DNA of 53,313 nt, taken from the NCBI GenBank assembly GCA_025061835.1, contig JANXAC010000011.1:1-53313 (forward strand). Reading direction: 5' to 3'. The position numbers and the translations under genes are program-made. This document shows, in pieces, positions 1 to 53,313 of the stretch. The first letter of the stretch is position 1; the number at the start of each line of letters is the position of its first letter. The notes beneath the pieces were generated by a model. It was not told the DNA's origin and searched no databases. It saw only the letters and a program-made list of their open reading frames with translations. Origin of the DNA: Spirochaetota bacterium (GTDB lineage Bacteria; Spirochaetota; Brevinematia; DTOW01).

Positions 1-447
1 TATGATGTGTGTCAAACTTCCTCCGCCATCCAACTCACTGTATCCAACAACCGAACTAAAAGCACTATTCCATCCTCCTATCAGCCTTATGTTGTTGTTG
101 GATATCACAACACCGCTACCACTGTCGTTCAAACCACTACCGACTGAATACACACCTGACTGTATCAAGATGTTCTGTCTGTTGGTTGCTACAGCCTTCT
201 GTATTGCTACTTGAATAGTTTTGACAGGCCTATCCTTTGACAAGCCGTCGTTGGCATCGTCGCCGCTTGGTGAGACATACACTGGGTTGTCAAACACCTC
301 TTGTTGAGTTCCTGGACCTCCACCTGGACCTCCACCTGGACCTCGACTTGAACCACCAGCCTGGTTGCCCTCTGGAGATGGCGAGCAGGACAGCAACAGG
401 CTTGCAACAGACAAACTCAGAATCAAGATTGTCGCTACTCTCAACAT
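1..447 (-). CDS. Surface lipoprotein with DUF1565/beta-helix start, truncated by the window edge
   Basis: Reading the minus strand from the ATG at 445-447 gives 149 codons that stay open to base 1, so the 3' part is missing. A GGAGG ribosome site lies just upstream. The N-terminus is a lipoprotein signal peptide ending in LLLSC (cysteine near residue 20). A short Gly/Pro linker follows, with three GPG units encoded by a 12-base tandem repeat. Then comes VYVSPSGDDANDGLS, followed by a KTIQ-AI segment, the usual opening of the DUF1565/right-handed beta-helix family, and an ILIQSGVY strand. Family knowledge suggests a cell-surface beta-helix protein; substrate or role is unknown. The start codon choice is firm because the neighbouring ATG is in a frame that only gives a short shadow. 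Confidence 0.8.
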   Translation of the reverse strand, partial: MLRVATILILSLSVASLLLSCSPSPEGNQAGGSSRGPGGGPGGGPGTQQEVFDNPVYVSPSGDDANDGLSKDRPVKTIQVAIQKAVATNRQNILIQSGVYSVGSGLNDSGSGVVISNNNIRLIGGWNSAFSSVVGYSELDGGGSLTHII

Positions 448-617
448 ACATACCTCCTTGAATATTTTTCGCTTCTATATAAATATACTTGTCAAGTAGT
501 GATTTTTTGCAAAAAATTTTAGAAACCATTCCTAATCATTTGGTTATCCATCAACTTCTTATCCACATTATTAAGCATCAATAAAAATTTTAGACTACCG
601 TCAAAGACTTGGTATAG

Positions 618-646
618 TTGTTAGTAAAGAATATATTATTTATAAT
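618..646 (+). promoter_or_regulatory. Sigma70-type promoter for the dual cNMP-binding gene
   Basis: TTGTTA at 618-623 and TATAAT at 641-646 are separated by 17 bases. The predicted transcript starts about 13 bases before the ATG at 666. The longer reading frame beginning at 618 would overlap the -35 box, so 666 is the better start. Confidence 0.6.
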
Positions 647-665
647 TGCTTTCGTAGTTAAATGT

Positions 666-1919
666 ATGAGTGAATCAATAACTTTTAAGGTAGCAAAATA
701 TAAGCCCGGAAGTTACATAATGATAGAAGGAGATAAAATTCCTGAAGAGTTTTATATTATCCAAAGTGGGAGAGTTCAGGTATTTGAGACTATAGACCCA
801 ATAATAAGAGGGAGTAAGGATGGTGTTTCTCTGAATAAGGGGGATTTTTTCGGTGTTGTATCGTGCATGAGTAAAAGGAGTAATATGGAAACCGTTGTGT
901 CTTTGGAAGATACATCTCTACTGTGCATTCACAGGTCGCAGTTTGGAGACTTGATACAAAAGAGTGCTCCAATAGCAGTGAAAATATTGAGATTTTTCAG
1001 TCAAAAACTTAGAGAGTATGATACAACGCTTACTAAGCTTACTTTTAAATCACATACTGAAGAAGACCCTTATCAGTTATTTAACATAGCAGAATTCTAT
1101 TACTCAAAAAAAATGCAAGAGCAAGCGGCATACGCATACAAAAAGTATATAGAATACTGTCCTGATGGAGGTTATGTATCTGTTGCTAAGATGAAGCTTG
1201 CTTCAATAGACCCAATTATAGCGATGGCTGAACCTGATATAGACCCGCAAAAGTCAATTGAGAGGTATCATGATAATCAAGTTGTATTTTGTGAGCATGA
1301 GTATGGAGACAAGGCCTATGTAATACTCAAAGGTAATGTTAGAATAACAAAGTTCGTTAATGGTAATGAAGTTTTGCTTGCTGTTCTCAAGGAGGGTGAT
1401 ATATTTGGAGAGATGTCAATACTTGAGAATAAGCCTAGAAGTGCTACTGCTACCGCAGTAGGTGAAACCGAGCTTATGTATGTGAAGCGAGAGAATTTTG
1501 AGGCTATGGTTCATACCAGACCAGAAATAGCAACCAGAATAATAGAACTCTTAAGTGATAGAATATGGGCTATATACAGACAACTCGCTAACATAGCACT
1601 CAAAGAAGCAAATGCTAGGATATACGATGCTATAATGATACAGATTGAGAAGAATAGAATCACAATAAAACCCAAAGAATCATACAAACTCAACTTCTCC
1701 GTTGAAGACCTTATAAAGTTTCTTGGCTACAACATTGATGAAGGTAAGAAATACATAAAGTCAATATTAGATTCTGATAAGAACATAAGTATATCAGCTG
1801 ATGGTAAGATAGTAGTAAATGACCTAGATAAACTTTTAAAGGATGTTACCTTCTACAAGAAGAAACTGCTTATGGATCTCAAGATACAGCTTAGTAGGTT
1901 ACAACAGAACAAACAGTGA
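666..1919 (+). CDS. Tandem cyclic-nucleotide-binding regulator, Crp/Fnr type
   Basis: A 417-residue protein with two cNMP-binding domains (about 8-115 and 200-305) separated by a TPR-like helical stretch (about 133-180). The second domain has a full phosphate-binding cassette, FGEMSILENKPRSA near residues 247-260, with the Glu and Arg that hold a cyclic nucleotide. In the first domain the equivalent loop (FFGVVSCMSKRSNME) lacks them, so it probably does not bind. The C-terminus (about 310-390) resembles a Crp winged helix (VEDLIKFLGYN, then KYIKSILDS), although a DNA-binding role is not proven. Domain arrangements like this are, from memory, common in spirochaetes. The gene is monocistronic, with its own promoter. 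Ligand and targets cannot be read from sequence. Confidence 0.8.
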   Translation: MSESITFKVAKYKPGSYIMIEGDKIPEEFYIIQSGRVQVFETIDPIIRGSKDGVSLNKGDFFGVVSCMSKRSNMETVVSLEDTSLLCIHRSQFGDLIQKSAPIAVKILRFFSQKLREYDTTLTKLTFKSHTEEDPYQLFNIAEFYYSKKMQEQAAYAYKKYIEYCPDGGYVSVAKMKLASIDPIIAMAEPDIDPQKSIERYHDNQVVFCEHEYGDKAYVILKGNVRITKFVNGNEVLLAVLKEGDIFGEMSILENKPRSATATAVGETELMYVKRENFEAMVHTRPEIATRIIELLSDRIWAIYRQLANIALKEANARIYDAIMIQIEKNRITIKPKESYKLNFSVEDLIKFLGYNIDEGKKYIKSILDSDKNISISADGKIVVNDLDKLLKDVTFYKKKLLMDLKIQLSRLQQNKQ

Positions 1920-1942
1920 AGGATATTCTCAAATTAGTGAAT

Positions 1943-1972
1943 TTGAATTATTAGGGTAAGGTTTTGTATAAT
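1943..1972 (+). promoter_or_regulatory. Promoter for tRNA-Gly and the DUF2905 gene
   Basis: TTGAAT at 1943-1948, an 18-base spacer, and TATAAT at 1967-1972. The predicted start is around 1979, a few bases before the mature tRNA. Confidence 0.65.
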
Positions 1973-1983
1973 TTTATATACTA

Positions 1984-2056
1984 GCGGGAATAGCTCAGTT
2001 GGTAGAGCGCTTCCTTGCCAAGGAAGAGGTCGCGGGTTCAAGTCCCGTTTCCCGCT
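1984..2056 (+). tRNA. tRNA-Gly (anticodon GCC)
   Basis: A full cloverleaf can be folded by eye. The acceptor arm GCGGGAA pairs with TTCCCGC. The D-arm is AGCTCAGTTGGTAGAGC, the anticodon stem is CTTCC/GGAAG with loop TTGCCAA, and the T-arm contains GGTTCAAGTCC. The discriminator base is T and no CCA is encoded. The following start codon lies only five bases after the tRNA. Confidence 0.95.
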
Positions 2057-2061
2057 CATAG

Positions 2062-2295
2062 ATGACAGAGATAGCGAAGGTTCTAATTGTAACAGGAATT
2101 GTTATTCTTGTTATAGGTATCATTCTCTCGCTTCTTGATAGAGTTCAGTTCAACCAGTTCAAAGGGCTTCCAGGAGATATATTCATACAGAAAGATAACT
2201 TCATCTTCTTCTTCCCGATTGTAACGAGTATAGTCATTAGTATCATACTATCAATACTGTTCTTTCTGATATTTTCAGTATTTAGAAAACAATAA
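2062..2295 (+). CDS. DUF2905 small membrane protein
   Basis: A 77-residue protein with two hydrophobic segments (about 5-25 and 48-72) around the motif LPGDIFIQKDN, then FPIVTSIVISI. This is the DUF2905 pattern; the family has no known function. The ATG is five bases after the 3' end of tRNA-Gly and has no separate promoter, so tRNA and mRNA are very probably one transcript. Cleavage at the tRNA 3' end would leave a nearly leaderless mRNA. Confidence 0.85.
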   Translation: MTEIAKVLIVTGIVILVIGIILSLLDRVQFNQFKGLPGDIFIQKDNFIFFFPIVTSIVISIILSILFFLIFSVFRKQ

Positions 2296-2379
2296 TAGAA
2301 TCTAATCCATATCTATTCAAGGAAGTTCTTGTGAATTAAAAAACTAATTGGTAGTAGGATAATTCTGTGTATGGCAAAC

Positions 2380-2409
2380 TTGTAATTAGCAATTACTTAA
2401 ACTTATAAA
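2380..2409 (+). promoter_or_regulatory. Promoter for rimM
   Basis: TTGTAA at 2380-2385, 18 bases, TATAAA at 2404-2409. The ATG at 2419 is nine bases further on, so the leader should be about two bases long. Confidence 0.5.
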
Positions 2410-2418
2410 ATTATAGCG

Positions 2419-2925
2419 ATGGAAGAAAGGTATGTAGAGGTTGGTAGAATTTTAGGTAGGTTCAAGCTTGAAAATCAGGTTAAGGTTGAACCACTTTTGG
2501 ATACTATTGAAGAAATGTTGAGAATAAGTGAATATTATCTTAAGACGATGACTGGATACAAGAGGATCAAACTTAAAGTTGATTTTGTGGGTTCTAATTA
2601 CGTAGTCTATTATGTTGAAGATTTCAACCCTCAACTAGTTGATCACCTGAAGGGCAAAATTATTTTTACTCCTTATCAAAACCTACCAAAGTTGAGAGAA
2701 GACCAGTTTTATATAGCAGATCTTGAAGGTAGCACAATATACGAGAGTGATGGAAAAGAAATAGGCACTTTAAAGCGAGTTCTTACTGATGGAAAGAATT
2801 ATTTTCTAGAGTTTTTAGATTACATCATACCTCTTTCTAGTAGGTATGTTAGAAAGGTAGATATTCGCAGTAAGAGTATAATATTAACTGAAGTATTTTC
2901 AAATGAAAAAGAGTATCTTAAGTAA
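2419..2925 (+). CDS. rimM: Ribosome maturation factor RimM
   Basis: A 168-residue protein of normal RimM length. The N-terminal barrel starts with VGRILGRFKLENQVKVEPL. The C-terminal PRC-barrel begins at FYIADLEGSTIYESDGKEIG and runs through the FLDYIIPL stretch. RimM helps assemble the 30S head around ribosomal protein S19. In many bacteria rimM sits beside rpsP; here rpsP and khpA are 5 kb away on the other strand. The start follows a -10 box closely and lacks a Shine-Dalgarno sequence. The next gene begins 21 bases downstream and probably shares the transcript. Confidence 0.9.
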   Translation: MEERYVEVGRILGRFKLENQVKVEPLLDTIEEMLRISEYYLKTMTGYKRIKLKVDFVGSNYVVYYVEDFNPQLVDHLKGKIIFTPYQNLPKLREDQFYIADLEGSTIYESDGKEIGTLKRVLTDGKNYFLEFLDYIIPLSSRYVRKVDIRSKSIILTEVFSNEKEYLK

Positions 2926-2946
2926 TTTAATGCCGAATATTCATAT

Positions 2947-3378
2947 ATGAACAGAGACAATGCACCTATAATATTTACAATCGTTTTATCAACCATATTT
3001 GTGATACTTCTTACTTCTTTCATCTTCTCAAGAGGAGGAGTGATGGATACGATCCAAAAAGGGGAGGAGATATCTCAGCTTAGGGAAGAGGTATTAAAGA
3101 TGGAAAGACTTAATAATGAAAAATCTGAGCAGATTAAGAAGCTTAAGAGTGACGAAAACTATCGTAAATCTGTAGTAAAAGGACTAGGATTTGAAGTTGA
3201 TGAAGGTGAGTATGTATTTAGGTTTGAAAAGAATACCAGTGATAGATTATTGATAGACTCAAAATATCAGAAAGACACAAACAACATATTAACATTTCTG
3301 ATAGCTCTTGTAGTTTTTCAACTGGTGATTTTCGCAGTTATAGGTTTTAGAATGATCCTTGATATTTTTTGGAGATAA
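2947..3378 (+). CDS. FtsB/DivIC-like coiled-coil membrane protein with a second transmembrane segment
   Basis: A 143-residue protein. A transmembrane helix (about 8-28) is followed by a charged coiled coil (about 36-72), then the segment YRKSVVKGLGFEVDEGEYVFRF. That closing motif is what FtsB/DivIC septum-formation proteins have after their coiled coil. Unlike ordinary FtsB, the protein continues into a second strongly hydrophobic helix (about 112-138). The family call is therefore moderate. If correct, it acts in the divisome with FtsL and FtsQ; the second helix would return the C-terminus to the cytoplasm. It follows rimM by 21 bases and converges on the bactofilin gene. Confidence 0.55.
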   Translation: MNRDNAPIIFTIVLSTIFVILLTSFIFSRGGVMDTIQKGEEISQLREEVLKMERLNNEKSEQIKKLKSDENYRKSVVKGLGFEVDEGEYVFRFEKNTSDRLLIDSKYQKDTNNILTFLIALVVFQLVIFAVIGFRMILDIFWR

Positions 3379-3391
3379 GTTTTGTAGATTG

Positions 3392-3793
3392 TTATTTTTG
3401 GGTTGGTGGTGTAGTAGGTGTTTTTGAAGGCATTGAACAGTTTCCGTTGAAGATGCATCCCGATTCTATGTATAGGTCTGGTGTTTTTATATCACCTGTC
3501 AGTCTAGCACCACTTATCATCTCAAGTTTGTCTGTTGCTTCAACATTACCTATGATTTCACCGTAGTTTGTTATGTTCGCAGCTTTTATCTGTGCTTTGA
3601 CTACCGCTTTAGGTCCTACAACTAGATGTCCTGTAGCATCAATCTCACCCTCAAAAGTTCCCTTTATCATAAGAGATGTTGAAAACTTTAGAATACCCTT
3701 GAAAGATATATCTTCTGCTAAAACTGTGTTAATATTCTTCTCGTCAATAACATGCTCCTTCGGCATACCTAAACCTCCAAACTTGAACTTCAT
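3392..3793 (-). CDS. Bactofilin cytoskeletal protein
   Basis: A 133-residue protein from the ATG at 3791-3793. It shows the bactofilin repeat core: SLMIKGTFEGEIDATGHLVVGP, KAVVKAQIKAANITNYGEIIGNVEA, then GARLTGDIKTPDLYIESG. These repeats form a short right-handed beta-helix that polymerises end to end on the membrane. The Pro/Thr-rich tail (SKTPTTPPTQK) is disordered, as usual. A GGAGG lies seven bases before an internal ATG at 3764-3766 (MPKEHVID), so a start there, giving 124 residues, is equally possible. Bactofilins are linked to cell shape and, in spirochaetes, to the helical cell body. Confidence 0.9.
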   Translation of the reverse strand: MKFKFGGLGMPKEHVIDEKNINTVLAEDISFKGILKFSTSLMIKGTFEGEIDATGHLVVGPKAVVKAQIKAANITNYGEIIGNVEATDKLEMISGARLTGDIKTPDLYIESGCIFNGNCSMPSKTPTTPPTQK

Positions 3794-3982
3794 TATCAAA
3801 GATTTACCCAGCTTATTTCAATTTACTAATTCAAGTCTGATGGAATTCAAGACTTTCTTCTAGAACTTTTAAAGTCATTAGTAATCTAATATAACTTCTA
3901 ACAAGATTTTATTCTAACCAACTTTGTAATTTACTAGTTTATTCCCTTCTGAAACTTAAGAAGAAAATTAATATGATACTCG

Positions 3983-3988
3983 TATAAA
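3983..3988 (+). promoter_or_regulatory. Probable -10 box for proA
   Basis: TATAAA at 3983-3988. The -35 region is not convincing. An ATGGAGG ribosome site lies between this box and the proA start. Confidence 0.35.
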
Positions 3989-4009
3989 ATTTGTGAATGG
4001 AGGCTATCA

Positions 4010-5257
4010 ATGGGTATAAAAGAATACTGCGAAGATATTGCTAGAAAATCAAAAGAAGCATTTGAGATTATCTCAACATCACCCACTAGTCAGAAAAACT
4101 ATGCTCTATCGTTAATAGCGAAGCAGATAAGAGAGAATAAGGACTTTTTGATAGAGGAAAATAAGAAAGATATTGAATTCACTAGAAGCAAAGGTAGGTC
4201 TGAAGCACTCATTGATAGAGTTGTCTTGAATGAGAAGAGGATAGATGGTATAGTTGACGCTATACAGAATGTTATACTTCTTGATGACCCTGTTGGTAAG
4301 GTGGTGTATAGTTCTAGAAGACCTAACGGAATGATAGTTAATAAGATTAAAGTTCCAATAGGAACTATCCTTATGATATACGAAGCAAGACCTAATGTAA
4401 CTGTAGATGCAGCAACACTAATTCTAAAGAGTGGCAATACAGGTATTCTAAGAGGTGGAAGCGAGGCATATAACACAAATATTGCTCTTTCAAAACTCAT
4501 ATCAAAAGCGATAGAAGACGCAGGGCTGCCAAAGAATGCTATCCAGTATGTTGATAGAGTAGAACACGAAGTTGTTGATGAACTACTGAAGATTGATTCC
4601 TACATAGATTTGGTAATACCAAGAGGTGGAGAGGGACTTATAAGAAGCGTAGTTGAAAAATCCAAGATACCTGTCTTGAGGCAAGAGAAAGGCGTATGTC
4701 ATGTGTATGTTGATAAGAGTGCAGATAAGGAGATGGCAGAAAGGATCACTATAAACGCAAAAACACAAAGACCATCAGTATGTAATGCAGCAGAAACATT
4801 ACTTATACACAAAGATTACCCTTACAAAAAGGAACTACTTGAAGCACTGATAAAAAAGAATGTAAAACTCAAAGGATGTAGGCGAACCCTAGAGATAGTT
4901 TCAGTAGAGGAGGCAAGAGAAGAAGATTACTATAACGAATACCTTGACTATATTATGAATGTAAAGATTGTAGATAGCACCGATGAAGCAATAGCACACA
5001 TAAAAAAATATGGATCAGGACATACCGAATCTATAGTAACTAGTGATTATTTTGAGGCGAATAAGTTCCTATCCAAAGTTGATTCTTCAACAGTTATGGT
5101 TAACGCATCAACAAGATTTACAGATGGAGGTGAGTTTGGACTTGGTGCTGAAATTGGGATTAGCACACACAAGCTACACGCAAGAGGACCTATGGGATTA
5201 ATTGAACTAACATCAGACAAGTGGATTGTATATGGGAATGGTCAAGTAAGGGAGTAG
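4010..5257 (+). CDS. proA: Gamma-glutamyl phosphate reductase ProA
   Basis: A 415-residue protein, the normal ProA length. It catalyses NADPH-dependent reduction of gamma-glutamyl phosphate to glutamate semialdehyde in proline synthesis. The nucleotide-binding region reads VPIGTILMIYEARPNVT, with SGNTGILRGGSEA after it. The catalytic cysteine is C258 in QRPSVCNAAETLL. The C-terminal GGEFGLGAEIGISTHKLHA block is intact. The start has an ATGGAGG ribosome site. No proB or proC is next to it, so the gene stands alone and converges tail to tail with the following hypothetical gene, with one base between the stops. Confidence 0.95.
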   Translation: MGIKEYCEDIARKSKEAFEIISTSPTSQKNYALSLIAKQIRENKDFLIEENKKDIEFTRSKGRSEALIDRVVLNEKRIDGIVDAIQNVILLDDPVGKVVYSSRRPNGMIVNKIKVPIGTILMIYEARPNVTVDAATLILKSGNTGILRGGSEAYNTNIALSKLISKAIEDAGLPKNAIQYVDRVEHEVVDELLKIDSYIDLVIPRGGEGLIRSVVEKSKIPVLRQEKGVCHVYVDKSADKEMAERITINAKTQRPSVCNAAETLLIHKDYPYKKELLEALIKKNVKLKGCRRTLEIVSVEEAREEDYYNEYLDYIMNVKIVDSTDEAIAHIKKYGSGHTESIVTSDYFEANKFLSKVDSSTVMVNASTRFTDGGEFGLGAEIGISTHKLHARGPMGLIELTSDKWIVYGNGQVRE

Positions 5258-5258
5258 A

Positions 5259-6209
5259 TTAGTTCTCTGAAATTTGTTTGAAAGCCTTGTCTCTCATGTT
5301 TGCTATGAAACTATTCAATTCTTCAACAAGTGGTTTTAACTCGTATGAAATTAAGTCACTCGCTGAAACGAAATCACGTTTTTGCACACTACCAATTAGT
5401 GATTCTATTATGCTATTTATACTGCCAAATTTTGAAAAATCAAATGATTGTAGATAGTCAGAAAATAATTTGCTACCAGACGATGTGATTACATATCTCA
5501 AGAACTCAATGAGACTTATAAATATTTCTGAGAATTCGTATATTTCCTTTAGAGCTTCTTCGTCGTTTCCTGTCTGAAGTTTTAAAGGAATGTCGTCAAT
5601 TAACCTTAAGATGTTTGATAGATCATTATCTATAGTTGTATCAAAGAAAAGATTGCCTTCCTGGGATATCCTATCAAGAACTTTAGTTATGTCGTTCAAG
5701 AGTGTTTCAAGTTCGTCTAATTTATTCATAAACTCACTTTTCTTAGTATCATTTTGGAGTTCATTATAGGTGAAGTTAGATATAAAATTAACTATTTCAT
5801 TTCTTCGCAACACGTATTCGGACTTAGGAGAAAATATGAAGAGTATATTGATTGAAGTTATTAATACTTCTATTATCCAAGATCTTGCTTGATCAAAAGT
5901 TCCAAAATCAATATTTCCTTCTTTGATGTGTTTTCTAAGGTTTTGAGTGTAAGGTATAAGAGAGTGTAAGAGAGATGTTGATATTTCAAAATACGACGCT
6001 GTCTCAACTTCAAGATTTGAAACTGCTTTTATCTCAATTCTTTCAAGTAATGGGTCATCAACACTAAAAGGCTTGCCGTCAATCCTCAATTCTGTTATTG
6101 AGTGTCCATAGCTACTAACTATTTCTGCTATATTCTCAACAACATCCTTTATAGTTCTTTCGTTGTCAATGCTATAGTCAATCTTGTTCCCCATTATGTA
6201 TATGTCCAT
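5259..6209 (-). CDS. Uncharacterised helical protein
   Basis: A 316-residue protein if it starts at 6207-6209, which has GAGAGG seven to eight bases upstream. A second ATG at 6224 would add five residues but sits almost on the predicted transcription start. The first 75 residues look like a small beta-rich domain (MDIYIMGNKIDYSID, then LRIDGKPFSVDDPLLERIEI), reminiscent of a ubiquitin- or flagellar-assembly-like fold. The rest is helical and acidic, with long amphipathic stretches. There is no signal peptide or transmembrane helix. I do not recognise the family. It may be restricted to this lineage. Confidence 0.75.
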   Translation of the reverse strand: MDIYIMGNKIDYSIDNERTIKDVVENIAEIVSSYGHSITELRIDGKPFSVDDPLLERIEIKAVSNLEVETASYFEISTSLLHSLIPYTQNLRKHIKEGNIDFGTFDQARSWIIEVLITSINILFIFSPKSEYVLRRNEIVNFISNFTYNELQNDTKKSEFMNKLDELETLLNDITKVLDRISQEGNLFFDTTIDNDLSNILRLIDDIPLKLQTGNDEEALKEIYEFSEIFISLIEFLRYVITSSGSKLFSDYLQSFDFSKFGSINSIIESLIGSVQKRDFVSASDLISYELKPLVEELNSFIANMRDKAFKQISEN

Positions 6210-6229
6210 TACATATCCTCTCATAGTAT

Positions 6230-6260
6230 ATTATATCGTAATTATCTATTTATCTTTCAA
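6230..6260 (-). promoter_or_regulatory. Promoter for the 316-residue hypothetical gene
   Basis: On the minus strand, TTGAAA (6255-6260), a 19-base spacer and TATAAT (6230-6235). The transcript would begin near 6223 and include GAGAGG before the ATG at 6209. Confidence 0.5.
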
Positions 6261-6294
6261 ATTTTAGACCTTTTTGTTAATACAGAGTTTTTTA

Positions 6295-6324
6295 TTGAAT
6301 TTATAATGTATAGATTTTTATAAT
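6295..6324 (+). promoter_or_regulatory. Promoter for the tRNA-Val/tRNA-Pro pair
   Basis: TTGAAT at 6295-6300, 18 bases, TATAAT at 6319-6324. The start is predicted about 16 bases before tRNA-Val. Confidence 0.6.
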
Positions 6325-6346
6325 TTTTGAAACCAGTTCAGCAAGG

Positions 6347-6420
6347 GGGCGGTTAGCTCAGTTGGTTAGAGCGCCACTTTGACGCAGTGGAGGTCAGAGG
6401 TTCGAATCCTCTACCGCCCA
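6347..6420 (+). tRNA. tRNA-Val (anticodon GAC)
   Basis: The acceptor stem GGGCGGT pairs with ACCGCCC and the discriminator is A. Anticodon stem CCACT/AGTGG encloses loop TTGACGC, giving GAC. The T-arm reads AGAGGTTCGAATCCTCT. No CCA is encoded. Confidence 0.95.
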
Positions 6421-6424
6421 AGGT

Positions 6425-6498
6425 CGGGATGTAGCGCAGCCTGGTAGCGCACACCCTTGGGGTGGGTGGGGTCGCTGGTTCAAATCCAGTCATCCCGA
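6425..6498 (+). tRNA. tRNA-Pro (anticodon GGG)
   Basis: The acceptor stem CGGGATG pairs with CATCCCG, discriminator A. Anticodon stem CACCC/GGGTG encloses loop TTGGGGT, giving GGG. The T-arm reads CTGGTTCAAATCCAG. It lies four bases after tRNA-Val, so the two are processed from one transcript. No CCA is encoded. Confidence 0.95.
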
Positions 6499-6510
6499 CA
6501 TATATCAAAC

Positions 6511-7554
6511 TCATATCCTATCAGAAGCCCACTTAGCAGTCCTCGCAACAATTTCGTCTTTGTCTTCCACTAACTTATTTATGGTATCCCTTAAACTTTT
6601 AGCACCGTTGTTGACTGCAACTATTATCGCATTTCTAACCATCCCCCTTCTACCTGCTCTTAAGAACGCTTTACCCTTGAAAGCCTTCTTAAACTGATTA
6701 CCACTGGGTATTGACATAACGTATTTTAGGTTGAGGAAAGGAGTTATCTCGGTATTAAATTTCTTTATTCTCGTTACAAACTTCTTAAGGTAAAGGATCT
6801 TGTTAAATGGACACACTTCTTGACATACATCGCATCCGAAAATCCAATCACCAATCAAAACTGCTAAATCATCGGGTATCACTCTTCTGTATTCAATAGT
6901 AAGGTAAGATATGCACTTTCTGGCATCAAGGACATAACCAGAACTCATTAACGCTCCTGTTGGACAAGCAGTTATACACCTAGAGCAGCTACCACATCCC
7001 TTGAATTTAATTCTATCATCATACTCAATCTCAAGATCAGTTAAAACCTCTCCTATAAAAAAGAATGAACCAAGTTTGGAATTTATCACGCAGGTATTCT
7101 TGCCCTGAAAGCCAAACCCTCCAGCAACCGCAAAACCTCTTTCATACAAAGGAGTAGCATCAGAAAAAACTCTATACTTGAACTCTTTTTTTATCTCCCT
7201 CTTCAGTCTCTCCACAAACTCATTGAGCATTTCTCTAATTACAAAATGATAGTCATACCCCCAAGCATACATTGATACTCTACCAAACTCTTCAGAAGGT
7301 CTCTCAAAGTAAGAAGAATTGAAATAACTAGCACCAACAAGTATAACTGTTCTAACCCAGTTTTCAATCAGAGTCGCGTCAAACTTTTTCAATCTGTGTT
7401 CTTCAAGGTATTTCATATCACCATTGAGAGACTTTGATATCCAAGTTTGGTAGCTAGTAATTAAGTCAGGGTCTTTTGAAATTGAATAAGGTTCAACAAA
7501 AGAGACTATATCAAAACCAACATCAAGGGCAATACTTTTTATTAATTCCTTCAT
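6511..7554 (-). CDS. queG: Epoxyqueuosine reductase QueG
   Basis: A 347-residue protein. It is an iron-sulfur, cobalamin-dependent reductase that makes queuosine from epoxyqueuosine in tRNA. The central segment GFGFQGKNTCVIN is typical of the family. Two ferredoxin-like cluster motifs follow: CGSCSRCITACP with a later CISYLTIEYR, and CDVCQEVCPFNK. The C-terminal helical repeat (RRGMVRNAIIVAVNNG, then DEIVARTAKWA) resembles the HEAT-like tail of QueG. It is the last gene of the rpsP-khpA-queG cluster and is separated from khpA by a hairpin. Confidence 0.9.
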   Translation of the reverse strand: MKELIKSIALDVGFDIVSFVEPYSISKDPDLITSYQTWISKSLNGDMKYLEEHRLKKFDATLIENWVRTVILVGASYFNSSYFERPSEEFGRVSMYAWGYDYHFVIREMLNEFVERLKREIKKEFKYRVFSDATPLYERGFAVAGGFGFQGKNTCVINSKLGSFFFIGEVLTDLEIEYDDRIKFKGCGSCSRCITACPTGALMSSGYVLDARKCISYLTIEYRRVIPDDLAVLIGDWIFGCDVCQEVCPFNKILYLKKFVTRIKKFNTEITPFLNLKYVMSIPSGNQFKKAFKGKAFLRAGRRGMVRNAIIVAVNNGAKSLRDTINKLVEDKDEIVARTAKWASDRI

Positions 7555-7563
7555 TTAAAGAAT

Positions 7564-7581
7564 CCCGAGCGGTAGCTCGGG
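7564..7581 (-). terminator. Strong hairpin between khpA and queG
   Basis: CCCGAGC and GCTCGGG form a perfect seven-base-pair, GC-rich stem around a four-base loop. On the minus strand it follows the khpA stop and precedes queG. The trailing sequence is only ATTCTTT, so it may be a partial terminator or attenuator that lowers queG expression. Confidence 0.55.
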
Positions 7582-7590
7582 AGAGAAAAA

Positions 7591-7827
7591 TTAGTCAAGT
7601 ATCTCAAGAATAACTCTTCTTCCGTTCTTGACAGCAACTGCACTTACAATAGTTCTTACAGCCTTTGCAATTCTACCCTTCTTTCCTATAATCTTACCTA
7701 TATCCTCACTCCTAACTTTAAGTTCAAGGATGGTAGATTTTTCACCCTCAACAACCTTGAGAGAAATATCTTCAGGGTAATCAACTAGTGATTTTACAAT
7801 CTGTTCAACAAGATCCTTTTCCTTCAT
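7591..7827 (-). CDS. khpA: KH-domain RNA-binding protein KhpA
   Basis: A 78-residue single KH domain. The GxxG loop is in DIGKIIGKKGRIAKAVRTIV. Length and the position directly after rpsP match KhpA, a small RNA chaperone that in Gram-positive bacteria pairs with KhpB and influences cell elongation and division. It lies 24 bases after rpsP and has a GGAGAGG ribosome site. Confidence 0.92.
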   Translation of the reverse strand: MKEKDLVEQIVKSLVDYPEDISLKVVEGEKSTILELKVRSEDIGKIIGKKGRIAKAVRTIVSAVAVKNGRRVILEILD

Positions 7828-7851
7828 AAACCACCTCTCCTAAAAATTTTT

Positions 7852-8094
7852 CTACTTCAAAGAAGACGAAAACCGCTTGTATAACTTTCCAACCGTTTCG
7901 GAAGGTTGAGCACCAACTGAAATCCAGTAATTATATCTCTCCTGATTTATATAAAGTTTTTTCCCTTCCATAGGTGCATAATGTCCGAGACTCTCAACAT
8001 AAGCACCATCTCTTCTTTTCCTTGAGTCAACAACAACTATCCTATAGTAAGGTCTGTGCTTAGCACCAAACCTCATAAGCCTTATTCTAACCAT
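7852..8094 (-). CDS. rpsP: 30S ribosomal protein S16
   Basis: An 80-residue protein of standard S16 length. Diagnostic segments are MVRIRLMRFGAKHRPYYRIVV, DSRKRRDGAYVESLGHY and YWISVGAQPSETV. It is the first gene of the rpsP-khpA-queG cluster. trmD and rplS, its usual partners, are not here. Confidence 0.97.
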   Translation of the reverse strand: MVRIRLMRFGAKHRPYYRIVVVDSRKRRDGAYVESLGHYAPMEGKKLYINQERYNYWISVGAQPSETVGKLYKRFSSSLK

Positions 8095-8118
8095 ATAGAC
8101 CTCTAAACTTTAAGTGAA

Positions 8119-8148
8119 ATTATAAAAATACCTTAAAAATCTAATCAA
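8119..8148 (-). promoter_or_regulatory. Promoter for rpsP-khpA
   Basis: On the minus strand, TTGATT (8143-8148), 18 bases, TATAAT (8119-8124). The leader of about 18-20 bases contains AGAGG before the rpsP ATG. Confidence 0.65.
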
Positions 8149-8252
8149 ATTAAGTAAAAATTTCCGATCTGTTTTTCATCGTTTTACAAGTTTCATAGAA
8201 CATACTAACTCAAATTTCTAACGTCAAAAACATTCGGACAACTTAACAAAAG

Positions 8253-8885
8253 CTAGAACCTATAGTGAGTGGATACAAAAAATACAGGAACTCCTACCAT
8301 GTTGCCTAAAGGTAAATATATGTTCCCTATACTATTTACTCTAAGTTCGGCAGAGATACCAAAATTGTCTGTTACAAAGAAGTCTAAACCAACTCCGAGG
8401 TTAAACTTGACTGGTCTTCTTTGAGAGTAGAAATCAAAAGACACTTCAAGAGGAACATAAACACTACCCCAACCAAACTTCCATACACCAACAGTTCCGA
8501 CTAGTGGATAGAAAGTCATATCAAAATATCCTAAAAAAGCTAGATAGTTTAGTAAAGAATATACATTTATAGATGGGATATAAGTATCACTACTTTCATA
8601 AACCTCTCCAACTATATAAGTTTCAAACAGAAGCGAACCAAAAAGTGTAGATAGAGGATATACCCTACCTCCAATATTAAATCTATCAATAACCCCATAC
8701 CTTACACCTAAACCAACATTAGGCAATGGTAGTGGAATGGAAGTGTAGTAGAAGAAAGCTCCTCCTACTGTCAGTTCAATCTCAAACTTACCACTCTCAA
8801 CAACCTTTCTACCCACCGATGGTGCACAACTTGAAAGAAAAGATATAATGGTAACCAATATCAATATCCTTCTCACAAAGTTCAT
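8253..8885 (-). CDS. Envelope lipoprotein, probably a small outer-membrane beta-barrel
   Basis: About 210 residues. The N-terminus is a lipoprotein-type signal peptide (RRILILVTIISFLSSC, lipobox FLSSC). The mature part is rich in alternating aromatic and small residues with Gly turns (VGLGVRYGVIDRFNIGG, FNLGVGLDFF) and ends in THYRF. A terminal aromatic residue is typical of outer-membrane strands. The ATG at 8883-8885 overlaps a -10 box; a GTG at 8874-8876 would give a neat leaderless start with MRRILIL. Function is unknown. Confidence 0.7.
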   Translation of the reverse strand: MNFVRRILILVTIISFLSSCAPSVGRKVVESGKFEIELTVGGAFFYYTSIPLPLPNVGLGVRYGVIDRFNIGGRVYPLSTLFGSLLFETYIVGEVYESSDTYIPSINVYSLLNYLAFLGYFDMTFYPLVGTVGVWKFGWGSVYVPLEVSFDFYSQRRPVKFNLGVGLDFFVTDNFGISAELRVNSIGNIYLPLGNMVGVPVFFVSTHYRF

Positions 8886-8912
8886 TATAAATAAGACATC
8901 AAAAACACTCAA
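8884..8912 (-). promoter_or_regulatory. Promoter for the envelope lipoprotein
   Basis: On the minus strand, TTGAGT (8907-8912), 17 bases, TATAAT (8884-8889). The -10 ends seven bases before a GTG codon in the lipoprotein frame. Confidence 0.5.
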
Positions 8913-8930
8913 GAAAACAAAACATCACTT

Positions 8931-8942
8931 GTTGAATTCAAC
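8931..8942. repeat. Palindrome GTTGAATTCAAC
   Basis: A perfect 12-base palindrome about 50 bases upstream of the lipoprotein start. The same 12 bases occur at 47038-47049 over the malFG -35 box. A close relative (TTTGAATTCAAA) covers the -35 of the HDOD operon at 52318-52329. Confidence 0.5.
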
Positions 8943-9141
8943 TAGTTGAATATTCAAAACTCTGGACTCTTTGCTTGATTACTTTTAGTTCTAGGATAGT
9001 ATTAGTTTTACTTCTTTGTAAGCCTTTTGGATGCTCAATAAAAAAACATTTACTCAACCACAATATAAACTTCACCTAATTGTGGATTATATGCTGCTGG
9101 TAGGATGACAAAATCAATAAAAGAACAAGATAATACCAAAT

Positions 9142-9171
9142 TTGACATAGCAAAAAGTTTTTGTTTATATT
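9142..9171 (+). promoter_or_regulatory. Promoter for ferritin
   Basis: A consensus TTGACA at 9142-9147, 18 bases, TATATT at 9166-9171. An AGGAGG ribosome site follows before the ATG at 9194. Confidence 0.6.
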
Positions 9172-9193
9172 GTAGCATTTACAGGAGGATTGT

Positions 9194-9694
9194 ATGCTAA
9201 AGAGAGAGATGGAAGATGCGCTAAATAGGCAGATAAACGAGGAATTATACTCATCGTACTTGTATCTCTCAATGAGTGCTTATTTTGAACAACAGGGACT
9301 CTCTGGCTTTTCAAAATGGATGATGATACAAGCAAAAGAAGAACTCAAGCATGCTATGAAGATTTACAATTATATAATATCACAAAATGGTGTAGTAAAA
9401 CTCTTTGGACTGAAAGAACCCCCACACACTTGGGACTCTATACTACACGCAGCAGAGTCTGCCTACGAGCATGAGAAATACATAACAAACAAGATACACG
9501 AACTTGTGAACTTAGCACAGAAGATTGACGACAAGGCAACAGAAAATTTTCTACAGTGGTTTGTAGAAGAACAGGTTGAGGAAGAGAAAAATTCCTACGA
9601 CTTACTTAGAAAAGTTAGGATGGTTGAAAAACACGTTGGAGCACTACTTCAACTTGACAGAATACTATCGGAAAGAGAAGATGAAGAGGACTAA
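9194..9694 (+). CDS. ftnA: Non-haem ferritin
   Basis: A 166-residue four-helix iron-storage protein. Ferroxidase ligands are visible: E in INEELYSSYLYLS, then EELKHAMKIYNYI, E in AYEHEKYITNKI and EEQVEEEKN. Length and the LFGLKEPPHTWDS loop match bacterial ferritin rather than bacterioferritin; there is no haem-binding Met pattern. The protein oxidises and stores Fe(II). feoB, for ferrous iron import, lies 2.2 kb away, so iron uptake and storage are neighbours, though not one operon. The start has AGGAGG at ideal spacing. Confidence 0.93.
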   Translation: MLKREMEDALNRQINEELYSSYLYLSMSAYFEQQGLSGFSKWMMIQAKEELKHAMKIYNYIISQNGVVKLFGLKEPPHTWDSILHAAESAYEHEKYITNKIHELVNLAQKIDDKATENFLQWFVEEQVEEEKNSYDLLRKVRMVEKHVGALLQLDRILSEREDEED

Positions 9695-10344
9695 AACTTA
9701 ACTACCACAACAAACTCTCCCTTATCCTCAAATTCTAGATTACAAGGATTACCATATATTACTTCTTCATTTAATTTAGTAATCTCACGAAATAATACTA
9801 TCTCAGAGTGTGGGTATTTACTACAAACAACATTTACAAACGTTTTTACTCTTTCGGGGGGTATGAAGAATATTACTGGAAATCCATACTTACTCAAATC
9901 TTGAACTACTTTCTCAACTTTCTTTTGACTTTTAGGGATAAAACCATAGAATATAAACTTACTCATTGGAATAGGAGATACGGAAATCGCAGAGGTTAAA
10001 GCAGAAGGACCTGGTATAGGGATACACTTGACACCTCTTTTAGTTAATTCTCTAACCAAGATACTGCCGGGATCGGATAAACCTGGTGTTCCAGCATCTG
10101 AAACTATAGCAACTTCTTTACCGTCTTCAATAAGTTTCAAAATTCCATTAACACTGTTGGCTTCATTCGCAGAGGTAATCTTTATAAGTCTTTTCCCCCT
10201 TATACCATAGTGATTGAGTAGTTTGAGGTGGTGCTTTGGGTTTTCACAAACAATAACATCAACCTTTTTTAGTATATCCAGTGCTCTTATGGTTATATCC
10301 TCTAGGTTTCCAATAGGAGTTGAGACAATGTATATTTTTTTCAT
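9691..10344 (-). CDS. rsmI: 16S rRNA 2'-O-methyltransferase RsmI, short form
   Basis: A 217-residue SAM-dependent tetrapyrrole-methylase-fold enzyme that methylates the ribose of C1402 in 16S rRNA. Seen: YIVSTPIGNLEDITIRAL, IVSDAGTPGLSDPG, and PIPGPSALTSAISVSP. The usual AEDTRHT motif reads CENPKHH here and the usual FYESTHR reads FFIPPERV. It is also about 60-70 residues shorter at the C-terminus than the E. coli enzyme. It overlaps the end of rpoN by four bases (coupled translation) and meets the ferritin gene tail to tail with a four-base overlap. Confidence 0.85.
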   Translation of the reverse strand: MKKIYIVSTPIGNLEDITIRALDILKKVDVIVCENPKHHLKLLNHYGIRGKRLIKITSANEANSVNGILKLIEDGKEVAIVSDAGTPGLSDPGSILVRELTKRGVKCIPIPGPSALTSAISVSPIPMSKFIFYGFIPKSQKKVEKVVQDLSKYGFPVIFFIPPERVKTFVNVVCSKYPHSEIVLFREITKLNEEVIYGNPCNLEFEDKGEFVVVVKF

Positions 10345-11741
10345 CGTTTCTTTCTTAAGTGTGCCGGTGGAATTCCCATACTTTCTCTGTATTTTGTCAC
10401 GGTTCTTCTAGCTATCTTTATTCCTTTATTCTTCAAGATATTAGCAATCTTATCATCAGATAAAGGTTTGTCTCCTTCGTTTTTCACGAGTGTATCTATG
10501 AGTTTCTTTATCCTATCAACAGAAACTTCCTCACCAATTACACTTTTACCAGACCTTGAGAAGAAATACTTTATTGGAACAAGACCAACTGGTGTCAGAA
10601 TATACTTGTCCTTTATAGCTCTACTAACCGTTGATATCGTGACGCCTAACTCTCCAGCAATATCCTCTATAAGAAGAGGGTTAAGGAAATTTTGTTTGTC
10701 TAACAGAAAATCTCTCTGGTGCTCAATAATTTTTTCTATTATGCTTCTAAGAATATTTTTTCTGTACTCAATAGCAAGTATAATGCTTTTTGCTTTTACT
10801 ATCTTATCCTTAAGTTCCTTTGAACCAGATTTTTTCACAGCCTCAATGTATTCCTTCTTTATCCTCAATCTAGGTATATAATTATCATTGAATTCAACTT
10901 CTAGACTATCATCCGTTTTTCTAATCACGGCTTCAGGGACTATGAAGGAAGGTGATTTTGAAAAATTAACACCTGGCTTAGGGGAGAGTGATTTTACAAT
11001 CAACCTCAATTCTTCCACTTCTTCCTTTGACAAACCGTATTTTGAAGATAGAAATCTACTATCTTTGGCTAAAAGCTCTAGATCGTTTTCTATAATTCTC
11101 TTATAAGTATCAATATTCCGTAAATTCGGGTAGAAATTTTCCAGCTGGGATATTAGGTTCTCTTCAAGAGTTCTACTTCCACATCCAACGGGATCGTAAG
11201 TCTTAATCCTCTCTCTAACTTTTTCTATCTCCTCTTCAGTGAATTCATAACCTTCCACCTTCTTCAGAGTGCTTATATCGCCTTTGAAATAACCATCATC
11301 ATCAATTTCATATATAATATAGGATGCGAGAGTAAATAGCCTTTCATCAGCTATGTCAAGCCTTGCCTGAAAAAGAAGATGTTCTTGTAGCGTCTCATCC
11401 GTTGAAAAATTATTCTCAAATACCTGGGTTTTCTCATATGACCTCCTACTGGTTGACTCAAATTCCTTCAACCTTGATATCTCATAGGTATCACTAATCT
11501 CACCTAGATTGGTATCTGTTTCATCAATACTATCCTCTCCAGACTCAATACTTTTAGTTGTAATTAAAGTTGTGTCTTCTTCCATTTCAAGCAATGGGTT
11601 ATCTTCAAGTTCCTGTTTGATCTCTGTCTCAAACTCAGCAAGCGGAAGTCCTAGGAGCTGTATGGTCTGCGATAGTAAGTTCATTGGTATCTGCTTAAGA
11701 GATAATCTGTATGTCTGTTCCAAGTTATTACTCTTTCTCAT
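10341..11741 (-). CDS. rpoN: RNA polymerase sigma-54 factor RpoN
   Basis: A 466-residue protein from the ATG at 11741. Region I is the Gln/Leu-rich LSQTIQLLGLPLAEFETEI with an acidic DNPLLEMEED following. The C-terminus carries the RpoN box ARRTVTKYRESMG, which reads the -24 element. Sigma-54 requires enhancer-binding activators; none is in this window. Starting at MRKSNN puts the ATG seven bases after a TATAAT box, so a leaderless mRNA is expected. The upstream MLFIII residues would lie within the promoter and are probably not translated. rsmI follows with a four-base overlap. Confidence 0.95.
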   Translation of the reverse strand: MRKSNNLEQTYRLSLKQIPMNLLSQTIQLLGLPLAEFETEIKQELEDNPLLEMEEDTTLITTKSIESGEDSIDETDTNLGEISDTYEISRLKEFESTSRRSYEKTQVFENNFSTDETLQEHLLFQARLDIADERLFTLASYIIYEIDDDGYFKGDISTLKKVEGYEFTEEEIEKVRERIKTYDPVGCGSRTLEENLISQLENFYPNLRNIDTYKRIIENDLELLAKDSRFLSSKYGLSKEEVEELRLIVKSLSPKPGVNFSKSPSFIVPEAVIRKTDDSLEVEFNDNYIPRLRIKKEYIEAVKKSGSKELKDKIVKAKSIILAIEYRKNILRSIIEKIIEHQRDFLLDKQNFLNPLLIEDIAGELGVTISTVSRAIKDKYILTPVGLVPIKYFFSRSGKSVIGEEVSVDRIKKLIDTLVKNEGDKPLSDDKIANILKNKGIKIARRTVTKYRESMGIPPAHLRKKR

Positions 11742-11748
11742 CTTAATA

Positions 11749-11754
11749 ATTATA
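11749..11754 (-). promoter_or_regulatory. -10 box of rpoN
   Basis: TATAAT on the minus strand, separated by seven bases from the rpoN ATG. No good -35 box is visible at 16-18 bases, so strength is uncertain. Confidence 0.5.
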
Positions 11755-11848
11755 AACAACAAACATAATTAAATTACTAAAAAATATCCAGTATTGTCAC
11801 TTGAGAAAAGGCTAATAAAGTTGGAATAATCTAATTTTATTAAACTAT

Positions 11849-11876
11849 TTGAAATCGGTATTGGATCTTGTATAAA
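11849..11876 (+). promoter_or_regulatory. Promoter for feoB
   Basis: TTGAAA at 11849-11854, 16 bases, TATAAA at 11871-11876. The leader then carries TTGGAGG before the ATG at 11901. Confidence 0.5.
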
Positions 11877-11900
11877 ATTGTCATTACCTTGGAGGTTTTG

Positions 11901-13955
11901 ATGTCCGAAGTTGCTGGAAGGAAAGTCTATAAGGTTGGGGTGGTAGGGGCTCCGAATGTTGGTAAGACTTCATTATTTAATAACCTTGCTGGTGCTAACG
12001 AGAAGGTTGGAAATTGGTCTGGGACTACAGTTGAAAGAAAGGAGAAACGGATAAAATATGACAACAAAGAAATTGTATTTGTTGACCTACCCGGAACCTA
12101 CTCTCTTTCAGCATCATCCATAGATGAAAAGATTGCAAGAGATTTTATACTAGAAGAAAAGCCAGATATTATGATTGTAGTAGTTAATGCTACAAATCTC
12201 TACAACAGTCTATTTCTACTTACTGAACTTCTTGAACTTGGGTTTAATGTTATAGTTGCACTAAACATGATTGATGTTGCCAAGAAAAATGGTATCAAGA
12301 TAGATGTTGATGCGATGAGTAGAACCTTCGGAGTTAAGTTTATACCTACACTTGGTAGAACAAGAAAAGGTGTTGAAAGTCTTAAGAAGGCAGTCATTGA
12401 TAAAATATCCAAACTAGAATCTGATGGTAAAGCCGAGAGTAGTCTATCCATTGAATACCCAAGTGTCATTGAGAAAGGTATATCTAAACTGATTTCTATA
12501 CTTAATCAAGAGGGCATAATATCCTCTCGTAGTTTGCGAGGAACAGCAGTAAAAATACTTGAGGAAAATGACTTTATCTTAAAATCAAAAGTTCTAAATA
12601 ATGGGATTCAAGACAAAGTTTTTGAGGTTATAAGAGACACTGAAAAGGATCTAAGGACAATCTCAAACGACGACATTGATGCAGCGATAGTTCGTTCAAA
12701 ATATAATTTCATTGATAAAATCCTAAAAGAACACACTCAGAAGCTTCCAAACAGGAGAGAGACAATCCAGAGAAAAGTAGATGAAATACTTACTAGCAAG
12801 GTATGGGGGCTTATTGTTTTCCTTTCTACTATGTTTGGTATATTCCAACTCGTCTTTGTGATAGGAGATCCTCTGGCAGGATTGATAGAGGAAGGCTTCT
12901 CGCAACTTTCAGAATGGGTTAAATCCGTTGGGGAAGTGTATTCTTGGAATAGTATATTCGTATCCTTCATAACGGATGGTCTTATATCAGGTGTAGGAAG
13001 TGTTTTAGTATTCCTACCTTACATTGTAGTTTTATTTGCGTTCATAGGTATTCTTGAAAATAGTGGTTTTCTAGCACGAAGTGCGATAATGATGGATAGG
13101 ATGATGACAACTTTTGGGCTACACGGTAAGTCATTCCTACCTATGCTTATAGGTTTCGGCTGTAATATACCGGGAATTATGGCTACCAGAGTTCTATCCT
13201 CATTCAAAGACAGACTAATAACTGTTCTGGTTCTACCGCTTATAAGTTGCTCTGCGAGACTTACAGTTTTCGTTGTTTTCACTTCAGCATTGTTTAAGGA
13301 ATATCAAGGAATTGTTCTTTTTGCTATGTATCTTCTAGGTATCGTCCTAGCGGGAATCTTTGGAATAATTTTCAGAAGAAACATTGCTAAAGGTGAATAT
13401 TCTCTTTTCGTCATGGAATTACCAGACTTTAGATTACCTTCGCTCAAGGTGCTCTTTTCAGAGGTATGGTATAGGAGTTTTCTCTTTGTCAAGAAAGCAG
13501 GAACAGTAATAGCCTTGGTAGTTATTGTAGTTTGGCTTTTAGGTTCTCTACCTCCTGGAGTTGAATACGCTTCTGAAGAGAGTATTCTTGGAGTGATTGG
13601 TAAAACACTTCAACCTATCTTTTATCCAACAGGTTTCGGTAGTGAATGGCAAGTAGTAGTTTCTGTATTTACTGCTATATTAGCAAGAGAAGTTGTGGTT
13701 GGAACTTTGGGAACTGTCTATGGTGTATCAGAAGAAGGTATTACAGAAGTTTTACCAAGTATATTTACTCCTTTATCAGCCATATCGTTTCTGGTTTTTA
13801 TGCAGGTTGCGATGTTGTGTATTGCTACCGTCGTTGTAATAGCAAACGAAGTTGGTAAGAAATGGTCTGTATTCAGTTTCTTTTACACTATCTCACTAGC
13901 ATGGGTTTTGAGTGTAATTGTATATAACTTTGGAAGGTTGCTAGGAATCCAGTAA
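11901..13955 (+). CDS. feoB: Ferrous iron transporter FeoB
   Basis: A 684-residue inner-membrane Fe(II) transporter with an N-terminal GTPase. GTPase motifs: G1 GAPNVGKTS, G2 region GNWSGTTVE, G3 DLPGTYSLS, G4 NMID. The membrane part begins near residue 295 and shows two Gate-type repeats, with SCSARLTVFVVFTSAL and a GFGCNIPGIMATR segment. The start at 11901 has TTGGAGG; the upstream frame overlaps the -10 box. There is no feoA or feoC beside it. Ferritin is 2 kb away on the same strand. Confidence 0.95.
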   Translation: MSEVAGRKVYKVGVVGAPNVGKTSLFNNLAGANEKVGNWSGTTVERKEKRIKYDNKEIVFVDLPGTYSLSASSIDEKIARDFILEEKPDIMIVVVNATNLYNSLFLLTELLELGFNVIVALNMIDVAKKNGIKIDVDAMSRTFGVKFIPTLGRTRKGVESLKKAVIDKISKLESDGKAESSLSIEYPSVIEKGISKLISILNQEGIISSRSLRGTAVKILEENDFILKSKVLNNGIQDKVFEVIRDTEKDLRTISNDDIDAAIVRSKYNFIDKILKEHTQKLPNRRETIQRKVDEILTSKVWGLIVFLSTMFGIFQLVFVIGDPLAGLIEEGFSQLSEWVKSVGEVYSWNSIFVSFITDGLISGVGSVLVFLPYIVVLFAFIGILENSGFLARSAIMMDRMMTTFGLHGKSFLPMLIGFGCNIPGIMATRVLSSFKDRLITVLVLPLISCSARLTVFVVFTSALFKEYQGIVLFAMYLLGIVLAGIFGIIFRRNIAKGEYSLFVMELPDFRLPSLKVLFSEVWYRSFLFVKKAGTVIALVVIVVWLLGSLPPGVEYASEESILGVIGKTLQPIFYPTGFGSEWQVVVSVFTAILAREVVVGTLGTVYGVSEEGITEVLPSIFTPLSAISFLVFMQVAMLCIATVVVIANEVGKKWSVFSFFYTISLAWVLSVIVYNFGRLLGIQ

Positions 13956-14039
13956 TAAAAGTATTCTACATTTTCAAAGGATTGTTAGAATAATAACAAA
14001 AACTTGAGATACTAAATTTTAAGTAAAAAGATCTAGTAG

Positions 14040-15308
14040 TTATTCAGATAACACTCTCCAACCTATGTCTTTCCTGTAGAACATTCCATCAAAGTGTATC
14101 TTTTCTACCCTAGCATATGCTATATTAAGTGCTTGCTTTAGGTTATCACTTATTCCAACCACATTCAAGACTCTTCCCCCATTCGTTATCAAGTTTCCAT
14201 TAGCCAAGGTTGTTCCTGCATGGAATACTACTACATCATCGTTTTCAGATAGGTCTCCACTTATTTTCATACCTTTTTCATAGTCTCCAGGGTATCCATT
14301 TGAAGCGAGGACAACACACCCAGCAAACTTTTCATACATCTCAAACTTTACCTTCTTTAGAAGCCCCTCAGCAGTAGCAGAAGCAACATCATAAAAGTCA
14401 GTTTTCATAATAGGTAAGATGACCTGTGCTTCAGGGTCTCCAAACCTACAATTAAATTCCAAAACATAAGGCTCATCATTCTTATCAATCATAAGACCAC
14501 AGTATAATACTCCTTTGTAGGTTATGCCTTCTTTAGCGAGTCCTTCTATTGTAGGATATACTATCTTTTTCATTATCTTATCAACTAATTCTTTTGATAC
14601 GAATGGAACAGGAGCATAAGCACCCATGCCACCCGTATTTGGACCTCTGTCCCCATCAAATGCCCTTTTATGGTCTTGCGCAGTTGATAAGAACTTCACA
14701 TCTTCACCATCTGTTATTACAAAAGCGCTTAATTCATACCCTTCAAGTTTCTTCTCTATTACAACTTTCTTGCTAGTTGATGAAAATTTATCCTTAAGGA
14801 ATATTTCTTCAAGGAATGAAATTCCTTCTTCAAGGCTTGACGGAACTACAACACCTTTCCCTCCAGCAAGCCCGTCAAACTTTATTACCCAATCAGGATG
14901 CTTCTCAAAAAAAACCTTCGCACTCTCAAAATCCTCAAACACTTCAAAATCCGCAGTTGGGACTCTATTCTTCTTCATAAGAAGTTTTGCAAAAACTTTA
15001 CTACCTTCCAATCTACTCGCACCTGAATTTGGACCAAACGCTTTTATTCCTTTACTTGTGAGTATATCAACGATACCGTCAACCAACGGTGCTTCAGGAC
15101 CTATCACAACAAGGTCTACTTTTCTCTCTTTTATGAAACTAACCAGTTCGTTGAAAGGATACTTCAGAGATATTGAAACATTCTCTGATATACTTTGCGT
15201 TCCACCATTACCAGGAACACAGAATAGTTTAGTTGTATTTAAAGATTTACTTAACTTCCAAGCAAGAGCATGTTCTCTACCACCACTTCCTATAACACAA
15301 ACATTCAT
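14040..15308 (-). CDS. purD: Phosphoribosylamine-glycine ligase PurD
   Basis: A 422-residue ATP-grasp enzyme of standard length. It joins glycine to phosphoribosylamine in the second step of purine synthesis. Seen: MNVCVIGSGGREHALAWKL, VIGPEAPLVDGIVD, FDGLAGGKGVVV, and GPNTGGMGAYAPVP. The metal-binding LEFNCRFGDPEAQ is intact. It lies 40 bases after pepT on the same strand with a GAGGGGG ribosome site, so the two are probably one operon. purC is 34 kb away. Confidence 0.96.
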   Translation of the reverse strand: MNVCVIGSGGREHALAWKLSKSLNTTKLFCVPGNGGTQSISENVSISLKYPFNELVSFIKERKVDLVVIGPEAPLVDGIVDILTSKGIKAFGPNSGASRLEGSKVFAKLLMKKNRVPTADFEVFEDFESAKVFFEKHPDWVIKFDGLAGGKGVVVPSSLEEGISFLEEIFLKDKFSSTSKKVVIEKKLEGYELSAFVITDGEDVKFLSTAQDHKRAFDGDRGPNTGGMGAYAPVPFVSKELVDKIMKKIVYPTIEGLAKEGITYKGVLYCGLMIDKNDEPYVLEFNCRFGDPEAQVILPIMKTDFYDVASATAEGLLKKVKFEMYEKFAGCVVLASNGYPGDYEKGMKISGDLSENDDVVVFHAGTTLANGNLITNGGRVLNVVGISDNLKQALNIAYARVEKIHFDGMFYRKDIGWRVLSE

Positions 15309-15347
15309 ACTTAAACCCCCTCTTGATAGTATCCAAATTGAAAACAG

Positions 15348-16448
15348 TTATGAAAGTGCTATAGTTATAACAAGTTTTGATATGTCTATTAGATCCTTTA
15401 TGTATATAAATTCTTCTGTTGAGTGTGGGTTTCGCATTCCGCAGGATATATTGAGTGTCTGGAATCCTCTAGAGTTCAAGATATTAGCATCACTACCACC
15501 TCTAGTTACGGTAAGATTGGGCTTGACACCAATCTTGTAGCAAGCATCAACGAACCTTTTAACAACTTCGGACTGGGGGTCTATATCAAATCCATCGTAA
15601 AGCTTCTCGTATGAAAACTTAACATCGCCAGAAAATTTATTCTTTGTTTCTATGCAGAGTTTCTGTATTTTATCCAGTTCTTCCCTAATCCTCTCTTCTT
15701 TGAAACTCCTGACCTCACCTTCAAAGACGACATTATCAGGAACTATGTTTGTAGCCTTACCACCTTTAATCTCACCTATGTTAAAAACAGTATCCTTATC
15801 TAGAAGTCCAGTATCAAGCCTGTCAATAATGTAGGATGCCATCTTTATAGCGTTTATACCTTTATCTGGGTCAATACCTGCGTGAGATGATTTGCCTATA
15901 CATTCAACCTTGAACCTGTAGTGTGTTGAACCCTTTATTATAGCATTACCTACGTCATCGTGAGAGTCTATACAATACCCGTATTCTGCTTTAACATTTG
16001 ACAGGTCAAGATGCTTTACTCCAACAAGCCCTATCTCTTCCGCAGAAGTTATGATGAGGTAGATATCTCCATACCTAGCAGTAGGTTCTTCTCTCAAATG
16101 GTATGCGAGTTCTAGAATTGCCGATATACCTGCTTTGTCATCAGAAGCAAGTATGGTAGTTCCATCAGACTTTATAACTCCTCCCTCCTCATCAACAATA
16201 GGATTTATGTTCTTTGAAGGTTCAACGGTATCAGCATGCGAGCAGAAGAAGATAGGTTTCTTGGTTTTATCGTTTCCTTCTATAAACCCTATCATATTCT
16301 TAACCTTACCATCTACCTGTATCTCAGATATCACTCCAAGTTCCCTAAACTTTCTTGAAAGGTATTCAAATACGAAATCTTCCATCAATGGAGGACTGTA
16401 TATCTTAACGAGTTCAATGAAGTTTGAAATCACTCTTCTAGCATCCAT
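15348..16448 (-). CDS. M20 peptidase, PepT-like
   Basis: A 366-residue zinc peptidase of the M20 family, closest in feel to tripeptidase PepT. Zinc and catalytic signatures are all present: FFCSHADTVEP (His and Asp), ASDDKAGISAI (bridging Asp), TSAEEIGLVG (catalytic Glu), CIDSHDDV and a C-terminal MRNPHSTEEFI His. The dimerisation domain sits between (about 175-290; KSSHAGIDPDKGINAI). It removes amino acids from small cytosolic peptides. PepT is about 410 residues, so this is a little shorter and exact specificity is not certain. It has its own promoter and leads the operon with purD. Confidence 0.85.
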   Translation of the reverse strand: MDARRVISNFIELVKIYSPPLMEDFVFEYLSRKFRELGVISEIQVDGKVKNMIGFIEGNDKTKKPIFFCSHADTVEPSKNINPIVDEEGGVIKSDGTTILASDDKAGISAILELAYHLREEPTARYGDIYLIITSAEEIGLVGVKHLDLSNVKAEYGYCIDSHDDVGNAIIKGSTHYRFKVECIGKSSHAGIDPDKGINAIKMASYIIDRLDTGLLDKDTVFNIGEIKGGKATNIVPDNVVFEGEVRSFKEERIREELDKIQKLCIETKNKFSGDVKFSYEKLYDGFDIDPQSEVVKRFVDACYKIGVKPNLTVTRGGSDANILNSRGFQTLNISCGMRNPHSTEEFIYIKDLIDISKLVITIALS

Positions 16449-16760
16449 AGTTCGGAATTATAAACTCCTCTTAAGATAGCCTTCAAAAAGAAGTGATAAA
16501 GGCATTGAGTCATAAAATTTGGCTACAACTATTTTTTAGGGTATCCTTTGAGAGATAATGGCCTATAATTTTTACCACTAATTTCAATTTAACCTTGGAT
16601 TAGTAGCGCCAGAGATCCTTTAAAATTTTTCAAACTACTATGTGTCCTGTGATAGAATTTTAGATCTTGCTACTCGTTTTCACCAATTCTAGACTTACCA
16701 AGATTGAATGTAATATAATTCCCTTGTCTGGTTATCAGGATAAAAAGGCAAAGTTTGTTT
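16449..16760. other. Divergent intergenic region
   Basis: 312 bases between the peptidase and the glycosyltransferase. It holds the peptidase promoter and, at 16714-16719, a TATAAT that could serve the glycosyltransferase with a leader of about 35 bases. The middle is AT-rich and I see no gene or RNA fold in it. Confidence 0.5.
16457..16486 (-). promoter_or_regulatory. Promoter for the M20 peptidase-purD operon
   Basis: On the minus strand, TTGAAG (16481-16486), 18 bases, TATAAT (16457-16462). The ATG begins eight bases after the -10, so the leader is zero to two bases. Confidence 0.6.
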
Positions 16761-18254
16761 ATGAATGTTTTTAAGACTTACTATACATACTTTTTCGTTC
16801 TTGTAATACTGATAGCACTATTCAATATTTTCTTTAATCTTTGGGAACTACCTGTTCAAGAGTGGGATGAAGCAAGACACGGTGTGAATGCTTATGAAAT
16901 GCTAACAAACGGGATACTTTCAGCGAACCATTACAGAGGACAACCAGATTACTGGAATCTCAAGCCACCTCTTGGGACTTGGTTAATAGCATTATCATTC
17001 TCTATCTTTGGTTTAAATCCTTTTGGTTTAAGATTTTTCTCTGCGTTTTTCGGATTTCTAACAATTGTAATAACTACTCTCTATGCCAAAAGGAAGTTCG
17101 GACCTGAAGTCTCAATACTTTCTGGCTTTATCCTAGCAACCTGTTTTTCATTCATACATGTCCATGGAGCAAGGACTGGAGATTTTGATGCTATACTAAC
17201 ATTCTTAGTTCTACTTTCAGTAATTACATCAGAAAGAGCAAGGGATAACAAAAATTACCTTTACCTTACTGCTATACTATTCTCACTTGCATTCCTCCTA
17301 AAAAGTTTCGCAAGTGTTATGGTTGCTCTGGTAATATTACTATCATTCTTGCTTAACAGAATGTATCTGAAGATGAAAATATATGACTATATTCTACTAC
17401 CTATTGTGTCTATCACACCGATAGTTGCATGGGGCCTTGCTAGATTTAACTTTGATGGAACTACATTTTTTGAAAAGATGATAGGATATGACCTTGTCTT
17501 AAGAGGAACAAAAACGTTAGAGGGGCATCAGTCATCTCCTTTATTCTATCTAGAACCTATCGTATTAAAGTTTTTACCTTGGTCAATATTACTACTCGTA
17601 TCTCCATTTTACAAACTCAAAATTATATTCAACAGGGAATCCAAAATTCCTTTCAGGTTGGAATATAGGAACGAAGTCTTTAGAGACACTACTGTAGTGA
17701 TATATTTACTCTCTGTTATGCTGCCTGCCTTGCTAGTAAGCACCAAAACTGAATGGTATGTAATGCCAATATTTCCTATACTCTCAATAATTACAGGATG
17801 GTTTATTTTTGAAATACTCAGGGCAAGCAAAGAAGGAGTAGTTAGAATACCTATTAGATCTTTGGTAACAACTTTAATCATTATATCCATTTTTGCAGAA
17901 ATAGTTATCATAACTCAAACACTAAACCCTTTCTTGAGAGTAGCTCAAAACGGTAGCGGTAGTATTGATAAATTTATAGAAGAAACAAACCTTCAGAAGA
18001 TACTAGTCTCAAGGTATATTCCTAAAAACTCAACTGTTGGCTTTGTAGATATACCATTATCACAATCATACTACTTTCTATCAAGAGTTGTTGGAAATTA
18101 CGAACTTGTCAGTGTAAGTAAAGATGATGCCTTTTCAAGTAAAGGATTGTATGTTATCAACTCTAGGATGATCAACAACATAAGCAAAGAATTTATCATC
18201 ATTGATAGTGTTGGCGACTGGCGCTTGGTGAGTAATGTGTCATTTAAGCACTGA
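16761..18254 (+). CDS. Membrane glycosyltransferase, GT39/ArnT type
   Basis: A 497-residue multi-pass membrane protein. After one N-terminal helix comes the extracytoplasmic loop EWDEARHGVNAYEML, with the Asp-Glu pair that serves as catalytic base in PMT/ArnT-like transferases. YWNLKPPLGTWLIALSF follows, the usual GT39 KPPL motif. About ten to twelve hydrophobic helices then follow, with ARTGDFDA and a C-terminal soluble tail. Such enzymes move a sugar from a polyprenyl-phosphate donor to a lipid or protein outside the membrane. Donor and acceptor cannot be told. The ATG at 16761 is used; the TTG two codons earlier is unlikely. Confidence 0.85.
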   Translation: MNVFKTYYTYFFVLVILIALFNIFFNLWELPVQEWDEARHGVNAYEMLTNGILSANHYRGQPDYWNLKPPLGTWLIALSFSIFGLNPFGLRFFSAFFGFLTIVITTLYAKRKFGPEVSILSGFILATCFSFIHVHGARTGDFDAILTFLVLLSVITSERARDNKNYLYLTAILFSLAFLLKSFASVMVALVILLSFLLNRMYLKMKIYDYILLPIVSITPIVAWGLARFNFDGTTFFEKMIGYDLVLRGTKTLEGHQSSPLFYLEPIVLKFLPWSILLLVSPFYKLKIIFNRESKIPFRLEYRNEVFRDTTVVIYLLSVMLPALLVSTKTEWYVMPIFPILSIITGWFIFEILRASKEGVVRIPIRSLVTTLIIISIFAEIVIITQTLNPFLRVAQNGSGSIDKFIEETNLQKILVSRYIPKNSTVGFVDIPLSQSYYFLSRVVGNYELVSVSKDDAFSSKGLYVINSRMINNISKEFIIIDSVGDWRLVSNVSFKH

Positions 18255-18282
18255 ACGAAACAGAATTTGAAAAACTTTAACT

Positions 18283-18288
18283 TATAAT
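18283..18288 (+). promoter_or_regulatory. -10 box for the amidotransferase-kinase pair
   Basis: TATAAT at 18283-18288, giving a leader of roughly eight bases before the ATG at 18303. No good -35 at standard spacing. Confidence 0.4.
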
Positions 18289-18302
18289 ATATACTGAATC
18301 TT

Positions 18303-19001
18303 ATGTTGTTAGTTTTAAGAAACTCTAGAGTAGAAGGACTTGGATATATAGAAAACTCTCTACGAAAATACACTATAAGGTTTGAATACTTTGACACCGA
18401 TAAACTAACAGGGGATTACAAAAGTTTTATAAACCTTGACAAATATTCGGGTCTTATCGTTCTAGGAGGACCTCAATCGGTGTATGAAGAGTATAAATAT
18501 CCATACCTATCAGAAGTTAAGAAGATATTAGATAAGTTCATAACTAGCCGTAAGCCTGTGCTTGGGATATGTCTAGGGTCTCAACTTATTGCTAATGTAC
18601 TTGGAGCAAGGGTTTATAAAGGAGACAAAGGTGAAGAGATAGGATGGTATGATGTTAAGATAACTGGTGATGGTCTAAAGGATAGAGTATTCTCAAAGTA
18701 TTATCCAAATATGAAGGTTTTTCAGTGGCACGGAGATACATTTGACCTACCAAGAGACGCAGTAAGAATAGCAACTTCTGATAACTACCTTAATCAAGCA
18801 TTTACATACAACAAGAACGTCTATGCGCTTCAGTTCCACATTGAAACTACACTTGAAGATGCTAAAACTTGGATCAAGTTATCAGACTTCTCCAAAGAGA
18901 AAGAAGAAAGCATTCTAAGCAACTATGAACAAAACTTTGAGAAAATTAAGAATATAAACGACGAGATAGTGTGGTATTTGTTTGTGAATAATGTATGGTA
19001 G
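18303..19001 (+). CDS. Class I glutamine amidotransferase, GuaA-N-like
   Basis: A 232-residue stand-alone glutaminase domain. Seen: LIVLGGPQSVYEE, the nucleophile C90 in PVLGICLGSQLIANVLG, and the His-Glu pair at 179 and 181 (YALQFHIETT). QWHGDTFDLP is typical of the GMP synthase-like or YfeJ-like stand-alone branch rather than HisH or PabA. The partner enzyme accepting ammonia is unknown, and the protein could instead hydrolyse a gamma-glutamyl compound. It overlaps the following histidine kinase by seven bases, so they are translationally coupled, an uncommon pairing. Confidence 0.85.
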   Translation: MLLVLRNSRVEGLGYIENSLRKYTIRFEYFDTDKLTGDYKSFINLDKYSGLIVLGGPQSVYEEYKYPYLSEVKKILDKFITSRKPVLGICLGSQLIANVLGARVYKGDKGEEIGWYDVKITGDGLKDRVFSKYYPNMKVFQWHGDTFDLPRDAVRIATSDNYLNQAFTYNKNVYALQFHIETTLEDAKTWIKLSDFSKEKEESILSNYEQNFEKIKNINDEIVWYLFVNNVW

Positions 19002-20878
19002 ATAGAACACCTACCCTGGTTAGCAGAATAGAACAGATCATCAATATTGCTTCATTCATTGAAAGTTTTTCGGATCTTTTCATAGTTGATCAAGACAATA
19101 AAGTAATATCCATCAAGTCTTCAGGAAACATAAATTATGAACATCTTATCAGTGTATTCAAACAGACCAGAGAGGATTTCTTCAAGTTCAAGATACCATT
19201 TCTTTGTGAAACCATAAATGGGTTCAGGTTTATCTCTTACTACTTCAGGAGTAGAAACTCCGAATTAGCTCTGATTGGCATAAATAGAAATGAGGAACTA
19301 TTTTTGGGAGATTTATCTACTTTCAAACTACTCGTGATGAATATCAAAGATATATTTGACACGGTTGAAACGACAGCAAGTGTAATTAGCGAATTTAGAG
19401 AAGTAGAGTCAATACTCTCATTCTACAAATCAATAACTGCACCTCTCAATAGAGAACTCTTCCTAGCGTATATTATTGACAACATTATAGCAGAACTCGG
19501 AGCAGAAGTAGGAAGCATCGTGATACTTGATAAAAATTATGATATTATTTCAGGCTTCTATCTAGGATTGGAAGAAAGCATAACTAAAAAACTGATTGTA
19601 AAAGCAATACAGATAGGACATCTGGAAGAACCAGTAATAGCAAGCGCTAACGACAAGCAAGAACTGCTCTCACAAGACGATAAAAAGCTGGAAAACCTCA
19701 TAATATACCCTATTAGATTTGAGAAAGAAGTTGTAGGAGCAGTTATACTAGCCAACAAAAGACTAGGTATAGATTATAAGCCGTTCAACGAAAACGATGT
19801 TTCAAAACTCAAAATATTAATAAACCCAGTAGGAGTAGTAGTAAAGAACTATGTAATGTATAAAGAACTATTCTTTCTGAACCAGTTAAGCAACAAAATA
19901 CTACTGAACATCACAAGTATAATAGCAATAACAGGGGATGATGGAAGGATAAAGTATATAAATAAGACTGAGCTCAAAGAACTAGTTGAAGATATTATCA
20001 AATCCATCAAAGAGAAAGATGCTCAAAAACTCCAAAGTGTTGGAGTAGAAGTTGAAGTTAAAAATAGTTTCTACGAAGTTAAAGCACAGCCTATCTACGA
20101 AGAAACAGGTTCTGTTTCCGAAATACTATGGACAATAGAAGATGTAACCTACAAGAAAGAGATAACTAAAAGATATGTTCTTTCTGAGAAGATGAATGTT
20201 ATCTCTGAAATAGTGTCCGGGATAGCTCACGAGATAAGAAATCCTCTAACCTCAATAAGTGGTTTCATTGAACTACTAAAGTCAAGAAAAGATGATCAAA
20301 AATTCATAGACAAGTTTATAGAAGTAACATCAAAGGACATTGAAAGAATAATAAACCTACTTAATAGTTTCATAAGATTTTCAAGACCTATAAATTACGA
20401 AATATCGGAAGTGTCTCTAAAATCGCTAGTAAATGAATCAATTGACGTATTACTATACCAGATCAATCAGAAACATATAAAGGTTATCAACAAATTAGAC
20501 GATAACGCTGTTGTCAAAGCAAACTATAGTCTTCTACTTCAAGTATTCACAAACATTATTCTCAATTCAATTCAGGCAATAGAACACAAGTCTGGTATTA
20601 TTGAGATAGGATATTCGGAATACTTTGATAACAACACTAACTATTTGGCCGTTTATGTAAAAGATAATGGTGTAGGAATACCAAAAGAGATACAAGATAG
20701 AATATTTGACCCCTTTTTCACAACCAAACCGAAAGGAACTGGTTTAGGATTATCCATCTGCCAAAAGATAGTTATGGATCATGGTGGATTTATAAAAGTT
20801 AAAAGCGAAGAAGGAGAGGGAACAACCGTAATGATATTCATACCAATTGAGAGAGTTGCTTCAGGTTCTTTGAAATAG
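18995..20878 (+). CDS. Soluble sensor histidine kinase with GAF and PAS-like domains
   Basis: A 627-residue kinase without transmembrane helices. An N-terminal segment (1-130) is followed by a GAF domain (about 140-290; LGAEVGSIVILDKNYDII) and a short PAS-like region (about 300-390; ITGDDGRIKYINKTEL). The phospho-acceptor is H412 in VSGIAHEIRNPLTSISGF. The ATPase domain has N-box LLLQVFTNIILNSIQAIE, then DNGVGIP and GTGLGLSICQ. This architecture matches NtrB/AtoS-like kinases, whose partners are often sigma-54 activators; no response regulator is in the window, so this is inference. Its coupled neighbour is a glutaminase-type amidotransferase. hemB follows from its own promoter. Confidence 0.9.
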   Translation: MVDRTPTLVSRIEQIINIASFIESFSDLFIVDQDNKVISIKSSGNINYEHLISVFKQTREDFFKFKIPFLCETINGFRFISYYFRSRNSELALIGINRNEELFLGDLSTFKLLVMNIKDIFDTVETTASVISEFREVESILSFYKSITAPLNRELFLAYIIDNIIAELGAEVGSIVILDKNYDIISGFYLGLEESITKKLIVKAIQIGHLEEPVIASANDKQELLSQDDKKLENLIIYPIRFEKEVVGAVILANKRLGIDYKPFNENDVSKLKILINPVGVVVKNYVMYKELFFLNQLSNKILLNITSIIAITGDDGRIKYINKTELKELVEDIIKSIKEKDAQKLQSVGVEVEVKNSFYEVKAQPIYEETGSVSEILWTIEDVTYKKEITKRYVLSEKMNVISEIVSGIAHEIRNPLTSISGFIELLKSRKDDQKFIDKFIEVTSKDIERIINLLNSFIRFSRPINYEISEVSLKSLVNESIDVLLYQINQKHIKVINKLDDNAVVKANYSLLLQVFTNIILNSIQAIEHKSGIIEIGYSEYFDNNTNYLAVYVKDNGVGIPKEIQDRIFDPFFTTKPKGTGLGLSICQKIVMDHGGFIKVKSEEGEGTTVMIFIPIERVASGSLK

Positions 20879-20899
20879 CATTCAATTCCCGATTATAAT
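20870..20899 (+). promoter_or_regulatory. Promoter for hemB-hemL giving a leaderless mRNA
   Basis: TTGAAA at 20870-20875 (inside the end of the kinase gene), 18 bases, TATAAT at 20894-20899. The hemB ATG starts at 20906, seven bases after the box, which is where transcription should begin. Confidence 0.7.
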
Positions 20900-20905
20900 A
20901 GTTTT

Positions 20906-21862
20906 ATGATAAGAAGGTTAAGAAAAAGCAAATCAATAAGAGATTTGGTAGCGGAAGCGGAACTGTCACCTAATGACTTCGTTATGCCTCTCTTCGTCAT
21001 AGAAGGAGAGAATATAGTTCAAGAAATAGAAACCTTTCCTGAAGTTCGCAGATATAGTGTTGATAGACTGATTGAAGAAGTTAAAGTTTTGAGGGATAAG
21101 GAGATAAAAAGCGTTCTACTTTTTGGTGTTATTGATGAGATTAAAAAGGATGATATTGCATCCTACTCATACAAAGAAGATAATGTTGTGTGTAAAGCAA
21201 TAAGAGAGATAAAAAACAAATTTGATGATGTTGTTGTTATTGCCGATGTGTGTGTTTGTGGATACACTACTCATGGTCATTGTGGTATTTGGAACGGAGA
21301 CTGGGTTGATAACAACAAAACACTTGAAGTTCTATCACTTTCTGCACTAAACTATGCGAGAGCAGGAGTAGATATAGTAGCTCCTTCGGCGATGATGGAC
21401 CATCAAGTCAAAGCGATAAGGAAGACTCTGGATGAGAACGGATTTGAAAGAACTCTCATAATGTCATACTCTGCTAAATACTCATCTAGCTTCTACGGAC
21501 CTTTCAGAGATATAGTGGGTTCATCTCCAAAATTCAGTGATAGAAAGACCTACCAGATGGACTACCGAAACATAAGACAAGCACTAGAGGAGGTAAGACA
21601 GGACATAGAGGAAGGGGCAGATATAGTTATGGTTAAGCCGGCACTTTCTTACCTTGATGTGATAAGAGAAATAAGGAATAATTTCAACGTTCCACTCGCC
21701 GCTTACAATGTAAGCGGTGAATACTCTATGGTTAAGGTAGCATCCAAAAACGGGATATTCAATGAAAAAGATATTGCGATGGAAATACTATACTCAATAA
21801 AGAGAGCAGGTGCAGATATAATAATATCATACTGGGCTAAAGATGTTCCAGACTGGCTATAA
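20906..21862 (+). CDS. hemB: Porphobilinogen synthase HemB
   Basis: A 318-residue enzyme that condenses two 5-aminolevulinate molecules to porphobilinogen. The zinc-type cysteine cluster DVCVCGYTTHGHCG is present. The two active-site lysines are in MSYSAKYSSSFYGPF and ADIVMVKPALSYLD. The start codon sits at the predicted transcription start and has no Shine-Dalgarno sequence. hemL follows after five bases. Together with the hemA-hemC and cobA-hemD fusions it supplies the tetrapyrrole route to sirohaem. Confidence 0.97.
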   Translation: MIRRLRKSKSIRDLVAEAELSPNDFVMPLFVIEGENIVQEIETFPEVRRYSVDRLIEEVKVLRDKEIKSVLLFGVIDEIKKDDIASYSYKEDNVVCKAIREIKNKFDDVVVIADVCVCGYTTHGHCGIWNGDWVDNNKTLEVLSLSALNYARAGVDIVAPSAMMDHQVKAIRKTLDENGFERTLIMSYSAKYSSSFYGPFRDIVGSSPKFSDRKTYQMDYRNIRQALEEVRQDIEEGADIVMVKPALSYLDVIREIRNNFNVPLAAYNVSGEYSMVKVASKNGIFNEKDIAMEILYSIKRAGADIIISYWAKDVPDWL

Positions 21863-21867
21863 AAACT

Positions 21868-23172
21868 ATGAAGAACAACTTCTTTAGATCAAACCTAGAA
21901 GCATTCGAGAACTCAAAAGAGTATATACCAGGCGGTGTCTCATCACCAGTAAGGTCATTCTACCAAGTTGGTGGTATTCCTATCTTCGTATCCAAAGCAA
22001 AGGGTTCAAAAATACATGACATAGAAGGTAAAACCTACATTGACTACATAATGTCTTGGGGTGCTCTGATACTAGGACATTCCTACAGAAAAGTTATAAA
22101 CACTGTAAAAAAATATATCCACAGGGGGACAAGTTATGGACTTCCAACCGAGGTTGAGTATGCTCTAGCAAAAACAATATCGGAACTCATACCATCGGTT
22201 GATATGGTAAGGTTCGTAAGTTCAGGAACCGAAGCTTGTATGAGTGCTGTAAGACTCGCAAGAGGTTTCACAGGTAAAAGTAAGATTATCAAGTTTGAAG
22301 GATGTTATCATGGACACGCTGACTACTTCCTTGTCTCCGCAGGATCTGGTGTTGCTAACATACCAACATCAACAAGCAAAGGTGTTCCAAGTTCATTAAT
22401 CCAAGACAGTATAATACTACCTTTCAACGATGAAGATGCATTCCTCAAAACTATTGATAAAGAAAAAGATATAGCGTGTGTGATAATTGAACCTATACCT
22501 GCGAATATGGGTGTTGTGATACCGAAAGATGGGTTCCTGAAACTTATAAGGGATGTATGTAGCAACAGAGGTATAATACTTATATTTGACGAGGTAATAA
22601 CTGGGTTTAGGTTCGGGGTATGTGGAGTTCAGGAGTTATTAGGTATAAAACCTGACCTTACCTGTCTAGGTAAGATAGTAGGTGGGGGATTCCCTCTCGC
22701 ATGTTTTGGAGGTAGAAGAGATATAATGTCTTTACTCGCACCACTTGGTGATGTATATCAAGCAGGTACTCTGTCAGGTAATCCAATAGCAGTAATAGCA
22801 GGACTTACAACACTATCTATTCTCAAAACGATGGATTATTCATACTTGGAAAAAATAGCTAATATGCTGGTTCAAGTAGTCAAGGATATATCTAGAAGCA
22901 TAAACGCAGGAAAGATAAAATTAGTAGTAAATCAGTTCAAAAGTCTATTCTCAATATTCTTCAGTGAGAAGGATCACATAACAAACTTTACCGACGTCAA
23001 ATCCTCAAGCAAAGAACTATACTCAAAACTATTCCACAACTTACTCAAAAGAGGTATTCTAATACCTCCTTCACTATTTGAAGGATGGTTCGTTTCATTC
23101 GCACATACACAAAAAGATATAGAACTAACCATATCTGCTTTACATTCAGCGATAAAAGAGACTTTTGAATAA
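21868..23172 (+). CDS. hemL: Glutamate-1-semialdehyde 2,1-aminomutase HemL
   Basis: A 434-residue PLP enzyme of standard length. It isomerises glutamate semialdehyde to 5-aminolevulinate, the product HemA hands over. Seen: YIPGGVSSPVRSF, VRFVSSGTEACMSAVRLARG, EGCYHGHADYFLVSAGSG, and PLP lysine in CLGKIVGGGFPLACFGG. It is the second gene of the hemB-hemL operon. Confidence 0.97.
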   Translation: MKNNFFRSNLEAFENSKEYIPGGVSSPVRSFYQVGGIPIFVSKAKGSKIHDIEGKTYIDYIMSWGALILGHSYRKVINTVKKYIHRGTSYGLPTEVEYALAKTISELIPSVDMVRFVSSGTEACMSAVRLARGFTGKSKIIKFEGCYHGHADYFLVSAGSGVANIPTSTSKGVPSSLIQDSIILPFNDEDAFLKTIDKEKDIACVIIEPIPANMGVVIPKDGFLKLIRDVCSNRGIILIFDEVITGFRFGVCGVQELLGIKPDLTCLGKIVGGGFPLACFGGRRDIMSLLAPLGDVYQAGTLSGNPIAVIAGLTTLSILKTMDYSYLEKIANMLVQVVKDISRSINAGKIKLVVNQFKSLFSIFFSEKDHITNFTDVKSSSKELYSKLFHNLLKRGILIPPSLFEGWFVSFAHTQKDIELTISALHSAIKETFE

Positions 23173-23349
23173 GACTTGCTTCTATAAAAGGATATAATAT
23201 TTTCTAACGAAATCCCGAGTAATCCTGTTAAAGTTTATTTGAACTCTAAACTTCCTATACTTCAACTCACTGTTAAACAATATAAGCAATTCAAGAACAA
23301 ATTATCTTCCCAAATTCTGCTCAAACTATTTTAAATGTTTGATTAATGT

Positions 23350-24330
23350 TTAGAACTCAAAATACTGCTTCAGTGAGAAGTATCTATCGCCTGCGTCTGG
23401 AAGGATTGTTAGTATTTTCTTACCTTTTCCGAGTCTCTTTGCCAGTTTGAGTGAAGCGAAGATATTAGCACCTGAAGATATACCGGCAAATATACCTTCA
23501 CCTACTGCGAGAGCTTGAGTTGTTTTATATGCATCCATATCCGAAACTCTCACAACCTCATCTATTATTGAGGTATCCAATATAGGTGGTATGAAGCCAG
23601 CACCGATACCCTGAATCCTGTGAAATCCCGGCTTACCACCACTTAACACAGGTGATCCTTCAGGTTCAACAGCAAAAATTTTTACATTCGGGCACTCTCT
23701 TTTTAGAACTCTACCTACACCTGTTATCGTTCCACCAGTTCCAACACCTACAACAAAAGCATCTATCTCGCACCCCATAGTCTCAACTATCTCTCTAGCA
23801 GTTGTCTCCTCGTGTATTCTTGGGTTTGCAGAGTTTGAGAATTGATCTAACATTACAGAATTAGGTATCTTGTTGAGTAAATCCTTAGCCTTTCGTATTG
23901 CACCTTCCATACCTAACTCCCCCGGAGTAACTATAACTTCTGCTCCATAATTCTCCATTATATAAACTCTCTCTAGACAAAGTGTTTCAGGAACAACCAA
24001 TATACACCTATATCCCTTCACGCTTGCTATTAACGATAATGCAATACCAGTATTACCACTCGTTGCTTCAACTATAACCGAACCATCTTTCAATATCCCA
24101 GACCTTTCGGCATCTTCTATCATAGCCATAGCAACCCTATCCTTCACAGAACCACCCGGAGACATAAACTCTAACTTCGCATAAACACTAGCCATGCTTT
24201 CATCAACTAACTTCCTTATCTCAACTATGGGCGTGTTGAAAAATAAATCTAGTATGCTTCCACTAACATAAACTCCAGACTTCTTCAAACTACTCAAACT
24301 ACCCCTAACTTCACTACCTACTACTTTCAT
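23350..24330 (-). CDS. cysK: Cysteine synthase, O-acetylserine (thiol)-lyase type
   Basis: A 326-residue PLP enzyme. It joins sulfide to O-acetylserine to give cysteine, the last step of the sulfate pathway encoded next door. Seen: the PLP lysine in SPGGSVKDRVAMAMI, substrate loop EATSGNTGIAL, phosphate loop GVGTGGTITGVG and a C-terminal GEGIFAGISSGAN. The start at 24330 is chosen because its promoter ends seven bases upstream; the longer reading overlaps the promoter. The N-terminal 30 residues before the family core are an extension. No cysE is in the window. Confidence 0.92.
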   Translation of the reverse strand: MKVVGSEVRGSLSSLKKSGVYVSGSILDLFFNTPIVEIRKLVDESMASVYAKLEFMSPGGSVKDRVAMAMIEDAERSGILKDGSVIVEATSGNTGIALSLIASVKGYRCILVVPETLCLERVYIMENYGAEVIVTPGELGMEGAIRKAKDLLNKIPNSVMLDQFSNSANPRIHEETTAREIVETMGCEIDAFVVGVGTGGTITGVGRVLKRECPNVKIFAVEPEGSPVLSGGKPGFHRIQGIGAGFIPPILDTSIIDEVVRVSDMDAYKTTQALAVGEGIFAGISSGANIFASLKLAKRLGKGKKILTILPDAGDRYFSLKQYFEF

Positions 24331-24337
24331 AGTAAAT

Positions 24338-24366
24338 ATTTTAAACAATTTCTTTGAATTTTTCAA
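24338..24366 (-). promoter_or_regulatory. Promoter for cysK giving a leaderless mRNA
   Basis: On the minus strand, TTGAAA (24361-24366), 17 bases, TAAAAT (24338-24343), then seven bases to the ATG. Confidence 0.6.
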
Positions 24367-24506
24367 ATTTTTCTTTTTTCAATTTTTGCTTTTCTATTCC
24401 CCAGGTGCTAAAGAAATGTTTAAGAATATAAATTTTCACTTCACAACAGAAAGATTCTTTTTTCAGCATTGCGAATACCAACAGATCTAACTAAAGGTAC
24501 TAAACA

Positions 24507-26363
24507 TCAATGCTTCAAAAGATATTTGACCTTGCTAATGATACTATCAGTTTCATCGTTAATGTATTCTACCGTATCTACCTTTATTATCTTATCAGGG
24601 TTTGAAAGGAAATTCCTCTTGAACGCTATAAACTTCTGCCAATAATACTTATTAACATAATACACCAATTTATCTTCTAGATCACTATAAGGAGTATCAA
24701 AAACAATCTTTCTCCTACTGTCAATCTTTAGAAGGAAAGAAAACTTTCTAATATCGCTGTTTCTTATCTGTATCGCAAGAGAACCTTGTAGTGGATGAGT
24801 ATCAAACACTTTTGTATCAAGTATTTCTGAAATCCTGTTCGTAAGTCCAAGTCTTTTCAGTGCTATTGTTGCCATAATTACACCATCATATTCACCACTG
24901 TCAAGTTTAGCAAGCCTCTCCTCTATATTTCCTCTTATATCTTTTGTTATGAGGTCTGGTCTTAAGGATCTTATCTGTTCTATCCTTCTCCTACTTGATA
25001 CACCTATTACAGATCCCTTCGGGAGTGTTGAAAGGGTATAACCTTTTAGGTCTTCCCTTACAACCAAGCAATCAGTTCTATCCTCTGATGAAGTCAGTGC
25101 TATCGTTATTATACCGTCTTTGTGTATATCTGGTAGGTCTTTAGCGCTATGGACTGCTATATCAATCTCATGGTCAATAAGAGCTTGCTCAATTAGGTCA
25201 GTAAAAAAATCACTTCCTTCTATCTTGTAAATAGGAGTATTTTTATCAATATCACCAGTAGTATTGTAATACTTAATATCAAATCTTATTCTCAAGGAAG
25301 GAACCTTCTCTAGAAGTTTATTTATAAACTCCTCAACCTGCTTTTTCGCCAGGTTGCTACCACGACTACCTATAACAACATTCCTCTTCATAAGATCACA
25401 CTTAATGCCCTCCATAAACTTGCTCACCTCAACGCTAATTATCTTTCTTGAACTTTCAAACATTTCCTCTCTATGAGACAAATTATGATTCCTCTCGTCA
25501 TTCAAGTTATCAATATTATATACAACAATATTGGGTTTTAAATTTTCAATCATAACATTTCTAGGAACCGAAAGGTCAAATATCAGAATCTTTGATATTC
25601 TATTTGTAAAGAAAGTATCATCAACAATCTTAAAAGGACAACTAGTAGCAGTTATCAAAACATCTGAACTATCAATCAAATACCTAACATCCTCAAAATT
25701 ACAATACTTAATAGAAAACTTTTTTGATATTTCAACTGCTCTCTCCAGATGCCTAGTTGAAGCAATAGTTATATCTTTCGTCAATGCCCTCAAATACTTC
25801 AACAAGTGTAAGGCTATTTCACCTGTGCCTATTAGCAATACTCTAGGAGCTTCAAAATTTTCTGAGATTCTACTTCGGACTATGCTACCTAGAGATACTT
25901 TACTTGATATAGGAATACTGCTTCTGATTTTACCAGATACGAATAATGCTCTCTGAAAGAGTTTGTTCAAGAAATATCCTGTTCTCCCAATCCCCAAGGA
26001 ATAGTAATAACTTTTCTTGACTTGATCGTGAATCTGACATTCACCAATAAACTTGGAATCTATTCCACTCACAACCCTAAAAAGATGATCAATAGCATCT
26101 TCAGAGGTTATGAAATAAAAATACTTCCTATCACTAGGTAGAATGTTGAATGTCTTGAATAGATAATCTTTAACAGATTCCAAACTTAACTTCTCGTTCA
26201 AATATCCATACACCTCAAACCTATTACAAGTTGGTATTATAACTACCTCATCCATAATAGTTAGCCTTCGGTAGTATTCCTCAAGAAGAGAGGAAGTAGC
26301 GAAGTATCTCTCTCTTATATCAATTCTTGCCGTCTTATGACTAATACCAAAAACTAGATACAT
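24507..26363 (-). CDS. hemA/hemC: Fusion of glutamyl-tRNA reductase (HemA) and a short porphobilinogen deaminase (HemC)
   Basis: A 618-residue two-enzyme protein. Residues 1-318 are HemA: catalytic C46 in IPTCNRFEVYG, GECQIHDQVKKSY, and NADPH loop LLIGTGEIALHLL. The usual C-terminal dimerisation domain stops after about 20 residues. From 327, HemC begins: VVIGSRGSNLAKKQVEE, NTTGDIDK, HSAKDLPD (catalytic D409), SSRRRIEQ and DIRGNIEERL. It then has HPLQGSLAIQIR where most enzymes have PAPGQGALAIE. The third domain, with the cysteine that carries the dipyrromethane cofactor, is absent; the last 80 residues have no cysteine at all. From memory, the short HemC of Chlamydiae looks similar. It follows tusA by six bases. 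Confidence 0.9.
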   Translation of the reverse strand: MYLVFGISHKTARIDIRERYFATSSLLEEYYRRLTIMDEVVIIPTCNRFEVYGYLNEKLSLESVKDYLFKTFNILPSDRKYFYFITSEDAIDHLFRVVSGIDSKFIGECQIHDQVKKSYYYSLGIGRTGYFLNKLFQRALFVSGKIRSSIPISSKVSLGSIVRSRISENFEAPRVLLIGTGEIALHLLKYLRALTKDITIASTRHLERAVEISKKFSIKYCNFEDVRYLIDSSDVLITATSCPFKIVDDTFFTNRISKILIFDLSVPRNVMIENLKPNIVVYNIDNLNDERNHNLSHREEMFESSRKIISVEVSKFMEGIKCDLMKRNVVIGSRGSNLAKKQVEEFINKLLEKVPSLRIRFDIKYYNTTGDIDKNTPIYKIEGSDFFTDLIEQALIDHEIDIAVHSAKDLPDIHKDGIITIALTSSEDRTDCLVVREDLKGYTLSTLPKGSVIGVSSRRRIEQIRSLRPDLITKDIRGNIEERLAKLDSGEYDGVIMATIALKRLGLTNRISEILDTKVFDTHPLQGSLAIQIRNSDIRKFSFLLKIDSRRKIVFDTPYSDLEDKLVYYVNKYYWQKFIAFKRNFLSNPDKIIKVDTVEYINDETDSIISKVKYLLKH

Positions 26364-26369
26364 ATTTAT

Positions 26370-26597
26370 CTAAACCTCTTTTCTCACCACTACTCTATAA
26401 ACATCACCACTCTTTTCTATGCTAAGAACCTGATGCCCATCCTGCTCAAGGCTCTTTGGGACATTCCTAATAGGCTCACCATCATCAAGAAACATCTCAA
26501 GAACTTCACCTATCTTCATCTCACTTAACTTTATCTTTGCCTTCACATAGTTGAAAGGACATTTCACACCTTTAAGGTCAAGCGTATGAACATCCAT
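26370..26597 (-). CDS. TusA-family sulfur carrier
   Basis: A 75-residue protein. The active cysteine motif reads KGVKCPFNYVKAKIKL; TusA proteins normally have CPxP, so the second Pro is Asn here. A C-terminal VYRVVVRKEV strand closes the two-layer fold. TusA proteins hold sulfur as a persulfide. Position between the divergent sulfite reductase and the HemA-HemC gene suggests a role in sulfur assimilation rather than tRNA thiolation. It starts from a GAGGAGG site and is cotranscribed with the hemA-hemC fusion. Confidence 0.85.
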   Translation of the reverse strand: MDVHTLDLKGVKCPFNYVKAKIKLSEMKIGEVLEMFLDDGEPIRNVPKSLEQDGHQVLSIEKSGDVYRVVVRKEV

Positions 26598-26634
26598 ACA
26601 ACTCCTCCTCTTCAGATCTAATCTTTAGTCAAAA

Positions 26635-26664
26635 ATTTTAAAAAAATACTTTTTTGAAAATCAA
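26635..26664 (-). promoter_or_regulatory. Promoter for tusA-hemA/hemC
   Basis: On the minus strand, TTGATT (26659-26664), 18 bases, TAAAAT (26635-26640). The predicted leader of about 30 bases contains GAGGAGG. Confidence 0.45.
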
Positions 26665-26683
26665 TTTTTTTATAACGAAAAAT

Positions 26684-26712
26684 TTGAAAATGTCAAAGAT
26701 ATGATTTATAAT
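26684..26712 (+). promoter_or_regulatory. Promoter for the catalytic sulfite reductase
   Basis: TTGAAA at 26684-26689, 17 bases, TATAAT at 26707-26712. The leader has AAGGAGG before the ATG at 26742. The promoter is back to back with that of tusA, so a shared regulator is possible. Confidence 0.65.
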
Positions 26713-26741
26713 ACTTTACAACATTTAAGGAGGTAAGGATT

Positions 26742-28958
26742 ATGGTTCAAGAGTATCTTGACATATTTGACATACACAAGGGAGTGGATATAGAAGCGGA
26801 GATAATGGAGATAGAGGATGTAATCCAGAGGTTTTTATCAGGCAGGTTAAGTCCTGAAAAGTTTTTATCATTCAGGCTAACACACGGAATATACGGTGTT
26901 AGGCACTACCCCGAAGGTATGCACATGGTTAGAATAAAGTTACCACAGGGTATAATAAACTCTGATCAGTTACGAGCAACTGCGCTTATGGTTGAAAACT
27001 ACGCTGGAAGCGGTGTTGCACACATAACAACGAGGCAAGATTTACAACTACACTATGTTAAACTTGAGAATATACCTTCTTTATTTAGGGACATGGCTAG
27101 GGTAGGACTTACATCAAAAGAAGCTTGCGGCAATACGGTTAGAAACATTACAGCATCACCTTTTACGGGAATATCTAAAGATGAAGTTTTTGATGTATTA
27201 CCTTACGCTATGTATATGACTAGGTATTTCTTAAGACATCCTCTGACACTTACGCTACCTAGGAAGTTTAAGATAGCATGGTCTGAGTCGGAAAAGGACT
27301 GGGGAATGGTAAAGATACACGATATGGGGTTCGTTGCTCAGAAGAGAGTTATTGATGGTAAGGAAGTAAAGGGATTTAAGTTTTATGTTGGTGGTGGTTT
27401 AGGTGCTATACCTATGCCTGCTCATTTACTTACGGACTTCATAGATACAGAGAATGTCTATTACCTTGCGGAGGCGGTTATAAGGGTCTTCCACAGAGAG
27501 GGTGAAAGAAAGTTGAGGAGTAAAGCAAGGATAAAGTTTCTTGTAGCGAGGTTAGGAGTAGAAGAGTTTAAAAAGCGTGTATTTGAAGAGTATGAGAGAG
27601 TGAAGAGACATATCAATATAAAGGAAGATTTAGAAAGGTATATTCAGAACTTCCCACATCCAGCACCATTTGTTAACGGCAGAGAAGGCGGTAAGAAGGT
27701 TCAAAATGTTAGTCCGTCCGAAGTAGAAAAGTATCAAAACCTCAAGAATACTCCAGAATATTCAAACTGGTTATCAAATGACGTTTATGAACAAAGACAG
27801 GAAGGATACAGTGCAGTTATGATAAGAGTTCCACTTGGTAACCTTAAGCCTGATGATCTGAGGTTCATTGCCAGATTATCTGAAGACTACGGTGCTGGTT
27901 ATGCAGTAGCAACTCAAAGACAAGACATACTCTTGCCTTGGGTCAAGAACGAACTACTCGTTGGTGTATTCGGAAGTCTTAAGGAGCATGGGTTTATAAC
28001 ACAATCCACCTTGCCGCTGATAACATCCTGCCCTGGAGCATACTCCTGTAAACTAGCAGTTACATATCCATATAACCTTGCTGAAGCGATAGCAAATGAA
28101 GTAAATGACCTTATGGGGGTTAGGATAAATATCTCCGGTTGTCCAAACTCTTGCGGACAACATCATATAGGTGATATCGGATTTTCAGGAAATGCATTAG
28201 AGAACCAGGATGGAGTTATACCTCACTATCTTATGTATGTTGGTGGATACCCCTATGAAGAAACTGGTATAATAGGGAATGCTCTTGTGAAGATACCTTC
28301 AAAGAATGTTCCAAAGGTTGTAGATAGAATGCTAACGATATACAAAAATGAGAGACAAGATTCTGAAAGTTTTAGAGATTTTATAAAAAGAATAGGTATT
28401 GACAGAGTAAGGAAGGAGATAGCAGAATACACTAAAGTGGCATCCAAAAGTGAAAATCCTGAATTGTATAGAGACTGGGGACAGAATAGAGATTTCGCTA
28501 TAGAAGCGGCAAAGAGAGGTGAATGTGCAGGAAGTCTTCTTGATATAATCTCAATATCAATATTTGAAGCATTGCGAGAGGTATACGAAGCAGAAGGAGA
28601 CCTACAGGATGAAGATTATCAGACGGTTATTCAAAAGTCGTTCAACGCTGTAGTAGGTTGTTGTAAAGCACTACTCTACCTCAAAGGACTTGAACTGCAA
28701 GAACCACTAGAAATACTCCAAAAGTATAAGGAACTTATCATACCAGACAGGATACTACCAAAAGTATATGATACGATCGCAGATGAAGCAGTTGAATGGA
28801 TGAAGAATATTTCCAAGTTTGATAAGGAGACAACCGAAAAGGTATTTGACAAAGTATCACTATTCCTTAAAGATGTAGATAAGGCATTCTTGAGGCTTAC
28901 TCCTGAACTGAAGATAGAAGCGCTCAAGAACTCTGATGATGACGATAAGATGGGTTAG
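26742..28958 (+). CDS. Sirohaem sulfite reductase with helical C-terminal extension
   Basis: A 738-residue assimilatory sulfite (or nitrite) reductase. Cluster and sirohaem ligands are complete: C430 and C436 in SCPGAYSCKL, C467 and C471 in GCPNSCGQHHIGDIGF. The anion-binding basic residues of the family are R98 (ITTRQDLQLH), R134 (TVRNIT), K175 and K177 (LPRKFKIAW). Residues beyond about 575 are an extra helical domain starting YRDWGQNRDF, with GECAGSLLDI and VVGCCKALLYL. I recall a HEPN-like tail on sulfite reductases of Bacteroidota that looks like this. Sulfite is more likely than nitrite because of the cys genes next door. The 3' end overlaps that of cobA-hemD by 35 bases, tail to tail. 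Confidence 0.92.
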   Translation: MVQEYLDIFDIHKGVDIEAEIMEIEDVIQRFLSGRLSPEKFLSFRLTHGIYGVRHYPEGMHMVRIKLPQGIINSDQLRATALMVENYAGSGVAHITTRQDLQLHYVKLENIPSLFRDMARVGLTSKEACGNTVRNITASPFTGISKDEVFDVLPYAMYMTRYFLRHPLTLTLPRKFKIAWSESEKDWGMVKIHDMGFVAQKRVIDGKEVKGFKFYVGGGLGAIPMPAHLLTDFIDTENVYYLAEAVIRVFHREGERKLRSKARIKFLVARLGVEEFKKRVFEEYERVKRHINIKEDLERYIQNFPHPAPFVNGREGGKKVQNVSPSEVEKYQNLKNTPEYSNWLSNDVYEQRQEGYSAVMIRVPLGNLKPDDLRFIARLSEDYGAGYAVATQRQDILLPWVKNELLVGVFGSLKEHGFITQSTLPLITSCPGAYSCKLAVTYPYNLAEAIANEVNDLMGVRINISGCPNSCGQHHIGDIGFSGNALENQDGVIPHYLMYVGGYPYEETGIIGNALVKIPSKNVPKVVDRMLTIYKNERQDSESFRDFIKRIGIDRVRKEIAEYTKVASKSENPELYRDWGQNRDFAIEAAKRGECAGSLLDIISISIFEALREVYEAEGDLQDEDYQTVIQKSFNAVVGCCKALLYLKGLELQEPLEILQKYKELIIPDRILPKVYDTIADEAVEWMKNISKFDKETTEKVFDKVSLFLKDVDKAFLRLTPELKIEALKNSDDDDKMG

Positions 28959-30342
28959 CATTAAGGTATTTTTCTAACTCTCTACTAGTTTTTGGACCTA
29001 TACATCTTATTTCTTTATCAAGAGGTATGTAACCATACCTCCTTACAAAGTTTCTCACTGTTGAAGGCGAAGTGAATATTATCGTATCAATGAGCGAAAA
29101 GTCAATATCTGGTAGGTTATCTGGCATAATGTTTCTGTAAGCGTAGCACTCCTCTACATAAAATCCGAGCTTACTAAATCCATCACCTAATCCTTTGTCC
29201 GAAAGGTCAGACCTTGGGAGAAATATCTTACCTCTCGGCACATTTTTGAATACTTCAAGTAATCCTTCTGAAGATTCTTCAGTCGGGACTAGTTCTGCTA
29301 TCACACCATAGTTTTTGAGTGCATTTGAAGTTGAAGCCCCAATCGCTGCTATCTTCACTCCACTCAACACTCTTGTATCCATCTTAAGGTTGTAAAGTGT
29401 CTTGAAAAAATAATAGACCCCATATCTACTACAAAAGACAACCCAATCAAACTCTTTATTTGCTACTCTCTTTATGTAACTCTCAAGTTCTGAGTAATCC
29501 TCAAGAGGCACTATCCTAACCATAGGAAGATGAAATATTATACCATCCTCAAAGAACCTTTCTTCAGATATACCAGTGAATAGTATTTTTTTCTGAGATT
29601 TATACCAATTGAGTTGCTCCTCATATCTTATAACATCACCTATTATAAAGATTGTAGGAGGAGTTATCTTATGCTCTATAACATCCTTCTGTATATTACC
29701 CAGATTAGATACAATATATCTCTGATCAAGTCTTGAGATATTCCTGATTGCCAAAACTGGTGTATCTGGAGAAAGTTTTGATACATTCATCAGATTTTCT
29801 GCTATCTCACCGATCCTCTCAACGCTCATATACAAAACAAGTGTTTCTCTACTACTTATTTTCTCCCAGTCAATGAATGATATTCTTTTATCTTGAGACT
29901 CATGTCCTGTTATAAATGCTACTTTTGGAGCAAACTCTCTACTTGTTAGAGAGATTCCTAACATACACGCAGCCGCAGTTCCAGCAGTGACACCAGGAAC
30001 AACCCTGTACTCAATACCATTATCCTTGAGTATTTTCTCCTCCTCATGAAGTCTCCCGAAGATAGAAGGATCACCTCCCTTGAGTCTTACTACCTTCTTA
30101 CCTTCCCTTACCCTAGAAATTATGAAATCACACAATCCTCTTATCCTATCTAGCGAGTGATCCTTTGAAAACGTTTCAGCACAGATTTTCTCACAATTAT
30201 CCTTACAATACTCCAAGACATCCTCGCCACACAAATAGTCATAAACAACGACATCACACTGTGAGAGAATCTTAGCACCCTTCACGGTTATCAGGTTTTT
30301 ATCCCCGGGACCACTACCAACTATATACACTATTCCTTTCAT
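28924..30342 (-). CDS. cobA/hemD: Fusion of uroporphyrinogen-III C-methyltransferase (CobA) and uroporphyrinogen-III synthase (HemD)
   Basis: A 472-residue two-enzyme protein. Residues 1-240 are CobA: VYIVGSGPGDKNLITVKG, VVRLKGGDPSIFGRLHEE and VVPGVTAGTAAACMLGISLT. Residues 250-472 are HemD: WVVFCSRYGVYYFF, AIGASTSNALKNYG, and IIFTSPSTVRNF. HemD closes hydroxymethylbilane to uroporphyrinogen III, and CobA methylates it to precorrin-2. Together they turn the HemC product into a sirohaem precursor. The start has GGAGGAG and overlaps the upstream sulfite-reductase paralogue by 29 bases. The enzyme for oxidation and iron insertion is not in the window. Confidence 0.95.
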   Translation of the reverse strand: MKGIVYIVGSGPGDKNLITVKGAKILSQCDVVVYDYLCGEDVLEYCKDNCEKICAETFSKDHSLDRIRGLCDFIISRVREGKKVVRLKGGDPSIFGRLHEEEKILKDNGIEYRVVPGVTAGTAAACMLGISLTSREFAPKVAFITGHESQDKRISFIDWEKISSRETLVLYMSVERIGEIAENLMNVSKLSPDTPVLAIRNISRLDQRYIVSNLGNIQKDVIEHKITPPTIFIIGDVIRYEEQLNWYKSQKKILFTGISEERFFEDGIIFHLPMVRIVPLEDYSELESYIKRVANKEFDWVVFCSRYGVYYFFKTLYNLKMDTRVLSGVKIAAIGASTSNALKNYGVIAELVPTEESSEGLLEVFKNVPRGKIFLPRSDLSDKGLGDGFSKLGFYVEECYAYRNIMPDNLPDIDFSLIDTIIFTSPSTVRNFVRRYGYIPLDKEIRCIGPKTSRELEKYLNANPSYRHHQSS

Positions 30343-32179
30343 TCATCTCCTCCTCCGAAATGATAATATCTCTCAAACTATCTATACTATCATCCAAAAC
30401 ATTCTCAACCTCAAAAGTAAATTCCAACATACCGTCCAATTTAGAAGGGATACAAAAACTATTAAACTTACTCCTAACTATTTTAGGTAGGCTATCCATA
30501 AAGCTAGATATAATCCTACGGAAATGAGAGATAAAACGATCCTCTTCACGATTCTCAACCTTCTTTAGAACTCTGTATAAAATTAGTTGCACATCAAACA
30601 TCTTCAGATAAATCTCATCTAGCTTACTACCTCTCCTAACAGGTGGGTTCAAAGCAACGATACCATCAGTCAAAGTATGTTTAGATGTTGATATAATTGT
30701 TTCAAAGACTCTCTTCTTAAGTTCAACTTTCTTTTGTGATACAAAATCTTGAAAACTAATACCCGATGCCTTATATGCATCAATTATGGTTTTGATTATA
30801 TGAGGAGTTTGGTTTGGAAGAGATTTTGAAAATGCTCTACCTATTGGTAGTTTATTCTTACCGTATCCGCCGAAAGTTATTACATTCCAAACCTTTATCC
30901 TACCCCTAAACTCGGATATGGTGAATACACCTATATCTCCTATGTGATGATGACCCGAAGAGTTAGGACAACCAGAAATATTTATTCTCAAAGCAGTATC
31001 CTTTACTTCCTCTCTTACCATTTCAGACAGAAGTTTTGAGTTCAGTATAGCGATATTACACGAATAAGTTCCAGTGCAGGATACTATGTTCTGATCTTCC
31101 AAGTTCAAAACTCCAACATTCAAAAGTTCAAGTAAGCTTCTGATCTCATTCTCTTTATTCTTATGCAGATTGGGAACTATCAAATTTTGTCTATTACCTA
31201 CAATTAACCTACCATCACCATAGTTTTTGGATAAGAAGCAAAAAATCTTCAAAAGATCACTTTCTACATCGCCGTTATCAACCACACTCTCAACGAAAAA
31301 CATATCTTCCTGCTTCTGTTGAACAAACTTCACAAAAGATTTCTTATCAACTTTCTTCATTCTAATAGTATCTCCATTACTACTATCACCTAAAAGGTTA
31401 AAGTAAGTAGTTGTATCTTCAAGAAGAGCAATATCTTTAAAATACTTTTCGGACTCATTCACAACATAGTCTCTCCCTTTCGCTACAATCAACCTTTTAG
31501 CCCTTACCTTACCAAAATCAACTAAACACAAAACAAGACTTACGACTCTCTTTACAGCGTTAAGGATATCTTCAAATTCAAAGAGTAAGTCACCCTTTCT
31601 AGGAACTTCTCCTAAACTTCCTCCAAAAAATATTTCAAAACCTTGAGTTTTATTATGAACCTTTGCAATTAGCCCAACATCGCTTATTAGAGCAAGACCT
31701 AAATCTTCATCAGAATCTGATATACCTATTCTAAACTTTGGATGTAGGTTAGAGGGGGAAACGTAGTTTGAAAGAGTTTTTTCAAGAAGAATAGCAATAT
31801 CAAGAACATCAAACACTCCCAACTTATTTATACCAGTGAGATAACTTACGTTTATGAAATCTGATATTCCAGTCTCAAAAGGAAAGAGACCAATTGTGTT
31901 GAGGTCTTTAAGAATCCCTAAAAGTTGATCTGGTGGTATATTCTGGAGTTCAATATTCTGTTTAGTAGTTAAATGTATGAAACTTACTTTTGTTAGATCC
32001 ACCATCTTATATATCTTCTCTGAACTAAATACACCAAACTTGGATGGTATTCTTACTGTAAAGGTTTTGTTCTTTTCGTTTGGAAGTATCTTATACCTTC
32101 TCAAAGTTTTGGAGAGTTCTTCAAAGGATATCTCACCACTTATGAAATTATTTATTTTGGATAATATACTCTGTATCAT
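30314..32179 (-). CDS. Sulfite reductase paralogue with altered active site, likely non-catalytic partner
   Basis: A 621-residue protein with the same two-repeat fold as the reductase at 26742. C368, C374 (SCTGTYSCNI) and C404 (ISGCPNSSGHHHIGDIG) remain, but the fourth ligand is S408 in place of Cys, confirmed in the codons TGT CCT AAC TCT TCG. Aligning by eye, the anion-binding residues are also changed: K73 (TTKQNIELQ) for Arg, I109 (DFINVS) for Arg, and R150 (HPKFRIG) for Lys. A helical tail of about 100 residues follows. The start at 32179 gives a four-base overlap (ATGA) with the permease gene. Co-operon with cobA-hemD suggests a structural or carrier role. Confidence 0.85.
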   Translation of the reverse strand: MIQSILSKINNFISGEISFEELSKTLRRYKILPNEKNKTFTVRIPSKFGVFSSEKIYKMVDLTKVSFIHLTTKQNIELQNIPPDQLLGILKDLNTIGLFPFETGISDFINVSYLTGINKLGVFDVLDIAILLEKTLSNYVSPSNLHPKFRIGISDSDEDLGLALISDVGLIAKVHNKTQGFEIFFGGSLGEVPRKGDLLFEFEDILNAVKRVVSLVLCLVDFGKVRAKRLIVAKGRDYVVNESEKYFKDIALLEDTTTYFNLLGDSSNGDTIRMKKVDKKSFVKFVQQKQEDMFFVESVVDNGDVESDLLKIFCFLSKNYGDGRLIVGNRQNLIVPNLHKNKENEIRSLLELLNVGVLNLEDQNIVSCTGTYSCNIAILNSKLLSEMVREEVKDTALRINISGCPNSSGHHHIGDIGVFTISEFRGRIKVWNVITFGGYGKNKLPIGRAFSKSLPNQTPHIIKTIIDAYKASGISFQDFVSQKKVELKKRVFETIISTSKHTLTDGIVALNPPVRRGSKLDEIYLKMFDVQLILYRVLKKVENREEDRFISHFRRIISSFMDSLPKIVRSKFNSFCIPSKLDGMLEFTFEVENVLDDSIDSLRDIIISEEEMNERNSVYSW

Positions 32180-33174
32180 ATCAACCCCAACGATGAGAAT
32201 AAATGGCACATAAGGTATGTTGTGATTGTTGGGAGTATAGTTGAGAATGTCCAGACTATGAGTATCTTTTTAGTTAGTGGGCTTTTGAGAGAGTATAGGT
32301 GTGAGATCTCTTTCTTCACAGTGCTTACTGCTATTATGGATGAAGCAACAACTATCACAGTAGGAAACGGTAATCCTATGAGTGAAGATAGGACAGTAAA
32401 TGTTGAACTAACTATTGACACAATAGATGCAGATACTACACCCATAGGAACTATCTCATCTCCAACAGTTTTTATAACTCTTTTACCCATAAGCAAAGCA
32501 CCTAGTCCGAAAAGGAGAGAGAATAGTATAAACCCTTCAAACTCTCCCATAATATCAGTAGCAGCCACAGGTCCTACCACATTTGATACATTATTCGTTC
32601 CTATTGAGAATGCGTTGTATATTGATGTTACTAGAACTAGTATAAATAAAAACTCTTTCTTATTAAGCAATTTCTCATAAACCCATAGGTTTGAATACCT
32701 TGGAGGATAGAACAGTTTTGTTAGGAAGAAAGTTGAGAAGTATGTTAGCACGAACGAAGATATAAACACGACCAATGATAAGATAAAGGTATTCCAATAC
32801 ACATTCCACAGGTATAACCCTGCACCAAGAAAAGATGTCATGATTATTATACTTGTAGATGATGGAACCTTGAGAAGGTTTGATACGAATAGGTTAACCC
32901 CAGCCGAAAAGAGTATTATAACAACGAGCCACTTTTTCGTTGAAAGCACTTCTTTTGGTATAATCTTTGAGGATAGTGTTTTAGCAACCTCTCCTCCTAC
33001 AAATACTGCACCAATGAGCAAAAATACCGTGAATAATAACATACACATTAGTAGTCCAACTCTCTTGGTTGAGTATAGAGTGGCAAATGAAACTGAAAAC
33101 CCGCTAGCCCCCATAGATATTGCCCAAAGCGATGAGACAAGAAATAGAGATAGTTCCCACAAAAAGTTATCCAT
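32176..33174 (-). CDS. PiT-family permease, probably sulfate importer (CysP-like)
   Basis: A 332-residue membrane protein with about nine to ten helices. The second family signature is clear: AFSIGTNNVSNVVGPVAAT. The N-terminal copy is degenerate: ISMGASGFSVSFATLYS in place of GxNDxAN. PiT proteins usually move phosphate, but a Bacillus member (CysP) carries sulfate, and the gene here lies inside cysH-cysD-cysN. It overlaps cysN by eight bases and the reductase paralogue by four. Sulfate as substrate is inferred from context. Confidence 0.8.
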   Translation of the reverse strand: MDNFLWELSLFLVSSLWAISMGASGFSVSFATLYSTKRVGLLMCMLLFTVFLLIGAVFVGGEVAKTLSSKIIPKEVLSTKKWLVVIILFSAGVNLFVSNLLKVPSSTSIIIMTSFLGAGLYLWNVYWNTFILSLVVFISSFVLTYFSTFFLTKLFYPPRYSNLWVYEKLLNKKEFLFILVLVTSIYNAFSIGTNNVSNVVGPVAATDIMGEFEGFILFSLLFGLGALLMGKRVIKTVGDEIVPMGVVSASIVSIVSSTFTVLSSLIGLPFPTVIVVASSIIAVSTVKKEISHLYSLKSPLTKKILIVWTFSTILPTITTYLMCHLFSSLGLI

Positions 33175-34417
33175 TTATGATTATACCTCCTGCAACAGTG
33201 CTGTTATTAACTTCATTTACGAGTATGAAACAACCAGTCCATCGGTAGTCGGAGTAGTAATCATAGCATATAGGTTGTGCTGTTTTTATTAATAGTTTTG
33301 CTATTTCATTAACCCCTATCTCTTTTTGCTCTACCTCTTCAAGAGTGTTGATGTCAATCTTATTTACTATCTCTTTCACAACACACTTTGTAGTATTACT
33401 GCCGTTCATAAGTAAAAACTTTTCTCCCTCTGTAAGTTTCTTCCTATCGTCCATCCAGAATATGTAAGACACAAATTCGTTGCTAACAATTGGCTCTTCA
33501 CCCTCTCTCACGATATAAGCACCTCTGGATATGTCTATATCATCTTCTAGGTGGATTATACAGTTATATGGAGAGCTTATTTCTGAAACATCTTTTAAGT
33601 TTGACTCAATTTTTGTAATTCTAGTTGTGAAACCTTCGGGTAAGATAACAACCCTATCTCCTACTCTATATGTTCCAGATAGAACTCTTCCCGCATATCC
33701 TCTGTAATCGTAAAGACCATCCGAACTACTCGGTTTCATAACATACTGGACCTGAAACCTAGTCTTATCAAAATCTTCATATTCAATCTCAATATTCTCA
33801 AGGAATTCCATAACCGTAGGTCCTTCATACCAAGGCATATTCTCTGATTTCACAACAACATTATCACCCAAGTAGGCACTAACAGGTATAACTGTTATGT
33901 AATGTTTATCAACCTTTTTAAAAAAGTTGATGATGTCCGAAGATACTCTATCAAAGACTTCTTTACTGTATCCTACTATATCCATCTTATTAACACAGAC
34001 GAGCAGATGTGGTATCTCAAGTAGTGATGAAATAATTATGTGTCTTTTTGTCTGCTCTGTAAGTCCATTTCTAGCATCAACTATTATGATACCCAAATCA
34101 CAAGATGAAGCACCTGTTATCATATTCCTAGTGTATTGGAAGTGACCTGGAGTATCAACGAGTATAAACTTTCTCTTAGGAGTAGAGAAATATTTGTATG
34201 CAACATCTATGGTTATGCCTTGTTCTCTCTCCGCCTTTAATCCATCGGTTATCAGCGCCAAATCTATCTCGGCATTTGGTGGTCTATTACCTCTCCTTGA
34301 AAGTGCCTCAATTAAATCAGAGGATATAGCGCCGCTATCATACAGAAGCCTACCTATGAGAGTGCTTTTACCATCATCAACATTACCACAAGTGAAGAAT
34401 TTCAAAACTTCAACCAT
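33167..34417 (-). CDS. cysN: Sulfate adenylyltransferase GTPase subunit CysN
   Basis: A 416-residue EF-Tu-like GTPase that drives sulfate adenylylation with CysD. G1 is FFTCGNVDDGKSTLIG, switch regions contain EREQGITIDVAY, G3 DTPGHFQYTRNM and G4 NKMD. No fused APS kinase (CysC) domain is present, consistent with the APS-type reductase next door. The last residues overlap the permease start. Confidence 0.95.
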   Translation of the reverse strand: MVEVLKFFTCGNVDDGKSTLIGRLLYDSGAISSDLIEALSRRGNRPPNAEIDLALITDGLKAEREQGITIDVAYKYFSTPKRKFILVDTPGHFQYTRNMITGASSCDLGIIIVDARNGLTEQTKRHIIISSLLEIPHLLVCVNKMDIVGYSKEVFDRVSSDIINFFKKVDKHYITVIPVSAYLGDNVVVKSENMPWYEGPTVMEFLENIEIEYEDFDKTRFQVQYVMKPSSSDGLYDYRGYAGRVLSGTYRVGDRVVILPEGFTTRITKIESNLKDVSEISSPYNCIIHLEDDIDISRGAYIVREGEEPIVSNEFVSYIFWMDDRKKLTEGEKFLLMNGSNTTKCVVKEIVNKIDINTLEEVEQKEIGVNEIAKLLIKTAQPICYDYYSDYRWTGCFILVNEVNNSTVAGGIIING

Positions 34418-34428
34418 CGCAACACCCC

Positions 34429-35334
34429 CTAAAAGTATCCAATCTTCTTTCTATCTTCCATAGCGGTTTCTGAAATGGTATCATCAAGTCTAGTTGCTCC
34501 TCGCTCGCTTATGTTCGTGGATATGAGTTCTTGTATTATCTTCTCAACAGTATCCGCATCACTCTCAATAGCAGCAGTGCAAGTCATATCTCCAACAGTT
34601 CTAAACCTTACTTTCTTATTCACTATCTTGTCCTCAGGATCAATCCTAATAAAAGGTGATACAGCAACTAACCTGCCCTTGTAGTATATACAATCCCTGT
34701 AATGTGCGAAGTATATTGATGGTAGTTTAATGTTCTCCCTCAAGATGTAGTTCCATATATCAAGTTCAGTCCAATTACTCAAAGGAAAAACTCTAACGTT
34801 TTCTCCCTTCTTTATTCTACCATTTAGTATGTGCCAGAGTTCTGGTCTCTGTCTTTTAGGATCCCACTGTCCAAACTCATCTCTTACTGAAAATATCCTC
34901 TCTTTAGCTCTTGCCTTCTCTTCTTCTCTCCTAGCACCCCCTATACAAGCGTCAAACTCAAACTCCTGTATCGTGTCTAATAGTGTGTATGTCTGTAAAA
35001 CATTCCTACTGGGAAGTTTTCCTGTAGCATCATCAATACCTTTTTGCTTTATCGTATCCTCAACATACCTAACGATCAATGTTTCACCTATCTCCTTCAC
35101 AAGATTGTCTCTGAATTCAATAGCTTCTGGAAAGTTATGTCCTGTGTCTATATGAACGAGTGGATAAGGAAACTTTCCAGGTCTGAAAGCTTTAAGTGAA
35201 AGATGAACTAGAACGATTGAGTCTTTACCACCAGAAAATAAAAGCGCAGGTCTTTGAAATTGACCTGCAACCTCTCTCAAGATATATATAGCCTCAGCTT
35301 CTAGATAGTCAAGATAGTCAATATTCCTCTTCAT
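34429..35334 (-). CDS. cysD: Sulfate adenylyltransferase small subunit CysD
   Basis: A 301-residue PP-loop enzyme. It forms adenosine 5'-phosphosulfate from ATP and sulfate. The PP-loop is LLFSGGKDSIVL; other marks are HIDTGHNFPEAIEFRD, GGARREEEKARAKERIFS and the C-terminal MTCTAAIESDADTV. The start at 35334 has GAGAGG five bases upstream. Sixteen bases separate it from cysH. Confidence 0.95.
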   Translation of the reverse strand: MKRNIDYLDYLEAEAIYILREVAGQFQRPALLFSGGKDSIVLVHLSLKAFRPGKFPYPLVHIDTGHNFPEAIEFRDNLVKEIGETLIVRYVEDTIKQKGIDDATGKLPSRNVLQTYTLLDTIQEFEFDACIGGARREEEKARAKERIFSVRDEFGQWDPKRQRPELWHILNGRIKKGENVRVFPLSNWTELDIWNYILRENIKLPSIYFAHYRDCIYYKGRLVAVSPFIRIDPEDKIVNKKVRFRTVGDMTCTAAIESDADTVEKIIQELISTNISERGATRLDDTISETAMEDRKKIGYF

Positions 35335-35350
35335 ACTCACCTCTCAAAAA

Positions 35351-36064
35351 TTAGAATTTCTTTACGTGTATCCCACATTCCTTGTGCTCTGGTGCTTCCC
35401 ACCACCATCTACCTGCTCTTATGTCTTCTGTCTTCTTAATAGGTCTAGTGCAAGGAGCACAACCTATACTAGCATAGCCCTTGTCATAAAGCGCGTTGTA
35501 AGGAATTTTGTTCTCCTTGATGTAATCCCATACCATTTTCTCCGACCAATCAGCTAAAGGATTTATCTTATATATGTTGTTATGAATAACATCAATCTCT
35601 AATTTCTTTATATCCTTCCTCGTTACAGACTGTTCTCTACGAAGCCCAGTAATCCAAGCTTCCAGTCCCTCCAACGCTCTCTTGAGAGGTCTAACTTTTC
35701 TAATCTCACAACACAACTCTCTCTTCTCAACACTCTCATAGAACAAGTTCATACCATAATTATTGACCATCTCCTCAACTTCCCTATAGTCAGGAAAATA
35801 AACTTTTACCTTAATACCATACTTCTCTCTTACTCTATCAATCACTTCATAAGTCTCACTTGGCAACCTTCCTGTGTCAATCGTAAAAACATTAGGTTCT
35901 ATACCTACTTTATTACAAACCTTAACCAAAACATCTATTATCACAACATCCTCTGCACTAAAACTTGAGGATAGCCCAACCTTATTCCCAAACTGCTTAA
36001 CTGCCCAGTCAATTATTTTTTCAGCATCGTAAATTTCCACATCTTCAGGAACTAATATTCCCAT
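35351..36064 (-). CDS. cysH: Adenylylsulfate reductase, 4Fe-4S type
   Basis: A 237-residue reductase that makes sulfite from APS. The iron-sulfur ligands that define the APS-using form are all present: CC in ELCCEIRKVRPLKRAL, then CAPC in IGCAPCTRPIKK. The catalytic cysteine is in HKECGIH near the C-terminus. PAPS-using enzymes lack the CC/CxxC pairs, so this enzyme should use APS directly, which fits the absence of cysC in the window. It leads the operon cysH-cysD-cysN-permease-reductase paralogue-cobA/hemD, all on the minus strand. Confidence 0.95.
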   Translation of the reverse strand: MGILVPEDVEIYDAEKIIDWAVKQFGNKVGLSSSFSAEDVVIIDVLVKVCNKVGIEPNVFTIDTGRLPSETYEVIDRVREKYGIKVKVYFPDYREVEEMVNNYGMNLFYESVEKRELCCEIRKVRPLKRALEGLEAWITGLRREQSVTRKDIKKLEIDVIHNNIYKINPLADWSEKMVWDYIKENKIPYNALYDKGYASIGCAPCTRPIKKTEDIRAGRWWWEAPEHKECGIHVKKF

Positions 36065-36086
36065 AACTCTCCTCTATGTAAAAAAT

Positions 36087-36114
36087 TTTATAACAAAAAA
36101 TTACATTTTTTCAA
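36087..36114 (-). promoter_or_regulatory. Promoter for the cysH operon
   Basis: On the minus strand, TTGAAA (36109-36114), 16 bases, TATAAA (36087-36092). AGAGGAG precedes the ATG. The surrounding bases are almost pure A and T. Confidence 0.5.
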
Positions 36115-36163
36115 ATTTTTTTAAATTAAAACAAACAACTTGAAGTATATCTATCTTCTTGAT

Positions 36164-36191
36164 TTGCTAAGCGAAAATCAATTATCATAAT
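36164..36191 (+). promoter_or_regulatory. Probable promoter for the aldolase gene
   Basis: TTGCTA at 36164-36169, 16 bases, CATAAT at 36186-36191. AAGGAGG follows. Confidence 0.4.
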
Positions 36192-36216
36192 ACTACAAAA
36201 CTAAGGAGGTATGGGT

Positions 36217-37233
36217 ATGGCGATTCACTACACCGAGTTAGGGTTTTACAATACAAAGGTGATGTTCAAACATGCGTATCAGAAAGGTTTTGCAGTTCCT
36301 GCTTACAACTTCAACAATATGGAGCAATTACAGGCAATACTTACCGCTTGTGTGTTAACGCAGTCTCCAGTTATACTCCAAGTTTCCAAAGGTGCTAGGC
36401 AATATGCTAACCAAACTCTACTAAGGTACCTCGGTAAAGGTGCTGTTGAGTTTGCAAAGGATCTTGCTGCTAGTAAAGGTCTAGGTGAAATACCTATCGC
36501 ACTACATTTAGACCATGGAGACTCTTTTGAACTGGCAAAAGATTGTATTGATAATGGCTTTTCATCTGTTATGATAGATGGTTCGCATTTACCTTATGAA
36601 GAGAACGTGGCAATAACAAAAAAAGTTGTTGAATACGCTCATCAGTTTGATGTTAGCGTTGAAGGTGAATTAGGAATACTTGCTGGAGTAGAAGAAGAAG
36701 TATCAGCAGAGAAGTCAATCTACACAGATCCCGATCAAGCAGCTGACTTTGTTGAGAAAACAGGTGTTGACTCACTCGCTATCTCAATAGGAACGAGTCA
36801 TGGTGCGTATAAGTTTAAGGTTAAGCCTGGACAAGAAATACCACCTCTACGACTTGACATTCTTGAGAAAATCAAAGAAAAGATACCAGGATTCCCTATC
36901 GTTTTGCACGGTGCTTCATCGGTTATGCCTCTGTATGTTGATATGATAAACAAATACGGTGGTAAGATGGAGGATACCGCGGGAGTAAGAGAAGATCAGA
37001 TTCAAAAAGCAGTTCAATCCGCTGTGTGTAAAGTCAACATAGACTCAGACGCAAGGCTTGTGATGACTGCAATCATAAGGAAACAGTTATATGAAAACCC
37101 TGGTGAATTTGACCCAAGAAAATACCTGGGTCCAGCAAGAGAAGAAATGATAAAACTATACTCCTACAAGAATGAAAAAGTTCTGTTCAGTGCAGGCAAA
37201 GCACCAGATATAATGAAAGAACTAAAAGGTTAA
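36217..37233 (+). CDS. fba: Class II fructose-bisphosphate aldolase
   Basis: A 338-residue zinc aldolase of glycolysis and gluconeogenesis. Zinc and active-site marks: ALHLDHGDSFELAKDC, MIDGSHLPYEENV, VEGELGILAGVEEE, IGTSHGAYKF, and IVLHGASSV. The second ATG is used because AAGGAGG lies seven bases before it; the first is only one base from GGAGG. It has an independent promoter and no neighbour in its pathway. Confidence 0.95.
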   Translation: MAIHYTELGFYNTKVMFKHAYQKGFAVPAYNFNNMEQLQAILTACVLTQSPVILQVSKGARQYANQTLLRYLGKGAVEFAKDLAASKGLGEIPIALHLDHGDSFELAKDCIDNGFSSVMIDGSHLPYEENVAITKKVVEYAHQFDVSVEGELGILAGVEEEVSAEKSIYTDPDQAADFVEKTGVDSLAISIGTSHGAYKFKVKPGQEIPPLRLDILEKIKEKIPGFPIVLHGASSVMPLYVDMINKYGGKMEDTAGVREDQIQKAVQSAVCKVNIDSDARLVMTAIIRKQLYENPGEFDPRKYLGPAREEMIKLYSYKNEKVLFSAGKAPDIMKELKG

Positions 37234-37571
37234 AACTAATAAAACTACAACGAACTCCTATACATATATAGGTAGTATTCTTACGGTTAAATCTACAGAG
37301 TATTTCGTCTATAACAGTAGAGGTTAATATAAGAAGTCAATTTTTCATACACTCGTTAGAGTGTAGGTTTGCAAGTACGCATATAAAATCCCGGAAACTT
37401 ATTTCGTTGGTTTTATTACTTTAAACCTAACTAGTCTCACATTCCTCCATAACAGATACCTTTAAAGAATACAACTAGAATATCCTTATAGAAGGAGATT
37501 TTGGAACACTAATACAAACAATTTCTTCATTCTTTATCACACTAAATATATCTCTAAAATTTGACACCTGA
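37234..37571. other. Convergent intergenic region
   Basis: 338 bases between the ends of the aldolase and the TPR protein genes. It holds a short perfect inverted repeat at 37348-37365 and otherwise no frame of note, no tRNA and no good rho-independent terminator. Confidence 0.5.
37348..37365. repeat. Inverted repeat TACACTC-GTTA-GAGTGTA
   Basis: A seven-base-pair perfect stem around a four-base loop. No T-run follows on either strand, so it is not a standard terminator. It lies 115 bases after the aldolase stop. Confidence 0.4.
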
Positions 37572-38294
37572 CTACATTTGGCTATCAATTATTCTTATAT
37601 TCTCTAAAACTTTTCTTCTTCTAGGGTCGTTAGGAAGAAGTATGTTCAATAACTTTGTATAGTCATCTCTAGCCTTTAGTAGTTCTCCAAGTTCATAATA
37701 CACTCTAGCCCTAGCGAAGAGAGAAGAAACATTATTTGGCTCTAAATTTAACACATAATTCAAATGTTCTAGCGCTGAACCATACTCGCCTTTCTCTATC
37801 TTAACTATCGCTAGAGAATATCTGGCATCAAAGTAATCAGGGTTCATTTTTAGCGACTTTTGAAGGTTGATTTCTGCCCTATCTATGTAGTTCTTTATCT
37901 GTTCCTTATCCTCAAGGGTTTTTGATAATTGAAACAGAGATAGTCCTATCATAAAGTATAAGTTGGCATCTGTAGGAAGGAAGTTAAGAGCCTTCTGTGA
38001 GTTCTCAATTGCAAGTCCCCACATATCCCTCATAAAATACTGTCTTGCTAAATTCTTGTAGATTTGAGCCCTATACACATCCAGTTCAACTGCGTCAATA
38101 ACCAACTGTAGCTCCCTTCTACCGAGTTCTAATACCTTTATCGCCTCCCCCCTTTTGTTTTGATCAATCAACTCAGTTGCACGATCTTTAACTGCTTTTT
38201 GAGGTGTATTCACAAGTCCTAACTGATAACCTACAAAGAATGTAAAACTACATAGCAAGATTACACCTATCGCAATCAAACCACCTCTAACCAT
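37572..38294 (-). CDS. Membrane-anchored TPR protein
   Basis: A 240-residue protein from the ATG at 38294. An N-terminal membrane anchor (about 4-24; LIAIGVILLCSFTFFVGYQL) is followed by about five tetratricopeptide repeats, for example WGLAIENSQKALNFLPTDAN and YGSALEHLNYVLNLEPNN. TPRs bind other proteins, so this is likely a periplasmic or membrane scaffold; its partners are unknown. The GTG at 38312 overlaps the -10 box, so the ATG six bases after that box is preferred. Confidence 0.85.
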   Translation of the reverse strand: MVRGGLIAIGVILLCSFTFFVGYQLGLVNTPQKAVKDRATELIDQNKRGEAIKVLELGRRELQLVIDAVELDVYRAQIYKNLARQYFMRDMWGLAIENSQKALNFLPTDANLYFMIGLSLFQLSKTLEDKEQIKNYIDRAEINLQKSLKMNPDYFDARYSLAIVKIEKGEYGSALEHLNYVLNLEPNNVSSLFARARVYYELGELLKARDDYTKLLNILLPNDPRRRKVLENIRIIDSQM

Positions 38295-38300
38295 AAATCT

Positions 38301-38330
38301 ATTATACTCCACTACTCAACTAGGAATCAA
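38301..38330 (-). promoter_or_regulatory. Promoter for the TPR protein giving a leaderless mRNA
   Basis: On the minus strand, TTGATT (38325-38330), 18 bases, TATAAT (38301-38306), then six bases to the ATG. Confidence 0.65.
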
Positions 38331-38552
38331 ATGTATATCCCATTCTTACTAGGAAGAAAACTCTTCTGTATTTTTGTATTGTGTGCTTATAAGAAAAAGA
38401 AGATTCAAAACGTAAATCCGAAAGGAATTCTGAATCAATAAACTAATTCTTTTGCTGAATGTGTAAATTTAGAATGTTCTTTAATTTATTTTTTTGGTTA
38501 AAAGCAACGAAATTTTGGTATTTCTATTTATCAAAAAAGCACAAAAGAGTTT

Positions 38553-38558
38553 TATAAT
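38553..38558 (+). promoter_or_regulatory. -10 box of the OppD-like gene
   Basis: TATAAT ending eight bases before the ATG at 38567. The -35 is not clear. Confidence 0.45.
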
Positions 38559-38566
38559 ACTTCCAT

Positions 38567-39526
38567 ATGGGCATACTAAGTGTTAGAGACCTAAGCATCA
38601 TACACAAGAAGACAAACAAAACCATAGTCAGAGACATCAACTTTGACCTTGAACAAAATGAGATACTAGGTATAGTTGGAGAGAGTGGCTCTGGTAAGAG
38701 TATCACGATGCACTCAATACTAGGATTAAGTCATGAAAGTTTGGATGTCAAAGGTAGAATAGTATTTGAAGGCACTGATCTAGCCGAAACTAACCAGTTT
38801 GATGTTGTCAGAGGTAGTAAGATTGGTATTATATTTCAAGACCCTTTGAATGCTTTAAATCCTATCCTGAGGATTGAAGAACAATTGAGGATACTATGTC
38901 AGTCTCATAGTTTGGATTATTCAAGTGTAAAAAAAGAAATATACGAAATATTTGACAGGATAGGAATACATCACCAGGATAGAGTGCTAAAGAGTTTTCC
39001 ACACCAGTTGAGTGGAGGAATGCTTCAAAGAGTGGTTATATCGTTCGTATTACTACTCAAGCCAAAGGTTATAATAGCGGACGAACCAACAACCTCACTG
39101 GATGTGAGCGTTCAGAAGGAGATAATAAACATTCTCAAAGAGATACGAGACGAATATGGTATATCAATAATATTCATAACACACGATTTGCTTCTAGCGA
39201 AAGATATTTGCGATAGGGTAATAATTATGTATTCAGGTTATATAGTTGAGGAAGGTAGAAAAGAAGATATATTCAATAATCCTCTCCATCCATACACAAA
39301 AGGCTTGATACTCTCTGTTCCTGATGTGAATAGAAAGCTAGAGAGCCTTCCTTTCATTCCCGGGAGAGTTCCACACTTTTTGGAGATTGGTGTAGGATGT
39401 CCGTTTGCGAATAGATGTCATCTAGTTGAGGAAGTTTGCTACTCTGATGTTCCTAGACTTGAGAGAATTGAAAGTAGTAAGGTCAGATGCTTCGTTGTTA
39501 TGAAAAAAACTGCTACTAAAATTTAA
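38567..39526 (+). CDS. ABC transporter ATPase, oligopeptide/dipeptide type (OppD/DppD)
   Basis: A 319-residue ATPase. Walker A GESGSGKSITM, Q-loop FQDPLNALNPIL, ABC signature LSGGMLQRVV, and Walker B VIIADEPTTSLDV. The C-terminal region after residue 230 has the oligopeptide-ABC extension HPYTKGLILSVPD with cysteines in GCPFANRCHLVEEVC, which in the family can hold an iron-sulfur cluster. No permease, partner ATPase (OppF) or binding protein is next to it. The start has almost no leader. Confidence 0.9.
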   Translation: MGILSVRDLSIIHKKTNKTIVRDINFDLEQNEILGIVGESGSGKSITMHSILGLSHESLDVKGRIVFEGTDLAETNQFDVVRGSKIGIIFQDPLNALNPILRIEEQLRILCQSHSLDYSSVKKEIYEIFDRIGIHHQDRVLKSFPHQLSGGMLQRVVISFVLLLKPKVIIADEPTTSLDVSVQKEIINILKEIRDEYGISIIFITHDLLLAKDICDRVIIMYSGYIVEEGRKEDIFNNPLHPYTKGLILSVPDVNRKLESLPFIPGRVPHFLEIGVGCPFANRCHLVEEVCYSDVPRLERIESSKVRCFVVMKKTATKI

Positions 39527-39574
39527 GGATACAAATTCTCTCACTTCTTATAGAAATCTAAATCTGATACTATT

Positions 39575-39580
39575 TATAAT
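39575..39580 (+). promoter_or_regulatory. -10 box of the polyprenyl synthase
   Basis: TATAAT ending 11 bases before the ATG at 39592. A weak TAGAAA lies 18 bases further upstream. Confidence 0.45.
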
Positions 39581-39591
39581 CTACCGAAACT

Positions 39592-40647
39592 ATGCTTAAC
39601 ATACTTAACGAGTATAGAAAAGCAATCATATCAGAAATTGAGATATTTTTTGATACACTAAGGTCAAAACCAATTATAAAAGATTTTTGGTTTGAGGATG
39701 CTATTGAAAGGCTACACAAGTTTGTCATATCAGGGAAGATGCTACGGGGTGCTATGGTGATACTATCTGAAAAGATGTTCTCTAACAAATACTTGCAAGA
39801 TGCTTTGAAGTGTGCTATCACTGTTGAACTACTCCAATCAGGATTGTTGATACACGATGATATTATGGATGAGGATACACAAAGGCGTGGTATGGATACA
39901 ATATTCTACCAATACAAGAAACTTTCCGACGAAAGAAACGTTGATAATAGTTATCATATCGGTGAGGCTATGGGGATATGTGCGGGGAATTTGGCATTCT
40001 CACTTGCGTTCATATCACTTGGTAAGATAAGTAGAAAACATATTCTAGATAGGTTGATACTCAAATTCGGTGAGGAGATGGCCATAGTAGGGATAGGACA
40101 GATGAAGGATGTCATGACATCAGGATTAAAAGACATACCATCCGAGGATGAAATAATATCAATATACAGATACAAAACTGCAAGGTATTCCTTCTCATTA
40201 CCTTTTGCTTTAGGTGCTATAATATCCGAAGTGGATGATGAAACAATACACAAGATAGAAGAAATTGGCGAATACCTTGGCATAATATTCCAGATTCAAG
40301 ACGATAAGATTGGGCTTACAGGAGATTCATCTCTAACAGGAAAACCACGAGGTTCTGATATAAAAGAAAACAAGAAAACTATTTTCTACAACATTCTTAT
40401 TAACTCGGCAACTAACGATGAAAGACAATCACTGCTAAGAATATTTGGTAACCATCATATAACAGATAAAGAGATAGATTATGTCATAGATCTATGTAGA
40501 AAATACAATGTTTTTGATATAGTCGGAGAAAAAGTTAAAGAGTATTCCATAATCGTCAAAAACAAGGTTTCTGAACTGCAAATATCTGACGAATATAAAG
40601 GATACTTTTATCAGTTCATTGACTATAATTTAAGTAGAGATAGATAA
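39592..40647 (+). CDS. Polyprenyl diphosphate synthase
   Basis: A 351-residue trans-prenyltransferase. The first aspartate motif is LLIHDDIMDEDTQRRG and the second is IFQIQDDKIGLTGD, with LTGKPRGSDIKENKKT after it. The enzyme extends isoprenyl diphosphate chains by head-to-tail condensation. Chain length is not certain; five residues before the first motif is LLQSGL, with no bulky aromatic stop visible, so medium to long chains are possible. The TDT transporter follows by 17 bases. Confidence 0.88.
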   Translation: MLNILNEYRKAIISEIEIFFDTLRSKPIIKDFWFEDAIERLHKFVISGKMLRGAMVILSEKMFSNKYLQDALKCAITVELLQSGLLIHDDIMDEDTQRRGMDTIFYQYKKLSDERNVDNSYHIGEAMGICAGNLAFSLAFISLGKISRKHILDRLILKFGEEMAIVGIGQMKDVMTSGLKDIPSEDEIISIYRYKTARYSFSLPFALGAIISEVDDETIHKIEEIGEYLGIIFQIQDDKIGLTGDSSLTGKPRGSDIKENKKTIFYNILINSATNDERQSLLRIFGNHHITDKEIDYVIDLCRKYNVFDIVGEKVKEYSIIVKNKVSELQISDEYKGYFYQFIDYNLSRDR

Positions 40648-40664
40648 GGTCAGGGAGGATATAT

Positions 40665-41741
40665 ATGGATGATAAGATAACATTTAAGCGCATCGTTGAG
40701 AACTTTCCACCATCTTGGTATGCTATGGTGATGAGCATATCTGGACTAGGAGTATCACTGCACTATTCATCAGAAGTTGTGAGTTGGTTTTACTGGGTTG
40801 GATATACACTATTCTTGCTATCAATATTCTTTTTTGTGCTACTTCTTATACCATGGCTACTCAGGTTTGTAATAGCATGGGACAGGGTCAAGGAGAGTCT
40901 CAATAACCCTATTCAAGGTAGCTTCTTCTCAACAATGCCGATATCTTTAGTTTTAATATCCTTTGGAATGATTGTCTTTCAAGAACATCTACCTTTCAAG
41001 GAACTCATTTCAACGATATCTTTAGTAGTATTTGGAGTTGGAACTTCACTCGTGATACTCTTTGGCGTTATTGCTGTGATAAATCTTTTCTTCAATAACA
41101 AGGTTGAAATAACACATCCTAATTTTGGATGGTTCATACCACCAGTTGCTCATGTAATATCAACAAGAGTAGGTTTTGAACTACTTGGTATATTTCAAAA
41201 TAATCCTTCTCTTGGGGAAATCTTGTTTTGGTTATCTCTCTTCTGTCTCGCTATTGGATTGTTTATGTATGTTTTCATAGGTAGCATAGTTATGTATAGG
41301 TATATACTCAGTGAGGTACCTTACAATAATCTTGCTCCTACAACATTTATTCAACTCGCACCACTTGGAATAATGTCCTCAATCTTTGTTAAGATGATAT
41401 CACTTTTCGGAAGTTCATCAATAGGAATACTAGTTATGTTTTCAATACTTTTCTGGTCCTTTGGAGTATGGTGGCTAATCGTATCTACTATAACACTCTT
41501 CAAGTTAATACTAGAAAACAGAATAAAATTTGCTTTGAGTTGGTGGGCTTTCGTATTTCCATTAGTCGCAATGGGGTTCGGAACCCTTGGTATGGCAAAT
41601 GTCTCATCTCAACAAGCATCAACCGTGTTTATGAATATTCTACTGGTTTTGAATATCCTTACATTCATAGTCTTTCTAGTCGTATTGTTTGAAACAGTTA
41701 GGAGAACCGTTAAAGGTGATTTATTGAAAGGTATTTCCTGA
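40665..41741 (+). CDS. TDT-family transporter (TehA/SLAC1/Ssu1-like)
   Basis: A 358-residue protein with about ten transmembrane helices. The start FPPSWYAMVMSISGLGVSLHY and the later HPNFGWFIPPVAHVIS and FIQLAPLGIMS are typical of the TDT family. Members move C4-dicarboxylates, anions or, in yeast Ssu1, sulfite. The ribosome site GGGAGG is clear. Proximity (4.6 kb) to the sulfate-assimilation island makes sulfite export conceivable but unproven. Confidence 0.8.
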   Translation: MDDKITFKRIVENFPPSWYAMVMSISGLGVSLHYSSEVVSWFYWVGYTLFLLSIFFFVLLLIPWLLRFVIAWDRVKESLNNPIQGSFFSTMPISLVLISFGMIVFQEHLPFKELISTISLVVFGVGTSLVILFGVIAVINLFFNNKVEITHPNFGWFIPPVAHVISTRVGFELLGIFQNNPSLGEILFWLSLFCLAIGLFMYVFIGSIVMYRYILSEVPYNNLAPTTFIQLAPLGIMSSIFVKMISLFGSSSIGILVMFSILFWSFGVWWLIVSTITLFKLILENRIKFALSWWAFVFPLVAMGFGTLGMANVSSQQASTVFMNILLVLNILTFIVFLVVLFETVRRTVKGDLLKGIS

Positions 41742-41779
41742 AGAAGTCAAAGAGTTTAGTTAATTATACTACCCTTTTC

Positions 41780-41808
41780 TTGAAAATCGGTTAGTAGTTG
41801 ATTATAAT
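41780..41808 (+). promoter_or_regulatory. Promoter for the small TPR protein and NAD(P)HX repair gene
   Basis: TTGAAA at 41780-41785, 17 bases, TATAAT at 41803-41808. The leader is about six bases. Confidence 0.65.
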
Positions 41809-41820
41809 ATAATTGGGAGT

Positions 41821-42156
41821 ATGGAGAGAGTAAATTTATCTCCTAACATAAACTCAAATATTGTATCTAACCTTGTTCCCGAGCCAAATAATAGGAGAGA
41901 GACAAATAACAGACAACCTCAACCCCAAGAAACAAGAGAAGTTATAGTTGATATAAACTTTAGACAACAAAACAGTGAAGAGATGCGGAACATGGCTTCA
42001 ACATTTGAAAGAGTAGGTGATACCTATCAAAGGATGGATAGGCTTGAAAGTGCTATAACTGCGTATCAGACATCATTTTCAATCAATCCTAACCCTGATG
42101 TAGTCCAAAAGGTTGATGACCTTGCCGCAAGAATATCAAGTGAAGGCAAGTTATAA
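41821..42156 (+). CDS. Small protein with a single TPR-like hairpin
   Basis: A 111-residue soluble protein. The first 50 residues are Asn/Gln/Arg-rich and probably disordered (NNRRETNNRQPQPQ). The rest forms one TPR-like unit (VGDTYQRMDRLESAITAYQTSFSINP). No signal peptide. I do not know its function. The following gene is ten bases away, so they are likely one operon. Confidence 0.75.
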   Translation: MERVNLSPNINSNIVSNLVPEPNNRRETNNRQPQPQETREVIVDINFRQQNSEEMRNMASTFERVGDTYQRMDRLESAITAYQTSFSINPNPDVVQKVDDLAARISSEGKL

Positions 42157-42165
42157 TACCTTGAA

Positions 42166-43740
42166 ATGAAAATTCTTTCTCCTGAAGACGCAAAAGGAGT
42201 TGATAGAAAACTCTCAGCAACCTACGGCATTGATGAAATACTTCTGATGGAAAATGCGGGGAACGATACTTATGAACTTATAAAGTCTATTCTTGATGAT
42301 AAGATTAACCAATCAAGATTTATAATAATCTGTGGAGTTGGCAACAACGGCGGTGATGGACTTGTAGTAGCGAGAAAATTACTCAAACACACAAACGAAG
42401 TGTATGTATTGATAATAGGTGATACTCAAAAATTCACTCCTTCAACAAAGAAAAACTACGAAATTCTATCAAAACTGACAAATAACATACATCTACTAAA
42501 TCCATCTTCAGATTTGGAAGGTTTTAAAACCCAGTTAGACGAATACTTGAAAAACTTTACTTCCGACGAAGTTATTATAATTGATGCTCTTCTAGGTATA
42601 GGTATTAGACCACCATTAAGAGAGGATATCGCTTTGGTCGTTCAATCAATAAATGCTTTAAGGAAGCATAGAATCAAAATACTTAGTATTGACTTACCTT
42701 CTGGTTTTATCTCTTCCTTTGACAAAGGAGATGTTTTGTCAAACAATACTGTTGTGAATGCCGACTACACGATAACTTTTTTCTCTATCAAGGCTGGGAT
42801 GTTCCTACCCGAAGTGAAGAGATTCACAGGTAATATTACAGTATCTACTCTAGGCTTGAGTGCTGATTTCATTGACACACTTGTAGAACATAATACTTTT
42901 TACCTTACATCTAGCGATGTTAGAATACTAAAGCGAGATGTATCAAGCAACAAAGGTAGTAATGGTAGAGTTATAGTGATAGGTGGTAGCGATAAATATT
43001 TTGGTGCATCAATACTTGTCTCAAAGTCTGCTAGTAAAACTGCTGTTGGATACATTATAGCATTCGTTTTGGAAAAGTTTAACCAAACTATGAAGGTTGC
43101 CTGCCCAGATGTCGTTTCAATTCCAGTTCCATCAGGGGATAGGGGATATTTCTCGGAGGGTGATGCTAGGTTCATACTAGATCAGGAAGTAATCAAAGAT
43201 AGTGATGTTTTGATAATAGGTAATGGTCTTGGTCAGAATGAAAAAACCCTAGCGTTTTTAAAAACAATACTTACTAGCACTAACAACATATTAGTAATAG
43301 ATGCTGATGGAATAAACTTACTCTCAAAGGATGTTGGTATTCTAAAGTCTATGAAGGATAAACATAGAGTCATATTGACACCTCATCTTCTTGAATTTTC
43401 AAGATTGTCTGGATTTTCTTTAGACGATGTTAAGGAACGACCATTTTCTGTAGGTAAAAAATTCTCTGAAGATTTTGGAATTAATCTTGTTCTCAAGGAC
43501 AATGTGAATTATCTATTCTTCTATGATGGTGATGTTTGGATCTCTAATTTGAATACACCTGTTTTAGCGAGAGCAGGAACTGGTGATATTCTAGCAGGTC
43601 TAATAGGAGGTAATATTGCCTTCCTAAAAGACATCAAGGAAGGAGTAAAAGCAGGAGTGTATATGTTAGGAGAGGCATCAAAAAGGTTTGAAAAAGATAT
43701 GTTTTACCCTACACCGATTGATATTATTGAAGCACTTTGA
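42166..43740 (+). CDS. nnr: Bifunctional NAD(P)HX epimerase and dehydratase
   Basis: A 524-residue two-domain repair enzyme. The N-terminal epimerase (1-230) shows LLMENAGNDTYELI and ICGVGNNGGDGLVVARKL. The C-terminal ADP/ATP-dependent dehydratase (about 250-524) shows GRVIVIGGSDKYFGA, VIDADGINLL, LTPHLLEFSRLSG and RAGTGDILAGLIGG. Together they restore hydrated NADH and NADPH. It follows the small TPR gene and ends before a convergent spacer. Confidence 0.94.
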   Translation: MKILSPEDAKGVDRKLSATYGIDEILLMENAGNDTYELIKSILDDKINQSRFIIICGVGNNGGDGLVVARKLLKHTNEVYVLIIGDTQKFTPSTKKNYEILSKLTNNIHLLNPSSDLEGFKTQLDEYLKNFTSDEVIIIDALLGIGIRPPLREDIALVVQSINALRKHRIKILSIDLPSGFISSFDKGDVLSNNTVVNADYTITFFSIKAGMFLPEVKRFTGNITVSTLGLSADFIDTLVEHNTFYLTSSDVRILKRDVSSNKGSNGRVIVIGGSDKYFGASILVSKSASKTAVGYIIAFVLEKFNQTMKVACPDVVSIPVPSGDRGYFSEGDARFILDQEVIKDSDVLIIGNGLGQNEKTLAFLKTILTSTNNILVIDADGINLLSKDVGILKSMKDKHRVILTPHLLEFSRLSGFSLDDVKERPFSVGKKFSEDFGINLVLKDNVNYLFFYDGDVWISNLNTPVLARAGTGDILAGLIGGNIAFLKDIKEGVKAGVYMLGEASKRFEKDMFYPTPIDIIEAL

Positions 43741-44023
43741 AGACAATTTTCTATTAGGTATTTCCAGATGAATTACTCTGATATCAACTTACAACAATAA
43801 AGACTAAAATTCACAGTTAGGTATAGTTTTTTCAAGCACTTAAAAACCCACTATGAAGTGAAATTTTGTGACTTAAGGATACTATCTGAGACAAAGTGAT
43901 GAGTAATCAAAAAGTCTGGAAACTTACCTTCTAGTCTAACGGAGAATGGAATTTATTAATTAGAAAGCCTTCTTATGCAATTCAAACTTATCTTTCTAGG
44001 AGATGAGAAAACTTTACTTTTTA
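43741..44023. other. Convergent intergenic region
   Basis: 283 bases between nnr and malG, tail to tail. I see no reading frame, RNA or clear terminator in it. Confidence 0.45.
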
Positions 44024-44857
44024 CTACTCCTTGACAGCACCGAGTGTTACGCTTTCAACCAACTCCTTTCTTATGTACATAAACAGTATGACTACTGGTA
44101 TGGAGACCAGAACTACCGCTGCAGAAAATCCTGGAAGATCGTTATTTTGAAGCATTGACCTTATACCTGGTGGGAGAGTGTATAGAGCAACATCTGAAAG
44201 AAATATAAATGCTATCGCATACTCATTCCAGCAAGTAACGAATGAGAAGATGAATGATGTTGCTAGAGCAGGTCTTGATATAGGTATTAGAACATAAGAT
44301 ATCAACTGTAGTAGGTTCGCACCATCCACTTCTGCGGCTTCTTCCATATCTTGAGGGACTGTGTCAAAGAAACCCTTGAGTATCCATATAGAGAAAGGTA
44401 AGGTTGTTGCTAGGTATGCTAGTGATAGTCCATGCAGAGTCCCAATAATTCCAAGTATGGAAGCAATCACTAGAAATGGAACTATCATCATTGCTATTGG
44501 AAAGAGTTGCGTTGTAAGAAGCGATATAAGAAACGGTCGCTTCCCAGGGAAATTATACCTTGATATGCCATATCCTGCCATAAACCCTATGAAAGTGCTT
44601 ACAAAAGCAACAGATCCTGCTACTATAGCACTATTCAGTATCCACCTCAGAAAGTTAGGATCACTAAGAATATAAATGTAGTTGCCGAGTGTAAGAGACT
44701 CTAGATGGAAGTTTCCCCTAAGAATTTCTGAAAATATCTGTCTTATTATGTCCTTTGAGTAGAAAGATATAATGACTACCCAGATAACAGGCAAAAGAAG
44801 AACAATTACTGAAACAACCAAAAGTGCTTGTAATAAGACATAATTAATGTTTCTCAT
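44024..44857 (-). CDS. malG: ABC sugar permease, MalG type
   Basis: A 277-residue inner-membrane permease with six helices. The EAA loop that contacts the ATPase is MEEAAEVDGANLLQLISYVLIPISRPA. The C-terminal VESVTLGAVKE is typical of MalG. It lies 14 bases after malF with a GGAGG site. Maltose or maltodextrin is the family precedent, but no binding protein or ATPase is nearby, so the substrate is open. Confidence 0.85.
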   Translation of the reverse strand: MRNINYVLLQALLVVSVIVLLLPVIWVVIISFYSKDIIRQIFSEILRGNFHLESLTLGNYIYILSDPNFLRWILNSAIVAGSVAFVSTFIGFMAGYGISRYNFPGKRPFLISLLTTQLFPIAMMIVPFLVIASILGIIGTLHGLSLAYLATTLPFSIWILKGFFDTVPQDMEEAAEVDGANLLQLISYVLIPISRPALATSFIFSFVTCWNEYAIAFIFLSDVALYTLPPGIRSMLQNNDLPGFSAAVVLVSIPVVILFMYIRKELVESVTLGAVKE

Positions 44858-44871
44858 ACAGAACCTCCAGA

Positions 44872-46998
44872 CTAGTAAGTTTTTTCAGTTAATCTAGTTA
44901 CTCTCGCAAAAGCAAGAATGTATATGAGCAGTATCAAGAAAACTAGGACAGAATACGCAGCAGCGTATCCGAATGTGAATACCCTCAAGTCAGGTCTAGA
45001 TACGAAATCGTATATTCTTGTTATCAGTATGTCATATCTATCATCGCCACCAGTAAAGAGGAACACTATGTTGAAATTATTGAATGTCCAAATTGATGAT
45101 AGTAGAACAGAAGGTAGAAGTGTTGGTCTTATTAGTGGGAGATAGATTGAGAAAAGTCTTGTAAACCAGTTAGCACCATCTATTAGAGCGGCATCCTTAA
45201 CTGAGTCAGATATGCCTTGAAGCCCACTCAAAGCCACTATCATTATAAAAGGAAACGCATACCAAGCACTAACAAAGCAAATTGATAAAAAATAAACGTT
45301 GCTATTAGCATATATATTAAACCCTTCAAGCCCTATCGTATCAAAGAATTGTTTGAATAGACCATACTGACCGAGTGCTTCCCTCCATAGCAAAGCACTT
45401 ATATAGGTTGGTATAACCCAAGGAAGTATAAGAAGAACTTGATAAACACCTCTTAGTTTTACTTTATTGTCATTTAGTATTACCGCGAATGTGATACCTA
45501 ACACGAGTTGTATGGCGACGGATACTGCAGTATAGACAAAGTTATTCACGAACACATCGTAGAAACTACCAAAGTTTCTTACAAAAAACTTTGATTGTTC
45601 AATACTCTGTTGAGCCCACTCAAAACCAACTCTAGCAAGTATATGGTTAAAGTTTAGGATCTCGTTATAATTCAAAAACCCAACATACTGTCTTGCGAGA
45701 TTAAGATCAGAAAGATATCTAGAAAGCGAGGTAAAACTCATTATTATAGTGAATAGGAAAGGAATTCCTATCAGCACGACTACGAGCAGCAAAGCAAAGA
45801 TAACGAATGTATAAATAACACTATAGTTATACAATGCGTTCAACCATCGCTCAAGTCCTCCCTTAGCAGAATAGTAGAAGACACCAACTCCAATAAGCAG
45901 TATTACTATAAAAAACACATTAAAAGTATTCTTGAAGAAACTTATATAAAAATCCCTTGACTGTGACGATATTACATATTCACCGTCCTTTTCTATAAAA
46001 CCTAGAGATTGTATATCTCCAACAGGCTTGGAAATGCTCTCAAAATATTCTGGAGCTGTAATTCCAAAGCCCCTATCCTGAAGTTTTGTAAAAATATCCT
46101 TTGCAATCTTGGATGGATAGGATATACTTTCATCAACCATTATGTCAATAGAAGACGAATAAAACGACCAAACTAGGACACCTACGATAACAAAAATCGC
46201 TAAACCCACATATAACCTGAATTTATCAGGTAAAAACTTTAAAAGTATGAACGGCAAGGATATCAACACAGAGATTACAAGGAACACAATTAGAGCGACA
46301 AAAGGTATTTTAGCAGGTTTTTCTATATACCCAACACCGACCGTCAGATCACTATCTTTGAAAGTGAAGCCCTTTATCACCTTATCGTATCCCACAAAAA
46401 ACTCTCTTCTTCTCTCCTCAACTACAAAATTATTCTCTGTTGAGTCCTTCTTAACTCTGAATAGGTTATTTATGGACATTGTTCCGTTTGCTAATGCTTC
46501 AGGATCCGAAGATGAAATCAACTTCTCACCATATATAACATCAACAACCCATAAGTTCTTCGTCTCAAGTTCTTCCTCACTTTGTGGAAGACCATACTCC
46601 CTTATAATTTCCTCAGTCAATTTTGAAAAGTCATCCATCTTGTTTTGAGATTTTTGTTCTGACTTATCTTTTATCTGTTTTTTACCAGTCTCCTCGTAGG
46701 ATTTATCGGCAAACAAATCAAACCCTAAGCTTGGAGTTGATTCCTCATCAAGTATTGAAAGCCAGGATTTACCAGTTTGTCTTTCTTCACCAACTCCCGC
46801 TCCAAATTTGTCATAGACTAACTTGGAAGTATTTATAAAGATGGATACAGCCATTTCCGTCTTAAAATTTTCAATAGCATTAGTAAGTATTGAAAGGTGG
46901 ATACCTAGAAGTGTGAATAGGAGTAGAAAACCTGTAAGACCAGCGACAAAAAATCTCTTACCTAAAGAAAAATCATATCTCTTAACAAAGAATTTCAT
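44872..46998 (-). CDS. malF: ABC sugar permease, MalF type, with a large N-terminal extension
   Basis: A 708-residue protein; E. coli MalF has 514. The conserved permease core is about residues 400-708, with EAA loop DAALIDGANWFTRLFSIYLPLIRP and LILPWVIPTYISALLW. Before it are a first helix (about 18-38), a charged extracytoplasmic segment of about 190 residues with a low-complexity KQIKDKSEQKSQNK stretch, two helices (about 235-285), a second loop and a further helix (about 360-380). The extension may dock a binding protein. It is first in the malF-malG operon. Confidence 0.85.
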   Translation of the reverse strand: MKFFVKRYDFSLGKRFFVAGLTGFLLLFTLLGIHLSILTNAIENFKTEMAVSIFINTSKLVYDKFGAGVGEERQTGKSWLSILDEESTPSLGFDLFADKSYEETGKKQIKDKSEQKSQNKMDDFSKLTEEIIREYGLPQSEEELETKNLWVVDVIYGEKLISSSDPEALANGTMSINNLFRVKKDSTENNFVVEERRREFFVGYDKVIKGFTFKDSDLTVGVGYIEKPAKIPFVALIVFLVISVLISLPFILLKFLPDKFRLYVGLAIFVIVGVLVWSFYSSSIDIMVDESISYPSKIAKDIFTKLQDRGFGITAPEYFESISKPVGDIQSLGFIEKDGEYVISSQSRDFYISFFKNTFNVFFIVILLIGVGVFYYSAKGGLERWLNALYNYSVIYTFVIFALLLVVVLIGIPFLFTIIMSFTSLSRYLSDLNLARQYVGFLNYNEILNFNHILARVGFEWAQQSIEQSKFFVRNFGSFYDVFVNNFVYTAVSVAIQLVLGITFAVILNDNKVKLRGVYQVLLILPWVIPTYISALLWREALGQYGLFKQFFDTIGLEGFNIYANSNVYFLSICFVSAWYAFPFIMIVALSGLQGISDSVKDAALIDGANWFTRLFSIYLPLIRPTLLPSVLLSSIWTFNNFNIVFLFTGGDDRYDILITRIYDFVSRPDLRVFTFGYAAAYSVLVFLILLIYILAFARVTRLTEKTY

Positions 46999-47019
46999 AC
47001 TTCAATACCTTTGGCATGA

Positions 47020-47048
47020 ATTATCAAAGATGGTTGAGTTGAATTCAA
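47020..47048 (-). promoter_or_regulatory. Promoter for malF-malG
   Basis: On the minus strand, TTGAAT (47043-47048), 17 bases, GATAAT (47020-47025). The -35 lies inside a perfect 12-base palindrome. Confidence 0.45.
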
Positions 47049-47049
47049 C
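47038..47049. repeat. Palindrome GTTGAATTCAAC over the malFG -35 box
   Basis: The same 12 bases as at 8931-8942. It could be an operator for a symmetric regulator or simply two -35 boxes back to back. Confidence 0.5.
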
Positions 47050-47178
47050 AAATTATGGAGGAGATTCGGAAAGTGTGTTTAATGTGTATGAATACTTGTC
47101 TCTGATGAGACCTCTCCGCAGGTGTAGTAAAAACACCAAAAACAAAAAATTTTTATTCCTAAAGCGTTCTCCTGGAGA

Positions 47179-47208
47179 TTGAAATGAAAAATTAGATGAC
47201 TTTATAAT
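47179..47208 (+). promoter_or_regulatory. Promoter for the NUDIX gene
   Basis: TTGAAA at 47179-47184, 18 bases, TATAAT at 47203-47208. Confidence 0.6.
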
Positions 47209-47235
47209 CTAGAAGAATTTTTCTAGGGTATATAG

Positions 47236-47661
47236 ATGATAAGGATAAGAGTTCAAGCGGTTATCTTTAATGATAAAGGAGCATTACTCTTGGTTAAGCA
47301 TTCCAAGAATAATAAGGAATACTATGTTTTACCTGGAGGTGGGGTGGAGTATGGAGAGAGGTTAGTAGACGCTCTTCTTAGGGAATTGAAAGAAGAACTT
47401 GATATTAGTAATGTGTATTCTGTCAAATATGTTGGTATAAGGGATTTTATCCCCCCTGAAGGTGATAGGCATGTTATTGACATTTACTATTATGTAGTTG
47501 CAGATTTGAGCGATATAAAATTGTCAGAGAATGATGGAATAATAAAAGGTTTTGATTTCATATCAATTAGAGATTTAGATAAGATATTGGTTTATCCTTC
47601 TGCTGACTATCTAAAAGATTTGATAAAAGAAGCAATAGGTGAGTTTTTGAGGGTAGATTAA
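47236..47661 (+). CDS. NUDIX hydrolase
   Basis: A 141-residue hydrolase of nucleoside-diphosphate-linked compounds. The NUDIX box is complete: GGGVEYGERLVDALLRELKEE (positions about 36-56; Gly, the two catalytic Glu pairs and Arg are present). The fold opens with VQAVIFNDKGALLLVKH. Substrate cannot be inferred. The next gene starts 16 bases downstream, suggesting one transcript. Confidence 0.9.
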   Translation: MIRIRVQAVIFNDKGALLLVKHSKNNKEYYVLPGGGVEYGERLVDALLRELKEELDISNVYSVKYVGIRDFIPPEGDRHVIDIYYYVVADLSDIKLSENDGIIKGFDFISIRDLDKILVYPSADYLKDLIKEAIGEFLRVD

Positions 47662-47677
47662 GGATTCTTGAATACCT

Positions 47678-49420
47678 ATGAAGACTTCTCAGAGGATTGA
47701 TAGGGAAATAAAAAGTATGTCTCCAGATGAAAGGGAGGAGCTTAGAAGAAAAATGGAAGAGTCTATCAAGGAGATGAAAGTTAGCGATAAACCTAAAGAG
47801 ACTACTATCAGACAAACTACTTCTAATCAAGTGTATTTGTCGTTTTGGGACAATCTGCTAATATTCATACTATCTTTGCTTGGGTTGTCATCATACGAGA
47901 AGTATGTCAGAAACAAAAGGTTGAGGATAATAAAGAGAAAGGTCTCTGGCAATACCCCTAGAATTATGAACCCTTACACAAAGGAACTTTACCCTCAATT
48001 TGCTAGGTATCTCTATGAACTTTACGAAACCATATCTTTGGTAAAAGAGGTTCTTGATATGACCATATTTAATCCAAATGTGTGGGACAATTCTTCAGTG
48101 TTAGAAATAAAGACCTGCGCTGAATACCTATTTGAGATATTGACGAATTCAAGACCAATAATAGGAATAAGTGATGTAAAATCAATAATATCTGAGTATA
48201 AGTCCATCAAGAAAATCTATGATAAGATAGAAACTGAAGTTCAAACCAGTCTAGAAAGTATTGACCCAGTAATGGTAAATAGAGCCAATAGGGTCTACAG
48301 TAGGCTGCTTGTGTTTAAAGAGTTGGTTGAGCAGGTTAACTTCAAAAGGATACTTAAGCAGTTTATGGATGAAAAAGGTAGAATTACAATGAATGCTACT
48401 CCTGACTATGTCTTTACATCTGAACTTGAGAAGTTATCAAACATACTTTCCGAAACTGATATAACGCCTATGATGGTTGATGTGATAATAGCACTTAAAA
48501 AGTATTTAGAAGAGCTGATTGATAAAGAGCCTTCCTATGATTACAATAATTTTTCTCGTATCTCATCTATGTTATCTAAAGAAAATCTAGATAAGGTTGG
48601 TGAGATTATTGAAAAAATGGATTTAGTTAATGTTATTTGTATTCTTAAGGATGATCCCGACTATTATCCTATTTTTATGATACCAGAATATTCTTTACTT
48701 AACATATACAAGGAGGTTGTAATTAGTAAAAATAAGGGTCTTGCTACAAAGATACTCAAAGAAGTTATATCTCAGAAGATGGAAATATTCTATAATACCA
48801 TAGGAGTGAAGTATGATGAAGTCAAAGGGAATATGCTAACGATATACACTGAGGAGACTAGTAAGATACTTATGTCGCACAAACTAAATTATTTTACACA
48901 TACCATATCTTTTGAGATTGTATATACTTTCTTTTACTACTTCTGGAAGAAGGGATTTAGAGAATCTGTGAATGATATTATAGTGAATGGTATCTTCAAA
49001 GATAGATATTACAAGAATTTGCTATCCTCTGTGTTTCAGTCAATAGAGGAGAGTGAGAAGGATATATCAAACTTTGTAAAGCAAACATCAAAAGGTGGAG
49101 ATCACTATGGAGTAATAAGTAAGTTTTTGGAAGACTTTAACTACATAAAGTCAGAAAATTCAAAAAAATCACTGCAACAAAAAGTATCTGTTCTAAACAA
49201 TTTGGCAGGAAGTATCGTTTTAAAATACAATGACTACTTTAATCAACTTAGTAAGAACTTAAAATTGATTTTAGAAGACTATAACTCACTTTCGCCGGAA
49301 TACCTACTCAACGCAAAAACTATTAAGGGTATATATAATAGGACTCTTATGGATAATATAAAGAAAGGGGTAGAAGTTATGCTAGTTGCTCTTGATATAT
49401 TGTCATACTACTCTAATTAG
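47678..49420 (+). CDS. Large helical protein of unknown function, possibly spirochaete-specific
   Basis: A 580-residue protein. A charged N-terminal helix (SPDEREELRRKMEES) is followed by a short hydrophobic patch (about 53-70; FWDNLLIFILSLLGLSSY) that could touch the membrane. The remainder is helical and rich in Lys, Glu, Ile and Tyr. No catalytic motif is visible. I have a weak memory of a spirochaete-only domain family (DUF5312) of this style, but cannot confirm. It follows the NUDIX gene by 16 bases. Its 3' end overlaps purC, on the other strand, by eight bases. Confidence 0.75.
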   Translation: MKTSQRIDREIKSMSPDEREELRRKMEESIKEMKVSDKPKETTIRQTTSNQVYLSFWDNLLIFILSLLGLSSYEKYVRNKRLRIIKRKVSGNTPRIMNPYTKELYPQFARYLYELYETISLVKEVLDMTIFNPNVWDNSSVLEIKTCAEYLFEILTNSRPIIGISDVKSIISEYKSIKKIYDKIETEVQTSLESIDPVMVNRANRVYSRLLVFKELVEQVNFKRILKQFMDEKGRITMNATPDYVFTSELEKLSNILSETDITPMMVDVIIALKKYLEELIDKEPSYDYNNFSRISSMLSKENLDKVGEIIEKMDLVNVICILKDDPDYYPIFMIPEYSLLNIYKEVVISKNKGLATKILKEVISQKMEIFYNTIGVKYDEVKGNMLTIYTEETSKILMSHKLNYFTHTISFEIVYTFFYYFWKKGFRESVNDIIVNGIFKDRYYKNLLSSVFQSIEESEKDISNFVKQTSKGGDHYGVISKFLEDFNYIKSENSKKSLQQKVSVLNNLAGSIVLKYNDYFNQLSKNLKLILEDYNSLSPEYLLNAKTIKGIYNRTLMDNIKKGVEVMLVALDILSYYSN

Positions 49421-50348
49421 TTATTTTGAGAAAGATAGATATGTATCTTTTGGCAGTTTCAAAAACAATGTTCTCTGGTAAGTCAGGTCCTGGATATGAT
49501 TTGTCCCAAACGAGAGTTTTTAGATAGTCTCTCACAAACTGTTTATCATGACTCTCTTGCGGGACTCCCTCTCTGTATGTTTCTTTAAGCCAGAATCTAG
49601 AAGAGTCTGGTGTTAGAACTTCATCAATTAGAACTAGTTTAGATTTTTTATCAAACCCGAACTCAAATTTGGTATCACAGAGGAGTATTCCTTTGCTTTC
49701 AAGGTTCTCTGAAGCGATTTTAAATATCTCAATACTCTTATGTCGTATCTCTTGAATCATATCTCCTACTATCTCTCTTGCTTGATCAATAGATATGTTT
49801 ATATCATGACCTACATCTGATTTAGTTGAAGGAGTAAAAATAGGCTCTGGAAGCTTTGATGACATTTTAAGTCCTTCTGGCAACTTGATCCCACATATTG
49901 AGTTGTTTTTGATATACTCTTCGTATCCAGAACCAGCCAAGTATCCCCTAACTATACACTCAATCTTATATACATTCATCTTCCTAACAAGCATACTTCT
50001 ATATCTCAGTAGATTAAGATATTCTCTACATTCTTCGGGATAATCTTCTGGATTAACTGAAACAACATGGTTTTCAACCAAATCCTTGAACTTATCAAAC
50101 CAGAAATAAGACATCATATTTAGTATCATTCCTTTTAGGGGAATAGGTGTAGGAAGTATAACATCAAACGCAGATATTCTATCCGTTGAAACGATCAAAA
50201 GATAATCTCCAATCTCGTATATATCTCTAACTTTTCCTCTCTTTAGAAGTTTTAATTTGTTGAAGTTAGTGAAATACAGAGGTTTTACTTCCTTTAGGTT
50301 TGATAGGTTCTCTTCTAGGAACTTTCTAAAGTTATAAACTTCATTCAT
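49413..50348 (-). CDS. purC: SAICAR synthetase PurC
   Basis: A 311-residue enzyme of the longer, yeast-like form. It adds aspartate to CAIR in purine synthesis. Seen: KRGKVRDIYEIGDYLLIVSTDRISAFDV, ECIVRGYLAGSGYEEY, KLPEPIFTPSTKSDVGHD and DEVLTPDSSRFW. It is the third gene of the HDOD-pheA-purC operon, four bases after pheA. Confidence 0.95.
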   Translation of the reverse strand: MNEVYNFRKFLEENLSNLKEVKPLYFTNFNKLKLLKRGKVRDIYEIGDYLLIVSTDRISAFDVILPTPIPLKGMILNMMSYFWFDKFKDLVENHVVSVNPEDYPEECREYLNLLRYRSMLVRKMNVYKIECIVRGYLAGSGYEEYIKNNSICGIKLPEGLKMSSKLPEPIFTPSTKSDVGHDINISIDQAREIVGDMIQEIRHKSIEIFKIASENLESKGILLCDTKFEFGFDKKSKLVLIDEVLTPDSSRFWLKETYREGVPQESHDKQFVRDYLKTLVWDKSYPGPDLPENIVFETAKRYISIFLKITN

Positions 50349-50352
50349 AAAC

Positions 50353-51432
50353 TTACTCCAATACTATACCTTTTGGATAAGATCCCAAGATTTTAACGAG
50401 AGATGACTTCTTTTCAATCTCTTCTAGTAGTCGTTTGATTTTATCATCCTGTATGTGTCCTTCAAAGTCTATGAAGAATAAGTAGTCCCAGAGTTTTATT
50501 CTTGATGGCCTTGACTCTATCTTTGTCATATTAACATTCAGATCTTTGAAAGGTTTTATTATGTCAAACAATGCTCCGGGCTTGTCTTTGATATAGCATA
50601 GTATGGTTGTTTTGTCATTGTTTGTTTTGGAAATTTCATTCTCACCTATTATCCAAAATCTAGTTGTATTCATAGGGTCATCTTCAATGTTCTTTGCGAG
50701 TATGTTAAGGTTGTATTTTCTAGACAAGATTTCATTACCTATTGATGCGGAGTATGGTTCTGTTGATGCGATACGAGACGCTTCTGCAGTGCTACTCGTT
50801 TCAATAATCTCAACCCCTTGTAAGTTGTTCTCAATCCAATCCTTACACTGACTCAGTGCTTGCTGGTGTGAATAAACTCTCTTAACATTCTCAATGCTAT
50901 TTTCCCCAGATAGAAGTGAATGATGAACCCTGAGGAATAGTTCCCCCATTATTTTGAGGTGTGAGTCAACGAAACTATCAAGTGTTTGTGCTACTACACC
51001 GCTGTAAGAGTTTTCTATCGGAACTATCCCTATGTCAACCTTGCCCTTTGATACTTCTCTAAATATGTCAGGTATGCTGTTAGTGTATATCTTATCAACA
51101 TCGTAGCCAAATCTCTTCACTACCGCTATTTCCGAAAATGTTCCCTCAGGACCAAGAAGAGCAATTTTTAACTTGCCTTGAACGTTCCTAGTCATTGACA
51201 TTATAAGCAGGAAAATATCCTCAATGTATTCGTATGGTAACCCAACATTTATTGACATATTTCTAATTCTCTCTATAACCTCACTTTCTCTAACAGGGTC
51301 GTAAATACCTATCTTGTTTCTTTTTTTCTCCTCGCCTATCTGAATCGCTATTTTGACTCTTTCATTTATTAGGTTGAGAATCTTTTCATCAATCTCTTCA
51401 ATTTCTTTTCTAAGTTTATCAATACTGTTCAT
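50353..51432 (-). CDS. pheA: Bifunctional chorismate mutase / prephenate dehydratase PheA
   Basis: A 359-residue P-protein. Chorismate mutase occupies about 1-90 (IEEIDEKILNLINERVKIA), prephenate dehydratase about 92-270 (LGPEGTFSEIAV, VPIENSYSGVV, NTTRFWIIG) and an ACT domain the rest (LCYIKDKPGALFDII, ESRPSR). The ACT motifs for phenylalanine feedback, GALF and ESRP, are both intact. It makes phenylpyruvate from chorismate. It starts 14 bases inside the end of the HDOD gene with a GGAGG site, so translation is coupled. Confidence 0.96.
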   Translation of the reverse strand: MNSIDKLRKEIEEIDEKILNLINERVKIAIQIGEEKKRNKIGIYDPVRESEVIERIRNMSINVGLPYEYIEDIFLLIMSMTRNVQGKLKIALLGPEGTFSEIAVVKRFGYDVDKIYTNSIPDIFREVSKGKVDIGIVPIENSYSGVVAQTLDSFVDSHLKIMGELFLRVHHSLLSGENSIENVKRVYSHQQALSQCKDWIENNLQGVEIIETSSTAEASRIASTEPYSASIGNEILSRKYNLNILAKNIEDDPMNTTRFWIIGENEISKTNNDKTTILCYIKDKPGALFDIIKPFKDLNVNMTKIESRPSRIKLWDYLFFIDFEGHIQDDKIKRLLEEIEKKSSLVKILGSYPKGIVLE

Positions 51433-52291
51433 CGTAACCTCCGACTGAAACTTGAATAAACTTCTTCATAGCTCCTAGAATACTGTCTCTTTCATTTAAG
51501 ATTGATAGGTAAGATAGATATTCTTCTGCTTTTTTATTCTTTTTGTCGCTAACACCTATTTCAATTAGGTTTTCGGGTATAAAGTTATACGATAGTTCAT
51601 TAGCAGCAGATACTACAGTTATATCTTTTCTGATGATTTCAGGAGCTTTGGATGGGTCATCGTGGTAGAGTATAACTTCTGCTATGAACTGCGGTAGGTT
51701 CCAGTAATTTGCTAGAAGGTATCCTACCATATTGTGGGATATACCTATTATCTCTTCTTCGCTTTGAGATATAGTTTTGTTGTAGAAGAGAAAATTCTTT
51801 AGGAATTGAACCTTGTATTCCTTTGCTATGCTGCTTAGAATTATTTTACCAATATCGTGTAGCAATCCTGCTACAAAGTATCTTTCAGGGTCTTGTAATT
51901 TAAGTTTCTTTGCTATTACTCTTGCCCCTCCAGCAGTAAGCAGTGAATGTTCCCAAAGCCCCTTCATTGAACCCATCCAATATCCAGAGACATCAACATT
52001 CATTACTGATTTTATAGATATAGCAAGCACTATACTTCTTATGGTATTGAAGCCAAGAACTATTATCGCTTCTTTAACTGTTGCTATACTTCTAGGAAAG
52101 CCATAGTATGCAGAGTTTGCCATCCTTAAAACCTTCGTTACGAGTAAGGTATCCTTCTCTATAATCTCCTCTATCTTCTTTATGTCTACATCAGGGTTGT
52201 CCAATTCGTTTAGGAGTGTATTAACTACAAAAGGTAGTGGTGGTGTCTTCTCTATTATCTTGTTCCACTTGAGTAGTTGTTCCTCTTCCAT
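51419..52291 (-). CDS. HDOD-domain regulatory protein
   Basis: A 290-residue protein consisting almost entirely of an HDOD domain. Typical segments are LPFVVNTLLNELDNPDVDIK, ANSAYYGFPRSIATVKEAI and LGFNTIRSI. An HD pair (GLLHDIGKIILS) is retained, as often happens in HDOD proteins without proven catalysis. Members act in signal transduction, motility or the cell cycle. It leads an operon with pheA and purC by overlap, which is not an obvious functional link. Confidence 0.88.
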   Translation of the reverse strand: MEEEQLLKWNKIIEKTPPLPFVVNTLLNELDNPDVDIKKIEEIIEKDTLLVTKVLRMANSAYYGFPRSIATVKEAIIVLGFNTIRSIVLAISIKSVMNVDVSGYWMGSMKGLWEHSLLTAGGARVIAKKLKLQDPERYFVAGLLHDIGKIILSSIAKEYKVQFLKNFLFYNKTISQSEEEIIGISHNMVGYLLANYWNLPQFIAEVILYHDDPSKAPEIIRKDITVVSAANELSYNFIPENLIEIGVSDKKNKKAEEYLSYLSILNERDSILGAMKKFIQVSVGGYDEQY

Positions 52292-52620
52292 AATTAAAAT
52301 GATATTTGTAATAATGCTTTGAATTCAAACATTAGAGCCTAGAAGACAGTAAGGTCTAGATCTTTGTGTAGTTGTTTTAAAGGTGATAGATCAGTTTTTA
52401 CCTGCGCTTCTGAATTCTGTCTCTGGTATAAGAACCTGATTTTTGAGATAATCTTTTAGTATCTTAGCTTTAGTTGTGTTCTATCTGGTCAGGATCTGTC
52501 CTTGAAAATTTTAGTTAATAGCGCTAGTATTTAGGATATTCAGACTATGCTCTGTATGGTTTAGAAGTAGAAAAGGCTAAAATCTTTAGTTTATTATATG
52601 GATACTTGGAGGAATAGTGT
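52292..52620. other. Divergent intergenic region
   Basis: 329 bases between the HDOD operon and the final sensor gene. It holds the HDOD promoter and, at its right end, TATTAT (52592-52597) and TTGGAGG for the next gene. I see no frame or RNA in the rest. Confidence 0.5.
52299..52328 (-). promoter_or_regulatory. Promoter for the HDOD-pheA-purC operon, leaderless
   Basis: On the minus strand, TTGAAT (52323-52328), 18 bases, TATCAT (52299-52304), then seven bases to the ATG. The -35 lies in the palindrome TTTGAATTCAAA. Confidence 0.6.
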
Positions 52621-53313
52621 ATGAAGAGATTTAGGATTGGTTTTGCTTTAAAGAGTGCTATCATCATTTCAGTAGTTATATTTGGAATTTCTCTTGTAGT
52701 ATCTTATTTCGTTATAAACTCAATATACTCGTTAGTTCAAACTTACACTGTAAATATGCTAAAAGTTATTAACAAAGGGTTCAAAGATGACTATTATGAC
52801 TACGAGGTAGAGGCTATTAGAGCCTACGGTGAGGAGATTCTGAAAAGGAATATAAATGAATATGAATACTTTATGGATGTTATTGAACCAACACTGATAG
52901 GCTTTGCTGAATATTATGATATATGGAATACTAAAAAGCCTGAAGAATTCAACGAGTTTATTGCTTCGGTATTCTACTGGGACGGTAGTAAGATTTACTC
53001 AAAGGACCCATCATATCAGGATGATGAATTTCTGGAGTTTCTTAGCAAACTGGATTTGAAGGTTGGCGAAAGTACTTATTACTTAGATGCCGATCACTCC
53101 GATGCTATATATGTTTTCAAACTTAAGAAGGGAGTAATTGGGGTTCGTGTGCATCCGGAGATATACAACAGAGCGTGGTTGAGAAGTGTATTCATAGGAG
53201 CAAATATTGATTTCTACAGTGCTGTTTTTCCAAAGCAAGGACGGTATTCAACAAATTTTGTTGAGGTTATAGACGAATTAGCTGAAAGTGGTGTGTCTAT
53301 TGAGGATGTGTAT
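52621..53313 (+). CDS. Membrane sensor protein, N-terminal part only
   Basis: 231 codons, open at the window end. A short basic N-terminus (MKRFRIGF) precedes a transmembrane helix (about 11-35). An extracytoplasmic region of about 190 residues follows. It has an amphipathic helix (YDYEVEAIRAYGEEILKRN) and mixed strands (IGVRVHPEIYNRAW), the layout of a ligand-sensing domain in chemoreceptors, histidine kinases or cyclic-dinucleotide enzymes. The output domain lies outside the window, so the class cannot be told. The start has TTGGAGG. Confidence 0.7.
   Translation, partial: MKRFRIGFALKSAIIISVVIFGISLVVSYFVINSIYSLVQTYTVNMLKVINKGFKDDYYDYEVEAIRAYGEEILKRNINEYEYFMDVIEPTLIGFAEYYDIWNTKKPEEFNEFIASVFYWDGSKIYSKDPSYQDDEFLEFLSKLDLKVGESTYYLDADHSDAIYVFKLKKGVIGVRVHPEIYNRAWLRSVFIGANIDFYSAVFPKQGRYSTNFVEVIDELAESGVSIEDVY

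Follow-up and report, generated by a model that had tools for sequence, protein, structure and literature searches.

Porphobilinogen deaminase (PBGD, HemC) joins four porphobilinogens to a dipyrromethane carried on a cysteine of its third domain and then cuts off the tetrapyrrole. In textbooks it is this dipyrromethane, attached to an invariant cysteine, that explains both the start of the chain and its termination at four rings. How, then, would a HemC that has no third domain begin a chain at all? The question is raised by a gene in a window of 53,313 nucleotides (the whole stretch of DNA analysed here, contig JANXAC010000011.1) from a Spirochaetota bacterium of the Brevinematia, in which an earlier note, made from the letters alone, had described a HemC without the cofactor-cysteine domain. 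The features of the window that bear on the question are these:

20906 to 21862, forward strand: HemB (5-aminolevulinate dehydratase, which makes porphobilinogen; PF00490, 1.2e-139)
21868 to 23172, forward strand: HemL-like glutamate-1-semialdehyde aminomutase (class III aminotransferase; PF00202, 1.7e-65)
24507 to 26363, reverse strand: HemA-HemC fusion, one open reading frame of 618 aa, with HemC as residues 327-618
25389 to 26363, reverse strand: HemA (glutamyl-tRNA reductase) module of the fusion, residues 1-325 (PF05201 at residues 6-149, PF01488 at 165-288)
24744 to 25385, reverse strand: HemC domains 1 and 2, residues 327-540 (PF01379, 5.6e-61)
24774 to 24797, reverse strand: signature HPLQGSLA, residues 523-530, in place of PAPGQGALA (alignment and pattern scan)
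24510 to 24743, reverse strand: C-terminal end, comprising the DSRR end of short HemC and a tail of about 75 residues (congener alignment and AlphaFold)
26742 to 28958, forward strand: siroheme sulfite/nitrite reductase family protein (PF01077/PF03460 and NirA-family matches)
28924 to 30342, reverse strand: CobA-HemD fusion (uroporphyrinogen-III methyltransferase and synthase; PF00590, PF02602, and TIGR01469 over cut-off)
33167 to 36064, reverse strand: CysN, CysD and CysH of sulfate assimilation (TIGR02034, TIGR02039 and TIGR00434 over their cut-offs)

The reading frame, its coordinates and its strand are as the earlier note gave them. In profile searches the HemA module scored above the TIGR01035 cut-off and had no match to the GlutR_dimer domain; its catalytic cysteine is Cys46. 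In genome G039, the stand-alone HemA adjoining a short HemC-CobA-HemD is likewise only 301 aa, and in L061 (4075-4980, reverse strand) the hemA and hemC frames share 11 bases, an overlap that is likely a forerunner of the fusion in the window.

The profile search that had been suggested for the HemC part matched PF01379 to residues 329-537 (206 bits against a cut-off of 22.1), which is to say domains 1 and 2, and the last 80 or so residues had no match in Pfam. TIGR00212 scored 207 bits against a cut-off of 164, covering model positions 2-218 of 293 only. AlphaFold modelled the HemC part with a mean pLDDT of 93.9 (about 89-98 per ten-residue block over domains 1 and 2), and Foldseek matched it to 32 solved PBGD chains over some 221-225 columns, again domains 1 and 2 only. 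The active-site set consists of R334, Q342, D371, F387, K408, D409, R459, R460, R477, R483, R504 and Q526. Mapping onto E. coli HemC numbering bore out the conservation that had been claimed for Asp409, Arg458-460 and Arg477: Asp409 is D84, Arg459 and Arg460 are R131 and R132, and Arg477 is R149, while Arg483, Arg334 and Arg504 correspond to R155, R11 and R176. Alignment likewise placed HPLQGSLAI at the site of PAPGQGALAIE.

The loss of the cofactor-cysteine domain was upheld at the level of the whole genome. PF03900, which models domain 3, was found neither in the protein nor in a six-frame translation of the genome; PF01379 matched at a single locus; and no cysteine follows residue 432 of the protein. 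These searches of the genome turned up neither another HemC nor a domain 3 encoded apart from it. That an assembly error, frameshift or misannotation conceals a normal domain 3 is a reading we give practically no weight: the genome is a draft of 55 contigs, 96% complete, but the other frames downstream of hemC hold many stops and no domain 3, and two independent congener assemblies (L003 and L004) carry the same HemA-HemC fusion with the same C-terminal ending. Moreover, the ending is common to a whole clade that includes cultured isolates, Dysgonomonas capnocytophagoides DSM 22835 and Bacteroides propionicifaciens DSM 19291 among them.

We scanned genome contigs, one genome per species across bacteria and archaea, with a degenerate DNA pattern of the motif, which was used after a protein-query scan of genome contigs with the window protein had given no match. 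The scan returned 104 stretches: 77 code for a HemC that lacks domain 3, and 27 have no HemC-like frame with the motif. The commonest arrangement is a fusion to CobA-HemD, the next enzymes in the pathway: HemC runs on into CobA at 63 of the 77 loci, ends no more than 45 residues past the motif at 10, is joined to HemD at 2, and has another tail at 2. The carriers belong to at least eight bacterial phyla and include Omnitrophota, Bacteroidales (among them the cultured Dysgonomonas and Bacteroides), Spirochaetota, Margulisbacteria, Elusimicrobia/Endomicrobia, Goldbacteria, Fibrobacterota and Babeliaceae. About 20 of 52 sampled HemC-bearing Omnitrophota genomes have the short form, which when it stands alone there is 220-245 aa long and ends right after domain 2; in a sample of 97 Bacteroidota, a short form was recognised in the query genome only, the others looking full-length by frame length. 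Several Spirochaetota genomes have a HemC cut at the same site as that of the window and continuing directly into CobA-HemD. In two Omnitrophota (L129 and L193), the short HemC reads on in frame into sequence resembling an HD-domain hydrolase (..IHHAWQVLKYAKE..ILHDIG..).

The junction is constant, with PLQGxLA, 17 residues and DxR preceding the first CobA strand, so that the clade can be described by the pattern [HNS]PLQGxLA, 17 residues, DxR, then an end or a fusion. The window protein, in which HPLQGSLA is followed by 17 residues and DSRR, fits this pattern, and by alignment the HPLQGSLA-type signature is diagnostic of the short clade. Searches of 36 genomes carrying a short HemC, drawn from many phyla, gave no match to PF03900, and PF01379 occurred once in 34 of these and twice in 2. 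We built trees from domains 1 and 2 only, so that the missing domain could not drive the grouping, and a branch with 100/100 support divided 38 short from 43 full-length HemCs. Two long-branch rows (L018 and L021) were left out of this tree; a quicker tree that included them put both at or beside the base of the short clade, with support of 86-87. Judged from these trees, the short HemCs form one clade. One of the two long-branch rows, L021 (genome G028; also L062, 1320-3188, forward strand), is a HemC-HemD fusion with a domain-3-like stretch in which the cofactor cysteine is replaced by Leu (LGIGLDAAF), K59 by Gly and G60 by Asp. In one tree its long branch falls as sister to the short clade, and it is possibly an intermediate between full and short HemC.

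Could something else occupy the place of domain 3? The earlier note had called the last 80 residues of the window protein unrelated to HemC and free of cysteine. The second statement stands; the first does not hold for the initial 20 or so residues past domain 2 (..LLKIDSRR), which are the usual end of the short HemC family. Beyond them lies the tail of about 75 residues, which among short HemCs is confined to the genus of the window, where two congeners are 47-56% identical to it and 28 positions are invariant. AlphaFold gave it a pLDDT of 92-96 over most of its length within the HemC model (63-73 in the last 23 or so residues) and of 86.6 when modelled alone. The structure prediction that had been proposed for this segment thus yielded a putative small alpha/beta unit that neither sequence nor fold search identifies as domain 3. 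The tail has no match among Pfam or PDB sequences, and on its own no significant Foldseek match. Its predicted elements follow one another as strand-helix-strand-strand-helix, much as at the start of CobA. We rejected a degenerate domain 3 (no match to a domain-3 HMM, and negative Foldseek searches with the tail and with the whole HemC) and a CobA remnant (no match to a CobA HMM, and a negative Foldseek search).

These results bear on the idea that a separate or non-homologous protein takes over the role of domain 3 in trans, or that the tail does so in the window genus and the fused CobA in others. The conservation of the tail and its confident predicted fold speak for such a replacement, as does the presence of CobA at the same place in most sister enzymes. 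Nevertheless, we think it quite unlikely, given that the 36 genomes are devoid of PF03900, that the tail has neither a cysteine nor a domain-3 match, and that the Omnitrophota enzymes stop after domain 2 and hence need no replacement in cis. Because stand-alone sisters end without a tail, the clade does not need one, and we treat it as a genus-specific addition.

What the clade has kept and lost emerged from a comparison of 99 short HemCs with 111 sorted as full-length, in E. coli numbering. Thirteen active-site positions are invariant in all 99 short enzymes: R11, Q19, D46, F62, H80, S81, K83, D84, R132, R149, R155, R176 and Q198. By contrast, K59 of the active-site loop is present in 0 of 99 short enzymes against 85 of 111 full ones, and R101 of a hinge in 4 of 99 against 104 of 111. 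R131 was retained in 31 of 98 short enzymes, the window enzyme (Arg459) among them. All genuinely full-length rows have it, and the two rows sorted as full that do not are short forms misplaced by the domain-3 filter. In human PBGD the equivalent of R131, R149, forms a salt bridge to the acetate of cofactor ring C1 (PMC7907807), and the E. coli R131L substitution impairs dipyrromethane binding (PMC3945110). The pattern suggests that the clade kept the residues that handle substrate and chemistry and relaxed those that hold the anchored cofactor. It also has gains: an Asp at position 60 (Asp385 in the window) is specific to the clade and common to short HemCs, and a Cys at position 172 occurs in 65 of 99 short enzymes against 4 of 111 full ones (Fisher p about 1e-23, ignoring shared ancestry).

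The last of these raises the prospect that a covalent dipyrromethane is retained on another residue, for example Cys172, which lines the cleft, or an Asp, Ser or Lys. Besides the enrichment of Cys172, E. coli modelling in which A172 touches the growing chain from the four-ring stage onward (PMC3945110, Table 1) lends this some plausibility. However, Cys172 is missing in 34 of 99 short enzymes, including those of the window genus, other Brevinematia and many Omnitrophota, and in every other column Cys is found in at most 13% of the clade, so that there is no single universal anchor. A replacement cysteine common to the whole clade is therefore ruled out, and position 172, which is Ile500 in the window, is not a general new anchor. 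We regard retention on another residue as unlikely.

The neighbourhood of the gene indicates what its product is used for. HemB is encoded nearby, and the aminotransferase next to it is, we infer from context, HemL. CobA-HemD is the consumer of hydroxymethylbilane, and the siroheme reductase family protein at 26742 to 28958 is likely the end user of the pathway. CysN, CysD and CysH place the pathway in sulfite reduction; CysK, a sulfate permease-like protein and a second siroheme reductase-like protein are also encoded in the window. Since a profile search found no HemE in the genome, siroheme for sulfite reduction is the most likely end of the pathway. The second reductase-like protein (30314-32209, reverse strand) has SGCPNSSG where the protein at 26742-28958 has SGCPNSCG, its last cluster/siroheme-ligand cysteine being replaced by Ser, and from this substitution may be a non-catalytic partner. 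Although CobA-HemD and sulfite reductase are present, the window genome (G000) and a congener (G003) gave no match to PF13241 (precorrin-2 dehydrogenase/siroheme synthase N-terminal); sister genomes have a SirC-like gene of about 160 aa. We found no HemC in another congener (G001, 95% complete) or in a further family member (G004, 82% complete), and the siroheme pathway thus looks optional in this lineage.

Across the clade, HemE scored above cut-off in 2 of 44 genomes with a short HemC and in 17 of 36 with a full one (Fisher 8.6e-6, ignoring shared ancestry), so short HemC mostly, but not only, accompanies pathways that lack HemE. HemE was also over the cut-off in a second genome with a short HemC-HemD (G227, locus L181). 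The first is an elusimicrobial genome with a complete heme operon (locus L155), in which CcsA is also encoded:

1552 to 6746, reverse strand: short HemC-HemD, protoporphyrinogen-oxidase-like protein, HemH (ferrochelatase) and HemE

The place of a short HemC within this operon, together with the conserved residues, leads us to conclude that short HemCs very probably make hydroxymethylbilane, and their fusions to HemD and CobA, the consumers of that product, also point to activity. One might suppose instead that short HemC has ceased to act as a hydroxymethylbilane synthase, or is a remnant in decay, since the textbook mechanism requires the domain-3 cysteine and the relatives G001 and G004 do without any HemC. 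We find this very unlikely in view of the invariance of the 13 active-site positions, the elusimicrobial operon, and frames that stay open across many phyla; in the window genome, the gene is the sole hemC, lies near the HemB and HemD genes, and is fused to hemA. The earlier view that the enzyme must work is thereby supported, though not proven, by the catalytic residues and by the heme operon of a sister. The earlier note had also proposed that either the cofactor is held in another manner or priming differs, and the present results support that proposal.

We infer that the window HemC is active and that its primer is not covalently held, and we consider it probable that it is a working hydroxymethylbilane synthase of a domain-3-less clade, primed without a cysteine-anchored dipyrromethane. 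Domains 1 and 2 would do the chemistry, with Asp409 (E. coli D84) driving porphobilinogen deamination and coupling and the cleft arginines binding the acetate and propionate groups. In place of a dipyrromethane anchored by a thioether, the chain would probably start on a pyrrole held by arginines only. The primer could be porphobilinogen itself, whose aminomethyl end would later be swapped for a hydroxyl, or a retained di- or oligopyrrole; Asp60, beside the lost Lys59, is a candidate holder of the free end. Hydroxymethylbilane would then be handed to HemD and, in the window organism, most likely on to siroheme for sulfite reductase. Three observations count against a non-covalent primer: the window enzyme, having retained R131, may yet accommodate a pyrrole at the C1 site; Cys172 allows a covalent route for part of the clade, though not for the window; and apo-PBGD makes its covalent cofactor from preuroporphyrinogen (PMC3949521), a reaction that would make another nucleophile compatible with the sequence. 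A broader proposal, which we advance tentatively, is that the clade is a natural and widespread kind of hydroxymethylbilane synthase with no cofactor bound to the protein; it would start on free porphobilinogen, with Asp60 (Asp385) possibly holding the aminomethyl end, and would count four units unanchored.

The short enzymes share with standard HemC (PF01379 plus PF03900, TIGR00212; E. coli 1PDA, B. megaterium 4MLQ, human 3ECR) domains 1 and 2, the catalytic Asp, the substrate-binding arginines and the place in the pathway, and differ from it in lacking domain 3 and the cofactor cysteine, in having PLQGxLA for PGQGALA, and in the loss of K59 and R101 and, mostly, of R131. Their nearest described counterpart is NCBIfam NF002202 (PRK01066, short hydroxymethylbilane synthase, 241 positions), which we take to be a model of chlamydial short HemC. 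HemC parts match it nearly end to end (17-228 for the window, 18-234 for L123 and 16-236 for L103), yet score below its cut-off (148-221 against 251 bits), and the window HemC differs further in its fusion to HemA and its extra tail. The proteins of that model probably belong to the same clade, and the near-full-length matches favour the remark in the earlier note that Chlamydiae have a similarly short HemC. Leptospira-type HemC-HemD fusions, of the same phylum, also join HemC to later pathway enzymes, but members that we take to be Leptospira-like (for example L082 and L084) still have, from domain 3, at least the GGC cofactor turn. The siroheme multi-enzyme fusions CobA-HemD and CysG similarly join successive uroporphyrinogen/siroheme enzymes; what sets the present proteins apart is that a HemC cut after domain 2 stands at the N-terminus (HemC-CobA-HemD) or, in the window, is fused to HemA.

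In the open-access literature we found no paper on a HemC without domain 3 or its mechanism, nor on the clade, how widely it is spread, its joint loss of cofactor ligands or what this means for priming. The sequence variant is not itself unknown, because databases call these proteins HemC and a short NCBIfam model exists; the clade is apparently both large and unstudied. Loss of the anchor domain in at least eight phyla, once within a heme operon, suggests that the anchor is dispensable, in which case the textbook start of the chain would not be universal. Priming and the control of chain length would become approachable by experiment in small enzymes of 220-245 residues. The clade also carries a warning for annotation, in that proteins unable to bear the modification in the known manner are being given the HemC name together with its cofactor rules.
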